From Terebella lapidaria (taxonomy: Eukaryota; Annelida; Polychaeta; Terebellida; Terebellidae), in assembly GCA_949152475.1 (NCBI GenBank), contig OX424558.1, forward strand, positions 38,698,651 to 38,762,650: a DNA stretch of 64,000 nucleotides. Direction: 5' to 3'. Shown here piece after piece: positions 1 to 64,000 of the stretch. The notes beneath the pieces were generated by a model, which saw nothing but the letters and a program-made list of their open reading frames with translations, was not told the origin of the DNA and made no database searches. The number at the start of each line of letters is the position of its first letter. Within the stretch, counting starts at the first letter, position 1. The position numbers were made by a program, and so were the translations under genes.

Positions 1-222
1 ATAGGGTTCTTCCCTGTTGATATATGAACCTCCATGCAAACTTCTGCATGTTGCCTGCATACTTTTCGAGGTTCTTCCACATAATATTCCTCACCAATGC
101 TGAAAATTTGGCGAAGATACATCGAGGCAAACTAAAGTTATCGGTCGGAAACCGAAACGGCGGGGGAAAAAAAAGGAAAAAAAATTCTGCTAAAACCATA
201 GAGGCATTAACTATGAAGGCAG
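1..222 (-). repeat. Dispersed repeat, truncated by window edge
   Basis: This block is an inverted, diverged copy of 27425-27760. Both share a segment with AGGGTTCTTCCCTG, GAACCTCCATGCA and, at the other end, a poly-A stretch followed by ATTCTGCTAAAACCATA. The purine-rich run near 164-185 corresponds to the long poly-T at 27460-27490. No coding potential is recognised, and the 76-codon open frame over it is attributed to low-complexity sequence. The repeat class is unknown. Confidence 0.6.
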
Positions 223-1143
223 TTTTCAATCTTTTATACCGTTTTCGGTTATGAAAACCTGCCTTGATGATGGAAATAATACTGTGAAATTTCACAGCTC
301 AATATTGAACGAAAAGGTCCAGATTACAGAAAAGATCAAAAGCGAAAAGTCTGCTTATATTCATGATGAATTTTCCATATTAATTTTTTATTTTTCAGTA
401 GTCAAGTCCCAATCATTTGTTGTATGACCGATGGTCGTATGGTCAAAATCTTCCATTACCTCCGAAGGTCGAATATGTAAGGGCCTGTGAAATTTCACTC
501 ACGAATTAGCTGAAACCACCAATTCGTAATATTTCAAGTAGCATTTTTCAAAACCCCTGACGACATTCAATAGAATATTAAATATTACGTACATGCAGTA
601 TAAATCTGAAACAGCTTGCGAAATTTGGGATGTCAGTATCAAGATTTCAGGTCGTGGTCAAGAATATGGTCAAAATAGTAAAATCTCAAGTACTCTACAT
701 TTATCAATAAATATTTCTTCCATGATTTTTGTACTATTCTATGGCCAATTGCGGACCGTTTGATACATGAGCAATGGTCGTACCAAAATCTCCGATCATT
801 GCTCATGTCGAATATGAAAGGGTCATCATCTTCATTTCAGTAACTAAATCTGAAGGGGCGAGGGTCTGCAATCTCTGATTGTCTCGTTGATATTGCACTC
901 TTTGTTACAATGTTTAAAACCTTCAAGATCACAGGGATTACGGAAAGCTTTGGAAATCGTCTACAACTGTGAGCGTGTAATTATCAGATTGTTGATCTCC
1001 AGCCTAAAAAAAAGATGGGTAAACTTTGCTCGATTGAAGGCTATTATGCCGAAGAGATAAGAATAAATGCTGAAAAATATTCTTCGGAAATATTCCTTTT
1101 AATTGTTTTTTAATATTTTATCGCACATAAAACAGTTTAAACA
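223..1143. other. Intergenic, no gene recognised
   Basis: AT-rich sequence with no convincing ORF or RNA gene. A motif of the form ATGGTCGTA...AAATCT followed by GTCGAATATG recurs near 432-475 and 775-812, which suggests decayed repeat sequence. A possible ATTAAA polyadenylation signal for the sulfotransferase lies on the minus strand near 1098-1103. Confidence 0.5.
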
Positions 1144-2629
1144 TCAACAACACGTTGAGTCACCAGAGGAAAAACCACAAGTTGGACTTGTATCCATTCC
1201 ATATCCCAGCAAGTCAAAATCAATACTGTAAGCTTTTATCAACTGCTCTGTTATTTCAGGAGGGACCATGCCAAACGCTTGCTCCTCTGAAATTTTACTG
1301 ACGTTGAAAATGTTTCTTTGTTGTCCAGAACCGCTAACGGCATGTGCCTGAGGCAGTCTTGATGCATTGAACAATTTCAGGATTGGCCCGGCATCTTCAG
1401 ATATGCTATCTATTTTGCCAATGTAGTCATATTGGATATGACAAGGGTAACATATTTTGTGAATGGGTCGCCAATGCTCATCCATAGCTAACCTAGGATA
1501 AGCTTTTCCTTGGAATGACATGGCTACTGCTTCGGCGAACTGAGGAAAAGAAATAAAAGTTTCTCCGCCTATGACAGGCAAGTTCTTGAAGTACCTCTTC
1601 AGACTAGGCATGTGTATTTTCTTGGCGTAGGTCCGATAAAAGTACACAAACTTATCCACGTAGGCAGAGAACAGTCTGGAGAGTGGGTTTCTGACCACCA
1701 TGACTTTGGTGTAGTTCTTCAGTTTCCACTGTATGTCCGTTATGCTGTCCTCTCTGAAGCGTCGAAGGCCCAGAGCCCTGGCTGCAGCTGGTCTATGAAC
1801 TTTGTTAAAATCTCCACGCAACATCTTCTCGGTGGCTTTTCCTGACTGCAGTGCCATCACGTTCTTCCAAGAGGTGCATCCAGCTTTTGGCACGGCACAG
1901 AAGAGCACTTTGTGTCGATCGTCCACGAATAGGTGGGTGTATGTGTTTTTCTGTACGCGGTATGATTTGTCAAGTACGGGTTGGTGTCTGCTGCAGGCCT
2001 CTCGCATATTGACCTTTCTCTGTTCGTTGCTGCAATGTTCTCTCCCGTGTGTCGCTGTGGGTGTCTTTGGTGTAGCCATTATTGGGTCAGATCCTGTAGA
2101 TTGAAAGTACCGTATATAATGTTGTACATGCAATACTATATATGCTGGGTACGATGAAATGCAGCGATAACTGAATGATCGAATTTGCTTTGAAGTATTT
2201 GAAGGTGGGTGTGGCATCATGAGACCCTCACAATAATTGAACCACTTGTACATGCTACATTGTACTTCCGTAATAGGTAAGCATATATATAATTAGGAAA
2301 AGAGTGGTCTCAATAAAGGCTTGTGCACGTATTTAGTAAGCTTTGTCGATCACATAGATAAAACCTGTAACTACTCAAAATATTACCGATACAATTCACA
2401 CGCATGGATATATATATCTCTGAGTGGGCGTGTGCCCATGTTTCTTACTTGGGGTTGTTTTGTTGATCTCCTCATTCCTTGGCATAACAACAAGGAAGTC
2501 ATCGGAATCCTCCCTCGGTCCAGACACGTTGGGACCATGTAGTGTGTACGTCAGGGTCATGATACATCCGGAGACAACCAACAGAACCACGGAAAAAGTA
2601 CATTTTTCACGTCTCAACGTCTCCATCAC
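1144..2629 (-). CDS. Carbohydrate sulfotransferase, HNK-1/CHST8-14 family
   Basis: Golgi type II membrane enzyme predicted to transfer sulfate from PAPS to a glycan such as chondroitin, dermatan or an HNK-1-type acceptor. The model has two exons, 2629-2449 and 2093-1144 on the minus strand, with donor AA|GTAAG, acceptor CTACAG|GA and a 355-bp intron. Exon lengths 181 + 950 give 376 aa and an open frame across the junction. Exon 1 encodes a short cytoplasmic tail and a signal anchor at about residues 10-30. Exon 2 carries the 5'-phosphosulfate loop PKAGCTSWKNVM and the 3'-phosphate motif VVRNPLSRLFSAYVDKF, then the family C-terminal PCHIQYDYIGK segment. The length fits CHST10-14 (about 350-380 aa). 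The single ORF running upstream of 2093 is intron read-through. Acceptor specificity cannot be read from sequence. An extra 5' non-coding exon is possible. Confidence 0.85.
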
Positions 2630-4518
2630 ATTGTAAGTGGTGAGTTATTTACGTGGCATACAGGACCTATACACTAAGTTCGCGGAGCATACGCCTTTTA
2701 TAAGCACTTATCAGACCGGAACTTCAACACAAGACGTAGCCCACACCTCACGACATACATGTACTTGTCTCAGATTTTACAACCCAACATGCATGGGCCT
2801 CTAAGTAATGGTCCACCAGGCTATGCACAGCGCGAGACATTGCGTTATCAAGTGATGTAAAGTAGGAGTAACCTGAAGTGAGTGTTTGCCCGTATCAGCG
2901 GTCTACTCGGTTTGACCAGTTAAAAACCGCGACAATAATGAGATAAGAAAACAACGAAAGCCTCACAATTCTCAGGGCAACATCATGCATCAATTGGAAA
3001 AAGACGCGAAGTATTTAGTTGCAAGTGCACGACTGTACGTTGTTATAATATAGGTCCTATTTTTATTAGTTCATTCTGATGCGATTATGAAATACACGAA
3101 TGTGTCAAATATATCCATAGCATCACTTTTTAAATTCACGTCTGTGCAAAAAATCTATATTAAAAGATTAGAAACTACCATTAGGCCTAACAAGGAAAAA
3201 ATATCCATCCACCACGGCCGGGGTCCCGGGGCACTGCTTTGCCCTGCTGACACTGTTTCAGAATGTAATAAATTAAAGCCCGGGGCATATAGGCTTACAT
3301 CGATAAAATCTCTCAAAGTTATTCACGACCACAGCAACACATTTTCTTCCATTCAATTTCATACCGTGGACTGTACTCGCACCAAATGAAGCTTCCACGT
3401 AGGACTAGTCAAAAGCAGGAGTGACCTAGCCCCCAGCAAATTTAGATTGTGCGTGTCCTCACCCACGGTTCCATAGACCCACCCCACGTGAGGGACCCCG
3501 GGGGTATCCTGACCCCATGGCGGGGTATCTGTCACCCACTTACCAGTCGCCATGGGAGCCTATAATTATCTTCTGCCCCAGGGTGGGAAATGTCGTCTGA
3601 TTTCGGAGTCACACGCATGCGCGGCGGGTGTTCCCGCCATTTCCCAAATATTCCAGAATATGTTTGTGGTGTCTTACAAATAGACCTAGGCTACCTCATT
3701 TGAAGACGTTGCAGATTTCGTATTAGGCAACGACCTATAAACAGGCACAGATCGATCTTGCGCTATCGGATAAAATAACCTTCATTAAAACATGAAAACA
3801 ATGATTTTGAGAGGGAGTTTGATTTGATAAAATATCGAAATATACAAAAACATGTTTCCAGAAGAGAAGAAACTTATCGCATAAACAGGATAAAGGTTCC
3901 TAATATGTATGTGATAACTTATGGTTTTAATTTTTGTGTACTTCATTTATAGTGACGCTGGGTGTGAAAACAGGTGTCACTGGAATAAAAATGTCTGAGT
4001 TTGAGTTAAATTCAATATCTATCATGTTCGGCATGAAACATAATAATTACGGGTAGCCTATTTAGTTATACCTGAGTTGGCTACCATGCATGGTGACTTC
4101 TCAATACAGGACATAGCTACCTGTATGGAAGCTAGGGCACTGCGTGCCATGAATACCGGTAGTATTAGATCTATATTTGGTTTTAAAAAGTCAAACTATG
4201 AAGTACTTTCATTAAATAATCTATATAGGCCTAAATATATTTTGACCAAATGCTCCTTACCTATAAGTTAAGCCCGGTAAGCACGATTGCCATGTGTATT
4301 ATCAATATAGATCAAGGTGAATGTTGCCATATATGGGGGGCCTACTATAGTAGTGGTGTCTTATTCTACATCGGATATTGTGATCTCCGGAAAATCGATG
4401 TCAGATTGACAATTTGGCCAGTAATGAGTAATGTAGCTTTATAGCGTGTTGTGCGCGAGTAGTGACACCACGGTTATGGTACTGCATTGCGGGCAGGTTG
4501 AATTAATAAGACATTCGG
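2630..4518. other. Intergenic, no gene recognised
   Basis: Upstream flank of the sulfotransferase. Only short open frames are present and none resembles a known protein. The promoter is not identifiable with confidence. The stretch includes GC-rich CCCGGG-containing sequence around 3215-3290 and 3430-3560. Confidence 0.5.
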
Positions 4519-4592
4519 TGACACTCCAGTAATGGGTTATACATTTTTATCGTGGGGTCCCCGAACTTTACATTGGTGCCTGACCTTTCGGA
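4519..4592 (+). repeat. Possible Gypsy 5' LTR end plus primer-binding site
   Basis: A segment ending CGAACTTTACA is followed one base later by TGGTGCCTGACC, which looks like an LTR 3' end followed by a tRNA primer-binding site (TGG start). A related segment lies on the other side of the Copia element at 16806-16870. Decayed Gypsy integrase lies at 17640-18290. The inference is that Copia inserted into an older Gypsy element, but its 5' LTR start was not found. Confidence 0.35.
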
Positions 4593-4722
4593 CCACCATG
4601 GGTTTCTCGGCGCAGCTCCCAGGTCGGCCCCCTCACTGTGATTCATGTCGCAGCTAAGTACATAGTCACGTCACGGTTGCATCGGCCCTTGAACTCCAGT
4701 GCTGTGATGTGACTAGGCAGTG

Positions 4723-4981
4723 TGTTGAGTGATAGACAATCTGTCACTCCAGTGACTATTATGTTGACACTGAGCAGAGTAACTGCAGGATAACTGTTAC
4801 GCTCAGCTGGACAGTGACACGGAGACTATTGATTTAGTTGAGTTAACTTACATGCACAAATCCTTTGATGCTTCGAGTTCTGTGGTCATGAGTTGTACAT
4901 GTATTATATACTTTGTGTTTCTGTTCACATGTTTCAGTTTGACTTGTAAATGTCATTGTGTTCACTGCTGGAATAAAGTTA
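4723..4981 (+). repeat. Copia 5' LTR
   Basis: Direct repeat of 16473-16731, 259 bp, starting TGTTGAGTG and ending near GAATAAAGTTA. The GAATAAA near the end may serve as a polyadenylation signal. The exact 3' boundary is uncertain by a base or two because the terminus is not a canonical CA. Confidence 0.85.
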
Positions 4982-4991
4982 GTTTGACAGA

Positions 4992-5969
4992 ATGGCTGGT
5001 GAAAATCTACGCTCAAGAGGTTATGGGCCCAGGAAACTCCTGCTTTTTGACGGTTACATTGAAAGTTATCCAATATGGGAAACAAGATTTCTCAGTTATC
5101 TCTACACAGTGGATAAAACATTACAAAAAGCCATTTTACCGGCGGTGACTGATGTGGCGGACGACGACGATTTTGAGACAAAGAACAAATGGGCATACGC
5201 AGAACTGGCGCAATTGTTGGACGAACGTTCACTGCAGCTTATCATGACAGACGCATCGAATGATGGGCGCAAAGCACTGAAAATACTGAGAACACACTTC
5301 GCCAGCACAGAAAAACCCCGAGTTCTGACACTCTATGAAGAACTGACGACGATCAAAATGTCACCCGACGAGGACGTAACGGACTATTTGATACGCGCAG
5401 AACGGGCCGCAACTGGACTCAACGCCGCAGGAGAAAAGATTACAGACAATCTGGTGATAGCGATGCTTCTGAAAGGTCTCCCTGAAGAATACAAGCCGTT
5501 CATTGTTGTCCACACACAGACGGACATCACGAAGACTCTAGTGGAGTTCAAGGCTGCACTCCGGAATTATGCCAACACGGAAGCGACACGCTCAACTGCA
5601 CAGAGTTCTGCAATGACAGTCAGGAAGAAAAATAAACCGGATCGCAAGTCAACTCAATGCCTGTCGTGCGGCAAACTTGGACACAAATCACGCGACTGTC
5701 GAGAAAAAGCCAAGCTCTTCTGTCAATACTGTCAGAAACAGGGACATGTAGAAAGTGTGTGTTTTGCGAAGAAAAACAAGAACCAATCCACACAATCAAC
5801 ACGAATGATGGCAACATTCTCGTTCACGACAAGAAACACGATGGACAGCACTACCCACCGAGGCAACAAAAGTAGCTGCCAACTACTTGTGGATTGTGGT
5901 GCAACATGCCACATTGAACATTTCACGTTACGCAGCAACAACACAAGCGCACATGCTCCACATGTCTAG
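4992..5969 (+). pseudogene. Copia gag and protease fragment
   Basis: The 325-codon frame starts 10 bp after the LTR and encodes a Copia gag with two CCHC zinc knuckles (CLSCGKLGHKSRDC and CQYCQKQGHVESVC, about residues 218-255), then the protease active-site block LLVDCGATCH near residue 298. After that block the frame changes. A different frame, from about 5920 into the BEL junction, encodes TCSTCLENK, the Cys-x-x-Cys half of the integrase zinc finger. The remainder of protease and the His half of the finger are therefore missing through a deletion near 5910-5930. The deletion precedes the BEL insertion, because it lies outside the BEL target duplication. Confidence 0.8.
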
Positions 5970-5979
5970 AAAACAAGCT

Positions 5980-5984
5980 GACAC
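5980..5984. repeat. BEL target-site duplication, left
   Basis: GACAC directly precedes the 5' LTR and is repeated at 13962-13966 directly after the 3' LTR. Five-base duplications are typical of BEL/Pao integrase. Confidence 0.9.
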
Positions 5985-6239
5985 TGTAAGAGACGTTATG
6001 ATGAGTATTATTTTTGGTAGTCGGGTTTTAGGAGACGCCCGGAAGTTCGGTTAGCGTCGATTTTGTTTGGAACGGCAGAAACCTACAGAGATTTCATGAC
6101 AGTTGTGAAAGTTGTGGACATTGGAGAAAGATGTGTTGGAAAATTGTACAAGCTTGTGGATGTTCATGGATATCGTGGAAATATGTGTGATGACAATAAA
6201 TCGTTTGAACTATAGACGAGACTCCTCGATTCCCTTACA
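5985..6239 (+). repeat. BEL 5' LTR
   Basis: 255 bp, TGTAAG to TTACA, with AATAAA at about 6197-6202. It matches 13707-13961 base for base as far as can be seen. No convincing primer-binding site was recognised directly downstream. Confidence 0.93.
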
Positions 6240-6529
6240 ATGAAATCTCTCCCTCTGCCATTATGAACTAGATTTCTGATCCGGGCTGCCGGGTATTGCG
6301 GGCGGCCGTGTTCTGTGTTACAACTTTACAGTGTGTAGGCTACAGTAGTGTAGACTGATTTACTCCCGTCATTGTGTCACGAGTGGATGTTGCCGTGATG
6401 CATGCATTTGACTGCCGAGTACAGTAACTGCACTGTAATATTGAGCTTGCACAGTTCAGCTACACTGTGACAGCTGCCAGACTCAGAGGCGTTCGGTGCT
6501 CTGTCTGTGCCAGAACGTGGTCATCTCTG

Positions 6530-6980
6530 CCAGGTGTCATCGCAGCGTGGTCGTCACAGCCTGGTGTCGTCACAGCCTGGTGTCGTCGCGGCGTGTTGTC
6601 GTCGCAGCGTGGTCGTCACAGCCTGGTGTCGTCACAGCCTGGTGTCGTCGCAGCGTGTCGTCACAACCTGGTGTCGTCACAGCCTGGTGTCGTCGCAGCG
6701 TGGTGTCGTTGCAGCGTGGTCGTCGCAGCCTGGTGTCGTCACAGCCTGGTGTCGTCGCAGCGTGGTCGTCGCAGCCTGGTGTCGTCGCGGCGTGGTGTCG
6801 TTGCAGCGTGGTCGTCACAGCCTGGTGTCGTCACAGCCTGGTGTCGTCGCGGCGTGGTGTCGTCGCAGCGTGGTCGTCGCAGCCTGGTGTCGTCGCGGCG
6901 TGGTGTCGTCGCAGCGTGGTCGTCACAGCCTGGTGTCGTCGCAGCGTGGTCGTCGCAGCCTGGTGTCGTCACAGCCTGGT
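6530..6980 (+). repeat. Minisatellite in the BEL leader, 15- and 12-bp units
   Basis: About 450 bp made of interspersed 15-bp units (CAGCCTGGTGTCGTC) and 12-bp units (CAGCGTGGTCGT) with a few variants. Both unit lengths are multiples of three and stop-free, so all three plus-strand frames and two minus-strand frames stay open. Those ORFs are therefore not evidence of protein. The array lies between the 5' LTR and gag. Confidence 0.92.
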
Positions 6981-7637
6981 GTTGATAGCAGATTTGTTGA
7001 CTCTGTTTTGTATTTGATGTCATTGTATGTTGTTTCTCACATGTATGTTTGATAATTTCACGCTAAATATTATATATATGTACACTTGACTAGTATTTTG
7101 TCGATCATTGATGATATGATCTGTTTCATATACATGTGTACTTTGGATAGTATGCATTAATCTTGTTCATTTGTGTTTACTGGTGATCTCAGTAATATTG
7201 TACATGTACCAGTGACCAGTGTTGCTTATTAACATATTTGTGTTGAAGCTCTGATTGTGTTCAAGATATCCATTATCACATTCAGTAATATTGGAATAAG
7301 TATATTTCCAGTAAAATATTGCCAGTGAATTATTTTGATTGTATGTGTCATAATGTGTGTACTGTGATGACAGTGTGGTGATTATTGATTGATTACTCTT
7401 TTCATTCTGATGTTTTTCATGTGAGATCTGTCCATGAAGGTTATTGATCTTGAGTTCACAGTGTAAGACCTATGTTATGTTGAGTCTGTATTGTGTGTTT
7501 TTATAAGCTCTATTGGATTACTGATCAGCTGTTGTGGTCTGTTATGGTATTGAGCTCATTGAATAGTGTGATATTTACTGTATACCGGTAGCTATTACAG
7601 TGGTTCTGATATATTGCATTTGTAAACTTGCGTCAAC

Positions 7638-10600
7638 ATGTCTGGTACTGATCGTGAACTGAGAGATCGTGTTCCTAGCAAAATTGTGAACATGGAAGAA
7701 GTTCAGCATGAACAGTTGTTGAAGTTATCTCGCTCTAAAGGTGGTCATGCCGGTAATGTTTCTCAGAAATATAAGAAATTTGTTGAAGCTGTTAGTGAAG
7801 ATGTTCCTGTAGAACAGTTGTCTGATCTGTTAGGTGAAGTTGTCAATGCATTCGGTGCATTTGAGATCGTACATGAACAATTTAAGCAAATTGCTGACCC
7901 AGACGCTGCTTCGAAAGCTGCTGTACAGTGTCAGGAACTGCAGGAATTAGTTTCAAAGGCACAACAGGTGTTTGGACAGTATGAACGAGCTACTGGACTG
8001 TCTCAGTGCAACAAAGATGACCTTGACGTCACACCTGAAGATAGCTTATCTCAGGTTACTCAGAGCACAACTGGTGCCAGAGCGAAAGCCACTGCAAAAA
8101 GAGCAGCTTTAGAAGTAAAATTGAAACTTCTGGCCAGACAAGAGGAAATGGAAAAGGAGCTATTTGAGGAAGAACTCAAGCTTCGGCGACATCAGAGAGA
8201 GAGCCAGCTGAAATGTGAACGACTCAAACTTGAAAATGACATTCATATTGCAGAAGTTGAGGAGAATGTCTTGGCCAGTTTCATGGATGGAAGCCCCCGA
8301 TCAGACTATGTTGGTGATCATGTGTCCAGAGGTGGTTTACCTACACATCTGGTAGAGCCATCTGGTGGTGTGAGGGACTCTATCCCAAGGTTACCCAGGG
8401 TAAATGGTGAGGTTTTACCAAACAATGAACCAGTTGTACATGGCCATGCACCAAATGATGGTGAACAGCATGTGAGAAGCCATGCCGCAGCCAAACATAC
8501 ACCCAGTCACGACCTGATGATGCCTCAACGGCAGCCAGTACAAAGTACGGCAATGAACTTTGCTCGACACTTGCCCATGTCGGAACAACCTAGAATGCCC
8601 ATTTGGTCAAGTTCACCAGTGAGAGCCCCAGATTTCCCTGCCAGTGCATGCGACCTCAATAGCAGCCTTCAACGTCAACTCATAGATGTGATGAGTTTGC
8701 CGAAGGGCAGTGTTTGTCAGTTTGACGGTGATCCACTGAGATTTTGGACCTTTATGGTGTCATTTGATAGCTGTGTGCATGACACCTTGGTCAGTGATGG
8801 AGCAAAACTCAGCAGATTGTTTGAATGCTGCAAGGGCCAGGCCGCTAATGCTATACGAGGATGTGCTGGTGTCGATCCATCAAGAGGGTATCTCAGAGCT
8901 CGGAAGATCCTTCAGGAGAGATTTGGCAACAAATTTCGAATATCCAAAGCTTGGGTTGACAAGTTGACGACGGGAGCATCTGTGAAGTCGAACAGTGGAG
9001 ATGCTCTTCAGGACTTGGCGGACGATTTACGCAGCTGTGTTGAGACACACGCAGCCATGGGCATGATGGACGAAATAGATGTTCGAACTATGTTGGCTCC
9101 ACTGGTGAAGAGACTCTCAACTCCTATTCAGTTTCGTTGGAGGAAAATTGTCCAAGACAGTCTTCACGCTACTGGACAATATCCAAAAGCTCATGAACTG
9201 TTGAACTTCCTGGAGAGGCTAGCCGATGAACTGAATGATCCATTCTTCGGCATTGATTCCACTGAGAAGGGTACTCATGAAGGAAGCAAAACATCATTCA
9301 GCCGAGATTCCAAGAAAAAGACAAGGACACATGGCTCAAGTTACAGTGTTCAAGCTGAGGTGCAGAGTCAAGTTGGCTCCAGTGAACAAAAGACGAAGTC
9401 AACTTCAGTGGCCTCAGAGGGAAAGGAGCTGACTTGTTGTCTGTGTGGGGGGAAACATACCCTAGACAACTGTAGCAAGTTTATTGCCATGTCAAGCCAA
9501 CAGAGGTTTCAAGTGGTGCAAGAAAACAAGCTGTGTTTCAACTGTATAGCAGCTCGACATTGGGCGAGACGGTGCAAGGAACCCAAATGTCACTGTGGCC
9601 GAAGGCACTCAAAGCTGCTCCACGATGCGAGTCTGGTGAAGGAGAGCAATACAGAATCAAACAAGGCAACCAAGGCTTCAGAAACCAGCTGTGTGGTAGA
9701 ATCAAACCAGCAAGTATCTCTTCCCATCGTCTCTGTGTTCGTCAAGGCCAATGGAAGGGAGGTGAAGACAGCGGCATTGCTTGATCCTGGTGGAAGCCGG
9801 ACATTCGCCGATGTACGTCTTCTGGAAGACCTCCATTTGGATGGTACGAAGGGAACGATTCAACTGGATACTTTACATGGTTCGCACAGTGTCACTGGAG
9901 TTGAAGTTTCCTTGGAAGTCTGTGGTGTTGGTAGACGAGCGAAGCCCATCCTGCTCCATCGAGTGTTTGCCACGAACTTGCCAGACTTGAGAAGCGAAGA
10001 GTGTGATGTCACCAAATGGGAACATCTTCAGGGAGTAGACATATCCAAGAATGCTGAAGTGAGGCTGTTGATAGGACAAGACAACCCCTTCATCTTGAGA
10101 CCTCTTGAAGTGCGATCTGGTGGCATGGATGATCCATATGCTGTTAGGACTGTCCTGGGATGGGTTGTTAATGGACCCATGGGAAGCAGCAGACCTGGGG
10201 TTGCGACAAGTGCCACAATCAGTGCCTTTCTAAAGGCCAGTGATGAAAGCCAGCTGACCCAACAAGTAGAACAATTCTGGAAGGTTGATATGGGCGAGTT
10301 GTCTGATCTCAAGCGATCATCGTCTGTGGAAGACAGACGTGTGCTGGAGTTATGGGATGAGACTACCATGTTCCAGAATGGTCACTATGTGATAAAAATA
10401 CCGTTTCGTGATGATCCACCAGAATTACCAGATAATCGAGTGGTGGCAGAGCAGCGACTGATATCCCTGCGCAGGCGCCTGAAGCGTGATTCCGTCCTCT
10501 GCGAGAAGTACAGATCTGGTATCGATGATCTGGTTGCCAGTGGATTTGCCGAAGAAGTACATCATAAGGGTGGTGTCGGCAAAACCTGGTACCTTCCTCA

Positions 10601-13580
10601 TCACCATGTGATCAACTCAAACAAGCCCGGCAAAATCCGTATTGTATTTGATTGTGCAGCCAAGTATCACAACACGTCTCTCAATCAAAGATGCTTGCAA
10701 GGTCCGGACTTGACGAATAGCCTTCTCGGAGTTCTCCTCAGGTTTCGAGAGAACTCTGTGGCAATCATGGGTGACGTGAAGGCTATGTTTCATCAGGTAA
10801 CTGTGGCCACTGAAGACCGGGATGTACTCCGTTTCCTGTGGTGGAAGGATCCTGAGATGACAGAGATTGTTACCTTCCGTATGACTGCACATTTGTTTGG
10901 AGGGGTATGGAGTCCCAGTTGTGCGCAGTATGCGCTGAAACGAACTGGAAAGGATCACAAGGATGGTTATCCCCCGGACGTAAAAGGGGTTCTAGACGAC
11001 AGCTTCTACGTAGATGATTGTCTAATGTCAGTTCCAGATGAAGATACAGCCATCAGGATGGTTGCCCAGGTCTCGAACCTACTACAAGAGGGAGGATTCC
11101 TATTGACAAAGTGGCAGTCAAACAGCAAGGAGGTATTGAAGAGCATACCTCAAGAGCGTAGAGGGGATAGAACTGAACTACGAGTTGGATGTACACTTCC
11201 AGTTGAGAGAGCGCTTGGAGTGCACTGGACTCAGGAAGACCAACTGGGAGTCAACATCAAGCAAAGAGAACCAGTCTACACAAAACGTGGATTGCTAAGT
11301 CTTCTTAGCTCTGTGTATGACCCTCTTGGAATGGTTTGTCCCTGTGTGTTGTTAGCCAAGATCATCTTTCAAGATGAATGTAGGCGTGGCCAGGGGTGGG
11401 ACGAAAGGCTGTGCCCGGAAAATTCCAAGAAGTGGTCCAAGTGGCTTGACGAGCTCAATATCTTGCAGAAGTTCAGTATTGAGCGTTGTCTGATACCTCA
11501 GATATATGATGGCTCTGTAGTAGATATCCATCATTTCTGTGACGCATCCATGAAGGCATATGGATGTGTGTCATACTTGAGAGTTGCTCATCCATGTGGT
11601 CAGGTTGTGTGCTCCTTCGTCTTGGCAAAATCCAAACTCGCTCCACTCCGAGGAATGACGGTTCCCAGGTTAGAATTGGCAGCAGCACTTTTGGGGGTTC
11701 AGATAGATGGAATTCTGCGTGAAGAGCTAAGATTGAAGATTCAATCAAGTACGTTCTGGACAGACAGCACGATCGTATTGCACTACATCCGAAACACCAC
11801 GAGTCGTTACAAGACCTTTGTAGCTAATCGGTTAGCAATGATCCGTGAAGCTTCTGCACCTGAACAGTGGCGTCATGTGCCGTCAGAAGAGAACCCTGCT
11901 GACGACGCTTCGAGGGGGTTGACTGCGTTGCAGATCGTCTCCTCAGAAAGATGGACACAGGGGCCGGCATTTCTCACTCAGGATGAGTCGACATGGCCTC
12001 CAACTGACCTTGAAGTGAGCACTCTTCCCTCGAATGACCCGGAAGTGAAGAAGGAGGCAAAATCCTGCACTGCTCTGGTCGATGACAGAGGGGACCCAGT
12101 GGACAAGCTGTTGGCTCGATACAGCTGTTGGGTTCGTCTCAAGAAAGGCGTTGCTTGGTTGCTCAGGTTCAGAGTGTGGCTGCAGAAACACCGCGCTGTG
12201 AGATTCAGCAGATTTATCACAGTGTCAGAGATGAAGGAGGCTGAACTGGTTGTTGTGAGATATGTGCAGAAGAGGACCTTTTCTGAAGAGCTCGGTCGAC
12301 TGATGAACCACGACCGGATCCCAAGTAGGTCGCACATATACAATCTTGATCCCTATCTGGCGTCTGATGGTGTTCTCAGGGTTCTTGGTCGACTTGGTTC
12401 ATCTAACATAGATGCAAGTTCGAAACACCCTGCCATCCTTCCACGACATAGTCATGTCGCACTGTTGATAGTTCGCCACATCCATACTGTGGAAACCGTG
12501 CACTCTGGGAGAGAGCATGTCCTGAGCAACTTGAGACAGCGTTTCTGGATACCCAAATGTAGACCACTGATCAACCAAGTGACACGAAGTTGTGTGACGT
12601 GTAGACGGAGACGAGCAGAACCATTGGAACAGAGAATGCCAGATCTGCCCAAGGACCGAGTGTTGCCAGGAAAACCTGCCTTCTGCCAAGTAGGCATTGA
12701 CTGTTTTGGGCCATTCTTGGTGAAAAGAGGACGAAGGCAAGAAAAGAGATACGGATGCCTGTTCACGTGTCTTGGAGTCCGTGCCATACACATTGAGAAG
12801 CTGGAGTCGATGGAAGCAGATGCATTCATCAACGCCCTGATCCGATTTTCTGCCAGAAGAGGGACTCCTGATTTGATAAGATCTGACAATGGGACGAACT
12901 TCACAGGAGCTGAGCGAGAACTCCGTGAAGCCATGCGTCTATGGAACCAGGATGCAGCTGTGCAGAAACACTTCCAGTGGAAAGAGATACAGTGGCTCTT
13001 CAACCCACCTGCATCTTCCCACATGGGTGGAGTGTGGGAGCGAATGATTCGCACTGTCAGAAAGGTGTTGTCCAGTGTGATCGGCTCCCAAGTCCTCGAT
13101 GATGAGAGACTCTCTACTTTGTTCTGTGAAGTAGAGTCTGTAGTTAATAGCAGACCATTAACTACTGTGTCAGATGATCCTTCTGATTTGCTACCTTTGA
13201 CGCCTGATGATCTTCTGCTACTGAGGAAAGGTGCAAGAGTTCCGCCTGGAGACTTTGAAGAGAGAGATCGTTACCGCAGACGTTGGCGACACGTCCAGTT
13301 TTTGTCCGACCAATTTTGGAAGAGATGGGTGAAGGAGTACCTACCGACGATTCAGCTCCGGCAGAAATGGCGAGAACTGCGGAAAGACCTGGCTCAAGGT
13401 GACATTGTCTTGGTCATGGATGAAGTGACACCTCGCAAAGATTGGCCTCTTGCGAAGGTAGTGGAGACCAAAGATGGAGAAGATGGTCATGTACGGTCAG
13501 CCATTGTGAGAACAGCAACCAATGTGCTTACGAGACCGATTCGGAAACTCTGTCTGTTGGAAGGCATGACCACCGAGTAA
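7638..13580 (+). CDS. BEL/Pao gag-pol polyprotein
   Basis: 1980 aa. In order: gag with a charged, coiled-coil-like region at about residues 150-215; zinc knuckles CLCGGKHTLDNC (about 600) and CFNCIAARHWARRC (about 634); aspartic protease with LLDPGGSRTF (about 714), which carries an extra Gly compared with the usual D-S/P-G-S; RT with IRIVFDCAAK (about 1000) and the catalytic SFYVDDC (about 1122); RNase H with FCDAS (about 1299) and FWTDST (about 1373); integrase HHCC finger from about 1600; catalytic Asp in GIDCFGPF (about 1687), Asp in RSDNGTNFTG (about 1749) and Glu in GGVWERMIR (about 1799); and a DUF5641-like tail. All catalytic residues are present. The start ATG follows a long leader, and an internal start is possible. 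The polyprotein order RT-RH-IN with the HHCC finger is that of BEL/Pao. Confidence 0.95.
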   Translation: MSGTDRELRDRVPSKIVNMEEVQHEQLLKLSRSKGGHAGNVSQKYKKFVEAVSEDVPVEQLSDLLGEVVNAFGAFEIVHEQFKQIADPDAASKAAVQCQELQELVSKAQQVFGQYERATGLSQCNKDDLDVTPEDSLSQVTQSTTGARAKATAKRAALEVKLKLLARQEEMEKELFEEELKLRRHQRESQLKCERLKLENDIHIAEVEENVLASFMDGSPRSDYVGDHVSRGGLPTHLVEPSGGVRDSIPRLPRVNGEVLPNNEPVVHGHAPNDGEQHVRSHAAAKHTPSHDLMMPQRQPVQSTAMNFARHLPMSEQPRMPIWSSSPVRAPDFPASACDLNSSLQRQLIDVMSLPKGSVCQFDGDPLRFWTFMVSFDSCVHDTLVSDGAKLSRLFECCKGQAANAIRGCAGVDPSRGYLRARKILQERFGNKFRISKAWVDKLTTGASVKSNSGDALQDLADDLRSCVETHAAMGMMDEIDVRTMLAPLVKRLSTPIQFRWRKIVQDSLHATGQYPKAHELLNFLERLADELNDPFFGIDSTEKGTHEGSKTSFSRDSKKKTRTHGSSYSVQAEVQSQVGSSEQKTKSTSVASEGKELTCCLCGGKHTLDNCSKFIAMSSQQRFQVVQENKLCFNCIAARHWARRCKEPKCHCGRRHSKLLHDASLVKESNTESNKATKASETSCVVESNQQVSLPIVSVFVKANGREVKTAALLDPGGSRTFADVRLLEDLHLDGTKGTIQLDTLHGSHSVTGVEVSLEVCGVGRRAKPILLHRVFATNLPDLRSEECDVTKWEHLQGVDISKNAEVRLLIGQDNPFILRPLEVRSGGMDDPYAVRTVLGWVVNGPMGSSRPGVATSATISAFLKASDESQLTQQVEQFWKVDMGELSDLKRSSSVEDRRVLELWDETTMFQNGHYVIKIPFRDDPPELPDNRVVAEQRLISLRRRLKRDSVLCEKYRSGIDDLVASGFAEEVHHKGGVGKTWYLPHHHVINSNKPGKIRIVFDCAAKYHNTSLNQRCLQGPDLTNSLLGVLLRFRENSVAIMGDVKAMFHQVTVATEDRDVLRFLWWKDPEMTEIVTFRMTAHLFGGVWSPSCAQYALKRTGKDHKDGYPPDVKGVLDDSFYVDDCLMSVPDEDTAIRMVAQVSNLLQEGGFLLTKWQSNSKEVLKSIPQERRGDRTELRVGCTLPVERALGVHWTQEDQLGVNIKQREPVYTKRGLLSLLSSVYDPLGMVCPCVLLAKIIFQDECRRGQGWDERLCPENSKKWSKWLDELNILQKFSIERCLIPQIYDGSVVDIHHFCDASMKAYGCVSYLRVAHPCGQVVCSFVLAKSKLAPLRGMTVPRLELAAALLGVQIDGILREELRLKIQSSTFWTDSTIVLHYIRNTTSRYKTFVANRLAMIREASAPEQWRHVPSEENPADDASRGLTALQIVSSERWTQGPAFLTQDESTWPPTDLEVSTLPSNDPEVKKEAKSCTALVDDRGDPVDKLLARYSCWVRLKKGVAWLLRFRVWLQKHRAVRFSRFITVSEMKEAELVVVRYVQKRTFSEELGRLMNHDRIPSRSHIYNLDPYLASDGVLRVLGRLGSSNIDASSKHPAILPRHSHVALLIVRHIHTVETVHSGREHVLSNLRQRFWIPKCRPLINQVTRSCVTCRRRRAEPLEQRMPDLPKDRVLPGKPAFCQVGIDCFGPFLVKRGRRQEKRYGCLFTCLGVRAIHIEKLESMEADAFINALIRFSARRGTPDLIRSDNGTNFTGAERELREAMRLWNQDAAVQKHFQWKEIQWLFNPPASSHMGGVWERMIRTVRKVLSSVIGSQVLDDERLSTLFCEVESVVNSRPLTTVSDDPSDLLPLTPDDLLLLRKGARVPPGDFEERDRYRRRWRHVQFLSDQFWKRWVKEYLPTIQLRQKWRELRKDLAQGDIVLVMDEVTPRKDWPLAKVVETKDGEDGHVRSAIVRTATNVLTRPIRKLCLLEGMTTE

Positions 13581-13696
13581 TAGGTAGAATCACCTGTGGT
13601 AAACTTACCTGTGGTATACTTACTCTGTAATCAGCTGAGTTAGTATTGTTCATTTGATGTAAATTTTGAGTAAATGCTCATTTGTGTTTCGCATTT

Positions 13697-13706
13697 AAGG
13701 GGCCGG
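13697..13706 (+). promoter_or_regulatory. Probable BEL polypurine tract
   Basis: AAGGGGCCGG lies immediately upstream of the 3' LTR, where the plus-strand primer is expected. It is purine-rich but interrupted by CC, so the exact primer is uncertain. Confidence 0.5.
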
Positions 13707-13961
13707 TGTAAGAGACGTTATGATGAGTATTATTTTTGGTAGTCGGGTTTTAGGAGACGCCCGGAAGTTCGGTTAGCGTCGATTTTGTTTGGAACGGCAG
13801 AAACCTACAGAGATTTCATGACAGTTGTGAAAGTTGTGGACATTGGAGAAAGATGTGTTGGAAAATTGTACAAGCTTGTGGATGTTCATGGATATCGTGG
13901 AAATATGTGTGATGACAATAAATCGTTTGAACTATAGACGAGACTCCTCGATTCCCTTACA
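13707..13961 (+). repeat. BEL 3' LTR
   Basis: 255-bp direct repeat of 5985-6239 with no visible difference. It is followed by the right GACAC target duplication at 13962-13966. Confidence 0.93.
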
Positions 13962-16478
13962 GACACAAACACCAAAATCCCAAGGCAATGTGATACCACA
14001 CGCTACAGAACCACTTCAAAGAGTACACTCGGATATTTGTGGACCAATCGAGCCAGTCACGTGAAGGATACCACTACATCGTCAACTTCATCGATGAGTA
14101 CTCCAGCATGCTCTTCATCTATTTCCTCAAGTCAAAAGTCCTTCATTGCTGACGTAGCTCTCATCGGATCCGTGAAGGAAATGCACAGTTACAATGGTAC
14201 GGAATACACCAGCAGAAAGTTCCAGGAAATTCTAAACGACAACAGAATCAAGCAAACCACAACAGCGCCATACTCGCCATACCAGAATGGCAAGTCAGAG
14301 AGAACATGGAGAAGCCTTCTTGAAATGGCACGGTGCTTGCTCGCAGATGCAGAACTGCCAAAGTATCTGTGGCCCTATGCTGTACGCCATGCACAGTACC
14401 TCAGAAATCGCAGCTATCAGCGTCGGAGTGGAAAGACGGCATATGAACTGTTCACAAACATCAAGCCAGACATGCGACACCTCCACGCCTTCGGTTCTCC
14501 TTGCACTATGTATGTAGAAGGACCAAAACGCAAGCTTGATCCACGAGGAAAAACTGGCGTGTACCTGGGCATCAATCCAATCAACCAAGGATGTTTTGTG
14601 CTCAGCAGGCCGAACAACACTATCACTACATCCCGCAACGTGCGTGTACATGAACCTCCAGCCGAGATTGATCAGACAATTTCACGACCAGTGCCTATGA
14701 CGCCACCACAACAGGCACATGACACACAGGAATCTGATAATGAGGGCCAGGGGGCGCAAGGCAATGATGCAGAAACAGCACAAGGTCAAGGTGACATCCG
14801 AGCAGTAGAACAACCTGGAGCACCCAGGTACAACCTTCGTACTGACAGAAAACCACCGGCATACCTACAGGACTACCATTGCACAACCAGTGTGGATTAT
14901 GCCTATGCTGTGGTACCCGTGATTCCAGAGACATATGAACAAGCAATCAATTCTGATGACTCAGACAAGTGGAGGGCAGCCATGGACGCTGAAATCGGCA
15001 TGCTTGCTGACAACAACACTTGGGAACTCACAACCCTACCTCACGACCACCAGGAAACGAAGGGAAAGTGGGTGTATACTCTCAAGCAAGGCAAGACAAA
15101 CGAAGTCAAGTTCAAAGCTAGATACGTCACCAAAGGGTTCTCACAAATCCACGGATTGGACTACGACGAGACCTACTCGCCCACAACACGTTTCACGTCC
15201 ATACGAATTCTCATGCAGATGGCCGTGAACGAGAATCTGCATCTACATCAGATGGATGTGAAAGGCGCATACCTCAATGCCCCAATTGACAAGGACATCT
15301 ATGTGCAACAGCCATCAGGGTATGAAGTGGAGGGCGAACACGGCAAGCCGCTAACCTGTCATTTGAAGAAGTCACTGTACGGACTCAAACAAAGTGGCCG
15401 AAATTGGTATACATCGTTGACCGAGTTTCTGAAATCCGAACGTTTTGTCATCAATGACATTGATCCATGTGTATACATGCGCAACGGGACATCAGTAAAC
15501 GAACGTCTGATCATCTTGTTCTGGGTGGATGACATCATCATTGCTAGCAGTAGCCCCACAGCAATCGAAGACATGAAACAGACACTCTGCAATCGCTTCA
15601 AGATGGATGATCGTGGTGAACTACGATGGTTTCTGGGGATCGACTTCAAACGACTCTCAGATGACAGAATGCTGATGAGCCAACTACGCTACACAGAAGC
15701 TGTACTACAACGTTTCAACATGTCTGAGTCAACTCCAGTGAGCACACCAGCGGACAAGGGAATTCAACTGACAAAGTCAACAGACGACGAGCAAGTGTCC
15801 TCTCAAAGTCAGGAATTTCCCTATCGCCAGGCCATTGGGAGTTTGATCTATCTGGTGACAGCCACGCGACCCGACATCAACTGGATAGTGTTGAAGCTGT
15901 CACATATTCTGGAGAAACCAGGATCAGCACATTTCACTGCAGTAAAACGTGTGCTACGCTATCTCAAATCAACGAAGTCCTACGAGTTGGACTTTACACC
16001 ATCAAACGGAATCCTGACAGGATATGCCGACTCCGATTGGGCAGGAGACCTCGCCGACAGAAGATCAACAACAGGATACATCTTCACGCTTGGCTCTGCA
16101 CCAATCAGTTGGAAAACACGAAAGCAACCAACAGTGGCCTTATCCACATGTGAGGCTGAATATATGGCTCTAACTGAAGCAACGAAAGAGGCCATATACC
16201 TGAGGAACATATGCTCCACACTAGGGATGCAGCAGCCAACACCAACTGTCGTGCATTGTGATAACCAGGGCGCACTTGCGCTCACTAAGAGCACATCAAA
16301 GCAGCACCAGAGGACCAAGCACATCGATGTAAGGTACCACTTTGTACGTGAACAGACGGATGTAGAGTACACACACATCAGTAGCGACGAGAACCTCGCG
16401 GACCTGCTGACGAAGTCCCTGGGTTCAATTCGACATCAGTTCCTCAGGAAGAAGCTCCAGATTGAGGGGGCGTGTTGA
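13962..16478 (+). pseudogene. Copia pol remainder: integrase, RT, RNase H
   Basis: Downstream half of the interrupted Copia pol. Integrase begins in one frame (VHSDICGPIEP, first catalytic Asp), shifts frame near 14062 (VNFIDEYSSMLF) and again near 14135. From there an open frame continues to 16478. The second integrase motif reads MHSYNGTEYTS, with Tyr where Asp is required. The Glu motif (NGKSERTWR) is present. RT has DVKGAYLN, SLYGLKQSGRNW and FWVDD (Trp in place of the usual Tyr). RNase H has GYADSDWAGD and STCEAEYMAL. RT and RNase H look intact, while the integrase cannot be functional. Confidence 0.9.
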
Positions 16479-16731
16479 GTGATAGACAATCTGTCACTCC
16501 AGTGACTATTATGTTGACACTGAGCAGAGTAACTGCAGGATAACTGCTACGCTCAGCTGGACAGTGACACGGAGACTATTGATTTAGTTGAGTTAACTTA
16601 CATGCACAAATCCTTTGATGCTTCGAGTTCTGTGGTCATGAGTTGTACATGTATTATATACTTTGTGTTTCTGTTCACATGTTTCAGTTTGACTTGTAAA
16701 TGTCATTGTGTTCACTGCTGGAATAAAGTTA
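16473..16731 (+). repeat. Copia 3' LTR
   Basis: 259 bp, preceded by a polypurine tract (ATTGAGGGGGCG) that overlaps the end of the pol frame. It differs from the 5' LTR at one visible base. TAGGC occurs just after it and also a few bases before the 5' LTR, but it is not adjacent on the left, so a target duplication is not claimed. Confidence 0.85.
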
Positions 16732-16782
16732 TAGGCCTAGCTGACCTCGGGGACGAGGTCTCTTCGAAAGAGGGAAGCACTG

Positions 16783-16870
16783 TAACATTATGATCAAGAC
16801 TCGTACGTGACACTGCAGTAATAGGCCTACCTCTTTATCGTGGGGTCGCCGAAGTTCGCCGAACTTTACA
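16783..16870 (+). repeat. Possible Gypsy 3' LTR fragment
   Basis: TGTAACATTATG is preceded by a purine-rich run (AAGAGGGAAGCAC) and ends GAACTTTACA. The second half resembles 4519-4574. The arrangement (GACGAGGTC, purine tract, TGTAAC...TTACA) looks like the 3' end of a Ty3/Gypsy element whose interior was lost or displaced. Weakly supported. Confidence 0.35.
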
Positions 16871-17331
16871 TTAATAATGTCAGTCCCCTACTAACGTTAT
16901 CAGCATGATGTGACGTCGCTTCCGTAAACTAAAAAACGATATGTTTTAAACTAGTTCATGTTCCGAACGTTCGGAGCATGAACTAGATTTAAACCTACTT
17001 CTGGACCTATAGATATTCATTACTGTATTCATGCTATTTTCGGTGATGATCGGCGAGTAGATTTCGCACACCGCATTTTTCAAATAATAGTGGTAATGAT
17101 CATGTGACCGTTTGTTTAGACGATACAAAAACAACGCGCCAAGTCAAGATTTTTGGAGAATTGTTGGCTAACTATGGAATTCTGACAGGCTTTCTTTCTC
17201 TGTTTCTCATCGTATGTGTTGAGAATTGATGTGAGTAGGTTTCATGTAGAATGTCTGGTTTTACTTCCATCGAATCAACACGCATGAAATACGTATCTAG
17301 GCCTATTGTCAGATTGTCATCAACAATTTAC

Positions 17332-17585
17332 CGTATAATCGCGCATATAAGGACATGTAGGCCGGCAGCCCAGATAGGCTACCATGCACCCCTCCCACAA
17401 CAAAATGTCAGGGGATTTTTATTAAGCCCTGGGATGTCCTCGATTTTATATTGAGTGGTAACAATAAAATAACTCATTCCCACTATTGGTCATTGAGCTA
17501 TTTCTAACATCACCCAAAATATCCAAATTTTTCGTAAAATCGGTCTACGCAAAACACCAATAATTCTGTATTTTCCCATAATCAC
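17332..17585 (+). repeat. Left arm of a ~250-bp inverted repeat pair
   Basis: Its reverse complement matches 23160-23400 with few differences, including AATAGTGGGAATGAGTTA and CGAGGACATCCCAGGG. The outer edge here (CGTATAATCGCGCATATAAG) also reappears inverted near 24077-24100. The pair brackets about 5.6 kb of repeat-derived sequence and may be the terminal repeats of a large degenerate DNA element, or two opposed insertions of one repeat. Confidence 0.75.
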
Positions 17586-17639
17586 TTGAACCACTATGTT
17601 AGGGCATATAACTACCCCTGGATTCGAACTTTCGTTGTG

Positions 17640-18290
17640 TACCATGACATATCCAAGCAGAGCACACTCGGATCAGGGCACGCAGTTCGAAATCGCTCTG
17701 TTCCCATGGTTCGGGGTTTAGTTGAAATGCTAGAAAGCACCAAGGTGCGCACCATCCCTTACAGGGGCTGCAGTCTGAGGGACAAGTCGAGCGGTTCAAT
17801 TGATCTATTCTCAACAGGCTGGTAGGCTTTGTGAACGACCGTGCAAACGACTGGAATGAACATCCCCTTATGTCGGTCGTCGGTCCATGCCACGATCATG
17901 GTGACACCGCACACGATGCTTTATGGCCGGGGACTAAATCTATCTGAGGCTATTATGTATCCAGCTGCGTCAGAAACCGGCCAAGTACCGCAGTGTCATG
18001 AGTACTTGGAATGGGTACGCCGCACCCTGGTGTGCGACCGCGCCTGGATAAATCCGTTATCCAGCAGAAATGCGACTATGACGCCCATGCTAAGGGTAGG
18101 CCCGTTTTTGTGGAAGGCGACAAGATACGCTACTACTATCCGCCGTCCAAGCAACGGTTTGTCAGGCCATGGATATGCCCCATTACTGTGCTGCAACAGG
18201 TTGATCGAGGTGGATTACCAGATTCATCAGGATTCCGATCCTGACAGGATCCTGGTTGTCCACATTGAGAATCTGAAGTGGTACGAATGT
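17640..18290 (+). pseudogene. Decayed Ty3/Gypsy integrase C-terminal half
   Basis: Read across frameshifts, the plus strand shows pieces of a Gypsy integrase: a stretch after the second catalytic Asp (CACTCGGATCAGGGCACGCAG), TMLYGRGLNLSEAIMYP (about 17911-17961), and the C-terminal DKIRYYYPPSKQRFVRPW segment (about 18120-18175) followed by a VVHIENLKWYE-like tail. Several frame changes and stops make it non-functional. It probably belongs with the possible LTR fragments at 4519 and 16783. Confidence 0.7.
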
Positions 18291-18379
18291 CCACTCATGC
18301 TGGATCTGCTTGTTAAGGATGCGGAACTGGATGATGTTCCAATCTTGGATACATCCAGTAAGTGTCCCATATGGTAGGT

Positions 18380-21250
18380 CTCCACGACCCCAACCAAATC
18401 ATCCCCAGGTGCGTACGCCGTCGTGGTACTGGTGAGACTGATGTTCCACTCGTGCAGACGTGGGTATGCACCCGAGGATGGATTTTAGGCAGCTCTGTAG
18501 GAGTCTGGACCGCTTGACACCACAATCACTACATTGTGGTGGTCCGCTTGTGTGATCATATGGACATTTTGCGTCGTGGCCCCACAACTGCGTTTCCGAC
18601 CTCCCATAGTTTTTAGCATTAAGTCGTCCAGCAAGACTACCCACATCATGTGCACTGCTGTCTGGCGCAGTTAACCCAGCGTCATCATTTTTAGTGTTTT
18701 CTAGACTGGGCGTCGATACTGCCCCTAACCACCAGACAGGTGGGCTACTCGTCTGAATCTATTAAACCGCGCTACATTAGTCAAATAGTGCCTCTAGGTT
18801 TTGAACATAATTTTTCTCAGTGGCCTTTCTATACGCCGTGCTCACTGGTGAGCGCCTTCCAAACGCCCACAGGGTGAACTGCAGGGCGCAGAGCAGCAGG
18901 CACCACAGGGCACAGAGCAGCAGGCATACGCGTTTGCCTTGTAAGCGTACATTCGGTTTCGCAGAGTGACTTGATTTATTTACCTATATTTCATGTTATT
19001 AGTTATGGTTGGATTATTTAAACCACAAGTATGCGGCAACTCCATAGAAAGTTATGTTATTTCTCGATTAATGTCACAATTGAGATAAGTTTATGGAATA
19101 CATTTCCTCCTTGGTGCAATGGAGGGTTTGAGAATCAGGAGATTTTCGCTCTCGCAAGAAAGTTATGGAAGATCGTGTACATGACGGCAGAATGTTGTGA
19201 CCTAAGACGAAGTCAAAATGATGATAATTTATTTTATTGTTGCTTTCGACTTATTTATATTTGTTACATCCACAAGTGGACAGCTACTGTCAATCTGCAT
19301 GCATACGATCTTTATTCTGCTGTAGTTAATATTTCTTCTCATTGACCACAGGTGCGGCAGCTATATATGCTAATGACTTGATTCAATTATTATTTGTAAT
19401 TGTGGGATCCCCGGGATGGCATGCAAAATTTTTGGCGACCCGTATACATGGAATGATAGGAGTCACCAGGGGGAGATGACGATGTACAAGTAGAGATAAC
19501 TTTTTTGTGGCCAAAAAATATGCGGATCTTGACTCCCTGTGTTTTTCATTAGAGTTATTGAATATGTCAGAGCATTCTGACGGGAGGAAGTCAGGGCAGA
19601 AAGTTGCCCTGGATCGTGACCAAGAGGTTGCATCTGGGGATGAGTTCCTTTAGCGTGATCTCTCGCACTCGGGAGTTTCAAACCACGGCCAGCCGGCTGC
19701 ATTCGAAGTTGACCCTACTGGAGATGACTCCGGCACTGATGCCGTGAATGTGGTGTGAGCAGCAGGCCAGACCACACTGATGCCCAACAACTGCTCGATC
19801 CTGCTAGTCTTCCAGACGTGAAAGATTTAGTGGAAGTAGTCGACTAGGGATATGTATCTGAAGAGTTCGAACTACATCCGACTGAGGAAATGCTTGCATC
19901 TCTTCAGTTGGATGGGGGAACTCGACCGAATGGTCGTCCAGATGGCCGCAGCTGTTCAGATGAGACATCAACATAGAATTCTTCGTAGCTCTGCAGCTGC
20001 AGAGTCTGGTCCGGCTGCTGAGGACAAAACCGCGAGTTGGCATGACCGGCTTTGTCACGCTCATGCTAATGCTTACCCCCAACATATAGAAGCGGATGCG
20101 CTGTAAGGAGATGAGGTCATTGACCTCCAACTTCGGAGCCCTAGCTCCCCAGTCCGGAATAGGGAAAGTCACTGCGAGGCGACGGCCCCGTCGGGTGGCT
20201 GTATGGATGGCACTCCCACCCCAACCAGATCGGATCCGAACCCCCCCCCCCCCCCCCCCAGACTCAGGCGCCCAAAGGGAGTTCTCCTGGGACGCCTTAT
20301 GGACAAGCCAAACAGTTTTGAGCGCCACAGTAGGGCAGCAACCCACTGGTATTTCGCCCAGACCATCCTCACTCTGCGCTCAGTCAAGATCAGTGGTATC
20401 CTATCGCCGATCACTTGAACCACTATGTTAGGGCATATAACTACCCCTGGATTCGAACTTTCGTCTGCTGGCAGTGCTTATATATAAGTGGCCCCAAGCG
20501 AAGGTACGGTGTCAGTAGGTTCGAGATTCGGTGCTCACCTGTCGGCCACCATGGGTGAAATCCGGGCCCGGCCCAAGGTCCCTGCTGCTGCTCCGTCGGA
20601 TGGAGTTGCATGGGTGCCACCTGATATCCACCACCACCTTCATTTTTCTTAGAATACATGAAATCTGACCCTCTACCACGCACGCTTGAGCAATTGAGAA
20701 TATTCAGAGATTCAATACTCAGTAGAATAAAATTTGATTACAATAAAATATGTTGTGAAAAATATCTAAAAGCGTGTGTGAATATCAACGAAGGATCAAC
20801 TTAACTATGTTTATCGAGTTTGAGTAGACCTTGTTCAATGCATTGTCAGGGGCGCCGGAAGCAGGTTTGAAGGGCGGGGCAGCTTTCATCAGAAGGGCAT
20901 AGTTTGCATAATAAATAATAAATCGTAAATTATAAAAGAAATTCAAAAATGGTAGGCCTATGTGGCAGCCATCATCCCATGCATGTGTTCATAGACATGT
21001 TTATTTTGGAGAGTGAACACCAGCTGAATTATGAACGGACGATGGTATTCAAATAAGCTCACATATTCGTGAAACATTGCTCATTATTCAAATTTCTAGT
21101 ATGCTACCTTATCAGGCCTTGCTTTTCTACTAGACTACTCCTCTATTTAACTGTCTAAAAAAACGTATTTACTAAAATCGATGCATTGCCTTAGCAAGTT
21201 CATTGCAGATCAAATTCAAGGTGACCAAACAATCACATATCAGACTGCTT
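18380..21250. other. Unassigned repeat-derived DNA
   Basis: No gene recognised. Contents include a short tandem of CAGGGCGCAGAGCAGCAGG-like units at about 18878-18925 and a poly-C run at about 20241-20260. A 55-bp segment (20411-20464) repeats 17583-17637 and contains, on the minus strand, GTTCGAATCC, a match to a tRNA B-box. A tRNA-derived SINE is possible but unproven. Confidence 0.45.
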
Positions 21251-21253
21251 ATA

Positions 21254-21942
21254 CAGTCAAACCTCCATTAGTGAACACCTCCAGTCAGTGAACAACTCCA
21301 GTTAGTGAACGTTTTTTCTCGGTCCCAAATGAACGCCTATCTTTTAACATTGAGGTGCTCTTCCGATTAGTGAACTCCTCTCTATAGTGAACAGCTCTCT
21401 ACTGTGAACACTGTTTTATGGTCTCTAAATAAATTTACAATACAAATGAACCTCTACTTAGTGAACATAGGTAAATGGATTGTAATCACTCAGGGCTGAG
21501 AATTCTGACTTCTGGGCAGCAACAAGGTAATTAACACGTCTCACACACTGTTATGCCTGATTGCATCTTGCCCAGATTCTCCCTAACAGGTGTCATACTC
21601 TAGTTTCCTCAGCCTAGATCATACAATAGGAAGCCACAAGTATTTACTACAGGGTAGGGTGACATTATCTTCTCAAGCAGACTTTCATCAGCATTGTTTT
21701 TGTTGGGCCTGCCCCGTGTAATGTTTATCTCTATGACATGCAGTTATTGAGCAGATTTCTATGTTATAATGTGTTGCTTAAGAGAATATATATATGCCAG
21801 ATTTATTTCAGACTTCATCAATGAGATTACTGGTTTGATTTTTAAAAAATCTTTCTGACACTTCTTCCGATTACTGAACACCTCCATATAGTGAACATTT
21901 TTGCCGGGTCCCAAAGGCGTTCACTAATCGAAGGTTTGACTG
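21254..21942. mobile_element. Non-autonomous mariner/pogo-like element
   Basis: 689 bp flanked by TA dinucleotides. The terminal inverted repeats start CAGTCAAACCTCCATTAGTG on the left, and the right end is its imperfect complement (CACTAATCGAAGGTTTGACTG). TAGTGAAC is repeated inside both ends. No transposase frame is present. A TA target and a CAGTC... terminus fit Tc1/mariner/pogo-type MITEs. Confidence 0.8.
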
Positions 21943-22019
21943 TATATTCATAATCTCATCTCTATCCATAGAAGTTTCGTCTGCAGCGGCCAATTTACAC
22001 GTGTCAGGTCAGTTGCCAC

Positions 22020-22612
22020 ATCGACGATTACCGTTCAAGTTCACATAAGGTCGAGTTCAAGGTCCCCAAAAGATGTTCCGTATATTATTCACCATACGCT
22101 CATAATACGCCATCAAGTTGAATATGAAAGCGTCTCGTCTCCAGGGAACAAGTTTACACTTTGGGCCATTTGAGCCTGCATTCTGAGCATTTCGAGCAAT
22201 TCAAGGCATCCATCTTCATATATAAGCAGTTCAAAATGTCATGCATGGCTTCGTAAAATTAGAAAGACGATAATGAATAGATATAAAAAAAACTATCATG
22301 AAGCAAATTTCCTGCATTTTTGGCCTTTTGGGCCTACATTTCGGAGCGTTTCGAGCGATTCAAGGCATTACATCTGTATAAATTTGACTTGAAGGCTCAT
22401 GCTTGTACGAATTTAGAAAAAAAATGACCAGATTTTGAGAAAACGACCATCAAAGGACATTTCTGACCAAATGTGGAAATGACATACATCCATCCATGAA
22501 GATTTGGCAGTAAACTTTAATGTAAAAATGTTGATGACGACGCAGAAAGAAGATGGATGCAACGCCATGTCAATAAATTATGGGACCATAGGTTTGGTAA
22601 CCTAAAAACTAT
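22020..22612 (+). repeat. Old copy of the hairpin-ended TE family
   Basis: Diverged relative of the elements at 52.3-53.3 and 57.4-59.3 kb. It has GTTCAAGGTC near the left, GGGCCATTTGAGCC and CATTTCGAGCAATTC in the middle, and ends GATGCAACGCCATGTCAATA...GGTAACCTAAAA. The (GGAC)n run seen in young copies is absent here. Confidence 0.65.
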
Positions 22613-22845
22613 ATATCTGCGGGTTAACTGGGTAGTGTGAAATTGTCCTCATTTAGACTAAAGTTACCGATCAGCCCAGCATTCATTGTAAAGAATTTGC
22701 TGATCCAAGGCCATTTATTACAATATCAGATAATCTGACTCACGATAGGGCACATTTCTTTCCCCGTGCTGCCCCCGCAACAAAAACGCAACGAGGGCAG
22801 CTGCCCCTGCTGCCCCCGTGGTTCCGGCGCCCCTGTGCATTTTTA

Positions 22846-23215
22846 TTCCCAAAATGAAAGAAATGTCACAAATCATTCTGATGATTCTTATTCTACATAT
22901 AATTACCTTCAATATGGTATATTACAGTAGGAGTTGTGTTAGAACTGATGAACATAGTGACTTGGGGGAAAATACAGTATTTTTGGTGTTTCACGGAACC
23001 AGAAATTAAGCCAGGATATAGGCACCCTGTTCAATGCAATGTTAATCCCAAAAGGAAAGAAATGTCACAAATCATTTTTATTATTCATATTTTATATATA
23101 ATTACCTTCAATATGGTATATTACAGAAGGAGTTATGTCAGAACTGATGAAAATAGTGACTTTGGGAAAATACAGAATTTTTGGTGTTTTGCGGAGACCA
23201 ATTTTACGAAAAATT
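22846..23215 (+). repeat. Tandem duplication, ~195-bp unit
   Basis: Two adjacent similar units (about 22846-23010 and 23045-23215) share GAAAGAAATGTCACAAATCAT, ACCTTCAATATGGTATATTAC and TTTTTGGTGTTT. The second runs into the inverted-repeat arm at 23160-23400. Confidence 0.7.
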
Positions 23216-23400
23216 TGGATATTTTGGGGGATGTTAAAAATAGCTCAATAACCAATAGTGGGAATGAGTTATTTTATTGTTACCACTCAATATAAAATCG
23301 AGGACATCCCAGGGCTTAATAAAAATCCACTGACATTTTGTTGTGGGAGGGGTGCATGGTAGCCTATCTGGGCTGCCGGCCTAATGGTCTTATATTCGAA
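23160..23400 (-). repeat. Right arm of the ~250-bp inverted repeat pair
   Basis: Inverted match of 17332-17585. It ends in GGTAGCCTATCTGGGCTGCC, and downstream lie short palindromes such as CTTATATTCGAATATAAG at about 23460-23478. Confidence 0.75.
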
Positions 23401-23524
23401 ATATTGCGTTTTGGGGCTCTCACCAAAAAACCAAAAGTTCTCGAATATTGTGACATGTTCTTATATTCGAATATAAGGACAAAACCCAATAACCCGCATA
23501 TAAGAACATGGAAAGCTAAATTAA

Positions 23525-23775
23525 AGGGGCACTGTATGGGATTTGGCTTTTGAGGGATTTCCAAGATTTTTCTCCCGAATCTTCTTTTTATCGAACAAGA
23601 GGTCAGATTACGTTTTTGTCCCATGATAATTGCCGAGCCATCGCTCAGATCAGCCAGGTCGGCTCGGCAGAGATCCTGGGTCAAAAACGTCATCGGACAT
23701 TTTGCTCTATAAATAGAAGCGTCGGGAGAAAAGTCGTGGAAATCCCCTAAAAGCCGAATCCCATACAGTGCCCCT
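23525..23775. mobile_element. Palindromic MITE with TTAA target duplication
   Basis: 251 bp, bounded by TTAA on both sides (23521-23524 and 23776-23779). The ends are AGGGGCACTGTATGGGATT and its complement AATCCCATACAGTGCCCCT, and the similarity continues inward (GGATTTCC and GGAAATCC). The centre also folds (GCCGAGCC...GGCTCGGC). A TTAA target suggests a piggyBac-type source transposase. Confidence 0.85.
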
Positions 23776-24394
23776 TTAAATAATAGCCACATTAGCCTAA
23801 CCTTCATATGGGAGTAGCCTAGACAAGTCATAACCACCACTGGTGTCAAATTAAATTATATGCCTTAGCTTAGGTAGGTAATGGAGATATGAATAATTAT
23901 ATATATGCGATCCTGTTGGGTTCAGTTCAGTACCATGACATTACAAAAAATGAATGTCAATCGTTTTCTGGCTTTAGGACCAACTTCATTACCATCATCA
24001 TGGTCGCCCTCTGCTTCGAATATAGGGACATGGTCTTATATTCAAATTTAAGGACAGGCTTGAATATAAGGACAGTATCCTTATATGCGCAATTATACGA
24101 TATGAACCCAAACTTCAGCGTGATCATGCATGAATCAGTGAATAGGCCTACTTCAAATCAGCTCACAATCACATGTCGCAGGTCGCAGTTCATAGCTCGC
24201 AAATCACTTGTCGTAGGTCACTATGGAACACGAGAATCGACATTACGACTCACGAGTTACATTTATATTTATGAGTTACATTTTACGAGGTACTTTTTAG
24301 GACTTATGGTTATGAGCTTTATTTGTACACGTACGCCTCAGTTTTGGAGGATAAATCAGTCATTGAATTTGCACTCTTTTCAGCAGTAGCTGCC

Positions 24395-27300
24395 ATGGAT
24401 TATTCACACGCATGGTTCACACTGATGTCACTGAGCATTGGGAGTCTCATTGGTCCATGCGCAGGTAAGTTCCAGCATATTTCTGTATTGATACTGGAAC
24501 TTATGTCAGTCTCAAACATGTAAAATATGACAAAACTTCTTTTGAACATAATGTGGCGATTTTGCCCTAAGCACGCGGCAGGTGATTGTAAACATACATG
24601 CCATTTATGTGGCCTTTTTAGTCTTGGCCTTGTTTTGACATGCTCCGTTCGAGCGGGCGTTGCCACGGCAACGCATTGTAATTTACGCTCCAGTAAACTA
24701 TAACAATGGTTTGATTATACTTTGCGTGCAGCCTTTAGTTTCTGGTGTATTATATATACACTGGAGGCTGCTCGGTCGAGGAGATTGTCCAAGATCGAGT
24801 GACAGGATGCACTCGGAGCTCGCCATGAGCTTTGAGTTCCCTGTTCGGGAGTAGTGGGCTCCTAGAGCCCTGGGGACGATTTCCATGGGGAGGCCCGGGC
24901 TGGGAGAGACAAGTTGCTGACTCGGGGGCGCAAGCCCTGTGGATCGCCAGTTCTCTCCCTTCCCGGGACGTGTGACATAGGCTCTGGCCAGCATGTCGAA
25001 CTGTACGGGGTTCCGTCCCCGAGGCAGACCGCGGCTCGCCAGGCCCCTCCAGCTAACACCGTGGTGATGAACCAGTTTCTGAACGGTGTCCGTAGGCCTG
25101 GGAGTGTCGGGTGGGCTGTTACCTGGTTACCGTTAATGCTAGAGTGGTTACCGTGTCCGCAGTGACCTCCGGTGAGCGGCGCCGCCGCAAGGATCCGGAA
25201 TAGCGGATGCGCGTCCGCAAGGACTCGCGGTGAGAGGACTATCCTCGAGGATCCCGAAGAGCGGACGATAGTCAATAACTTTACAATAATATCAAAATAT
25301 ACCTGATATGTGACCTGTATTGCAACAGTTGATATGATAGCACATTGTTCAAGATTGAGCATTCCAACTGATACAGCTCAATTTTATGACTCGCAGCAAG
25401 GACACCTCCCGAGTTCTCGTTTGCGTCATATTATGGTGACCACATGCTCCTGCAGAGGGCGCCCCAACAAGCCGTGATCTGGGGCTACGCACCTCTAAAA
25501 CAGATCAACAACAGTGTCAAAATCATCTTCGCCGGCAGTGGAGTCAACAAGGAATATCATGCTCCAATCAGGATAGGTAAGATTGATCCACGAAATGTAT
25601 GAATATAGAATTTCCAGATAAATATATATATACATATATCTAGGACTAGGTATGATGAGTAAGGGCACTGTATTCAAAATTTTTGAACACATCTGTAAGG
25701 AAGATTGAGCTGTAAACATGGTAAATAAAACTTGAATTTCATTGGCCCACTGAACTCCCCTAGGGCCGTTCAAGGACCTTGCAGTGTGGAACGTGACACT
25801 GGACGCATACCCGGGCGGAGGCCCGTACATCATCTCAGCCCTGCTCCAGGACCACGAGCCACAGGTTATGAAGGATATGTTCTTTGGTGACCTCTGGATC
25901 TGCTCAGGACAGAGCAACATGCACTTCACAATGGACCAGGTCAGGGTGTGCAAGTTAGAAATTCCATGATTTAGGAAGATTAAGATATTTTTTTATATTT
26001 TTTTGTATAACCATAATTTAACACTTCACAGAAAGTGTATTTCCATAAATTTTGTTTGCCCTGTCTCAGAAAGAAGACCGATTCTGTTACTGGTCACAGG
26101 AAAATTTATGATGATATTTTTACGGAAATTCAAGTAATATTTGTTGACTGTTTATCCACAGATGTTCCAAAAGAGTTTGTTCATAGAAGAAGGGCGTAAC
26201 TACCACTACTTGCGCCTGCTCAACATCAATCAAGTAACGTCAAAGGTCCCTCTCTACGACTTCAAGTCCATCACAATGGGATGGATGCACCCTGGTCTCG
26301 GTGGTTGTAAGTATTATTTGTTTATCATGACTTTGTTAGTTGATTAGGCTTTGTTTATGTACTTTACTGGCCTCAGAAAAGTATCGTTGATGCAAAGTAC
26401 ATCGGCTGTTGAGAAAATGGACAGTCATTCAGAATCCTGTCAACTTCATCAATTGATATGCACATAACTGTCCCAATCTCCCAATTCCTCTCAATGCACC
26501 TCCCGCCCCCCCTCCCCCACACACCCCAGCCCCTGAGCAGAGAGGACTTGGTCAGTGGTCGGAGACGTTCTCATCTGTGTGTTTTATGTTCGGCCGCTAC
26601 CTGTTTGACTCCCTCAACATCCCGATCGGTTTGATTGATACGACCTGGGGCGGGACTCCGGTCGAGTGCTGGTCGTCTCCAGAGGCACTGGACACCTGCG
26701 GACTCAAGGACGGAAAGTCGGTATTTCAATCTTTAATCCACGATTTTTTATATGAGAATATGCAATTCATTGACTAGAACTCAATGACACTAGTACTTAC
26801 ACATTTGCTGAATTATCAAAGGAAAAAAAATAGTTTTTAACGGGGTCCTGTTTCCTTCCCAAGGATGACTGAAGAAGAGTACAATAGAATACGAAAGAAC
26901 GATCCTCACCTAGTACAGGCGAGCGGTGACCCGATGCAGAACAGTATACTCTGGAACGCCATGATCCATCCCATGATCAACATGACCATCAAAGGCGCCA
27001 TTTGGTACCAAGGTAAGAGGGAACCATTCGGAAATTAACAATAAAAAGATGAAAATTTCTGTTTGGGACACATCAGAGTTTCAATCGTTATGGGATTGTA
27101 TGAGCAGAACATGAAATGTATCAATGATCTACACTGAAATTAATAATCAGTAAAATTATCGCCAATTGACCCCAGGCGAAACCAACACGTACTACCATGT
27201 GGACAAGTACAACTGCTCGTTCCCGGCGATGATCACAGACTGGAGAAAGAAGTTCCACGAGGCGACGGGAGGTCAGGTCCCAGATGACTTCCCCTTCGGC

Positions 27301-30300
27301 TTTGTACAGGTAAAACTTGGCTTGTCCATATTTGTATCAAAATATCAAATTAATTTGGGAACATGCCAGATTTCAATTCCTACTTTAAGACCTCTATAAT
27401 AAACCTTTTGGGTAATTAAGGCATTTCGGCAGAAATGCCTTTATGGTTTTAGCAGAATTTTTTTTTTTTTTTTTTTTTTTTTCTTTTTTTTCTTCTTCCG
27501 CCACTTTTGGTTTCCGGACGATAACTTTAGATTGCCTTGACGGATCCTCGTCAAATTTTCACCACAAGTCAGAAATGATATGTGGAAGAACCCTATTCTT
27601 TTTGAGCCGGATCCGAGGTCCGTGAGGTCCGTGAGGATGAAATCAAGGCTAATTTTGAGACTTGGTTTCCGGACGATAACTGGAAAAATATTTACGCAAT
27701 AGTTGCAGAACTCTGCATGGAGGTTCATATGCCACCAGGGAAGAACCCTATTGATTTTGGGATCGATCCGTCAAACGACCTTTGACCTAGAGGTCGAAAT
27801 AATTTTTTGCTGATTCATCCTTGAGGCTTCCTGCATATCTCAGACCTTGACCCGAAATTTTTTTGCCGAGTCGGCATTTTTCGTTTTCGTCGATATCTCG
27901 GAAACGGTGCGTCGTAGAGCGAAACGGACGTTATTTTCGGACTCGTCGCACTAGACAAACATGTCTAAGGGGTATTATGGATGAACTTTGACCTTGACCC
28001 GAAATTTTTTTGCCGAGTCGGCATTTTTCGTTTTCGTCGATATCTCGGAAACGGTGCGTCGTAGAGCGAAACGGACGTTATTTTCGGACTCGTCGCACTA
28101 GACAAACATGTCTAAGGGGTATTATGGATGAACTTTGACCTTGACCCGAAATTTTTTTGCCGAGTCGGCATTTTTCGTTTTCGTCGATATCTCGGAAACG
28201 GTGCGTCGTAGAGCGAAACGGACGTTATTTTTTTTGCCGAGTCGGCATTTTTCTTTTTCGTCGATATCTCGGAAACGGTGCGTCGTAGAGCGAAACGGAC
28301 GTTATTTTCGGACTCGTCGCCCTAGACAAACATGTCTGAGGGGTATTATGGATGAACTTTGACCTTGACCCGAAAATTTTTTGCCGAGTCGGCATTTTTC
28401 GTTTTCGTCGATATCTCGGAAACGGTGTGTCGTAGAGCGAAACGGACGTTATTTTCGGACTCGTCGCCCTAGACAAACATGTCTGAGGGGTATTATGGAT
28501 GAACTTTGACTTTGACCCGAAATTTTTTTGGCGAGTCGGCATTTTTCGTTTTCGTCGATATCTCGGAAACGGTGCTTCGTAGAGCGAAACAGACGTTATT
28601 TTCGGACTCGTCGCCCTAGACAAACATGTCTTAAGGATATTATGAATGAACTTTGACCTTGACCCGAAATTTTTTGGCCGAGTCGTTATTTTTCGGTTTC
28701 GTCGATATCTTGGAAACGGTGTGTCGTAGAGCGAAACGGACGTTATTTTCGGATTTGTCGCCCTAGACAAACATTTCTAATGGGTATTATGGATGAACTT
28801 TGACCTTGACCCGAAATTTTTTTGCCGAGTCGGCATTTCTCGTTTTCGTCGATATCTCGGAAACAATGCTTCGTAGAGCAAAACGGACGTTATTTTTGGA
28901 CTCGTCGCCCTAGACAAACATGTCTAATTGGTATTATGGATGAACTTTGACCTTAACCCGAAATTTTTTTGCCGAGTCGGCATTTTTCTTTTTCGTCGAT
29001 ATCTAGTATATATTATAAATTAATCATCACACCGAGGAGTGGGTCTTTTGGTGACAAAAAATCCTAATCTTTTTTGAAAAAATTGAACCAGAATCCCCTC
29101 AGATTCCATGCGGTGATGAATTTCATCATAGGTCACGTGACCCTAGACCGCCATTATTTTGCTCCTCCATCTTGTGTATGGTTGAGAGCTGTCTTATCTT
29201 GGACATTCTTTTGAGGATTTTCAGCCTTCGATCGTTTTCCATACGATCTCTTGTTGGATTTCCTTCAGGATTTACACTGTAGTACTAGCTCTAGTGTACT
29301 TTTAGCTCTAGTTTAATTGGGGTTTTTTTTTAGAAAATGCTGTAGTCCTCCCCAGGCCCATTTCTGCCCCTATTTTCGCCCACTATTTGTTGCTGTTTTT
29401 GCAGATGAAGTGTAGTGGGTGCCACCACTTTCTTCTCAAGCGGGAGAGACATGCGACCTGCTGGTCCTGCCGCATGACGTACTGTCAGCCACAAACAAGC
29501 CCTCAATAGGTGGCATCGCCAAGATGTCTTGTTAGCCAGAGCAGATAGAGACGTGAGCTTTGATTTATCCTTTTCCTTTCAGGCTCCCGGGTCCCGGGCG
29601 CCGTCGAGGCGGCTTCCGTGACCCATCCTTCTCCTGTTTTGAGCTCTGACGTGAGCCCCTGTTTCTCTTGCTGCGCTGGCACCAGGGGTTGCTTCCTGGG
29701 CGGCGGGAACCGTGTCCACGGCTCCCGGGCCCCGGTTCTCCTCGGGTAAGGCGAAGGCTGTGGGGTTTCTCTTGGGTCTGATGCGACCTCCCGAGGGTTC
29801 TCCACGGATCTCGAGCCCTCGCCCTTCAGGGGGTTTCGACCACGCTGGTCGGTTCCCGCCTTCTGGGCCACCCCTGATTGCCGGCTCCCGGTTCCCACCT
29901 GCCGTTGCAGGGGAGCTGGGGTCCCAGGATCCTAAAAATTCACTGCCGAGCCAAGGGACTTGCGTCAGAGCTCTTTTTCGCTCTAAGTCATTTCCTGCCT
30001 CTTTAACCTCTTCTGCTTCTTTGCAGGTTTCGGCAGATTTGGAGGAACCAGTTCCGGAGGAACCCGAGTCTTCCCTGGACCCTGGAGCTCAGCCCTCACA
30101 GGAGATGTCGGGCTTGCCTCACCCTCGTACGCCTCAGCGCACTGGGGATACTTCGGTCTCTGTGGTGGACTCTGCGACGGGAATTTTCGAAATTCTCGCA
30201 AGAGATGTGTCAACAGTGGAGTGACTTCTTGTCCCGCTTCGCGGACTCCCAGAAGCCGAAAGATCCTCCGCCGGTTCAGCGGGTCTCCCCTCCTTCTCCG

Positions 30301-33300
30301 GAGGGTGAGCATTCCTCCATCGCTCATCAACACGGAATCGTCCCGTTACTGGACTCGCAGGATGTAGACGAGCCTCAGCCGGGTACGTCTGGCTTGGTTA
30401 GACCGTCAAAACGTCCCAGGGACGACGACGAGGTGTCAGCCATGGAACCTCCGGCAGCTTAGGATGATGCCCTTACCTGGCCGGAAAAGATGGAGTTCGT
30501 TAGGAAGGTGCTTCAGTGTGAGTGGCCAGCTGACGCTGTGCAGGAGCCACCTAAGAAGAGGGCGCGGTCGGTGATCGCGGGCTAGAAGGAGCGGCCGAAG
30601 CCATCACGTGATTCTTTCGGTTTCCCTCTGGCGGTAGGAGTGAGGAGCTCCATGGCTGAGCGGTGGGAGGATTCCATTAAAGCTGGCAAGTTTCGCCCGG
30701 TTTCCTCACTCTTCTTTCTTTACGGATCCGAAGTCCGTTCCGGTCCCGTCTGATGCCTTAGTGCAGGTCCAGCATTCCCTGCGCCTCGGTCTAGCGACGG
30801 ATTTGGCATTGGACTGGCTGTCCATGGCGGCCCGGACGTCGTTACAGTCTTGCCATGACGAGATTCTTAATAATAATCCCGACCTGGACAGAGATCAGCT
30901 CGCCAAGGTGATTCAGGCCTGTTTGTCTCTGGTTACGTCGATTGGCTTGGGCGTGGCCGATAAGGTGGCCTTGGACTCGCACGCACTGTGGATGTCTGAA
31001 CTGTGGAGAAGGGACGCCCTGTTGCAATCCCTCAAATTCGACATCCCTGATGACCTGATGTGTCATCTGCGATTGGCGCCCGTCATCCCTGAGTCGGGTC
31101 CTTCGCCTTCTCTGCTGCTGCCGGACCTGTCGAACGAACTGAACAAGGCGAAGTCGGCCAGTGATAAACGTTCCACAGAGAAATCGTTTTCAGAAGCCGC
31201 CATGTTATCAGCCCAGGCCACGGAGAAGTTGGCTAAGTCAGTGGCGGCGGCCATGAAATGCACTCAGCAGCCGCAGCAGCAAGCTCAGCGTAGCGGGGCT
31301 TCTGCGAAGGACAAGGGCCGGGCCTCCGGTTTGCTCTTTCGCGGGCCCCCCGCTGGTTCAGCCCGAGGAGGACGAGGCCGGGGTGGTCGAGGTAGAGGCC
31401 GCGCTGCCAGTCCGAAACCAGCAGGGGACGGCAAGTCCAAGGGTAGGTATTGCCGAAGGACCTGGGCCGAGTCCTCGTCTGGGGGTCTGTGGCGACCCAG
31501 GGGTTGGGCCCGTTGTTTTGCCGACCGTCGTTCAGCCGGTAGGCACTCGGCTTCAACTCTTTTGGCGAGAATGGGAGCGTCTGGGGGCCAGCCCCTGGGT
31601 CGTCTCAACTCTCAGGCGGGGCTTCGGCCTGGAAGTTCGAGGACGAGTTCCCACCTCTTTCAAACTCTCCGAGAGGCTTCTCGCTGTCAAACGACGCCGA
31701 ACGTCGTCGCGTGTTGCACGAAGAGATTTTGGCCATGATCGAGAAACGAGTGGTAGAGCCTGCTCCAAACTCTCCCAGTTTCTACATCGTCCTATTTGAA
31801 GTTCCCAAGGCTTCAGGGGGTTGGCGGCCGGTCATCGATCTCTCACCCCTAAACAAGTTCTTGCAGATTCCAACGTTCTCCATGGAGACGGCGACACAAA
31901 TAAGGTCTGCGTTACCCCGCGATGCCTGGGTATTAACATTGGACCTCAAGGATGCCTACTTTCATGTCCCGATGAAACCAGCCGTGCGCAAGTACCTTCG
32001 CTTCTTTTACCAGGGCCGCGTGTGGCAGTTCCGGGCTCTTCCGTTTGGTCTGTCCACAGCCCCGTGGATCTTCACGATGGTGGCTCGCGAGGTCCAGATC
32101 CTCGCCCACAAACAAGGGATCGTCCTCTATCAGTAACTGGACGATTGGCTGATCAGACATCAGTGCCCCAACACGCTTCTCCGCCAAGCTCAGTGGGTGG
32201 TGGATCTCTGTTCGTGCATGGGGTTCAAAATCAACCACAAATAGTCCGACTTGTCTCCGCGTCGCGACTTCGTGTTCTTGGGGTATCGATTTCTGACTAC
32301 CTCCGAGACTGTGTTGCCAACGGACCAGCAGTCAAAATTATCCGCGCTGTGGGACGTTTTCCTGCAGGGCACTCCTCAGACCGCCTGCAGGTGGCAATCC
32401 CTTTTGGGAATGTTGGCGGCAACGGAAAATTTAGTGCCCATGGGCCGGCTACATATGCGCCCTTTACAGCTTCACCTCCAGTCGCGTTGGTCTTAGACCA
32501 CGGGACAACTGTCGGATTTAGTTCCCGCGTCCAAGGAGGTTCTGCAGGAGCTCAGGTGGTGGTTAAACCCCTCCAATTTGCTTCAGGGGTTACCATTCCG
32601 CCCGCCGACGCCCTCCAGGCATCTGTTTACGGATGCGAGTTTGGAGGGATGGGGAGCGCATTGGGATTTGCACGAGATTTCGGGCACGTGGTCAGCGCAT
32701 CAGCGTCAGTTTCATATCAATGTGCTCGAGATGCTTGCGGTAGCATTGGCGCTCAAGCTCTGGCAATTACAGTTCCGCGGTCAGGCGGTGTTGTTGGCTA
32801 CAGACAACTCGACGGTGATGTCCTATATCAACAAGCAGGGCGGTACAAAGTCGGTGACGTTATGCCAGGTGACATGGTCACATGAATGTGTGGGCCGATC
32901 GTCTGTCCAGGCGAGGTCAGATCCAGGCAATGGAATGGAGTCTTTCCCCCGAAGTCTTCTGTTCCCTGTGCGTGCTGTGGGGAACTCCCATGGTAGATCT
33001 CTTTGCCACACAGTGGAATCACAAGCTATCGTCGTTTGTCTCTCCCATTCCGGATCCGTCTGCGCTAGCGGTGGACGCGATGTTGACAGATTGGGAGGGA
33101 ATGTACGCGTATGCTTATCCTCCGGCAGTCCTGTTGGACAAGGTGCTAACGAAGTTTCAGTCACACCAGTGTCGGCTTCTTCTGATTGCTCCGTGCTTAC
33201 CGCAGAGGCCGTGGTTCCCGGGACTTCTGGTGTTGTTAGTCAACCATCCCCGTCCGCTGCCAGACCGCTGGGATCTTCTAAAGCAGCCGCGGTCCAGCGT

Positions 33301-36300
33301 CTGCCATCGCGCTCCAGCAACTCTCAGGCTTCATGCTTGGATATTGTCGAGCGCTGTTACAGAAAGAAGGGATTTTCAAAGGAGGTGTCCGCTCGGATCG
33401 CCCGATCAAATAGAAAATCTTCTCTGGCAGTCTACCAATCAAAGTGGGCCTCGTTCTGCGCTTGGTGCCGTAGCTGGGAGGTTAGTCCTTTCAAAACCAC
33501 TGTCCCCTTGATTTCGGAGTTTCTCTTCGGTCACGACGAAAGTCTTACGGCCCTTCTCAATAGTTTTGAAATTAAAAGACCTAAGACTAGGAATCCCATT
33601 CCCGAGTGGGATCTATCGCTTGTCCTAAATTTGTTGCGTTCCGAACCGTTCGAGCCGCTCGAGAGTACTTCGCTTAAGTTTCTCATGTTGAAGATAGTCT
33701 TCCTGCTGGTGCTGGCTTCCGGGAAGAGACGCAGTGAGCTTCACGCTCTCTCCTTCTCTAAAGTCAAGTGGAAAGCTGATGATTCGGCAGTCCAGTTAGG
33801 AGTTATCCCTAGCTTTCTCGCCAAAACTCAGTTGGCGGGCACTCCGTCTTTGAGTTTTTCCATCCCGGCCTTAGCTCCTTCTCTGGGGCCAGGCCTAGAA
33901 GAAGATGCTAAGTTATGTCCCGTGAGAGCCCTTCGCATTTATGTCTGGCGGACGAGGGAGCTTCGCGTGGGTAAACGTCTGTTGTTCGTTTCGTATCTCA
34001 AAGCTTTTCCAAACAACATTCGTCCGGCCACGATCTCGTCTTGGATTAAGAAGTGCATACTTTTTTGCTACGAGAAATCGCAAGCAAAGAAGTCGTCGGG
34101 GTTCAAAGTTAAAGCACATGATGCGAGGGCTCTCGCGGCGTCTCTCGCATTTGCTAATAAAGTATCTTTGAACAATGTTATGTCGGCATGTACCTGGAGT
34201 TCCCAGAATATATTTACGTCTTTCTATCTCAGGGACTTAGCCTGGCACACGGGCTCCAGTTACGAGCTCTGATATCTGGTAGCCGCTGAGCATCTCGTCC
34301 GGCTGTAGATTTGTACATACTCGACACACTGCACAGATGCACTCCATCTCGGTTCATCGGGGTGGGTTTGCCCCTCTCATTTGCCGTGAAATTTGAGTTT
34401 GTCTGCTGGAGGCAAGTCAACCTCCAGAGACCCCCTCTTCACCTCCATGTGCATCAGAAAAGGTGATTATTTGTATATTTTCCCCTCTTATGTATTATTT
34501 TCTTGCAATTGTCATGTAAATATGTTCTATTTTGGGGGAAATTGCGTATTCTCGCGCAAACCAAGTAAATCACATGGAATTCACATATAAATATCATATA
34601 TTAAATATATTATGATCTCTCTATGTGGTGTTTACTGGAACCAAAATCCCCTATGATGAGTTCCTTCTAGGGTTAAGCCCTCCGCCGGTGCTTATTCTGG
34701 ATTAACCCAAAAGGTTTATTATAGAGGTCGTGTATGGCAATAAATAGGAAGTTTTAATTTATCTAAAACCAGTATTTATTACATACCTACCTCTATAATA
34801 AACCTTAAGAGTGCCCTCCCGCATCCCCGCCTTAACGGGGCAAAATAATGGCGGTCTAGGATCACGTGACCTTTGATGAAATTCATCACCGCATGGAATC
34901 TGAGGGGATTCTGGTTCAATTTTTTCGAAAAAGATTAGGATTTTTCGTCACCAAAAATTTCTTTGAAATTTTATTGTGACAATCAATCCACTCCTCTTAT
35001 TTGAATGTCAAGGTAAGATTACCCAAAAGGTTTATTATGGAGGTAGGTATGTAATAAATACTGGTTTTGAATAAATTAAAACTTCCTGTTTGAAGAAATA
35101 TAGGTACATATTTTGCTTCGTCATACGACATGGATTTCAGATTGGACCCAACAGAAATGAAATGGAAGAATACCAATACCCGTCAATCCGCTGGCATCAA
35201 ATGGCGGATGATGTGACGAAACTACCTCTAAAGAACACTTTCATGGCCGTTGCGATGGACCTGACTGATAACATGTCACCTTACGGAGCGTATGTTTGTG
35301 TGTATATGTAGACCATTCCCATAACTCTGCTTGGTTTTCTCCCTGACTTATTCATTACGTTGTGATTCCCCTTAAGATATCGAAAAATGATATTAGGGAG
35401 TTAACAATGACATTAGTCGTGAGTATCACATGGCTGTTCATGGTAAATATTCAATTGGAGTAATGAACACATCAGCATTAAGTATTTTGGACTACAAAGA
35501 ATTACTTCATTATGGAGAAATTGGTCTAACAGTGAAAACATATCGAAGAAATCTGATACTCTCACGGTTTCAGAGTGCACATCCGAGACAAAAACACAGT
35601 TGCGCAGAGGCTGTCACACGCTGCTATCAACCTTATTTATAACAACGGAAGTGGCTTGCACAACTTTCCGTACCCCACACACGAAGAACTGCTACCCGTC
35701 CAGAAACAACTCCTGATTCAGTTCGGCTTGGGCGTGGTTCAAATTAATGTCCGCACTTATGACGGCTTTGAGGTATTGACTTGTTGAATGAACAAGGACG
35801 AAATATTTTTTTGCCAGATGGCCAGCTTGTTGATGATATGCACCACATGTATATTATCAATATTTTTATACAGGATATAAAACATAATTTGGCCCAAGTA
35901 GCGCACCTTACTCTGTTAATACTACTCACCCACTGAATGTATACCATATTTAATCCGTCTGGCACATTTTTAATCTTCATTGAATTTAGAAGAAATATTG
36001 AGCTGCGCTTCATGGGCCCATACTTTTCACAATTTCTCACAATTCTAGGCCTGTTGCTCAGAGAAATACTCAGACTGCCCGTTGAACAACTCAGTAAACT
36101 GGGTCCCGAGTCCAATCGTCCAGTTTAACGACACCACGATTTGGATTTCGTGGGCGCGGTGTAAGTCGGCTACGATTGCCGCCTATCGGTACGCCTGGCG
36201 TGAGACACCCTGTAGCTACCACCAGTGTGCGATCTACAGCGACTATTCCGGAGACCCGCTGCCGACGTTTACGCGACCGTTATACATCAAACTGAAGACG

Positions 36301-36402
36301 CAAGATGTGAACAAAGAGAAGGCACAGAGGGAGTTTATCCGAAAAAAGTCACTGATGAATGTTGTGGACGTGAAAAACACAGTGAAACTGACCAGACTGT
36401 AG
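24395..36402 (+). CDS. SIAE: Sialate O-acetylesterase, copy A (10 exons)
   Basis: Predicted secreted or lysosomal SGNH-type esterase that removes O-acetyl groups from sialic acids. Exons: 24395-24464, 25397-25576, 25764-25939, 26162-26306, 26530-26716, 26864-27012, 27176-27309, 35141-35289, 35574-35772, 36049-36402. The sum is 1743 bp, 580 aa, open throughout. Splice sites are GT-AG; the exon 5 end is the least certain (26716 gives the frame). A signal peptide spans about residues 1-21. Nucleophile Ser is in CSGQSNM (about 133). The fold shows PIGLIDTTWGGTPVECW, KGAIWYQGETN and IRWHQM, with the catalytic His in VHIRDK (about 399), then a C-terminal beta-rich domain. The length is close to vertebrate SIAE (about 520) plus extensions. 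Copy B at 39222-61009 is its convergent paralogue with the same exon phases. Intron 7 (27310-35140) is enlarged by a satellite and a DIRS element. Confidence 0.92.
24760..25270. other. GC-rich block in SIAE-A intron 1
   Basis: About 500 bp with much higher GC than its surroundings, including short repeated motifs (AAGGATCCGGAATAGCGGA and AGGATCCCGAAGAGCGGA). A 166-codon minus frame and an 83-codon plus frame cross it, but no protein family is recognised. It is probably a fragment of a foreign repeat or retroelement leader. Confidence 0.5.
27391..27415 (-). repeat. Terminal motif of the TATTATAGAGG repeat family
   Basis: CCTCTATAATAAACCTTTTG followed by GGTAA. An inverted, near-identical copy lies at 35019-35043. 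The pair brackets the satellite and DIRS insertion in SIAE-A intron 7. Related copies are at 34711-34806, about 39768-39800 and about 40634-40670. Confidence 0.7.
27425..27760 (+). repeat. Dispersed repeat with poly-T tract
   Basis: Contains a run of T/C of about 40 bases (27459-27498), the motif TTTCCGGACGATAACT twice, and GAAGAACCCTATT twice. It is an inverted relative of positions 1-222. No coding sequence is recognised. Confidence 0.65.
27844..29006 (+). repeat. 147-bp tandem repeat, about 8 units
   Basis: The anchor ACCTTGACCCG (with variants) recurs at 27844, 27991, 28138, 28362, 28509, 28656, 28803 and 28950. The spacing is exactly 147 each time, except one 224-bp interval that contains an extra partial unit. 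Each unit includes TTTGCCGAGTCGGCA, TCGATATCTCGGAAAC and CTAGACAAACATGTCT. Because 147 is divisible by three, long open frames appear (for example 181 codons on the minus strand) that are probably not genes. The last unit is cut near 29006, where DIRS-related sequence begins. Confidence 0.92.
29038..29163 (+). repeat. DIRS left inverted terminal repeat
   Basis: Its reverse complement matches the right repeat. It contains AATCCCCTCAGATTCC and GGTCACGTGACC, the latter a palindrome that includes an E-box CACGTG. Confidence 0.85.
29405..30760 (+). pseudogene. DIRS ORF1 (gag-like), N-terminal part
   Basis: Starts with a Cys-rich peptide (MKCSGCHHFLL...CWSCRMTYC, two CxxC pairs) that stops at about 29505. 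Further downstream, frames rich in Pro and Ser are interrupted by TAG codons near 30460 and 30582. The spacing and stop-broken continuity show a decayed gag-like ORF. No function is expected. Confidence 0.6.
30761..31738 (+). pseudogene. DIRS gag-like C-terminal region
   Basis: A 325-codon open frame. The first half is helical (DLALDWLSMAA, LVTSIGLGVADK), followed by a Gly/Arg-rich RGG-like tract at about residues 200-212 (GGRGRGGRGRGR) that probably binds nucleic acid. It continues the frame broken by stops upstream and overlaps the start of RT at 31711. This arrangement is common to DIRS ORF1 proteins. Confidence 0.65.
31711..33511 (+). pseudogene. DIRS reverse transcriptase and RNase H
   Basis: RT motifs WRPVIDLSPLN (about 31824), LTLDLKDAYFHVP (about 31935) and ALPFGLSTAPWIFT are intact. 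At the catalytic Y-L-D-D box the Tyr codon position is TAA (32134-32136), followed by LDDWLI. A second stop (TAG) lies near 32242. RNase H begins with LFTDASLEGWGAHW (about 32620) and shifts frame near 32880 to NVWADRLSRRGQIQAMEW. No active enzyme can be made without readthrough. Confidence 0.85.
33340..34272 (+). CDS. DIRS tyrosine recombinase
   Basis: C-terminal portion of the frame 32578-34272, from about CLDIVERCYRKKGFSKE onward. It has a core-binding helical domain and a catalytic domain with Arg in GKRRSELHAL (about 33725), the H-x-x-R box in KAHDARALAA (about 34114) and the nucleophile Tyr in TSFYLRDL (about 34220). In DIRS elements this enzyme replaces DDE integrase and integrates a circular cDNA. 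This domain is the only DIRS frame without visible damage. Its own start codon is not evident, and overlap with the RNase H frame is normal in the family. Confidence 0.8.
   Translation, partial: DIVERCYRKKGFSKEVSARIARSNRKSSLAVYQSKWASFCAWCRSWEVSPFKTTVPLISEFLFGHDESLTALLNSFEIKRPKTRNPIPEWDLSLVLNLLRSEPFEPLESTSLKFLMLKIVFLLVLASGKRRSELHALSFSKVKWKADDSAVQLGVIPSFLAKTQLAGTPSLSFSIPALAPSLGPGLEEDAKLCPVRALRIYVWRTRELRVGKRLLFVSYLKAFPNNIRPATISSWIKKCILFCYEKSQAKKSSGFKVKAHDARALAASLAFANKVSLNNVMSACTWSSQNIFTSFYLRDLAWHTGSSYEL
34711..34806. mobile_element. 96-bp hairpin MITE inside DIRS
   Basis: Perfect 18-bp inverted ends (AAGGTTTATTATAGAGGT and its complement) extend into imperfect arms (GTGTATGGCAATAAATA and TATTTATTACATACC) around a core with GTTTTAATTTATCTAAAACC. 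A partial inverted copy lies at 35019-35088, and single-arm copies occur in SIAE-B intron 9. It lies between the DIRS recombinase and its right terminal repeat. Confidence 0.75.
34842..34965 (-). repeat. DIRS right inverted terminal repeat
   Basis: Inverted match of the left repeat from GCAAAATAATGGCGGTC to TTAGGATTTTTCGTCACC. It extends past the left copy, and CCACTCCTC recurs further out (about 34987), which suggests a deletion in the left repeat. Confidence 0.85.
35019..35088 (-). repeat. Partial copy of the 96-bp MITE
   Basis: TTACCCAAAAGGTTTATTAT is followed by GGAGGTAGGTATG and a core matching 34711-34806 inverted. It is truncated near 35088. Together with 27391-27415 it forms inverted 25-bp ends around the large intron insertion. 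Confidence 0.7.
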
Positions 36403-36757
36403 AGATTTCGCTGGGTTCTCTGTGATATTTTAATTTGCTGTGAGATCTAATGTTTGAGTATTGTGTAAAATTAGTACAGATATGTAGTGCTGACTAAATT
36501 TTATATTGAAATATAACTTACATGTACTGTTTAGCTTAGGAAGGTATATGTGGGTATCGCGTTTCATGGTCATGAATATATAATGGATGATCTCTATTCT
36601 CTCATCAGATATCATTCCATATACATAGGTATACAATTATGTGGTACTGTTCGTTGGAGTTTGACAGGTATTAATGTATTTTTTGATACTTTTCTTACAC
36701 TATTGTTGGTTGCTCATTGATACAAGGTTCTGTTGTATTTTTATTATAATACAATAT

Positions 36758-36763
36758 AATAAA
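36758..36763 (+). terminator. Polyadenylation signal, SIAE copy A
   Basis: AATAAA lies 356 bp after the copy A stop codon. It is the first canonical signal downstream, so it is a plausible 3' end for the transcript. Confidence 0.55.
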
Positions 36764-39221
36764 TCATCCACAAACAAAAAGTGAATATGTTTAATATATT
36801 ATTGGATTTGTTTGTGATAATCATTATTGAATGATTCTTTCTTTGCATTCAAAGAAGGGGTGAAATGTATGTCGTGAGTTTCTTGTTCTATTCATTCTTT
36901 GTTGTTTCTTGGGTATGCACACTCACAACATTCCTATTGTGTGAGATTACTGTACATGATCACATATACATGTACATGCTTTTTTATTCATTCAAAATGT
37001 TTAGTATCATTTTGATGATCATAACATTGCAATCATATGCCTGTATCTGAGTTCACTCAAAATGTGATAATTTGTTTTATCATCGGATTGCTGAAAATGC
37101 GCGATCCTGATAGGTCAATTCCCCGACAATACCACACCGTATTTGTAGAGCTGTGGCGCAACCCCACAATATTTTCTGTATCGTGGGCTTCAGGCGGGTA
37201 ATACGGAATGACGTTTTGGGGAGTTAATAATCCTATGATAAAATCGTTACCATGGACTTCAGACCCCAATACGGCATGATATCTGCCTTCAGTCAGCATA
37301 TCCCACTCGGCCTGCGGCCTCGTGGTATATGGTGACTTCAGGCAGATATCACGCCGTATTGGGGTCTGAAGCCCATGATAACTTATAGTATTTACCAGTA
37401 CATACGATATATATTGATCATCACATGTGCCTGAATTGTACAATATCTGTATAACGTGCCTGAACTTATCTTTGGTACCCTTACGTGGGACATTTCATAC
37501 GAAAGGGAACACATGATCATGCTAGGTTAAATATTCATTCCTAATGACTGAAAAATATCTACATGTGCATCTATTAAAACTTGTGTATGAAGGAGAATTA
37601 TGAATAATGTACTGTATAACATGTACAATAATCTTGGGGTCTGTGTTGTGGATATCTCGTACCAGTATCATTATTGATATACATATTGATCTATGTCTGC
37701 CTGAGAAATAAATTTTTCAGCCCGATGAGTTCAATAACAACACACATCGAACACAAGATTCTGTCACGATATGTAAAAAGCTTGGAGATGACTGCAGAAG
37801 AGTTTTATAAATAAGTAAAAATATTGATTTCAGCCATTGGATACAAATTCTTGAGGACAGAACTTGGTATCATTTTGACTGTTTTTAGGTTTGGAAATTG
37901 ACAATCTGAAGAAATTGCTGGTAAGCTACACCACCCTTGTGTCCTGTTTCAATGCCTGTGTGCACTCTTTTGCGTCTTTTTGCTTGTGGAGCATATGTTT
38001 ACCATGACTAATGCGATCGTTATCTTCATCACCTCAAGCAGTAGTTTAAAACAACAGAGATGCTGTGAAAAACTTTGTCAACGATTCAAGACAGATCATG
38101 ACCAATGCCCTGTTCATAATTACTATCCACACACTGATCTTCAATACATATAAAAGCTTTATTCAGAATGGTAGACAATTTACAACTGTACATGATGAAT
38201 TGATCATGAAAGTTTAGGAATCAAACTACCGAATGTTGAATTTTTTTATAGCCAAGGCACCGAGAGAATTCTCACAGTGAGATATGACTACATGGAACCA
38301 CAACTTGATCATCGTGTAGAAAATATAACAAACATTGTTTGTGACCTCAATACTCCAATTTTCTATTTGCTCCAACAAGTAATGGCATGCTTTGTTATTT
38401 GGTGTTCGGAATCAATCGGGATAAATAAACATTTCTCATATTCAACTACTATATATGATATGCAATTAACGTATGAGGCATTTTGTATTATAAATATACA
38501 TGTATAACATTTCGTGCATAGCTTAACTCAACCCCAGCTTCATATCTACTGTATGCAAGCAATATACATAAGCCATTGCTTAGTTATCCTATGTACAGTT
38601 TACTTCAAAGGCTACAGTTCACTTCAATCACAATATTTGCTTGTTCCCCTGAATATATCTTGATAAAAGTAATACGAAAAGAATGTATCAAACCAATGAC
38701 ACTAAATGACATTCAACAATAATTACACACTATATATACAAAATGAAACCAATCGTGTACATAATATCGACAAATCTGCCTTCATATGGAGGAAAATAAT
38801 CAAATGTGATGCTATGTTGAACACAAACATTTAGTAGTGAATAAATTTTGTACACAAGAAGACTCTCAAGGGGAATGAGATAGACGATTCATTCCAGCTC
38901 AGACAAAAACAAAACAACATAATTGTGACATTGTACAGTGCATACAACATGAATATTACATGTATAAATACAATTTTATCACAATTTGTTTGTGTGTGTG
39001 TGCGTGTACCAGTAACTGCATGATATCTTCCAAAATATAGTAAATTTTATACATGCCATCTATTCAAGGTTAAACCACTATAAGTAATTGAATGCATTGT
39101 CGATATACATTTATCATAATTCAGTTGACACTACTCGATTTGGATAATGCGAATTGCCTTTGTTCAAAACAATCAGATCTTTAGTTAAGCTCAAATTCTC
39201 GGATATGACACAGTGAACTCA
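36764..39221. other. Convergent spacer between the two SIAE genes
   Basis: AT-rich, with no recognised gene. It contains the fold-back at 37251-37377 and several ACATGTA-type short palindromes. The 3' UTR of copy B must lie at its right end, but no clear AATAAA on the minus strand was found close to 39222. Confidence 0.6.
37251..37377. repeat. Fold-back, ~56-bp arms
   Basis: The arms carry ACTTCAGACCCCAATACGGC and its complement GCCGTATTGGGGTCTGAAG, plus GATATCTGCC/GGCAGATATC, around a short GC-rich centre (CTCGGCCTGCGGCC). Likely a MITE or a decayed palindromic insertion. Confidence 0.75.
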
Positions 39222-42200
39222 CTACAGTTTGGTCAGTTTAACTCTGTTTTGCGCATTGATGGTATTCATCACCGTTTTCTTTTTCTTCATTTCCCTCTGC
39301 ACTGGCCAATTGTTCACATCCTGCGTCCTCAGTTTGATGTGTAACGGTCGCGTAAACGTCGGCAGCGGGTCCCCGGAATAGTCGCTGTAAATCGCACACT
39401 GGTGGTAGTTACAGGGGGTGGACCGCCAGGCGTACCGATACGCTGCAATGGTAGCCGTCTTGCACTCCTTCCAAGAGATCCAGATATTTGTGGAGTTGGA
39501 CTTGACGATCGGGCTTGGGACCCAGTTCACGGTGGAGTTTAGCGGGCAGTCTGCATAATTGTCCGAGCAACAAGCCTAGGATTGTGAGTGAAGTAATGAT
39601 ACGTATCAAATATAAGAGAGAGAACAGGCTTCATAAATTATCAGAAATGGTCATACCGGTAATACAGTTTGAGCAAAGACGATATTTGATGGTGACTTTC
39701 TGTGATGAGCAACACATGATTATTCAAAAGTATTATGACCAAAATTTCTCTTCTTGGTTTATTTTTGGTTTATTATAGAGGTTATGTATGGCAATAAATA
39801 TACTACACAATATCTCCATTAGTATTGTCAGAAATACACAAGACTGTTGAGACCCATTGATATACGCTTTTGCGTGTTTGGGAATCGGAAAATAAAGTTT
39901 ATACAAAAAATTAGCCCAAAGGCTAAGATAGGTTACCGGACAATTTCGGTTTGGCCATGGCAGCATTGGCAGGGATTTACCAATCAAGGTCATCCGTATG
40001 AACTTCGATGTAACCTAACCATTACATGTATGTGTGCGGCATTTGATATTCTATATGTTGGGTGGAATCGTTTAGGCCGCTCAGGTCAATTTACACATTC
40101 CAAGGTAGACATTTGGCACTCAAGGTCATCTGACGTCAAGTTCAAGGTCATCATTAGTTGTGCCATATATGTCTTCCTATATGTTCATAATGCAAACATG
40201 AGCTCTATCTGCAAGCATTTCATCTACAAAGGCAAATCTGGGCATTTTTTGACCCCAAAATGGCTGTTTTGACCTTTCAAGGTCATCCAAGGTCAAATTC
40301 AAGGTCACCACACAAGTCGCCATATATGACTTCCCATTTGAAAGTGCCAATTTCTAAGCTCTATCTTCAAGCGTTCTATGAGTACAGTCCTGACAGCTCC
40401 CATTATGAAGGAAAAATTAGCCCAAAGGCTAAGATAGGTTACCGGACAATTTTGGTTTGGCCATGGCAGCATTGGCAGGTAACAGACCTTGAGATTTACC
40501 AATCAAGGTTCGCAGTGTAAACATATGACCTTGGGATTTACCAATCCAGGTCACCCGTATGAACTTCGATGTAACCATTACATGTATGTGTGCAGCATTT
40601 GATATTCTATATGTTTCTAAAGGAATAAAAAGAGTTTATTATAGAGGTAGTGGTATGGCAATAAATATATGACCTTGGGATTTACCAATCAAGGTCATCC
40701 GTATGAACTTCGATGTAACCTAACCATTACATGTATGTGTGCGGCATTTGATATTCTATATGTTGGGTGGAATCGTTTAGGCCGCTCAGGTCAATTTACA
40801 CATTCCAAGGTAGACATTTGGCACTCAAGGTCATCTGACGTCAAGTTCAAGGTCATCATTAGTTGTGCCATATATGTCTTCCTATATGTTCATAATGCAA
40901 ACATGAGCTCTATCTGCAAGCATTTCATCTACAAAGGCAAATCTGGGCATTTTTTGACCCCAAAATGGCTGTTTTGACCTTTCAAGGTCATCCAAGGTCA
41001 AATTCAAGGTCACCACACAAGTCGCCATATATGACTTCCCATTTGAAAGTGCCAATTTCTAAGCTCTATCTTCAAGCGTTCTATGAGTACAGTCCTGACA
41101 GCTCCCATTATGAAGGAAAAATTAGCCCAAAGGCTAAGATAGGTTACCGGACAATTTTGGTTTGGCCATGGCAGCATTGGCAGGTAACAGACCTTGAGAT
41201 TTACCAATCAAGGTTCGCAGTGTAAACATATGACCTTGGCAGGGTATGCCAAACTGGGAAAAAAATTACTGGTCCATTGGACCAGTAAACATTTCGATAT
41301 TACCAGCCCAGAGCAATTTTTACTGGCCCAGAATTCATAAGTCACACCCAACAAAATAGTGGAATTGAGATATGCATGGCGATATGTAGATACGTTGTAG
41401 TATATTAAGCAAATAAATTGACATTGTCAGCTTGAATTGTGCATATATCATTTATTTCCAATCAGCCGTCTTACTTCCCCCCAGCCTCAAGCTGAGGCGT
41501 ATCATTCTCATGATTTGAAGATCCAAGATCTGGTTGAATAATATATTACTGACAAATGAAATATTTTACTATATTAAGAATTTATTTTACTAGAGATATG
41601 ATATTTTTGCTGATGAAAACTTTCCGGCCACCTGGGCCAGTGAAACTGTTATTATTACCAGCCCAGGATGTTTTTTACCAGTCTTGGGCTGGGGCTGGTG
41701 ACTTTGGCATACCCTGCCTTGGGATTTACCAATCCAGGTCACCCGTATGAACTTCGATGTAACCATTACATGTATGTGTGCAGCATTTGATATTCTATAT
41801 GTTGGGTGGAATCGTTTAGGCCGCTCAGGTCAATTTACACATTCCAAGTCAGACATTTGGCACTCAAGGTCATCTGACGTCAAGTTCAAGGTCATCATTA
41901 GTTGTGCCATATATGTCTTCCTATATGTTCATAATGCAAACATGAGCTCTATCTGCAAGCATTTCATCTACAGAGGCAAATCTGGGCATTTTTTGACCCC
42001 AAAATGGCTGTTTTGACCTTTCAAGGTCATCCAAGGTCACCACACAAGTCGCCATATATGACTTCCCATTTGAAAGTGCCAATTTCTAAGCTCTATCTTC
42101 AAGCGTTCTATGAGTACAGTCCGGACAGCTCCCATTATGAAGGGAAAAAGTGGCGAAAATTTTCTAAGTCCAAAATTTTTTTCAAAGGGTGAAAAAAATT

Positions 42201-45200
42201 TTTTGCCCTAGAAATGGCCCAAAATGGATAGTAATGCGATTTGGGGCGAAAAAAATTTTTTTCGCCGACCTGCCAAAAATTCAAAATGGCCGCCACACGG
42301 AAACCGGCAGATCTAGGGCAACCAAACTTATACATATCACAGAGGTATATGAGGGGAATCTTTTGAAACTAAAAACTCAAAACTGATCAGACAGTTTTTG
42401 AGAAAATGGCCGTCAAAGTCCTAAATTGAGCGTTTTTCGACAAAAACGGCCGCCATTTTGAAAAAAATGCGAAAATCAAACAACAAAAAAATACCTCCTT
42501 CTCAAAATATTTTTAGGCATTTTTGTGCAAATCTTCAGAAAGATTCGATCGTTAACTTTAAAGATAAAAATGTTAACGCCGGACGGACGGACGGACGGAC
42601 GGACGGACGGACGGGCTCACGTCCGATACCTTGTGGGACTTTTACGTTGTGGGTTTTTTTGTACGGTACATTGTGTGGTTTTCAAAAAAGTTCGCACGTT
42701 TGATACCATGTGTGTTTATTTGTCCATGTCATTGTGGGACTATGTCCAACTCGCTGTGGGTTTAATAAATTGTCTCAGAAATAATAAGTTATGGATAAGA
42801 TACAGTGGGGTCCAAAAGACTTTGACCACATTGAGTGTGTCATAATAACTAGCGTACAATAGAAGACAGTGTTTATTACATTTTGTATTTGTATTTTAAT
42901 CGTTTATTATAGTGACCAAAGCATATAACAAGATTCAGATAACAGTAACATAAAATGAACAAATGCCTCCAGCCACATAGGGCTTATTAGTCACTACAAA
43001 TACAAAAACAAATAATCGTGACACAACATTGTAAACCTGAGTTCCATTCACACAAACAATTTACTTTTTCTGATTTCCATTGCAGCACATATATACGTGG
43101 ATAAGTGTTTTGAGCATCTCTGATTAATGAATTTGAATTGTTCATACACATCATAATTTTTAATATCTGGAATTAACTGTTCAACCTTATTATACAATAT
43201 TGTGCGCTGTAAAACATACAAGGGACAAGTTAATAAGAAATGTAATTCATCTTCAATTTCATTTAAGTGGCATAAATTACAAATTCTTTGATCAGCAGGT
43301 ACATTTGTGTAGCAACCAGTTTCAATATGAAGTGGTAAAATGCCTAACCTGAATTGAGCTAATAATGACCTATTGCGTTTACTCATATGAAAAGAGATGT
43401 AATCTTCTAACGATAAATTAGATTTAAATTTACAGTATGTTCGTAATTTAGGTTTACCATCTATTGCTAGCTTCCATTCTTCTTCATTCACACTCACTAG
43501 TTTTCCTTTCACACATTGAATATCACAGACACATTTTTGATCATACACATATTTCATATCTAGTTTACAAAGTATGTTTTTCACATCAAAACACCAATTA
43601 TTTTTACATTGATCACAATCATAATTGAAAATTTTCTTTACAAGTCAATCATCATTCTTACTTATCATCCTGTTCCAGTAACGTAACATTATTAAAAACC
43701 TTCTATATTTACAGGTTGACCATCCAAAATCTCCTTGCATACCTGCTACTGGAGCAAATCTATGTACACCAAGATAATATCTCATAGCCCTGTTTTGAAT
43801 ATTTTTAGAAAAAATAAAGTTTTTATTTCCCCAAACTTCAGCCCCATAGTCACTAACAGGTGTTACTCCTGAGTAGTACAATTTTTCAAAAGTTTGAAAT
43901 CCTAAGTCTTTAATAGTTCTATGTTTATGAATAATACCCCCTAGAGCCCTACCTGCTGCATCAGATAACATTTTACACAAGGTTCAAAGGTCAAAAATTC
44001 ATCCATAATAACTCCAAGATATTTATAATTATTAACGGTTTGTACAATACTGTCGCCAAATTCAAAAACAAAGTTTGTTTGTGATTTTCTTTTTGTACGA
44101 AAATGGATAACAGCTGATTTATTTACATTTAGTTTCAATTTCCATTTAAAACACCATTCATACATTACATTCAACAAAAATTGTAGATTTTCTTCACTCT
44201 CTGCTATTAGGACAATGTCATCTGCGTAGAGTAAAATGGATAAATTCACACCGTTAACATTGACTCCTTTGTTATTGGTTTTGATTTCCTCAGCTAAGTT
44301 GTTTATAAATAAAGAGAATAAAGTGGGCGACAAGTTATCTCCTTGTCGAACACCACTATTTGTTTCAAACCAATTACTATACATGCTATTCACATTTACA
44401 CACGATGTGGTTCTACTGTACATGGATTTGATACATTTATACATTTTACCTTTGATTCCATACATTAATAGTCGATAAAATACAAGGTCACGATCCGAAC
44501 AATCAAAGGCTTTCTCCATATCTATGAAGGCACAATATGTGGATTTTTTATTCTGTTGTCTATTCCTAATAATACTGTTTAAAGTAAATACATGGTCTAT
44601 ACAAGATCTATCTTTTCTAAATCCATACATGTGGACTCTAAAGCTAAATCCTCTGCTCATATTTATAGACATGTATCTCAAATTGATACCAGAAGGTTTA
44701 TTTCCGTAAAATCAACAAATTTTACCAACAAAATTAGATAAGGAAATGTGACATATTTATTATATGTCACCAACTCATCCTAAACTTGTGAAACACATTA
44801 AGATAAGAGGTTGCAATGAAACTGATATTGACCAACACACAATCACCAACCACATTGCACCCCAATCCTGTTATTTTTCGCATTCCATCAATTTTCCTAA
44901 GCAAATTTAAAAACATTCAAATTTAGAGTTTTTACCCAAAAAAATATTTTAATGTTGCACAATCAAACTTTCTGAATATCTGATGTTATTTGTGTTTACA
45001 TACATGAGAGTGACTGAAAGAACAAATAACAGACAACTTAGATTAAATAAATTATATTTTAATGATAGGTTTTAGAAAAGGTGATATTATCAGGTTGGTC
45101 TAAGACTAAAGGACCCCACTGTATGCATTTTGCTGGTCACTCAATGACTAAACTTTTACTATTATTGCTGTATATTTACAGAAGAAATTCAAGGGAACAG

Positions 45201-48200
45201 GCCTGACAGACAATCTCTACATTTATAAGCACATATATTCTACATAAATCTAACAACTTTTACTGCACACCCTTCATATGCTCAAATATTGATTAGAAAA
45301 ATACAATGCTGAGTTCATAGAGCAATATTTATTCAAAAAGCTGCTCAACAGATATCCCAGTTATGACCAACAATAGCTTAGTGAACAGCACTGTTCAGCA
45401 TCATACAAAGTTTATTCAACGGATCATCAACTCAACATTTTGATTGCTTCCAGCGAGTAACAATATTTGAATAATCTACATTATACAACATGCCACTTAT
45501 CTACATTATACAACATGCCAAAAACAAAACTTTGTACAGTCAGTTTGATACTTTGTGAATAAATAACAAAAGAGTCACCTCATTTCATATCTCAAGGTTT
45601 TTTGTTAAATCTTTTCAATTTCTGCGACATCTACTTCGGTCCACTTTGCACGGCTCACTGGCTTTTTCAGTTTTGCTCTTGCTAACTCAGGGTAGTTGCC
45701 AGAAAAGGTCAGATGACGCTCAGATCCAGGATGTTAACGTATTGATGTCCGGGCAGTACTCAGATCAAGGTTAGTGTAAGTGGGAGCACTGCTAGGATCT
45801 AGCCTGTCTGGAAAAAAACATAGATAACATTTATTTTCTTAGAAAATAATCCAATACATGTATATGATTCGGCTGATTCTATTCTGTACAGTATCAGAAA
45901 TATTATTATACTAACTGCAATTTAGATATGTACCTTCCATTGTGATTCCACTCAATTACCAGTAACCAGTTATTTTCAATGCATTCATAACATTTCGTGG
46001 CTTAAATGTTAAATGCACAACAAATTGTCTGACAAGAATAACTCTGTATACAATCATAAACCAATCAAAAGGAGGCTCAATTTATGCAATATTTATGGCT
46101 GACAATACAAACCTGTGATATCTGCGTATTGTAATTCACTTTGGTGCTGTTTAATCTTGTGAGCAATGTCTTTCAAGCATTCATGGCTCCTCATGGATCC
46201 ATCTCCTAAAAGAACAAGAATGTATTAATATTTAACCACAGTCAAATTACTTCCCTACTAGCATCAATGCAAACCCGCAGACACAAGTTTGGACACACAA
46301 CCACAATCAATACATAGTTTTAAACGGTTACGACAAAAAAAAAATTACTGACAATCAAAGTAGATTTGCGTCAATGGAACACATGAATTAGGAGCCAAAA
46401 ATCAACGTACCTCTTGTACCTGAGGTGCAAAACCCGTATTTGTTACTGTTCCAAATTCCTGCTCTTGTTGTGGTGTCGGGATCCGACAAGAATCACAAGA
46501 CATCCTGGGTGTAGCTTAATAGTAAACCGATACTGGTCAACTCCTCTGAAAGACACAAATGCAAAATGCAACTAATGAATAAAGTGATAATTATGTCCTA
46601 AATGTTTGACTGAAATGTTTTCTTATTCATGTCTGCGATATCATAGTAGAGTGTTTACAGGAGGTCAGTATAAAATGAGGTCAGTATTCTTCACAGTCCA
46701 TTTGCTATTTTCACGTAATTATAAGCACCAAATCGATTGCAGTTTTGTTGTTCATCCATTTACTTGTATCAGGTTTCTCAGTCTTCGTGTATTAAACTTT
46801 ACATAAATCTATTGGGCCTAATAGAAGCATGTGCCCTTACACGGCCCTAATAGAATAGCGCCCTGCCCCCCCCCCCCCCCCCTCCTGAAAAAAACTGTAA
46901 TGTTTTCAGCTTTATAACTGCCCTTGTATCCTCATAACAATGGTCTTATAATGTTTTATCTAGGCTATTTTGTCAGCAAATTAACACATAACAAACACTA
47001 TATTATATATGATATCAATAATTAAATTATTAATTAAAGATGTGCACTATTAAATGTTGAGTCTTGCATTGGAGCACCGCTCTTCCATTGGGACTAATAA
47101 GATAACATAAAATCATAGATTTACAGGATGAAGCTCATGCAGCTGAGACATTCTGTCTATGCATTTAACTAGTCCTGCAGCCGCTCTATCTGTGCCTATT
47201 GCACAAAGACCGTAGGTCTAACCGAGTTGAAAATGTAAAAATTACATAAGTGGCCGTAACTTCAGTACTACTCAACATAGTGACTTGTGAGTTTAAAAAT
47301 AATATAGGTGCATTGGATAGCTTGTTAAAGATCATGTCCAGGATGATCTGCTAAAAGAACTGTAAAAATGTTGCCGATGTGAGAAATGTCATGAACTTTA
47401 TTTCGGGGTGATACAATGATAATAATACTTACGGCATTATATCAGACCGCACGAAGTTTTGAACAAAATGCCCCATTCATCCTCCATCTCACGGACCTGT
47501 GCAGGCAATGGGAGAGGCCATTTCTTCCATTTTATGTACACAAACATCCTGGAAATGAAATAAATGATCATTGGTATAATCTAAAACAGACAATTCTCAG
47601 TCATAGCATATATTTGTTATGTGCACATTTACCACCACAAATTTTACATGTCAGCCACTTTGTGTTCTACTTTGGGGTTCTCTCTGCCAAACTTTATATC
47701 CAAACACACCATACCATGTCATGAATACCTATGTCGTACCAAAACCTCCTTCAACCTTGTGTAAAATATCTGCCTGAAATTCTGTGTGCCTTTATCCTGT
47801 TTATTATCCATACATAAACAACACTTCTTCCCGAAGGTATTTGTATAATATCTTCGGGAAGAAGTGTTGTGGATGATCAGTCAATACAACAGTCAATATT
47901 TGTTCTATTAAATATTTTATTTTTATTTTGTTTGAATGTCTGCAAACTTATAGGTTTCTCAGCAAATCCATTTCTGCGAAACTACGGTGCTCAAAAAGCT
48001 AAACATGCACTTATATAGCAACTATTTCCGAACTGTTGTAACATATTTCATGATTTTCCCACGTGACAAATTCTGTCAGACGAATCAGCTCGGAATTTAC
48101 CTAAACATAACAAATTTCTCTGTTTAACAAGAATTTTTTCCTGCCAATACCTGTGAGTCTTTTCAGTTAAAAAGTTTGTGTGGCTTTATTGTCCATACTT

Positions 48201-51200
48201 CTGTGTTTATTCCAACAACATGTCTCTACTATTCCCTACCAAGACTTATGTGTCTTTTCAGTCCAAATTTGTGTGGCTTTATTGTCCATGCTTCTGTGTT
48301 TATTCTAAAAACATGTCTCTACTATTCCCTACCAAGACGTGCGTGTCTTTTCAGTCCAAAGTTTGTGTGGCTTTATTGTCCATACTTCTGTGTTTATTCT
48401 AACAACATGTCTCTACTATTCCCTACCAAGACGTGTGTCTTTTCAGTCCAAAGTTTGTGTGGCTTTATTGTCCATACTTCTGTGTTTATTCTAACAACAT
48501 GTCTCTACTATTCCCTGCCAAGATTTGTGTGTCTTTTCAGTCCAAAGGTTGTGTGGCTTTATTGTCCATACTTCTGTGTTTATTCTAACAACATGTCTCT
48601 ACTATTCCCTGCCAAGACTTGTGTGTCTTTTCAGTCCAAAGTTTGTGTGGCTTTATTGTCCATACTTCTGTGTTTATTCTAACAACATGTCTCTACTATT
48701 CCCTGCCAAGATTTGTGTGTCTTTTCAGTCCAAAGGTTGTGTGGCTTTATTGTCCATGCTTCTGTGTTTTTATTCTAACAACATGTCTCTACTTTTCCCT
48801 ACCAAGACTTGTCTGCTTTTCAGTCCAAAGTTTGTGTGGCTTTATTGTCCATACTTCTGTGTTTATTCTGACAACATGTCTCTACTATTCCCTACCAAGA
48901 CTTGTGTGTCTTTTCAGTCCAAAGTTTGTGTGGCTTTATTGTCCATGCTTCTGTGTTTATTCTAACAACATGTCTCTACTTTTCCCTACCAAGACTTGTG
49001 TGTCTTTTCAGTCCAAAGTTTCTGTGGCTTTATTGTCCATGCTTCTGTGTTTATTCTAACAACATGTCTTTACTTTTCCCTACCAAGACTTGTCTGCTTT
49101 TCAGTCCAAAGTTTGTGTGGCTTTATTGTCCATACTTCTGTGTTTATTCTGACAACATGTCTCTACTATTCCCTACCAAGACTTGTGTGTCTTTTCAGTC
49201 CAAAGTTTGTGTGGCTTTATTGTCCATACTTCTGTGTTTATTCTAACAACATGTCTCTACTATTCCCTGCCAAGATTTGTGTGTCTTTTCAGTCCAAAGG
49301 TTGTGTGGCTTTATTGTCCATGCTTCTGTGTTTTTATTCTAACAACATGTCTCTACTTTTCCCTACCAAGACTTGTCTGCTTTTCAGTCCAAAGTTTGTG
49401 TGGCTTTATTGTCCATACTTCTGTGTTTATTCTGACAACATGTCTCTACTATTCCCTACCAAGACTTGTGTGTCTTTTCAGTCCAAAGTTTGTGTGGCTT
49501 CATTGTCCATGCTTCTGTGTTTATTCTAACAACATGTCTCTACTTTTCCCTACCAAGACTTGTGTGTCTTTTCAGTCCAAAGTTTCTGTGGCTTTATTGT
49601 CAATGCTTCTGTGTTTATTCTAACAACATGTCTCTACTTTTCCCTACCAAGACTTGTCTGCTTTTCAGTCCAAAGTTTGTGTGGCTTTATTGTCCATACT
49701 TCTGTGTTTATTCTGACAACATGTCTCTACTATTCCCTACCAAGACTTGTGTGTCTTTTCAGTCCAAAGTTTGTGTGGCTTCATTGTCCATGCTTCTGTG
49801 TTTATTCTAACAACATGTCTCTACTTTTCCCTACCAAGACTTGTGTGTCTTTTCAGTCCAAAGTTTCTGTGGCTTTATTGTCCATGCTTCTGTGTTTATT
49901 CTAACAACATGTCTCTACTTTTCCCTACCAAGACTTGTCTGCTTTTCAGTCCAAAGTTTGTGTGGCTTTATTGTCCATACTTCTGTGTTTATTCTAACAT
50001 GTCTCTACTTTTCCCTACCAAGACTTGTGTGTCTTTTCAGTCCAAAGTTTGTGTGGCTTTATTGTCCATACTTCTGTGTTTATTCCAACAACATGTCTCT
50101 ACTATTCCCTACCAAGATGTGTGTGTTTTTTCAGTTCAAAGTTTCGGTGGCTTTATTGTCCATACTTCTGTGTTTATTCTAACAACATGTCTCTACTATT
50201 CCCTGCCAAGACTTGTGTGTCTTTTCAGTCCAAAGTTTGTGTGGCTTTATTGTCCATACTTCTGTGTTTATTCTGACAACATGTATCTACTTTTCCCTGC
50301 CAAGACTTGTGTGTCTTTTCAGTCCAAAGTTTGTGTGGCTTCATTGTCCATACTTCTGTGTTTATTCTGACAACATGTCTCTACTTTTCCCCGCCAAGAC
50401 TTGTCTGCTTTTCAGTCCAAAGTTTGTGTGGCTTCATTGTCCATACTTCTGTGTTTATTCTCACAACATGTCTCTACTTTTCCCTGCCAAGACTTGTGTG
50501 TCTTTTCAGTCCAAAGTTTGTGTGGCTTCATTGTCCATACTTCTGTGTTTATTCTGACAACATGTCTCTACTTTTCCCTGCCAAGACTTGTCTGCTTTTC
50601 AGTCCAAAGTTTGTGTGGCTTCATTGTCCATACTTCTGTGTTTATTCTGACAACATGTCTCTACTTTTCCCTGCCAAGACTTGTGTGTCTTTTCAGTCCA
50701 AAGTTTGTGTGGCTTTATTGTCCATACTTCTGTGTTTATTCTGACAACATGTCTCTACTTTTCCCTGCCAAGACTTGTGTGTCTTTTCAGTCCAAAGTTT
50801 GTGTGGCTTTATTGTCCAAACTTCTGTGTTTATTCTGACAACATGTCTCTACTTTTCCCTGCCAAGACTTGTGTGTCTTTTCAGTCCAAAGTTTGTGTGG
50901 CTTTATTGTCCATACTTCTGTGTTTATTCTGACAACATGTCTCTACTTTTCCCTGCCAAGACTTGTGTCTTTTCAGTCCAAAGTTTGTGTGGCTTCATTG
51001 TCCATACTTCTGTATTTATTCTGACAACATGTCTCTACTTTCCCTGCCAAGACTTGTGTGTCTTTTCTGTCCAAAATTTGTGTGGCTTTATCGTCCATAT
51101 TTCTGTGTTTATTTCAACACGTCCATGTTCTTGTGTTATTCTCAAGATCAGTTCAACTATATTTTCCCAAACCTCTGTGTTTAATTGATCCACCGTGGGT

Positions 51201-54200
51201 TATTGTGAATGCCTACCTGAATTGCATGCTGAATTCGGCCTTGTTTTACCCAATATTTGTGAGTTTAATCAGTTAATCTGTTCATCACTTATGTGTTTTT
51301 AATGTCCATGTTTATGTGTTTCAGTTTACCTAAATAAAAAATCATGCTCAATGAAGCTCTTGATAGCCTCATAACAATGATTTTCCTTTAATATCATGTG
51401 CATCTATGCAACTTCTAAAACAAATTCACACTCTAGATCTACTGAACTCGATTTAGGAAAACGTTCAGCTTTTGGGCGCAGCAAAACACCACATTATCGC
51501 CCACTGTGACTTGCAACTATAAGGGTCTTCGTTTACATTACCAAGTCATATTTTACTAATTCGACAAATCTAATTGATATGCATCTCCTTCAATTTACTG
51601 TGCATTGCTAGACCAGACATACAGCATAAATTATTTCGTAGAGAGTGGCGGTCGAGACCCTGTGAACAGCCGAAACACGAAAGTCCCACAAGAAGAATGT
51701 CTGACACCGCCACTCCCGTTTTCTATTCTGATTTCTTCTGTAAATCTGTAATCGGTGTTACTTTCACGGTGGAATTTCCATCGAGTTTGGTATGTTGCAG
51801 AGATACGTACAGAAAACAACGAATATACAAGTTAAAACAAGGTAAAAACAAATCTTTTTCCTTCTGATCCTTACCTCAAATTTTCGTCTGACGCCATTTT
51901 GGATGACGAAAATGCGCATGCGCACGCAACCCGGAAAAAGAGACCAAAAGTATTGCACAATGTGCACCATACTCTATGATCGTCATGATGCACCCATATA
52001 AGGCATGTATTTTTTTCATGCAGTGATGTCCATACTTGGACAAAAATTCACGTGATGGACATTGGACAAAACATTGTGCGACTTCACAGGAAACGAACGA
52101 GAAACACACAAAGCATCATTTGGCGAATTTTTGGAGGATGACTTGTGTGGCTAGTCCCACAGTACGAAAAAGACACACAATGACCTATTGGGCGGAAATT
52201 AAAACACACAAGGTATCAGACGTGCGAACGGACGGACAGACGGACGGACGGACGACGGACGCAACGCCATGCCAATAGGTTATCGGACCAAAGGTCCGGT
52301 AACCTAAAAAGTGCCGAAAATGCTCCCATTATGAAGGAAAAAAGTGCCGAAAATTTTCTAAGTCGAAATTTTTTTCAAAGGGTGAAAATTTTTTTTTGCC
52401 TAGAAATGGCCCAAAATGGATAGTAATGTTATTTGGGGCGAAAAAAAAATTTTTCGCCGACTCGTGAGAAATTCAAAATGGCCGCCACACTGAGATCGGC
52501 GATTCAAGGGCAACAAAACTTATACACATCACAGAGGTATATAAGAGGAATCTTTTTAAGCAAAAATTTCAAAACTGATCAGAGAGTTTTTGAGAAAATA
52601 CAGACCAGGTGCAAATTTGAGCGTTTTTCGACCCAAAAATGGCTGTTTTGACCTTTCAAGGTCATCGAAGGTCAAATTCAAGGTCACCACACAAGTCGCC
52701 ATATATGACTTCCCATTTGAAAGTGCCAATTTCTAAGCTCTATCTTCAAGTGTTCTATGAGTACAGTCCGGACAGCTCCCATTATGAAGGGAAAAAGTGC
52801 CGAAAATTTTCCAAGTCCAAAATTTTTTTCAAAGGGTGAAAAAAATTTTTTGCCCTAGAAATGGCCCAAAATGGATAGTAATGCGATTTGGGGCGAAAAA
52901 AAAATTTTTCGCCGACCCGCCAAAAATTAAAAATGGCCGCCACACGGAAACCGGCAGATTTAGGGCAACCAAACTTATACATATCACAGAGGTATATGAG
53001 GGGAATCTTTTGAAACCAAAAACTCAAAACTGATCAGACAGTTTTTGAGAAAATGGCCGTCAAAGTCCTAAATTGAGCGTTTTTCGACAAAAACGGCCGC
53101 CATTTTGAAAAAAATGCGAAAATCAAAAAACAAAAAAAAACCTCCTTCTCAAAATATTTTTAGGCATTTTTGTGCAAAATTTCAGAAAGATTCGATCGTT
53201 AACTTTAAAGATAAAAATGTTAACGCCGGACGGACGGACGGACGGACGGACGACGGACGCAACGCCATGCCAATAGGTTATCGGACCAAAGGTCCGGTAA
53301 CCTAAAAAAAATACACAAGACCCTTTTCTTGCTTATTTATGAGTGTACATCAGAAAATGGTATTCTGTATTTCTGACAAATTCCTGATGATACCAGAATT
53401 CTTGTTATGTATTTCTGATGTTATACAATACCTCAAAGCCATCATATGTCCGGACGTTGATTTCAACCACACCAATCCCAAACTGGATGATAAGTTGTTT
53501 ATCGGCTGGTAACAGCTGTTCCTTCGTCGGATAAGGGAAGTTGTCAAGGTCTGTTCCTTGGTTATAGATGGAGTTGATGGCAGCATGCGACAGTCGCAGT
53601 GCAACTGTGTTCTTATCTCGGATGTGCACTCTGAGAAAAACACAAGAAAATTGTTCAGGAATCAATTGTGATATCAATGTACGGTACAAAAAAGCAACAG
53701 TTCGAGTAATCACGATCAGCCTATTTTAAATTCATCTTGGTAAAAATTTGGCGTCAAGAATCATTACTGTTTCTTAATGTCTCAAAGTTTCTAAAGCATA
53801 TGTAGTTTTAAGTTACATGAACACATTTTAATTGTAGTCGGTATTGAGAGTTAGTGGTATGCATAATAACTACACGACATGCATTGACAAACAAAGTATG
53901 TAGGTATGCATAAAGAGTATACAAATCTGCCCTATGTATAGGATGTTCACGTAAAGCATGCTCTATTAGAACTGTAGATACAAGCAAATCTACTCCAGGG
54001 ACCTTTGCACTCAAGCACTGGTCTACATGCATGGATCCTGTGTTTCGAGGCCAAACCAGGCACCCCATATTTCTGATTCAAAAGGATGAACATTGGAATG
54101 ATTAAAGGCCATATGAGACAAGTGGATCTTAACACATAATCCATTGTATGCTTTCAACAGTGCAAGTCCCCATGCAAAGTGACACACAAGATCCTAATCT

Positions 54201-57200
54201 TCAGAATGGAAAATTCAAATGGAAATGCGAACAGGACAATATACATAGAGAAGATAAAATGGCATCGATAATATTCAGCAGTGAAAGGAGTGAGACTTGG
54301 ATATAATTTTGAGGATTTGGAGAATAGATTTTTTTTTTACATATAGCTGAGAAGATAGATAGTACAGACAATAAACGACAATCAATGCCAACTCAATAAC
54401 GAAGCCAAAAGAATTAACATACGGGCCGGACGGTGAGATATGATCCGTTAGGTCCATCGCGACAGCCATAAACATGTTCTTGAGCGGCAGTTTGGTCACA
54501 TTGTCGCCCATTTGGTGCCAGCGGATTTGTGGATAGCCAAACTCATACTTGGGGTTCTCATTGGGGCCAATCTGTCAACAGGAATTGATTGGATATGAAA
54601 AGGGGGGGGGGGGGAGGGGCAGAGTAATAAGTATTGTTGGTGACCTGATAATGCATAATGGTCATGCAGAAACCTTGGGGATTCCTGAAAGGCAGAAAAA
54701 CCTCAATGTTCATCACTACCATGCTTTCTGAAAGTGAACATGCATCAGGATCTCACAACGAACAACCAACGATATTACTGAGGTGCATGAGACCACCTGT
54801 TGCCATGGTAACAAACTTAGTACTGGTGAAGCGGTACAGGATCGACAAACTTAACATCTAAATTAGCAGTAAACCATCTCAGGGGAAAAACTATAACATA
54901 CAGACACCAAGTCATGGAAAACCTTTGGACATGCAACATGGACACATTAGTTTATTCCCAAATTGTTCATGCCGAAATCAAGACCAAGAAGACCCTCTAA
55001 CTACCATATTTTACGACATATCCAATGCTGTGATTGACATCATGCCATGCAAATACTGATACCTGGGATATAACTGATTCCATGCAACATTTCAATAACT
55101 TTCCATGCAAATTATCAACTGCATTTGATTCCCCAATGCAGGCAAAAGCAGGAAAATCAACAGCAGACTGGGAAACCTTGCACAAAGGCACGTACGAGCT
55201 GTAAGGGGAGTCAGCATCGGTCAGATCCATTGCGACCGCCATAAACATGTTGTCCAGTGGCACCTTGGTCACGTCATCGCCCATCTGATGCCAGCGAATC
55301 GACGGGTACTGAAACTGCGTCACGTTGTTTGAGATTGGTCCAATCTGCGTGGGGGGAGGGGGAAGGAGGGAGGATTAATAATCGTCAATAAAATAGCGGA
55401 CGTACGGATAGTATGGCGAGTATTCGTCTGTCAGATCCATGGCAACGGCCATGAATGTGTTGTGCAGTGGCGTCCTTGTGACGTCGTCAGCCATCTGGTG
55501 CCAGCGGATTTGTGGGTAGCCAAAATCAGTGGCATTGCTGAAGCCAGCCGGGCCTATCTGTTAATGTTGGAAATCTTGTCAAGAGCAGAATGCAAGAGTC
55601 AAAATCACGGCTGAGATAAGATGGAGCACATAAAGTATATTCCTGGACATTTAACAACATTTGAGTTTAAATTCAAACAGGAGATTTCTATGGAAAGCCG
55701 GTGTGACATGCGAGAAGTGATAATGTGAGCAGCAAATTAACATGTGACCTGCAAGTTAGCCTATAAACTGCGACATGATCAGATATGCGACCTGCGAGCT
55801 ATAAACTGCAACATGCGAGTTAAGTTTACAAACTTCACTTGCGTGAAACAAAATGCAACTTGAATATCCTACACATTTTTTCGTATCAAACCATGGTTTA
55901 CAACGGACTAAGTCATAGTTTATAGTTCGCAGGTCGCAGGTCGCTTCTCACATGTCGCTTCTCGCATGTCGCACCGACGTTCCATAGATTTCAATCATGT
56001 ACTAGTTATTTACTAATGTTCAACTATATTTTTTTTAATTCTTAGAAAGGTGTGTTTAAATAGGATCAAAATTCACTCTCCTTCAGATAACTCCCTTCAG
56101 ATATTTGACCAGTAGAGTTTTACCTGTACAAAGCCGAAGGGGAAGTCATCTGGGACCTGACCTCCCGTCGCCTCGTGGAACTTCTTCCTCCAGTCTGTGA
56201 TCATCGCCGGGAACGAGCAGTTATACTGGTCCGTGTGGTAGTAGGTGTTGGCTTCACCTTGAACAAACAAGCAAAAATAGATACTATTTGGTATGTTCTG
56301 TTCTCGCTAAAATGTCTGACTGATGAGAATTCCATGACAGATTCAACCTTTTCAGCAGAGTACAAAAATTTTCCTCTATTCTTTGAAGACTATATTCCAC
56401 ATATCACAGGCATCCACAGAAAAGAGGCCTTTTCTGATTAGCACAGATTTCCTCCGTACCTTGGTACCAGATGGCGCCTTTGATGGTCATGTTGATCATG
56501 GGATGGATCATGGCATTCCACAGCACACTGTTATTTGTCGGGACGCCGCCGTTTGCCTGCGCCACGAATGGATCGTTCTCCCTCAACACATTGTACTCCG
56601 CCTGGGTCATCCTTCGGGGAGCACCAAGAGAGACAGATATTGGAAAACCTTAGTTTTTATTGTCTATTTGTTGTATTTATTTGAGTGCAGATTAGATTTT
56701 CAAAACAGGAATTTCATCAAATTTTGCTGAAATCTATATATTGAAGAATGGTTATTATGTACCAATAACAGTGAGCAATCCACTCTATCTGGCTACTCGA
56801 GAGATAACCACCAAGGATTTATTACTGACTTTCCGTCCTTGAGCCCGCAGGTGTCCAGTGCCTCTGGAGACGACCAGCACTCGACCGGTGTCCCGCCCCA
56901 CGTCGTATCAATCAAACCGATCGGGATGTTGAGCGAGTCAAACAGGTAGCGGCCGAACATAAAACACACAGACGAGAATGACTCCGACCACCCGCCAAGG
57001 CCTCCCTGCTCAGGGGCTGGTAGAGAAATTTGTTTTCCAAGTATATCAGCTTTTTTGCAGTTATTTTGTTTTAGATAACTCAATAAAGGGAATATAACCT
57101 GAATAAAGGGAAGTTAGATAACGTGAATGAAGGGAAGTTCAAAGATAAATATCTACTTACAGCCTCCGAGGCCGGGGTGCATCCATCCCATAATGATAGA

Positions 57201-60200
57201 CTTGAAGTCATAGAGAGGGTCGGTAGACGTTACACGATTGATGTTGAGCAGGCGCAAGTAGTGGTAGTTCCGACCTTCTTCTATAAACAAACTCCTCTGG
57301 AACATCTGTGGAAGATATGGAGAATATAATTATTAACAAACTTTGCCGATAGTGATACTGCCCCGATAGTGAACACTTTGTACATATACATTGTAGGATA
57401 GAAATTTTACTATGAAGATTGGGATAAGGCTATCAAAAAAATTAGCCCAAGGGCTAAGAAAGGTTACCGGACAATACTTATTTTAGATATTAGTAGTTTG
57501 TCCCGTGACCTTGAAAATAAGGTCATTGGTCAATTCAAGGACACAATAATATTCGGCATATGTCATTTCTAGTATGTCCACAACTGATTTCAAGCTGTAA
57601 AGTCAATAATAAGCGAGATATTAGCCATCATGTCCTGCGACCTTGAAAATGAGGTCAAAGGTTGATTCCAAGGTCATAGCAAATTTCAGCTTATATCATT
57701 TCCTATACGTTCATAATTGATTCCTAAGCTCTGAAGTCGATAATATGCGAGCTAATAGCCATTTTGTCCTGTGACCTTGAAAATTAGGTCAAAGGTTAAG
57801 TTCAAGGTCATTACAATGTTCAGAATATATCATTTTCTATATGTCCACAATTGATTGCTAAGCTGTAAAGTCGATAAAAAGCGAGATATTAGCCATTTCG
57901 TTCTCTGACCTTGAAAATGAGGTCAAAGGTCAAATTCAAGGTCATAGCAATATTCAGCATATATCATTTCCTATATGTTCATAATTGATTCCTGTCAGCT
58001 GTAAAATTCATAATAAGCGAGATATTAGCCATTTTGTCCTGCGACATTGAAAATGAGGTCAAAGGTCAAGTTCAAGGTCATGACAATGTTCAGAATATAA
58101 CATTTTCTATATGTTCACAATTGATTGCTAAGCTGTGAAGTCGATAATAAGTGAGATACTAGCCATTTTGTGCTCTGACCTTGAAAATGAGGTCAGAGGT
58201 CAAATTCAAGGTCACGAGAATATTCAGCATATATGATTATGCTGAATGTCAAATTCAAGGTCATGATAATATTCAGCATATATCATTTCCTATATGTCCA
58301 CAATTGATCCCTTAGCTGTAAAATCGATAATAAGTGCGATATTGGCCATTTTGTCCTGTGACCTTGAAAATGAGGTCAAAGGTCAAAATCAACATCATCA
58401 GAATATTTGGCATATATCGTTTCCTATATGTCCACAATTGATTCCTAAGCTGTAAAGTCGATAATAAGCGAGATATTAGCCATTTTGTGCTCTGACCTTG
58501 AAACTGAGGTCGGAGGTCAAATTCGAGGTCACGAAAATATTCAGCATATATCATTTCCTATATGTCCACAATTGATCCCTAAGCTGTAAAATCGATAATA
58601 AGTGAGATATTAGCCATTTTGTCCTGTGACCTTGAAAATGAGATCAAAGGTCAAATTCAAGGTTATCAGAATATTCAGCATATATCATTTCCTATATGTC
58701 CACAATTGATTCCTAAGCTGTAAAGTCGATAATGAACGAGATATTAGCCATTTTGTGCTCTGACCTTGAAACCGAGGTCAGAGGTCAACTTCAAGGTCAC
58801 GAGAATATTCAGCATATATCATTTCCTATATGTCCACAATTGATTCTTAGTCTCTAATTTCAATTTTAAGTGAGATATTAGGCTTAATGTGTCCCATTAT
58901 AAAGCATAGGAGAATTTAACATGGGAAAGTCCCATTTGGGCTGAGTTTGGGCCCAAAATGGCCCACTTCGAGCAATTCAAGGGCAACGAAAATTATACAT
59001 GTCACAGGGGGACATAAGAGGAGTGTCATGCATCAATAAGAAAAAAAGTTACTGGACAGATTTTGAGAAAACGACCATCAAAGTCCAAAATTGGCCATTT
59101 TTCGACGAAAACGGCCGCCATTTTGAAAAAAATGCGAAAATCAAAAAACTAAAAAAAAACCTTTCCTGGAAATATTTTTAGGTATTTTTGTGCAAAATTT
59201 CAGAAATATTCGCCTGTAAACTTTAATGATAAAAATGTGGACGGACGGACGGACGGACGACGGACGCAACGCCACGGCAATAGGTTATCGGACCAAAGGT
59301 CCGGTAACCTAAAATTCTGCTATATCTTTCCTATGGATTCTTGATGTTACTGTAATAAACTTTGTCGAAATTCAGTGAACACACTATTACTGTGTTCACA
59401 CCAGGCCACAATAACGCTGAAATAGCACTTTCACATCGATGGATCTTTCACACATAATTGCGCTATGCTTCCAGTTGGGCAAAAATGCCAAAACATAAAT
59501 ACCTGTATTATTCACTGTGTGTAGACGTTTGATTGTACTAGTTGAGCTACACGTACTGTACTGATATCAACCGGGATCTAGTGGCCACACCCAATATATT
59601 ATTCATTTTTTCATTCAATCATTTCCTATCTGACATAATAATTGCTCCATCTTGCTGAAATTCACATCGTGGTTTCTTGTGAGTATGGACGGTGGACTTT
59701 ACACATCACAATCATGTATCACCTGTGATGTTTGATACATCATAAAAGGTAAAATCACTTTGGTGGACAAAGCGCTATTAGGTGTGAACGCACCAAGTGG
59801 TTTGATAGCGCTATGATAGCTATTATTAGGTGTGAACATAGTATTAATTGCACACTCTGACCTGTTCCATGGTGAACTGCATGTTGCTCTGTCCTGAGCA
59901 GATCCAGAGGTCACCAAAGAACACATCCTTCATGACCTGTGGCTCGTGGTACTGGAGCAGGGCTGAGATGATGTACGGGCCTCCGTCCGGGTATGCGTCC
60001 AGTGTCACATTCCACACCGCAAGGTTACTGAACGGTCCTTTTGGAGGTCAGTATTCAAATGCTCATGAATATTATTTTTTATGTATTAAACATTAGAATT
60101 ATGACATATTGGTCCTAATAGTGGCGCGCGCCCTAATAGTAGAGCGCCCCCCTCTTTTCCCCAAAAAATGTTCAATTTTAGTAAGTAACCTTGTATTTCA

Positions 60201-61009
60201 CAAAATATCTTTGTAATAAAATCTTGGAGTGTTCCAATCCACATATTTATATTATTTGAATCACTATGAAGGGGAAAAAGTCTATTAAGGTATATTATTC
60301 AGTGATTTTCTAAAATTTGACCTCAAGTTTGACCTTATTTATTTTTGCACGCACTGCTGCAGGAGGACTTGCTCTGGCTCGCCGTGCTTCTATTAGGACC
60401 AATACGGTATTGATATTAAAGATATATTTTCTTTACTAGCATTAACTTCACAGATAATGTTCTGTGATGATAATCTGCAAAGTGCAAAATGGCTCTTCAA
60501 TTGTTGGGACAAGTTTGTCAAAATATTCTGAATGCATATTTCAATACAATACAGTTGGTCATCAATAATAAAATTTCCACTCACCTCTCCTGATTGGAGC
60601 ATCATAGTATTGGTTGACTCCGTTGCCGACGAAGTTGATTTTGACAGTGCCATTGATCTGTTTTAGTGGTGCGTAGCCCCAGATCACGGCTTGTTGGGGC
60701 GCCCTCTGCAGGAGCATGTGGTCACCATAGTACGACGCGAACGAGAACTCGGGAGGTGTCCTCAAACTTCTCGCTAAACATGAATAATATCAGTTGTACT
60801 GGATCTTTCTTTATAAATATATCATTAATTTCATACCCACAAACACTTCTTGCTTTTTCCTTTAGATCAACAAAACTCTACTGTAAGTGATACTGGATAT
60901 ACATGTATTATTTTCGCTCTTCTTCACATAATCAAATAACAAACTCACCTGTGCACGAGCCAATGAGAAACAGGAGACTGAGTGTGAAGCAAGCTTGTAA
61001 CCAACCCAT
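39222..61009 (-). CDS. SIAE: Sialate O-acetylesterase, copy B, with triplicated exon 8
   Basis: Paralogue of copy A, read leftward. Exons: 61009-60949, 60773-60585, 60037-59862, 57305-57161, 57016-56830, 56611-56460, 56257-56124, exon 8 as one of 55557-55406, 55344-55196 or 54571-54423, then 53630-53432 and 39575-39222. With exon 8a the sum is 1749 bp (582 aa); with 8b or 8c it is 1746 bp (581 aa). A signal peptide spans about residues 1-20, Ser is in CSGQSNM (about 133), KGAIWYQG is present, and the catalytic His is in VHIRDK (about 401 with 8a). Exons 3, 4, 5, 7, 9 and 10 have exactly the same lengths as in copy A. Intron 9 is about 13.9 kb and holds most of the repeats listed below. The function should match copy A; isoforms may differ in substrate preference. 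Confidence 0.92.
39902..42640 (+). repeat. Tandemly duplicated TE fragments rich in TCAAGGTCA
   Basis: A segment of about 560 bp (39972-40530) is repeated almost exactly at 40677-41239 (offset 705), and a third, partly different copy runs from 41717. Each contains TTAGCCCAAAGGCTAAGATA or its neighbours, GGTTACCGGACAAT, and clusters of CAAGGTCA. The third copy leads into GGGGCGAAAAAAATTTT-type sequence and a (GGAC)n run at about 42582-42615. The frames of 86-141 codons across it are not genes. It lies in SIAE-B intron 9. Confidence 0.85.
41240..41716. mobile_element. 477-bp TIR element, CAGGGTATGCC ends
   Basis: Ends are CAGGGTATGCCAAA and the complement TTTGGCATACCCTG. Flanking CCTTGG occurs on both sides (41234-41239 and 41717-41722), and the uninterrupted target sequence GACCTTGGGATTT is preserved at 40525 and 40671, so the insertion point is defined. 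The interior has GACCAGT/ACTGGTCC motifs and no transposase. CAGGG ends suggest a hAT relative, although the visible duplication is six bases, not eight. Confidence 0.8.
42803..45121. mobile_element. TA-flanked TIR element with a LINE inside
   Basis: Left end CAGTGGGGTCCAAAAGACTT and right end (complement) CAGTGGGGTCCTTTAGTCTT, each bordered by TA (42801-42802, 45122-45123). No mariner transposase is visible. The interior is largely the LINE fragment at 42890-44700. Probably a small Tc1/mariner-type MITE split by a LINE. Confidence 0.75.
42890..44700 (-). pseudogene. Non-LTR retrotransposon (LINE) RT fragment
   Basis: Minus-strand frames 44681-43941, 43980-43645 and 43584-43048 together encode the C-terminal part of a LINE ORF2. 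RT motifs are YGFRKDRSCIDHVF, FIDMEKAFD, SGVRQGDNLSPTLFSLF, LLYADDIVLIAES and NNYKYLGVIMD, then a CNLCHLNEIEDELHFLLTC zinc-ribbon tail. Frame breaks near 43960 and 43620 make it inactive. It is 5' truncated, with no endonuclease domain seen. The AT-rich 3' end near 42890 carries TACAAA repeats on the transcript strand. Confidence 0.88.
45124..47817. other. SIAE-B intron 9 sequence, nothing recognised
   Basis: AT-rich intronic DNA with a poly-C run at about 46864-46883. Two motifs of type CCTAATAGAA at about 46817 and 46848 resemble the termini of the MITE at 60109-60402 in a rearranged form. No exon or RNA gene is recognised. Confidence 0.5.
47818..47870. repeat. Perfect 19-bp hairpin
   Basis: ACAACACTTCTTCCCGAAG (47818-47836) and its exact complement (47852-47870) are separated by 15 bases that can extend the stem by a few pairs. 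The size (53 nt) is short for a microRNA precursor. Confidence 0.85.
48165..51120 (+). repeat. 94-bp satellite, about 31 units, higher-order structure
   Basis: The unit contains TCTTTTCAGTCCAAAGTTTG, TGGCTTTATTGTCCA, ACTTCTGTGTTTATTC and ACAACATGTCTCTAC. Variant units recur with a 564-bp (6 x 94) period between about 48.5 and 49.9 kb, for example the short TTGTCTGCTTTTC variant. The right half (50.2-51.0 kb) is more homogeneous and carries TGCCAAG and TTCTGACAAC. As 94 is not a multiple of three, the reading frame rotates each unit, which creates many overlapping Cys/Phe-rich open frames that should not be called genes. It lies in SIAE-B intron 9. Confidence 0.95.
51330..51955. other. Intronic, nothing recognised
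   Basis: No repeat or gene recognised between the satellite and the next element. Short open frames only. Confidence 0.4.
51960..52313 (+). repeat. Hairpin-ended TE family, copy with (GGAC)n
   Basis: Ends with a GGAC-type tandem (about 52219-52258), GCAACGCCATGCCAATAGG, then a terminal hairpin in which GGTTATCGGACC pairs with GGTCCGGTAACC around AAA, then TAAAA. The GATACCTTGTG/CACAAGGTATC segment beside the GGAC run also occurs inverted at about 42612-42640, next to another GGAC run. Confidence 0.7.
52320..53308 (+). repeat. Hairpin-ended TE family, long copy
   Basis: Near-duplicate of 42120-42600. It has GGGGCGAAAAAAAAATTTTTC, AAATGGCCGCCACAC, CATCACAGAGGTATAT, TTCGATCGTTAACTTTAAAG, a GGAC run at about 53227-53252 and the terminal hairpin before TAAAA. 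Part of the unit is internally duplicated (52330-52620 and 52786-53100). Confidence 0.8.
54423..54571 (-). other. SIAE-B alternative exon 8c
   Basis: 149-bp coding exon. Acceptor GTTGACAG|ATTGG, donor GGCCC|GTATGT. Starts in phase 0, ends in phase 2. Encodes a 49-residue version of the segment with YPQIRWHQMGDNVTK and MAVAMDLTDHISPSGP. It is the copy closest to exon 9. Its LPLKN matches copy A, but the usual SPY is SPS. Confidence 0.88.
55196..55344 (-). other. SIAE-B alternative exon 8b
   Basis: 149-bp coding exon. Acceptor CCCACGCAG|ATTGG, donor AGCTC|GTACGT. Starts in phase 0, ends in phase 2. Encodes YPSIRWHQMGDDVTK and MAVAMDLTDADSPYSS. Its FQYPSIRW stretch resembles copy A most closely. 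Confidence 0.88.
55406..55557 (-). other. SIAE-B alternative exon 8a
   Basis: 152-bp coding exon, one codon longer than 8b and 8c. Acceptor TTAACAG|ATAGG, donor TATCC|GTACGT. Starts in phase 0, ends in phase 2. Encodes IGPAGFSNATDFGYPQIRW and MAVAMDLTDEYSPYYP, with a possible N-glycosylation sequon (NAT) absent from the others. It is only 61 bp from exon 8b, so splicing 8a directly to 8b would be sterically difficult. Confidence 0.88.
55691..55984. mobile_element. Fold-back MITE with TA flanks
   Basis: 294 bp in SIAE-B intron 7. The ends TGGAAAGCCGGTGTGACATG and the complement of CATGTCGCACCGACGTTCCA are imperfectly inverted, with GCGAGAAG and CTTCTCGC next inside. The arms are full of GACCTGCGA/TCGCAGGTC repeats. 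TA flanks both ends. A related fragment occurs at about 24175-24240. Confidence 0.75.
57437..59313 (+). mobile_element. 1.9-kb hairpin-ended element with 134-bp AGGTCA repeats
   Basis: Most complete member of the family. Left end TTAGCCCAAGGGCTAAGAAA followed by GGTTACCGGACA; right end a (GGAC)n run (about 59231-59258), CAACGCCACGGCAATAGG and a terminal hairpin before TAAAA. The interior is about 10 tandem units of 134 bp (CCTTG anchors at 57509, 57641, 57775, 57909, 58045, 58179, 58362, 58496, 58630, 58764). Each carries TGACCTTGAAAATGAGGTCA followed by further AGGTCA copies. It lies in SIAE-B intron 3. There is no protein-coding region, so it is non-autonomous. Confidence 0.85.
60109..60402. 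mobile_element. TA-flanked MITE, TTGGTCCTAATAG ends
   Basis: 294 bp. Left TTGGTCCTAATAG and right CTATTAGGACCAA are perfect complements flanked by TA (60107-60108 and 60403-60404). It lies in SIAE-B intron 2. No coding sequence. A Tc1/mariner-type origin is inferred from the TA target. Confidence 0.8.
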
Positions 61010-64000
61010 CACTGCTGGTGCTGAAACAAATCAAACACCGTTAAATGGAGATGTCCAATACAGTTGCCTACCATCTGATAACTACTGGTTAGCTTAATCA
61101 AAGTGTACCGGTATCTGAAATATAACGGTAAGTGCGCCTTAATTTATAAATTCAATTGTCAACTTTATTTGGAATGATTCATCTTGGCTGAGTCAGAATG
61201 CTGATGTAATGATTCAAGGTAGTCAGCACAGGGCAGTATTTTTCCCAGAAATCATCAATAAATATATTGATTATTACATGATTTATGACTGAGGGATGAC
61301 AATAAGTAAACACATTGATATATATACTTGTATAAGTGACTGATGGCTGGAGCCTGATGGTGTCACTGAAAAATTGAAAAACAATGACTCACACATTAAT
61401 CGGATGATCTTGATGAAAATAATGAATAGTAGAAGTACTATCCTGTCAAACTGATTGCAGAGTTTTATACACTGTTAGATACAATGACACTAATGTTTTG
61501 CATCCACATACACACACTAGTGTAACAAGGTATTTCCGAATGGCTGGGTCTATTGCCGGTATGACTGATAAAGACGTGATAGGGTTTTCAATGAAATGCA
61601 AAAGTAAAATGCATTCTTTCAAGGAACTTGATGCATGGGGACAAACAATACAAGTTGACATGGAAGAGTTCTTGTGAGAATGAACCTATATATAGTTATA
61701 TGTATTTATCACTGAATTAAATAGCAATATTTGGGTACAGCACAGTTATATGTGGAAACATTGGGTTAAGTCCTTGTATGCTCTCTGATCTTTATATATA
61801 TATGTACGACTGTATGTGTTTTTATGTTTTTACCTGTACTGTCCATTCATCTATGGGTTTGATACCTGAAATAAAGCTCTATTCTATAGTTATTATTTAT
61901 TTCTGAGTGTTGCGCTGATGACAATATAAAACAACTTCAACTTATCAAATCTGCCAATCATTTGGGACGGTGGCCCTTGCACATGTTATTGTCGTGATGA
62001 AGTAGCTCAAATCGCAGATTGACACTTGGGCATCAAAATCTAGCTCTTGTCAAAATACTCTGAGGCCAGATTTGTAAAATATACCATACACAGGCAAAGG
62101 TGACCAATGAGGCATCCTAATTCAGTAAAAGGACATACACTGTACATGTAACACGTATGTTTGTCAGCAAAAGAAATGTTGGGCTGAGTGACTGGTACTG
62201 TAAAACGACTAATTTTGGCGGACGATTTATTTGGCGGATTTGGCGGTAGGAGAAAAACCGCCAAATTAAATCGTCCGCCAAATTAACTAGATATATGTTA
62301 AGATATATATGTGGTTCTGAAACCGCCAAATTTAATCTCCGCCAAATAACGTGGGGCTCACAACCGCCAAATTTAATAGCCGGCAAAATTAGTCGTTTTA
62401 CAGTAACTGTCTCCCCCCCCCCCCCCCTCCCTCCCTCAGCTCCCCTTTGCTTGGTTGTCCACACAAGCTCCAATCCTACCTGTGACCTTTAAACATGTTG
62501 AAATAGCAAATATGAGCTAACCTTTATCTATCCATCGAACAAGCTGGTGACAAATCGATGTTCTTGAGGTAAAGCCAAAAAAGTTTTTGTAGAATGTGCT
62601 ACACTAAGTGAGCTCTCTCCCTATGAATATCACAATGTACTCACATATACTGGTACACAATAAAGTATATAATAGTGTCTTTTTATCAGCATTACTTATA
62701 TATACATGTTAGCTTGTAACCTGGAACAGTAAACTCGTTTCATTAAACTCTATTGTATGTCACAATAGTTGTCTCTATTTTGTTCCTGTATATGTAGTCA
62801 ATTTGTATACATGTATACCCATCTTGCCATACACTGTCGATAGCCTATAATATCATAGATTACATTAGATATAAACAGTTAAATGCTTCTATGTGCTCTT
62901 CGTGGGTCATCAACAGACCACATATATATGGTATATGTTGATGTCTTCATGTCACTTGTATCATTAATGTTAACAACCATATCATGTATATTTTGTACTG
63001 TAACCTTGGTGATCTCGGAATAAATCAACGTAGCAATGATGAAAATCCTGTGTGTAAAATTGATGAATAAACGCTAAATCTTATCTTATTATTCTCTGGA
63101 ATTTTCATTTCTGAGATCATTTTTGCTTGAATATCATGGATGAAATCACCAACACACACGGTACACCATATCGCAAATTGATTTCACGTTCGACCCCCCC
63201 CCCCCCCCCCCCCCTATTGAGACAATTTTTTCCCTTTCCCCAAGGATGAAAAAGGCCCCCTTTTTCCGAGAATTTTGGTCCAGCAGGTGAAACTGGGCAA
63301 TTTTTCATCACCATAATCATGATAATATATAACACATAGATCTAGCCAAATCATAATGTACCCATCAAGGCACCCCATGTAAAGCATAAGTCAACATAAG
63401 TTGTAAGCATTTTATCACCTTGTTTATTACATGTATACAAGCTGTCTTCGTGTAATGTGGTAATGACAGGGTGTGCATTTTTTGGGTACATTGTGGTTCG
63501 ACTTTGTTAGAATCTACAACACAGCAATTAAAAATTGCCAACTGCATGTAGCCTCCGTGTGCTGATGCCTCAAGTCATTGAAGTCAATGTCACACCTTGT
63601 GAGTGTGAAGTCTTGTCTTGACTTGAGCGTTATGACAATAATTCGTACAAAGCCTTGTCTGGATTTGAGCGTTATGATAATAATTAGTACAATCATGCTC
63701 CTCAGTTTCAAAATTGAGTTTACAACAAATTATGTGCGGTTAATTTACATCAAATATGATAGAATTATTTGTAGTCTCACCGTCAGCAAACAACTTCAAC
63801 AGCTGTCAAACGATCATAGCAAATTTCCTGGCCTGGATCTGTTTTGTTTGGACAGAAAGAAGTGGTCACATGATAGATCCACTGTTTGTAAAACACAGAG
63901 TGCGAAATATGCAAAATCAGCTTTCTGCTACACGTATATGCTTCTCGTAACTTGCTCCAATTTGCCAGGATCAGGCCAAAGAACATATGGTGCAAATGGT
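61010..64000. other. Upstream flank of SIAE copy B, no gene recognised
   Basis: Contains the presumptive promoter and any 5' UTR exon of copy B, which cannot be placed. A MITE lies at 62198-62403, and poly-C runs are at about 62406-62417 and 63186-63212. The direct duplication TTGTCT(T/G)GA(C/T)TTGAGCGTTATGA occurs at about 63614 and 63656. Open frames are short and unlike known proteins. Confidence 0.5.
62198..62403. mobile_element. TA-flanked MITE, CTGTAAAACGACTAATTTT ends
   Basis: 206 bp. Left CTGTAAAACGACTAATTTTG and right CAAAATTAGTCGTTTTACAG are perfect inverted repeats of 20 bp, flanked by TA (62196-62197, 62404-62405). The interior repeats CCGCCAAATT several times in both orientations. 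Confidence 0.85.

Follow-up and report, generated by a model that had tools for sequence, protein, structure and literature searches.

The window analysed here, a 64-kb stretch of Terebella lapidaria DNA, contains two convergent sialic acid acetylesterase (SIAE) genes: gene A on the forward strand, with coding exons from 24395 to 36402, and gene B on the reverse strand, running from 61009 down to 39222. Judged by sequence similarity, the product of gene B is a sialic acid acetylesterase with a SASA domain. Pfam and the PDB were searched with a preliminary join of gene B in which a few junction residues are off. The SASA family was returned (PF03629, 42.6 bits against a cut-off of 24.8), and the best solved relatives were sialic acid acetylesterases, among them 8f9q_A (E = 3.4e-90, query residues 30–453). 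One of the solved relatives is dog SIAE, as given in the available part of the report (PMC12313940). No relatives were returned for a preliminary join from the viral contig and genome contig collections. The SASA domain, the GQSNM serine, a conserved histidine and similarity across most of the length place gene B within the SIAE/SASA esterases; its esterase activity on O-acetyl sialic acid is putative.

Gene B has ten exon positions, all read from the reverse strand, and the eighth is occupied by three homologous cassettes between exons 7 and 9. Exon 1 (coding part, 60949..61009) supplies the ATG and a signal-like start and is followed by exon 2 (60585..60773) and exon 3 (59862..60037), which encodes SGQSNM with the catalytic Ser, the role of GQSNM being taken from the available portion of the literature. 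Exons 4 (57161..57305), 5 (56830..57016) and 6 (56460..56611) lead to exon 7 (56124..56257), which ends in phase 0. The cassettes, here named 8a (55406..55557), 8b (55196..55344) and 8c (54423..54571), are separated by an intron of 61 nt (8a-8b, 55345..55405) and one of 624 nt (8b-8c, 54572..55195). Exon 9 (53432..53630) starts in phase 2, and exon 10 with the stop codon (39222..39575) is preceded by a 13,856-nt intron. The neighbouring gene A has a single exon 8 of 149 nt (35141..35289, forward strand).

Other features are also present in the window. A 3-kb minisatellite of 94-bp units in about 32 copies lies in intron 9 of gene B (48135–51113), and an imperfect inverted repeat lies in intron 7, upstream of the cassettes (55687–55988; arms of 34 nt that are 88% complementary and enclose a second, nested pair), which would be a small mobile element or a pre-mRNA foldback. 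A Pao-type retrotransposon frame of 1984 codons with a Peptidase_A17 domain (7626–13577) is flanked by frames at 4983–5966 and 13938–16475 that appear copia-like by eye, and the elements at 4983–16475 are apparently nested. An open frame on the reverse strand (1147–2292) matches Sulfotransfer_2 with 148 bits and is possibly another glycan-modifying gene.

An earlier note on this DNA had described the three exon-8 cassettes, and their coordinates, lengths (152, 149 and 149 nt) and phases all proved correct: each is entered in phase 0 and left in phase 2. The frames are open throughout, free of stops and frameshifts, and the splice sites are intact in every copy, with acceptors AACAG (8a), CGCAG (8b) and GACAG (8c) and donors GTACGT, GTACGT and GTATGT, respectively. 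A repeat finder grouped the three cassettes as one family, in which the other two match the 8b copy at 69% and 70%; pairwise they are 63–67% identical in DNA and 65–69% in protein. No further exon-8 cassette was found in the 64-kb window with a protein profile.

The reading frame imposes a strict arithmetic on this array. All eight inclusion patterns were translated, and the three single choices remain open to the exon 10 stop, giving proteins of 582 (8a), 581 (8b) and 581 (8c) residues, as the note had anticipated in stating that any one cassette joins exon 9 in frame. The other five patterns all stop early: the three pairs and the triple, for which a frameshift had likewise been foreseen, and also the skipping of every cassette. 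Their premature stops fall 181 nt (none), 323, 272 and 272 nt (pairs) and 472 nt (triple) before the last exon junction. Under the 50-nt rule, stops farther than this upstream of the last junction should trigger nonsense-mediated decay; because the distances of 181–472 nt exceed it, the five unproductive patterns should be subject to decay. Retention of the 61-nt intron, by which 8a and 8b would be read through together (362 nt in total, a length that keeps the frame), is ruled out as a productive pattern by an in-frame TAA. The junction itself lies close to a conserved His: exon 9 completes the junction codon with its third base and continues with Val and then this residue. The His aligns with the His of the mammalian SIHPRDK stretches, and we take it to be the catalytic one.

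Whether the cassettes are maintained was addressed by sequence evolution. Synonymous sites within the array are saturated (pS 0.76–0.84), with dN at 0.24–0.30 by direct counts, and in a substitution-only neutral simulation none of 60,000 pairs kept AG/GT, open frames and at least 65% protein identity together. A codon model, in our own small implementation with gene A exon 8 as fourth sequence and three topologies, rejected neutrality on all three cassette branches under each topology (LRT 25.8, 32.7 and 29.1; p ≤ 4e-7) and on the 8a branch alone (p 0.004–0.011). Neutrality was not rejected for 8b alone (p 0.52–0.66) or for 8c alone (p 0.20–0.48), and for 8b and 8c jointly it was rejected under one of the three topologies (p 0.73, 0.38 and 3e-6). 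The earlier suggestion that selection acts on every copy thus holds for the three taken together and for 8a by itself, and does not hold for 8b or 8c taken singly: as the single and pair tests are mostly non-significant, the codon model does not establish separate constraint on these two. Probable constraint on them rests on their intactness and, for 8c, on comparison with a dead copy.

The dead copy is found at C4:38136000-38136324 (C4 being the contig of the window), 617 kb from gene B, and matches over 330 nt, including the 3' intron, at 77%; across 118 nt it is 87% identical to 8c. It is isolated, no other SIAE exon being present within the 40 kb fetched around it. It carries a TAG stop. 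An alignment read by eye gives it at least three replacements and two indels of its own, and 8c since the split shows one synonymous change and no replacement, in what is a single case. The ten columns invariant in eight other compared sequences are all kept by the three cassettes.

The genome (761.6 Mb, 438 contigs) was searched for relatives with exon 3, which returned at least nine SIAE-like places, each with further SIAE exons beside it. Its mitochondrial COI gives a plausible protein, judged by conserved stretches, when AGA is read as Ser and AAA as Lys, which speaks against the vertebrate and echinoderm codes. Of the nine SIAE-like genes found, gene B is the one that carries an exon-8 array; each of the other eight has one exon 8 in the DNA inspected around it (for gene A the window, for the two pairs 60 kb on C9 and 30 kb on C2, and for the remaining three genes 20, 24 and 20 kb). 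The phases 0/2 are common to exon 8 of gene A and of four paralogues (155 nt each, read by eye), and from this agreement we conclude that exon 8 is an old, discrete exon. An ancestral single exon 8 would have become a tandem array of three that are used mutually exclusively. In the best exon-8 tree, gene A exon 8 is placed beside 8b (bootstrap 71), so that the array would predate the split of A and B; the placement is not significant, trees uniting the three cassettes not being rejected (AU 0.08, 0.15 and 0.29).

Several features of these paralogues are recorded here in their own right. At three separate places, two SIAE-like genes lie together in opposite orientation (C4 38.72–38.76 Mb, C9 13.69–13.74 Mb and C2 10.458–10.466 Mb). 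The paralogue at C4:19003793-19003951 has CAGQFEM where others have SGQSNM or AGQSNM, with Phe at the catalytic Ser position, and is a possible pseudoenzyme. Genes A and B are 89–94% identical in DNA in exons 2, 3, 5 and 7 (dS 0.15–0.26) and far more diverged in exons 6, 8 and 9 (dS 0.9 to saturated), while the four introns compared align no better than shuffled controls; cDNA-mediated gene conversion could account for this exon-limited patchwork.

Within the protein, the cassettes differ at 21 alignment columns, chiefly in the loop after IGP and in the stretch that separates MDLTD from the His, which bears out the earlier placement of the variation at the N-terminal loop and in the last residues before the His. 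IRWHQM and MAVAMDLTD are kept in all three, as claimed, and so is the longer FMAVAMDLTD; the exceptions are the residue directly after IRWHQM and the residue before FMAVAM. At the position of the SPFGSIH Phe, four residues before the His, the aligned residue is Tyr in 8a, Tyr in 8b and Ser in 8c. The Ser of 8c at this aromatic position (SPFGSIH, SPYYPVH) was considered as the mark of a special enzyme and dismissed, as four paralogues also have Ser there. The N-glycosylation sequon moves with the cassette, being NAT at N356 in 8a, NVT at N355 in 8b and NVT at N372 in 8c, and none is present in gene A exon 8. Of the 21 columns at which the cassettes vary, 20 are variable in the eight other compared sequences too, the exception being the extra residue of 8a, versus 20 of the 30 cassette-invariant columns (Fisher p 0.017). 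The cassettes thus vary where the family varies anyway, which counts against a functional reading of the differences.

The earlier suggestion of three esterases that differ beside the catalytic site is consequently upheld for the sequence differences at that place and not for a difference in activity, given that 20 of 21 columns are tolerated in the family. The three enzymes would differ in the loop that opens the cassette, in the residues just ahead of the His and in where an N-glycan sits, and, with weaker grounds, their activity or handling may differ as well. The fullest form of the idea is tentative, and we think it less likely than not: that a single SIAE gene gives rise to three esterases of different function in a tissue- or condition-specific manner, with the module retuning the His approach, relocating the N-glycan and shifting O-acetyl sialoglycan preference, policed sterically between 8a and 8b and by frame and decay for the rest. 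Splicing would then switch the substrate of an enzyme that modifies sialic acids.

The 61-nt intron between 8a and 8b offers a possible physical basis for exclusivity. Its adenines, at positions 3, 12, 17, 21, 24, 27, 30, 31, 56 and 60, are confined to positions 3–31 and to 56 and 60, and positions 32–55 form a 24-nt run that is all pyrimidine. Because the later adenines are those at 56 and 60, a normal branch point is predicted to have to sit no more than 31 nt from the donor. Among the other introns measured in genes A and B the smallest has 144 nt, and the shorter of two paralogue introns that were read out, at 74 nt, has adenines at 50–65. In the available parts of the sources, the mammalian requirement from donor to branch site is about 50 nt, and in one substrate assembly failed at 35 nt (PMC6692369); OGDH exons 4a and 4b are kept exclusive by branch points that lie close to the donor, with tropomyosin cited (PMC7969005). 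If the limits of the spliceosome in this animal are vertebrate-like, joining of 8a to 8b would be sterically blocked, since the 61-nt intron offers no place for a normal branch point at a distance of 50 nt. The remaining patterns (8b with 8c, 8a with 8c, none and all) would be removed by frameshift and nonsense-mediated decay. The steric rule does not apply to the 624-nt intron, and no barrier between 8b and 8c other than the frame was found.

RNA pairing of the Dscam type was considered as a further means of selection. Docking/selector complementarity, which the earlier note had proposed to look for, failed to emerge: for two docking designs, 77 and 75 of 100 shuffled sequences scored at least as high as the real one. 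For single pairings among six intron pairs, the best score, between the 8b-8c and 8c-9 introns, was reached by 8 of 100 shuffles, and the others by 32–90. In whole-intron duplex energy, five of the six pairs stayed within |z| 1; the remaining one, intron 7 against intron 8c-9, had z −2.3 with a duplex spread across hundreds of bases, and one of at most 30 shuffles was lower. With scores not above those of shuffles, a docking/selector mechanism was rejected.

The array has the sequence properties listed for mutually exclusive exons in the available part of a human survey (PMC5740500): adjacent internal exons of similar sequence and length, a common frame, no in-frame stop, usable splice sites and, by translation, a non-functional transcript on combined inclusion. 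We favour the reading that gene B carries candidate mutually exclusive exons that are most likely used as such, at a probability of roughly three in four, and the gene probably yields three enzyme versions, with one cassette per full-length transcript. The same survey, in the part available, tempers certainty for a computed candidate of this kind, as 1,399 of 6,541 computed human candidates were verified by reads (PMC5740500). An assembly artefact, or alleles or paralogues merged into a false array, is highly improbable and nothing was found in its favour, given that the cassettes at 63–67% DNA identity and with unlike introns are far from allelic, and that each occurs at a single place, all on one contig.

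It is also conceivable, though unlikely, that a single cassette does the work, with the other two persisting as seldom used remnants that have yet to show visible decay. Such a history would fit the absence of demonstrated constraint on 8b and 8c singly, its detection for the two jointly under a single topology of three, and the placing of the differences at family-tolerated columns (20/21), but it is difficult to reconcile with frames and splice sites that are all intact although synonymous sites are saturated; none of the 60,000 neutral pairs retained such frames and sites together with the protein identity. The dead copy of 8c also argues against it, having already gained a stop and indels while still 87% identical to 8c over 118 nt. 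Less probable again is an array that serves mainly as a dosage switch, in which unproductive patterns serve to reduce SIAE output and the differences in protein are immaterial. The expected decay of all five unproductive patterns, with stops 181–472 nt before the last junction, and the tolerated nature of the variable sites are consistent with this; three intact coding cassettes would, however, be unnecessary for such a switch, because a single skippable 149-nt exon 8 would be enough, skipping alone being sufficient to break the frame. Exclusive use of three working cassettes is accordingly preferred.

The O-acetyl groups that SIAE removes from sialic acids influence binding by lectins and pathogens. 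If the preferred reading is true, the natural isoforms of gene B, with exchangeable modules ending beside the His, would bear on what sets specificity in the SIAE family. Steric and frame/decay devices would be combined in one three-cassette cluster and would be separable by experiment (8a/8b versus 8b/8c). The earlier note knew of no described case in SIAE, and none was found among the matches listed in the literature searched, which mostly lies outside subscription papers. Mutually exclusive splicing is itself a familiar kind of event, and the array is most likely an instance of it in SIAE, for which those literature matches mention neither duplicated nor mutually exclusive exons.

Gene B can be compared with several known systems. 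Mammalian SIAE (PDB codes: 8f9o, 8f9p, 8f9q and 8f9r) belongs to the same enzyme family and shares the Ser and His motifs, but has a single module at the equivalent of exon 8 where gene B has three. The oyster Crassostrea virginica alternative oxidase, in the portion of its report available (PMC5589949), is likewise an invertebrate enzyme with a tandem exon that brings changes near functional sites, and the copies of its duplicated exon 10 are 63.5% similar. That exon is terminal and employs an alternative 3' splice site, whereas exon 8 of gene B is internal; transcripts and a stress response were measured in the oyster, whereas the gene B array is a candidate read from DNA.

OGDH exons 4a and 4b resemble the gene B cassettes as homologous neighbouring exons in the gene of a metabolic enzyme. 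According to the parts available of PMC7969005 and PMC6692369, OGDH and alpha-tropomyosin share with 8a-8b a short intron in which branch point candidates near the donor are followed by a long pyrimidine run. Gene B differs in having three cassettes, in that the steric rule is possible for 8a/8b only, and in that its branch points are predicted ones. Human mutually exclusive clusters, from the available part of PMC5740500, were verified by junction reads, whereas that of gene B is a candidate from sequence. The human clusters resemble it in similar length, same frame and homology, and clusters of three or more exist; 57 (9%) have a donor-to-branch-point distance below 50, and in 377 (60%) joint inclusion shifts the frame, as it does in gene B.
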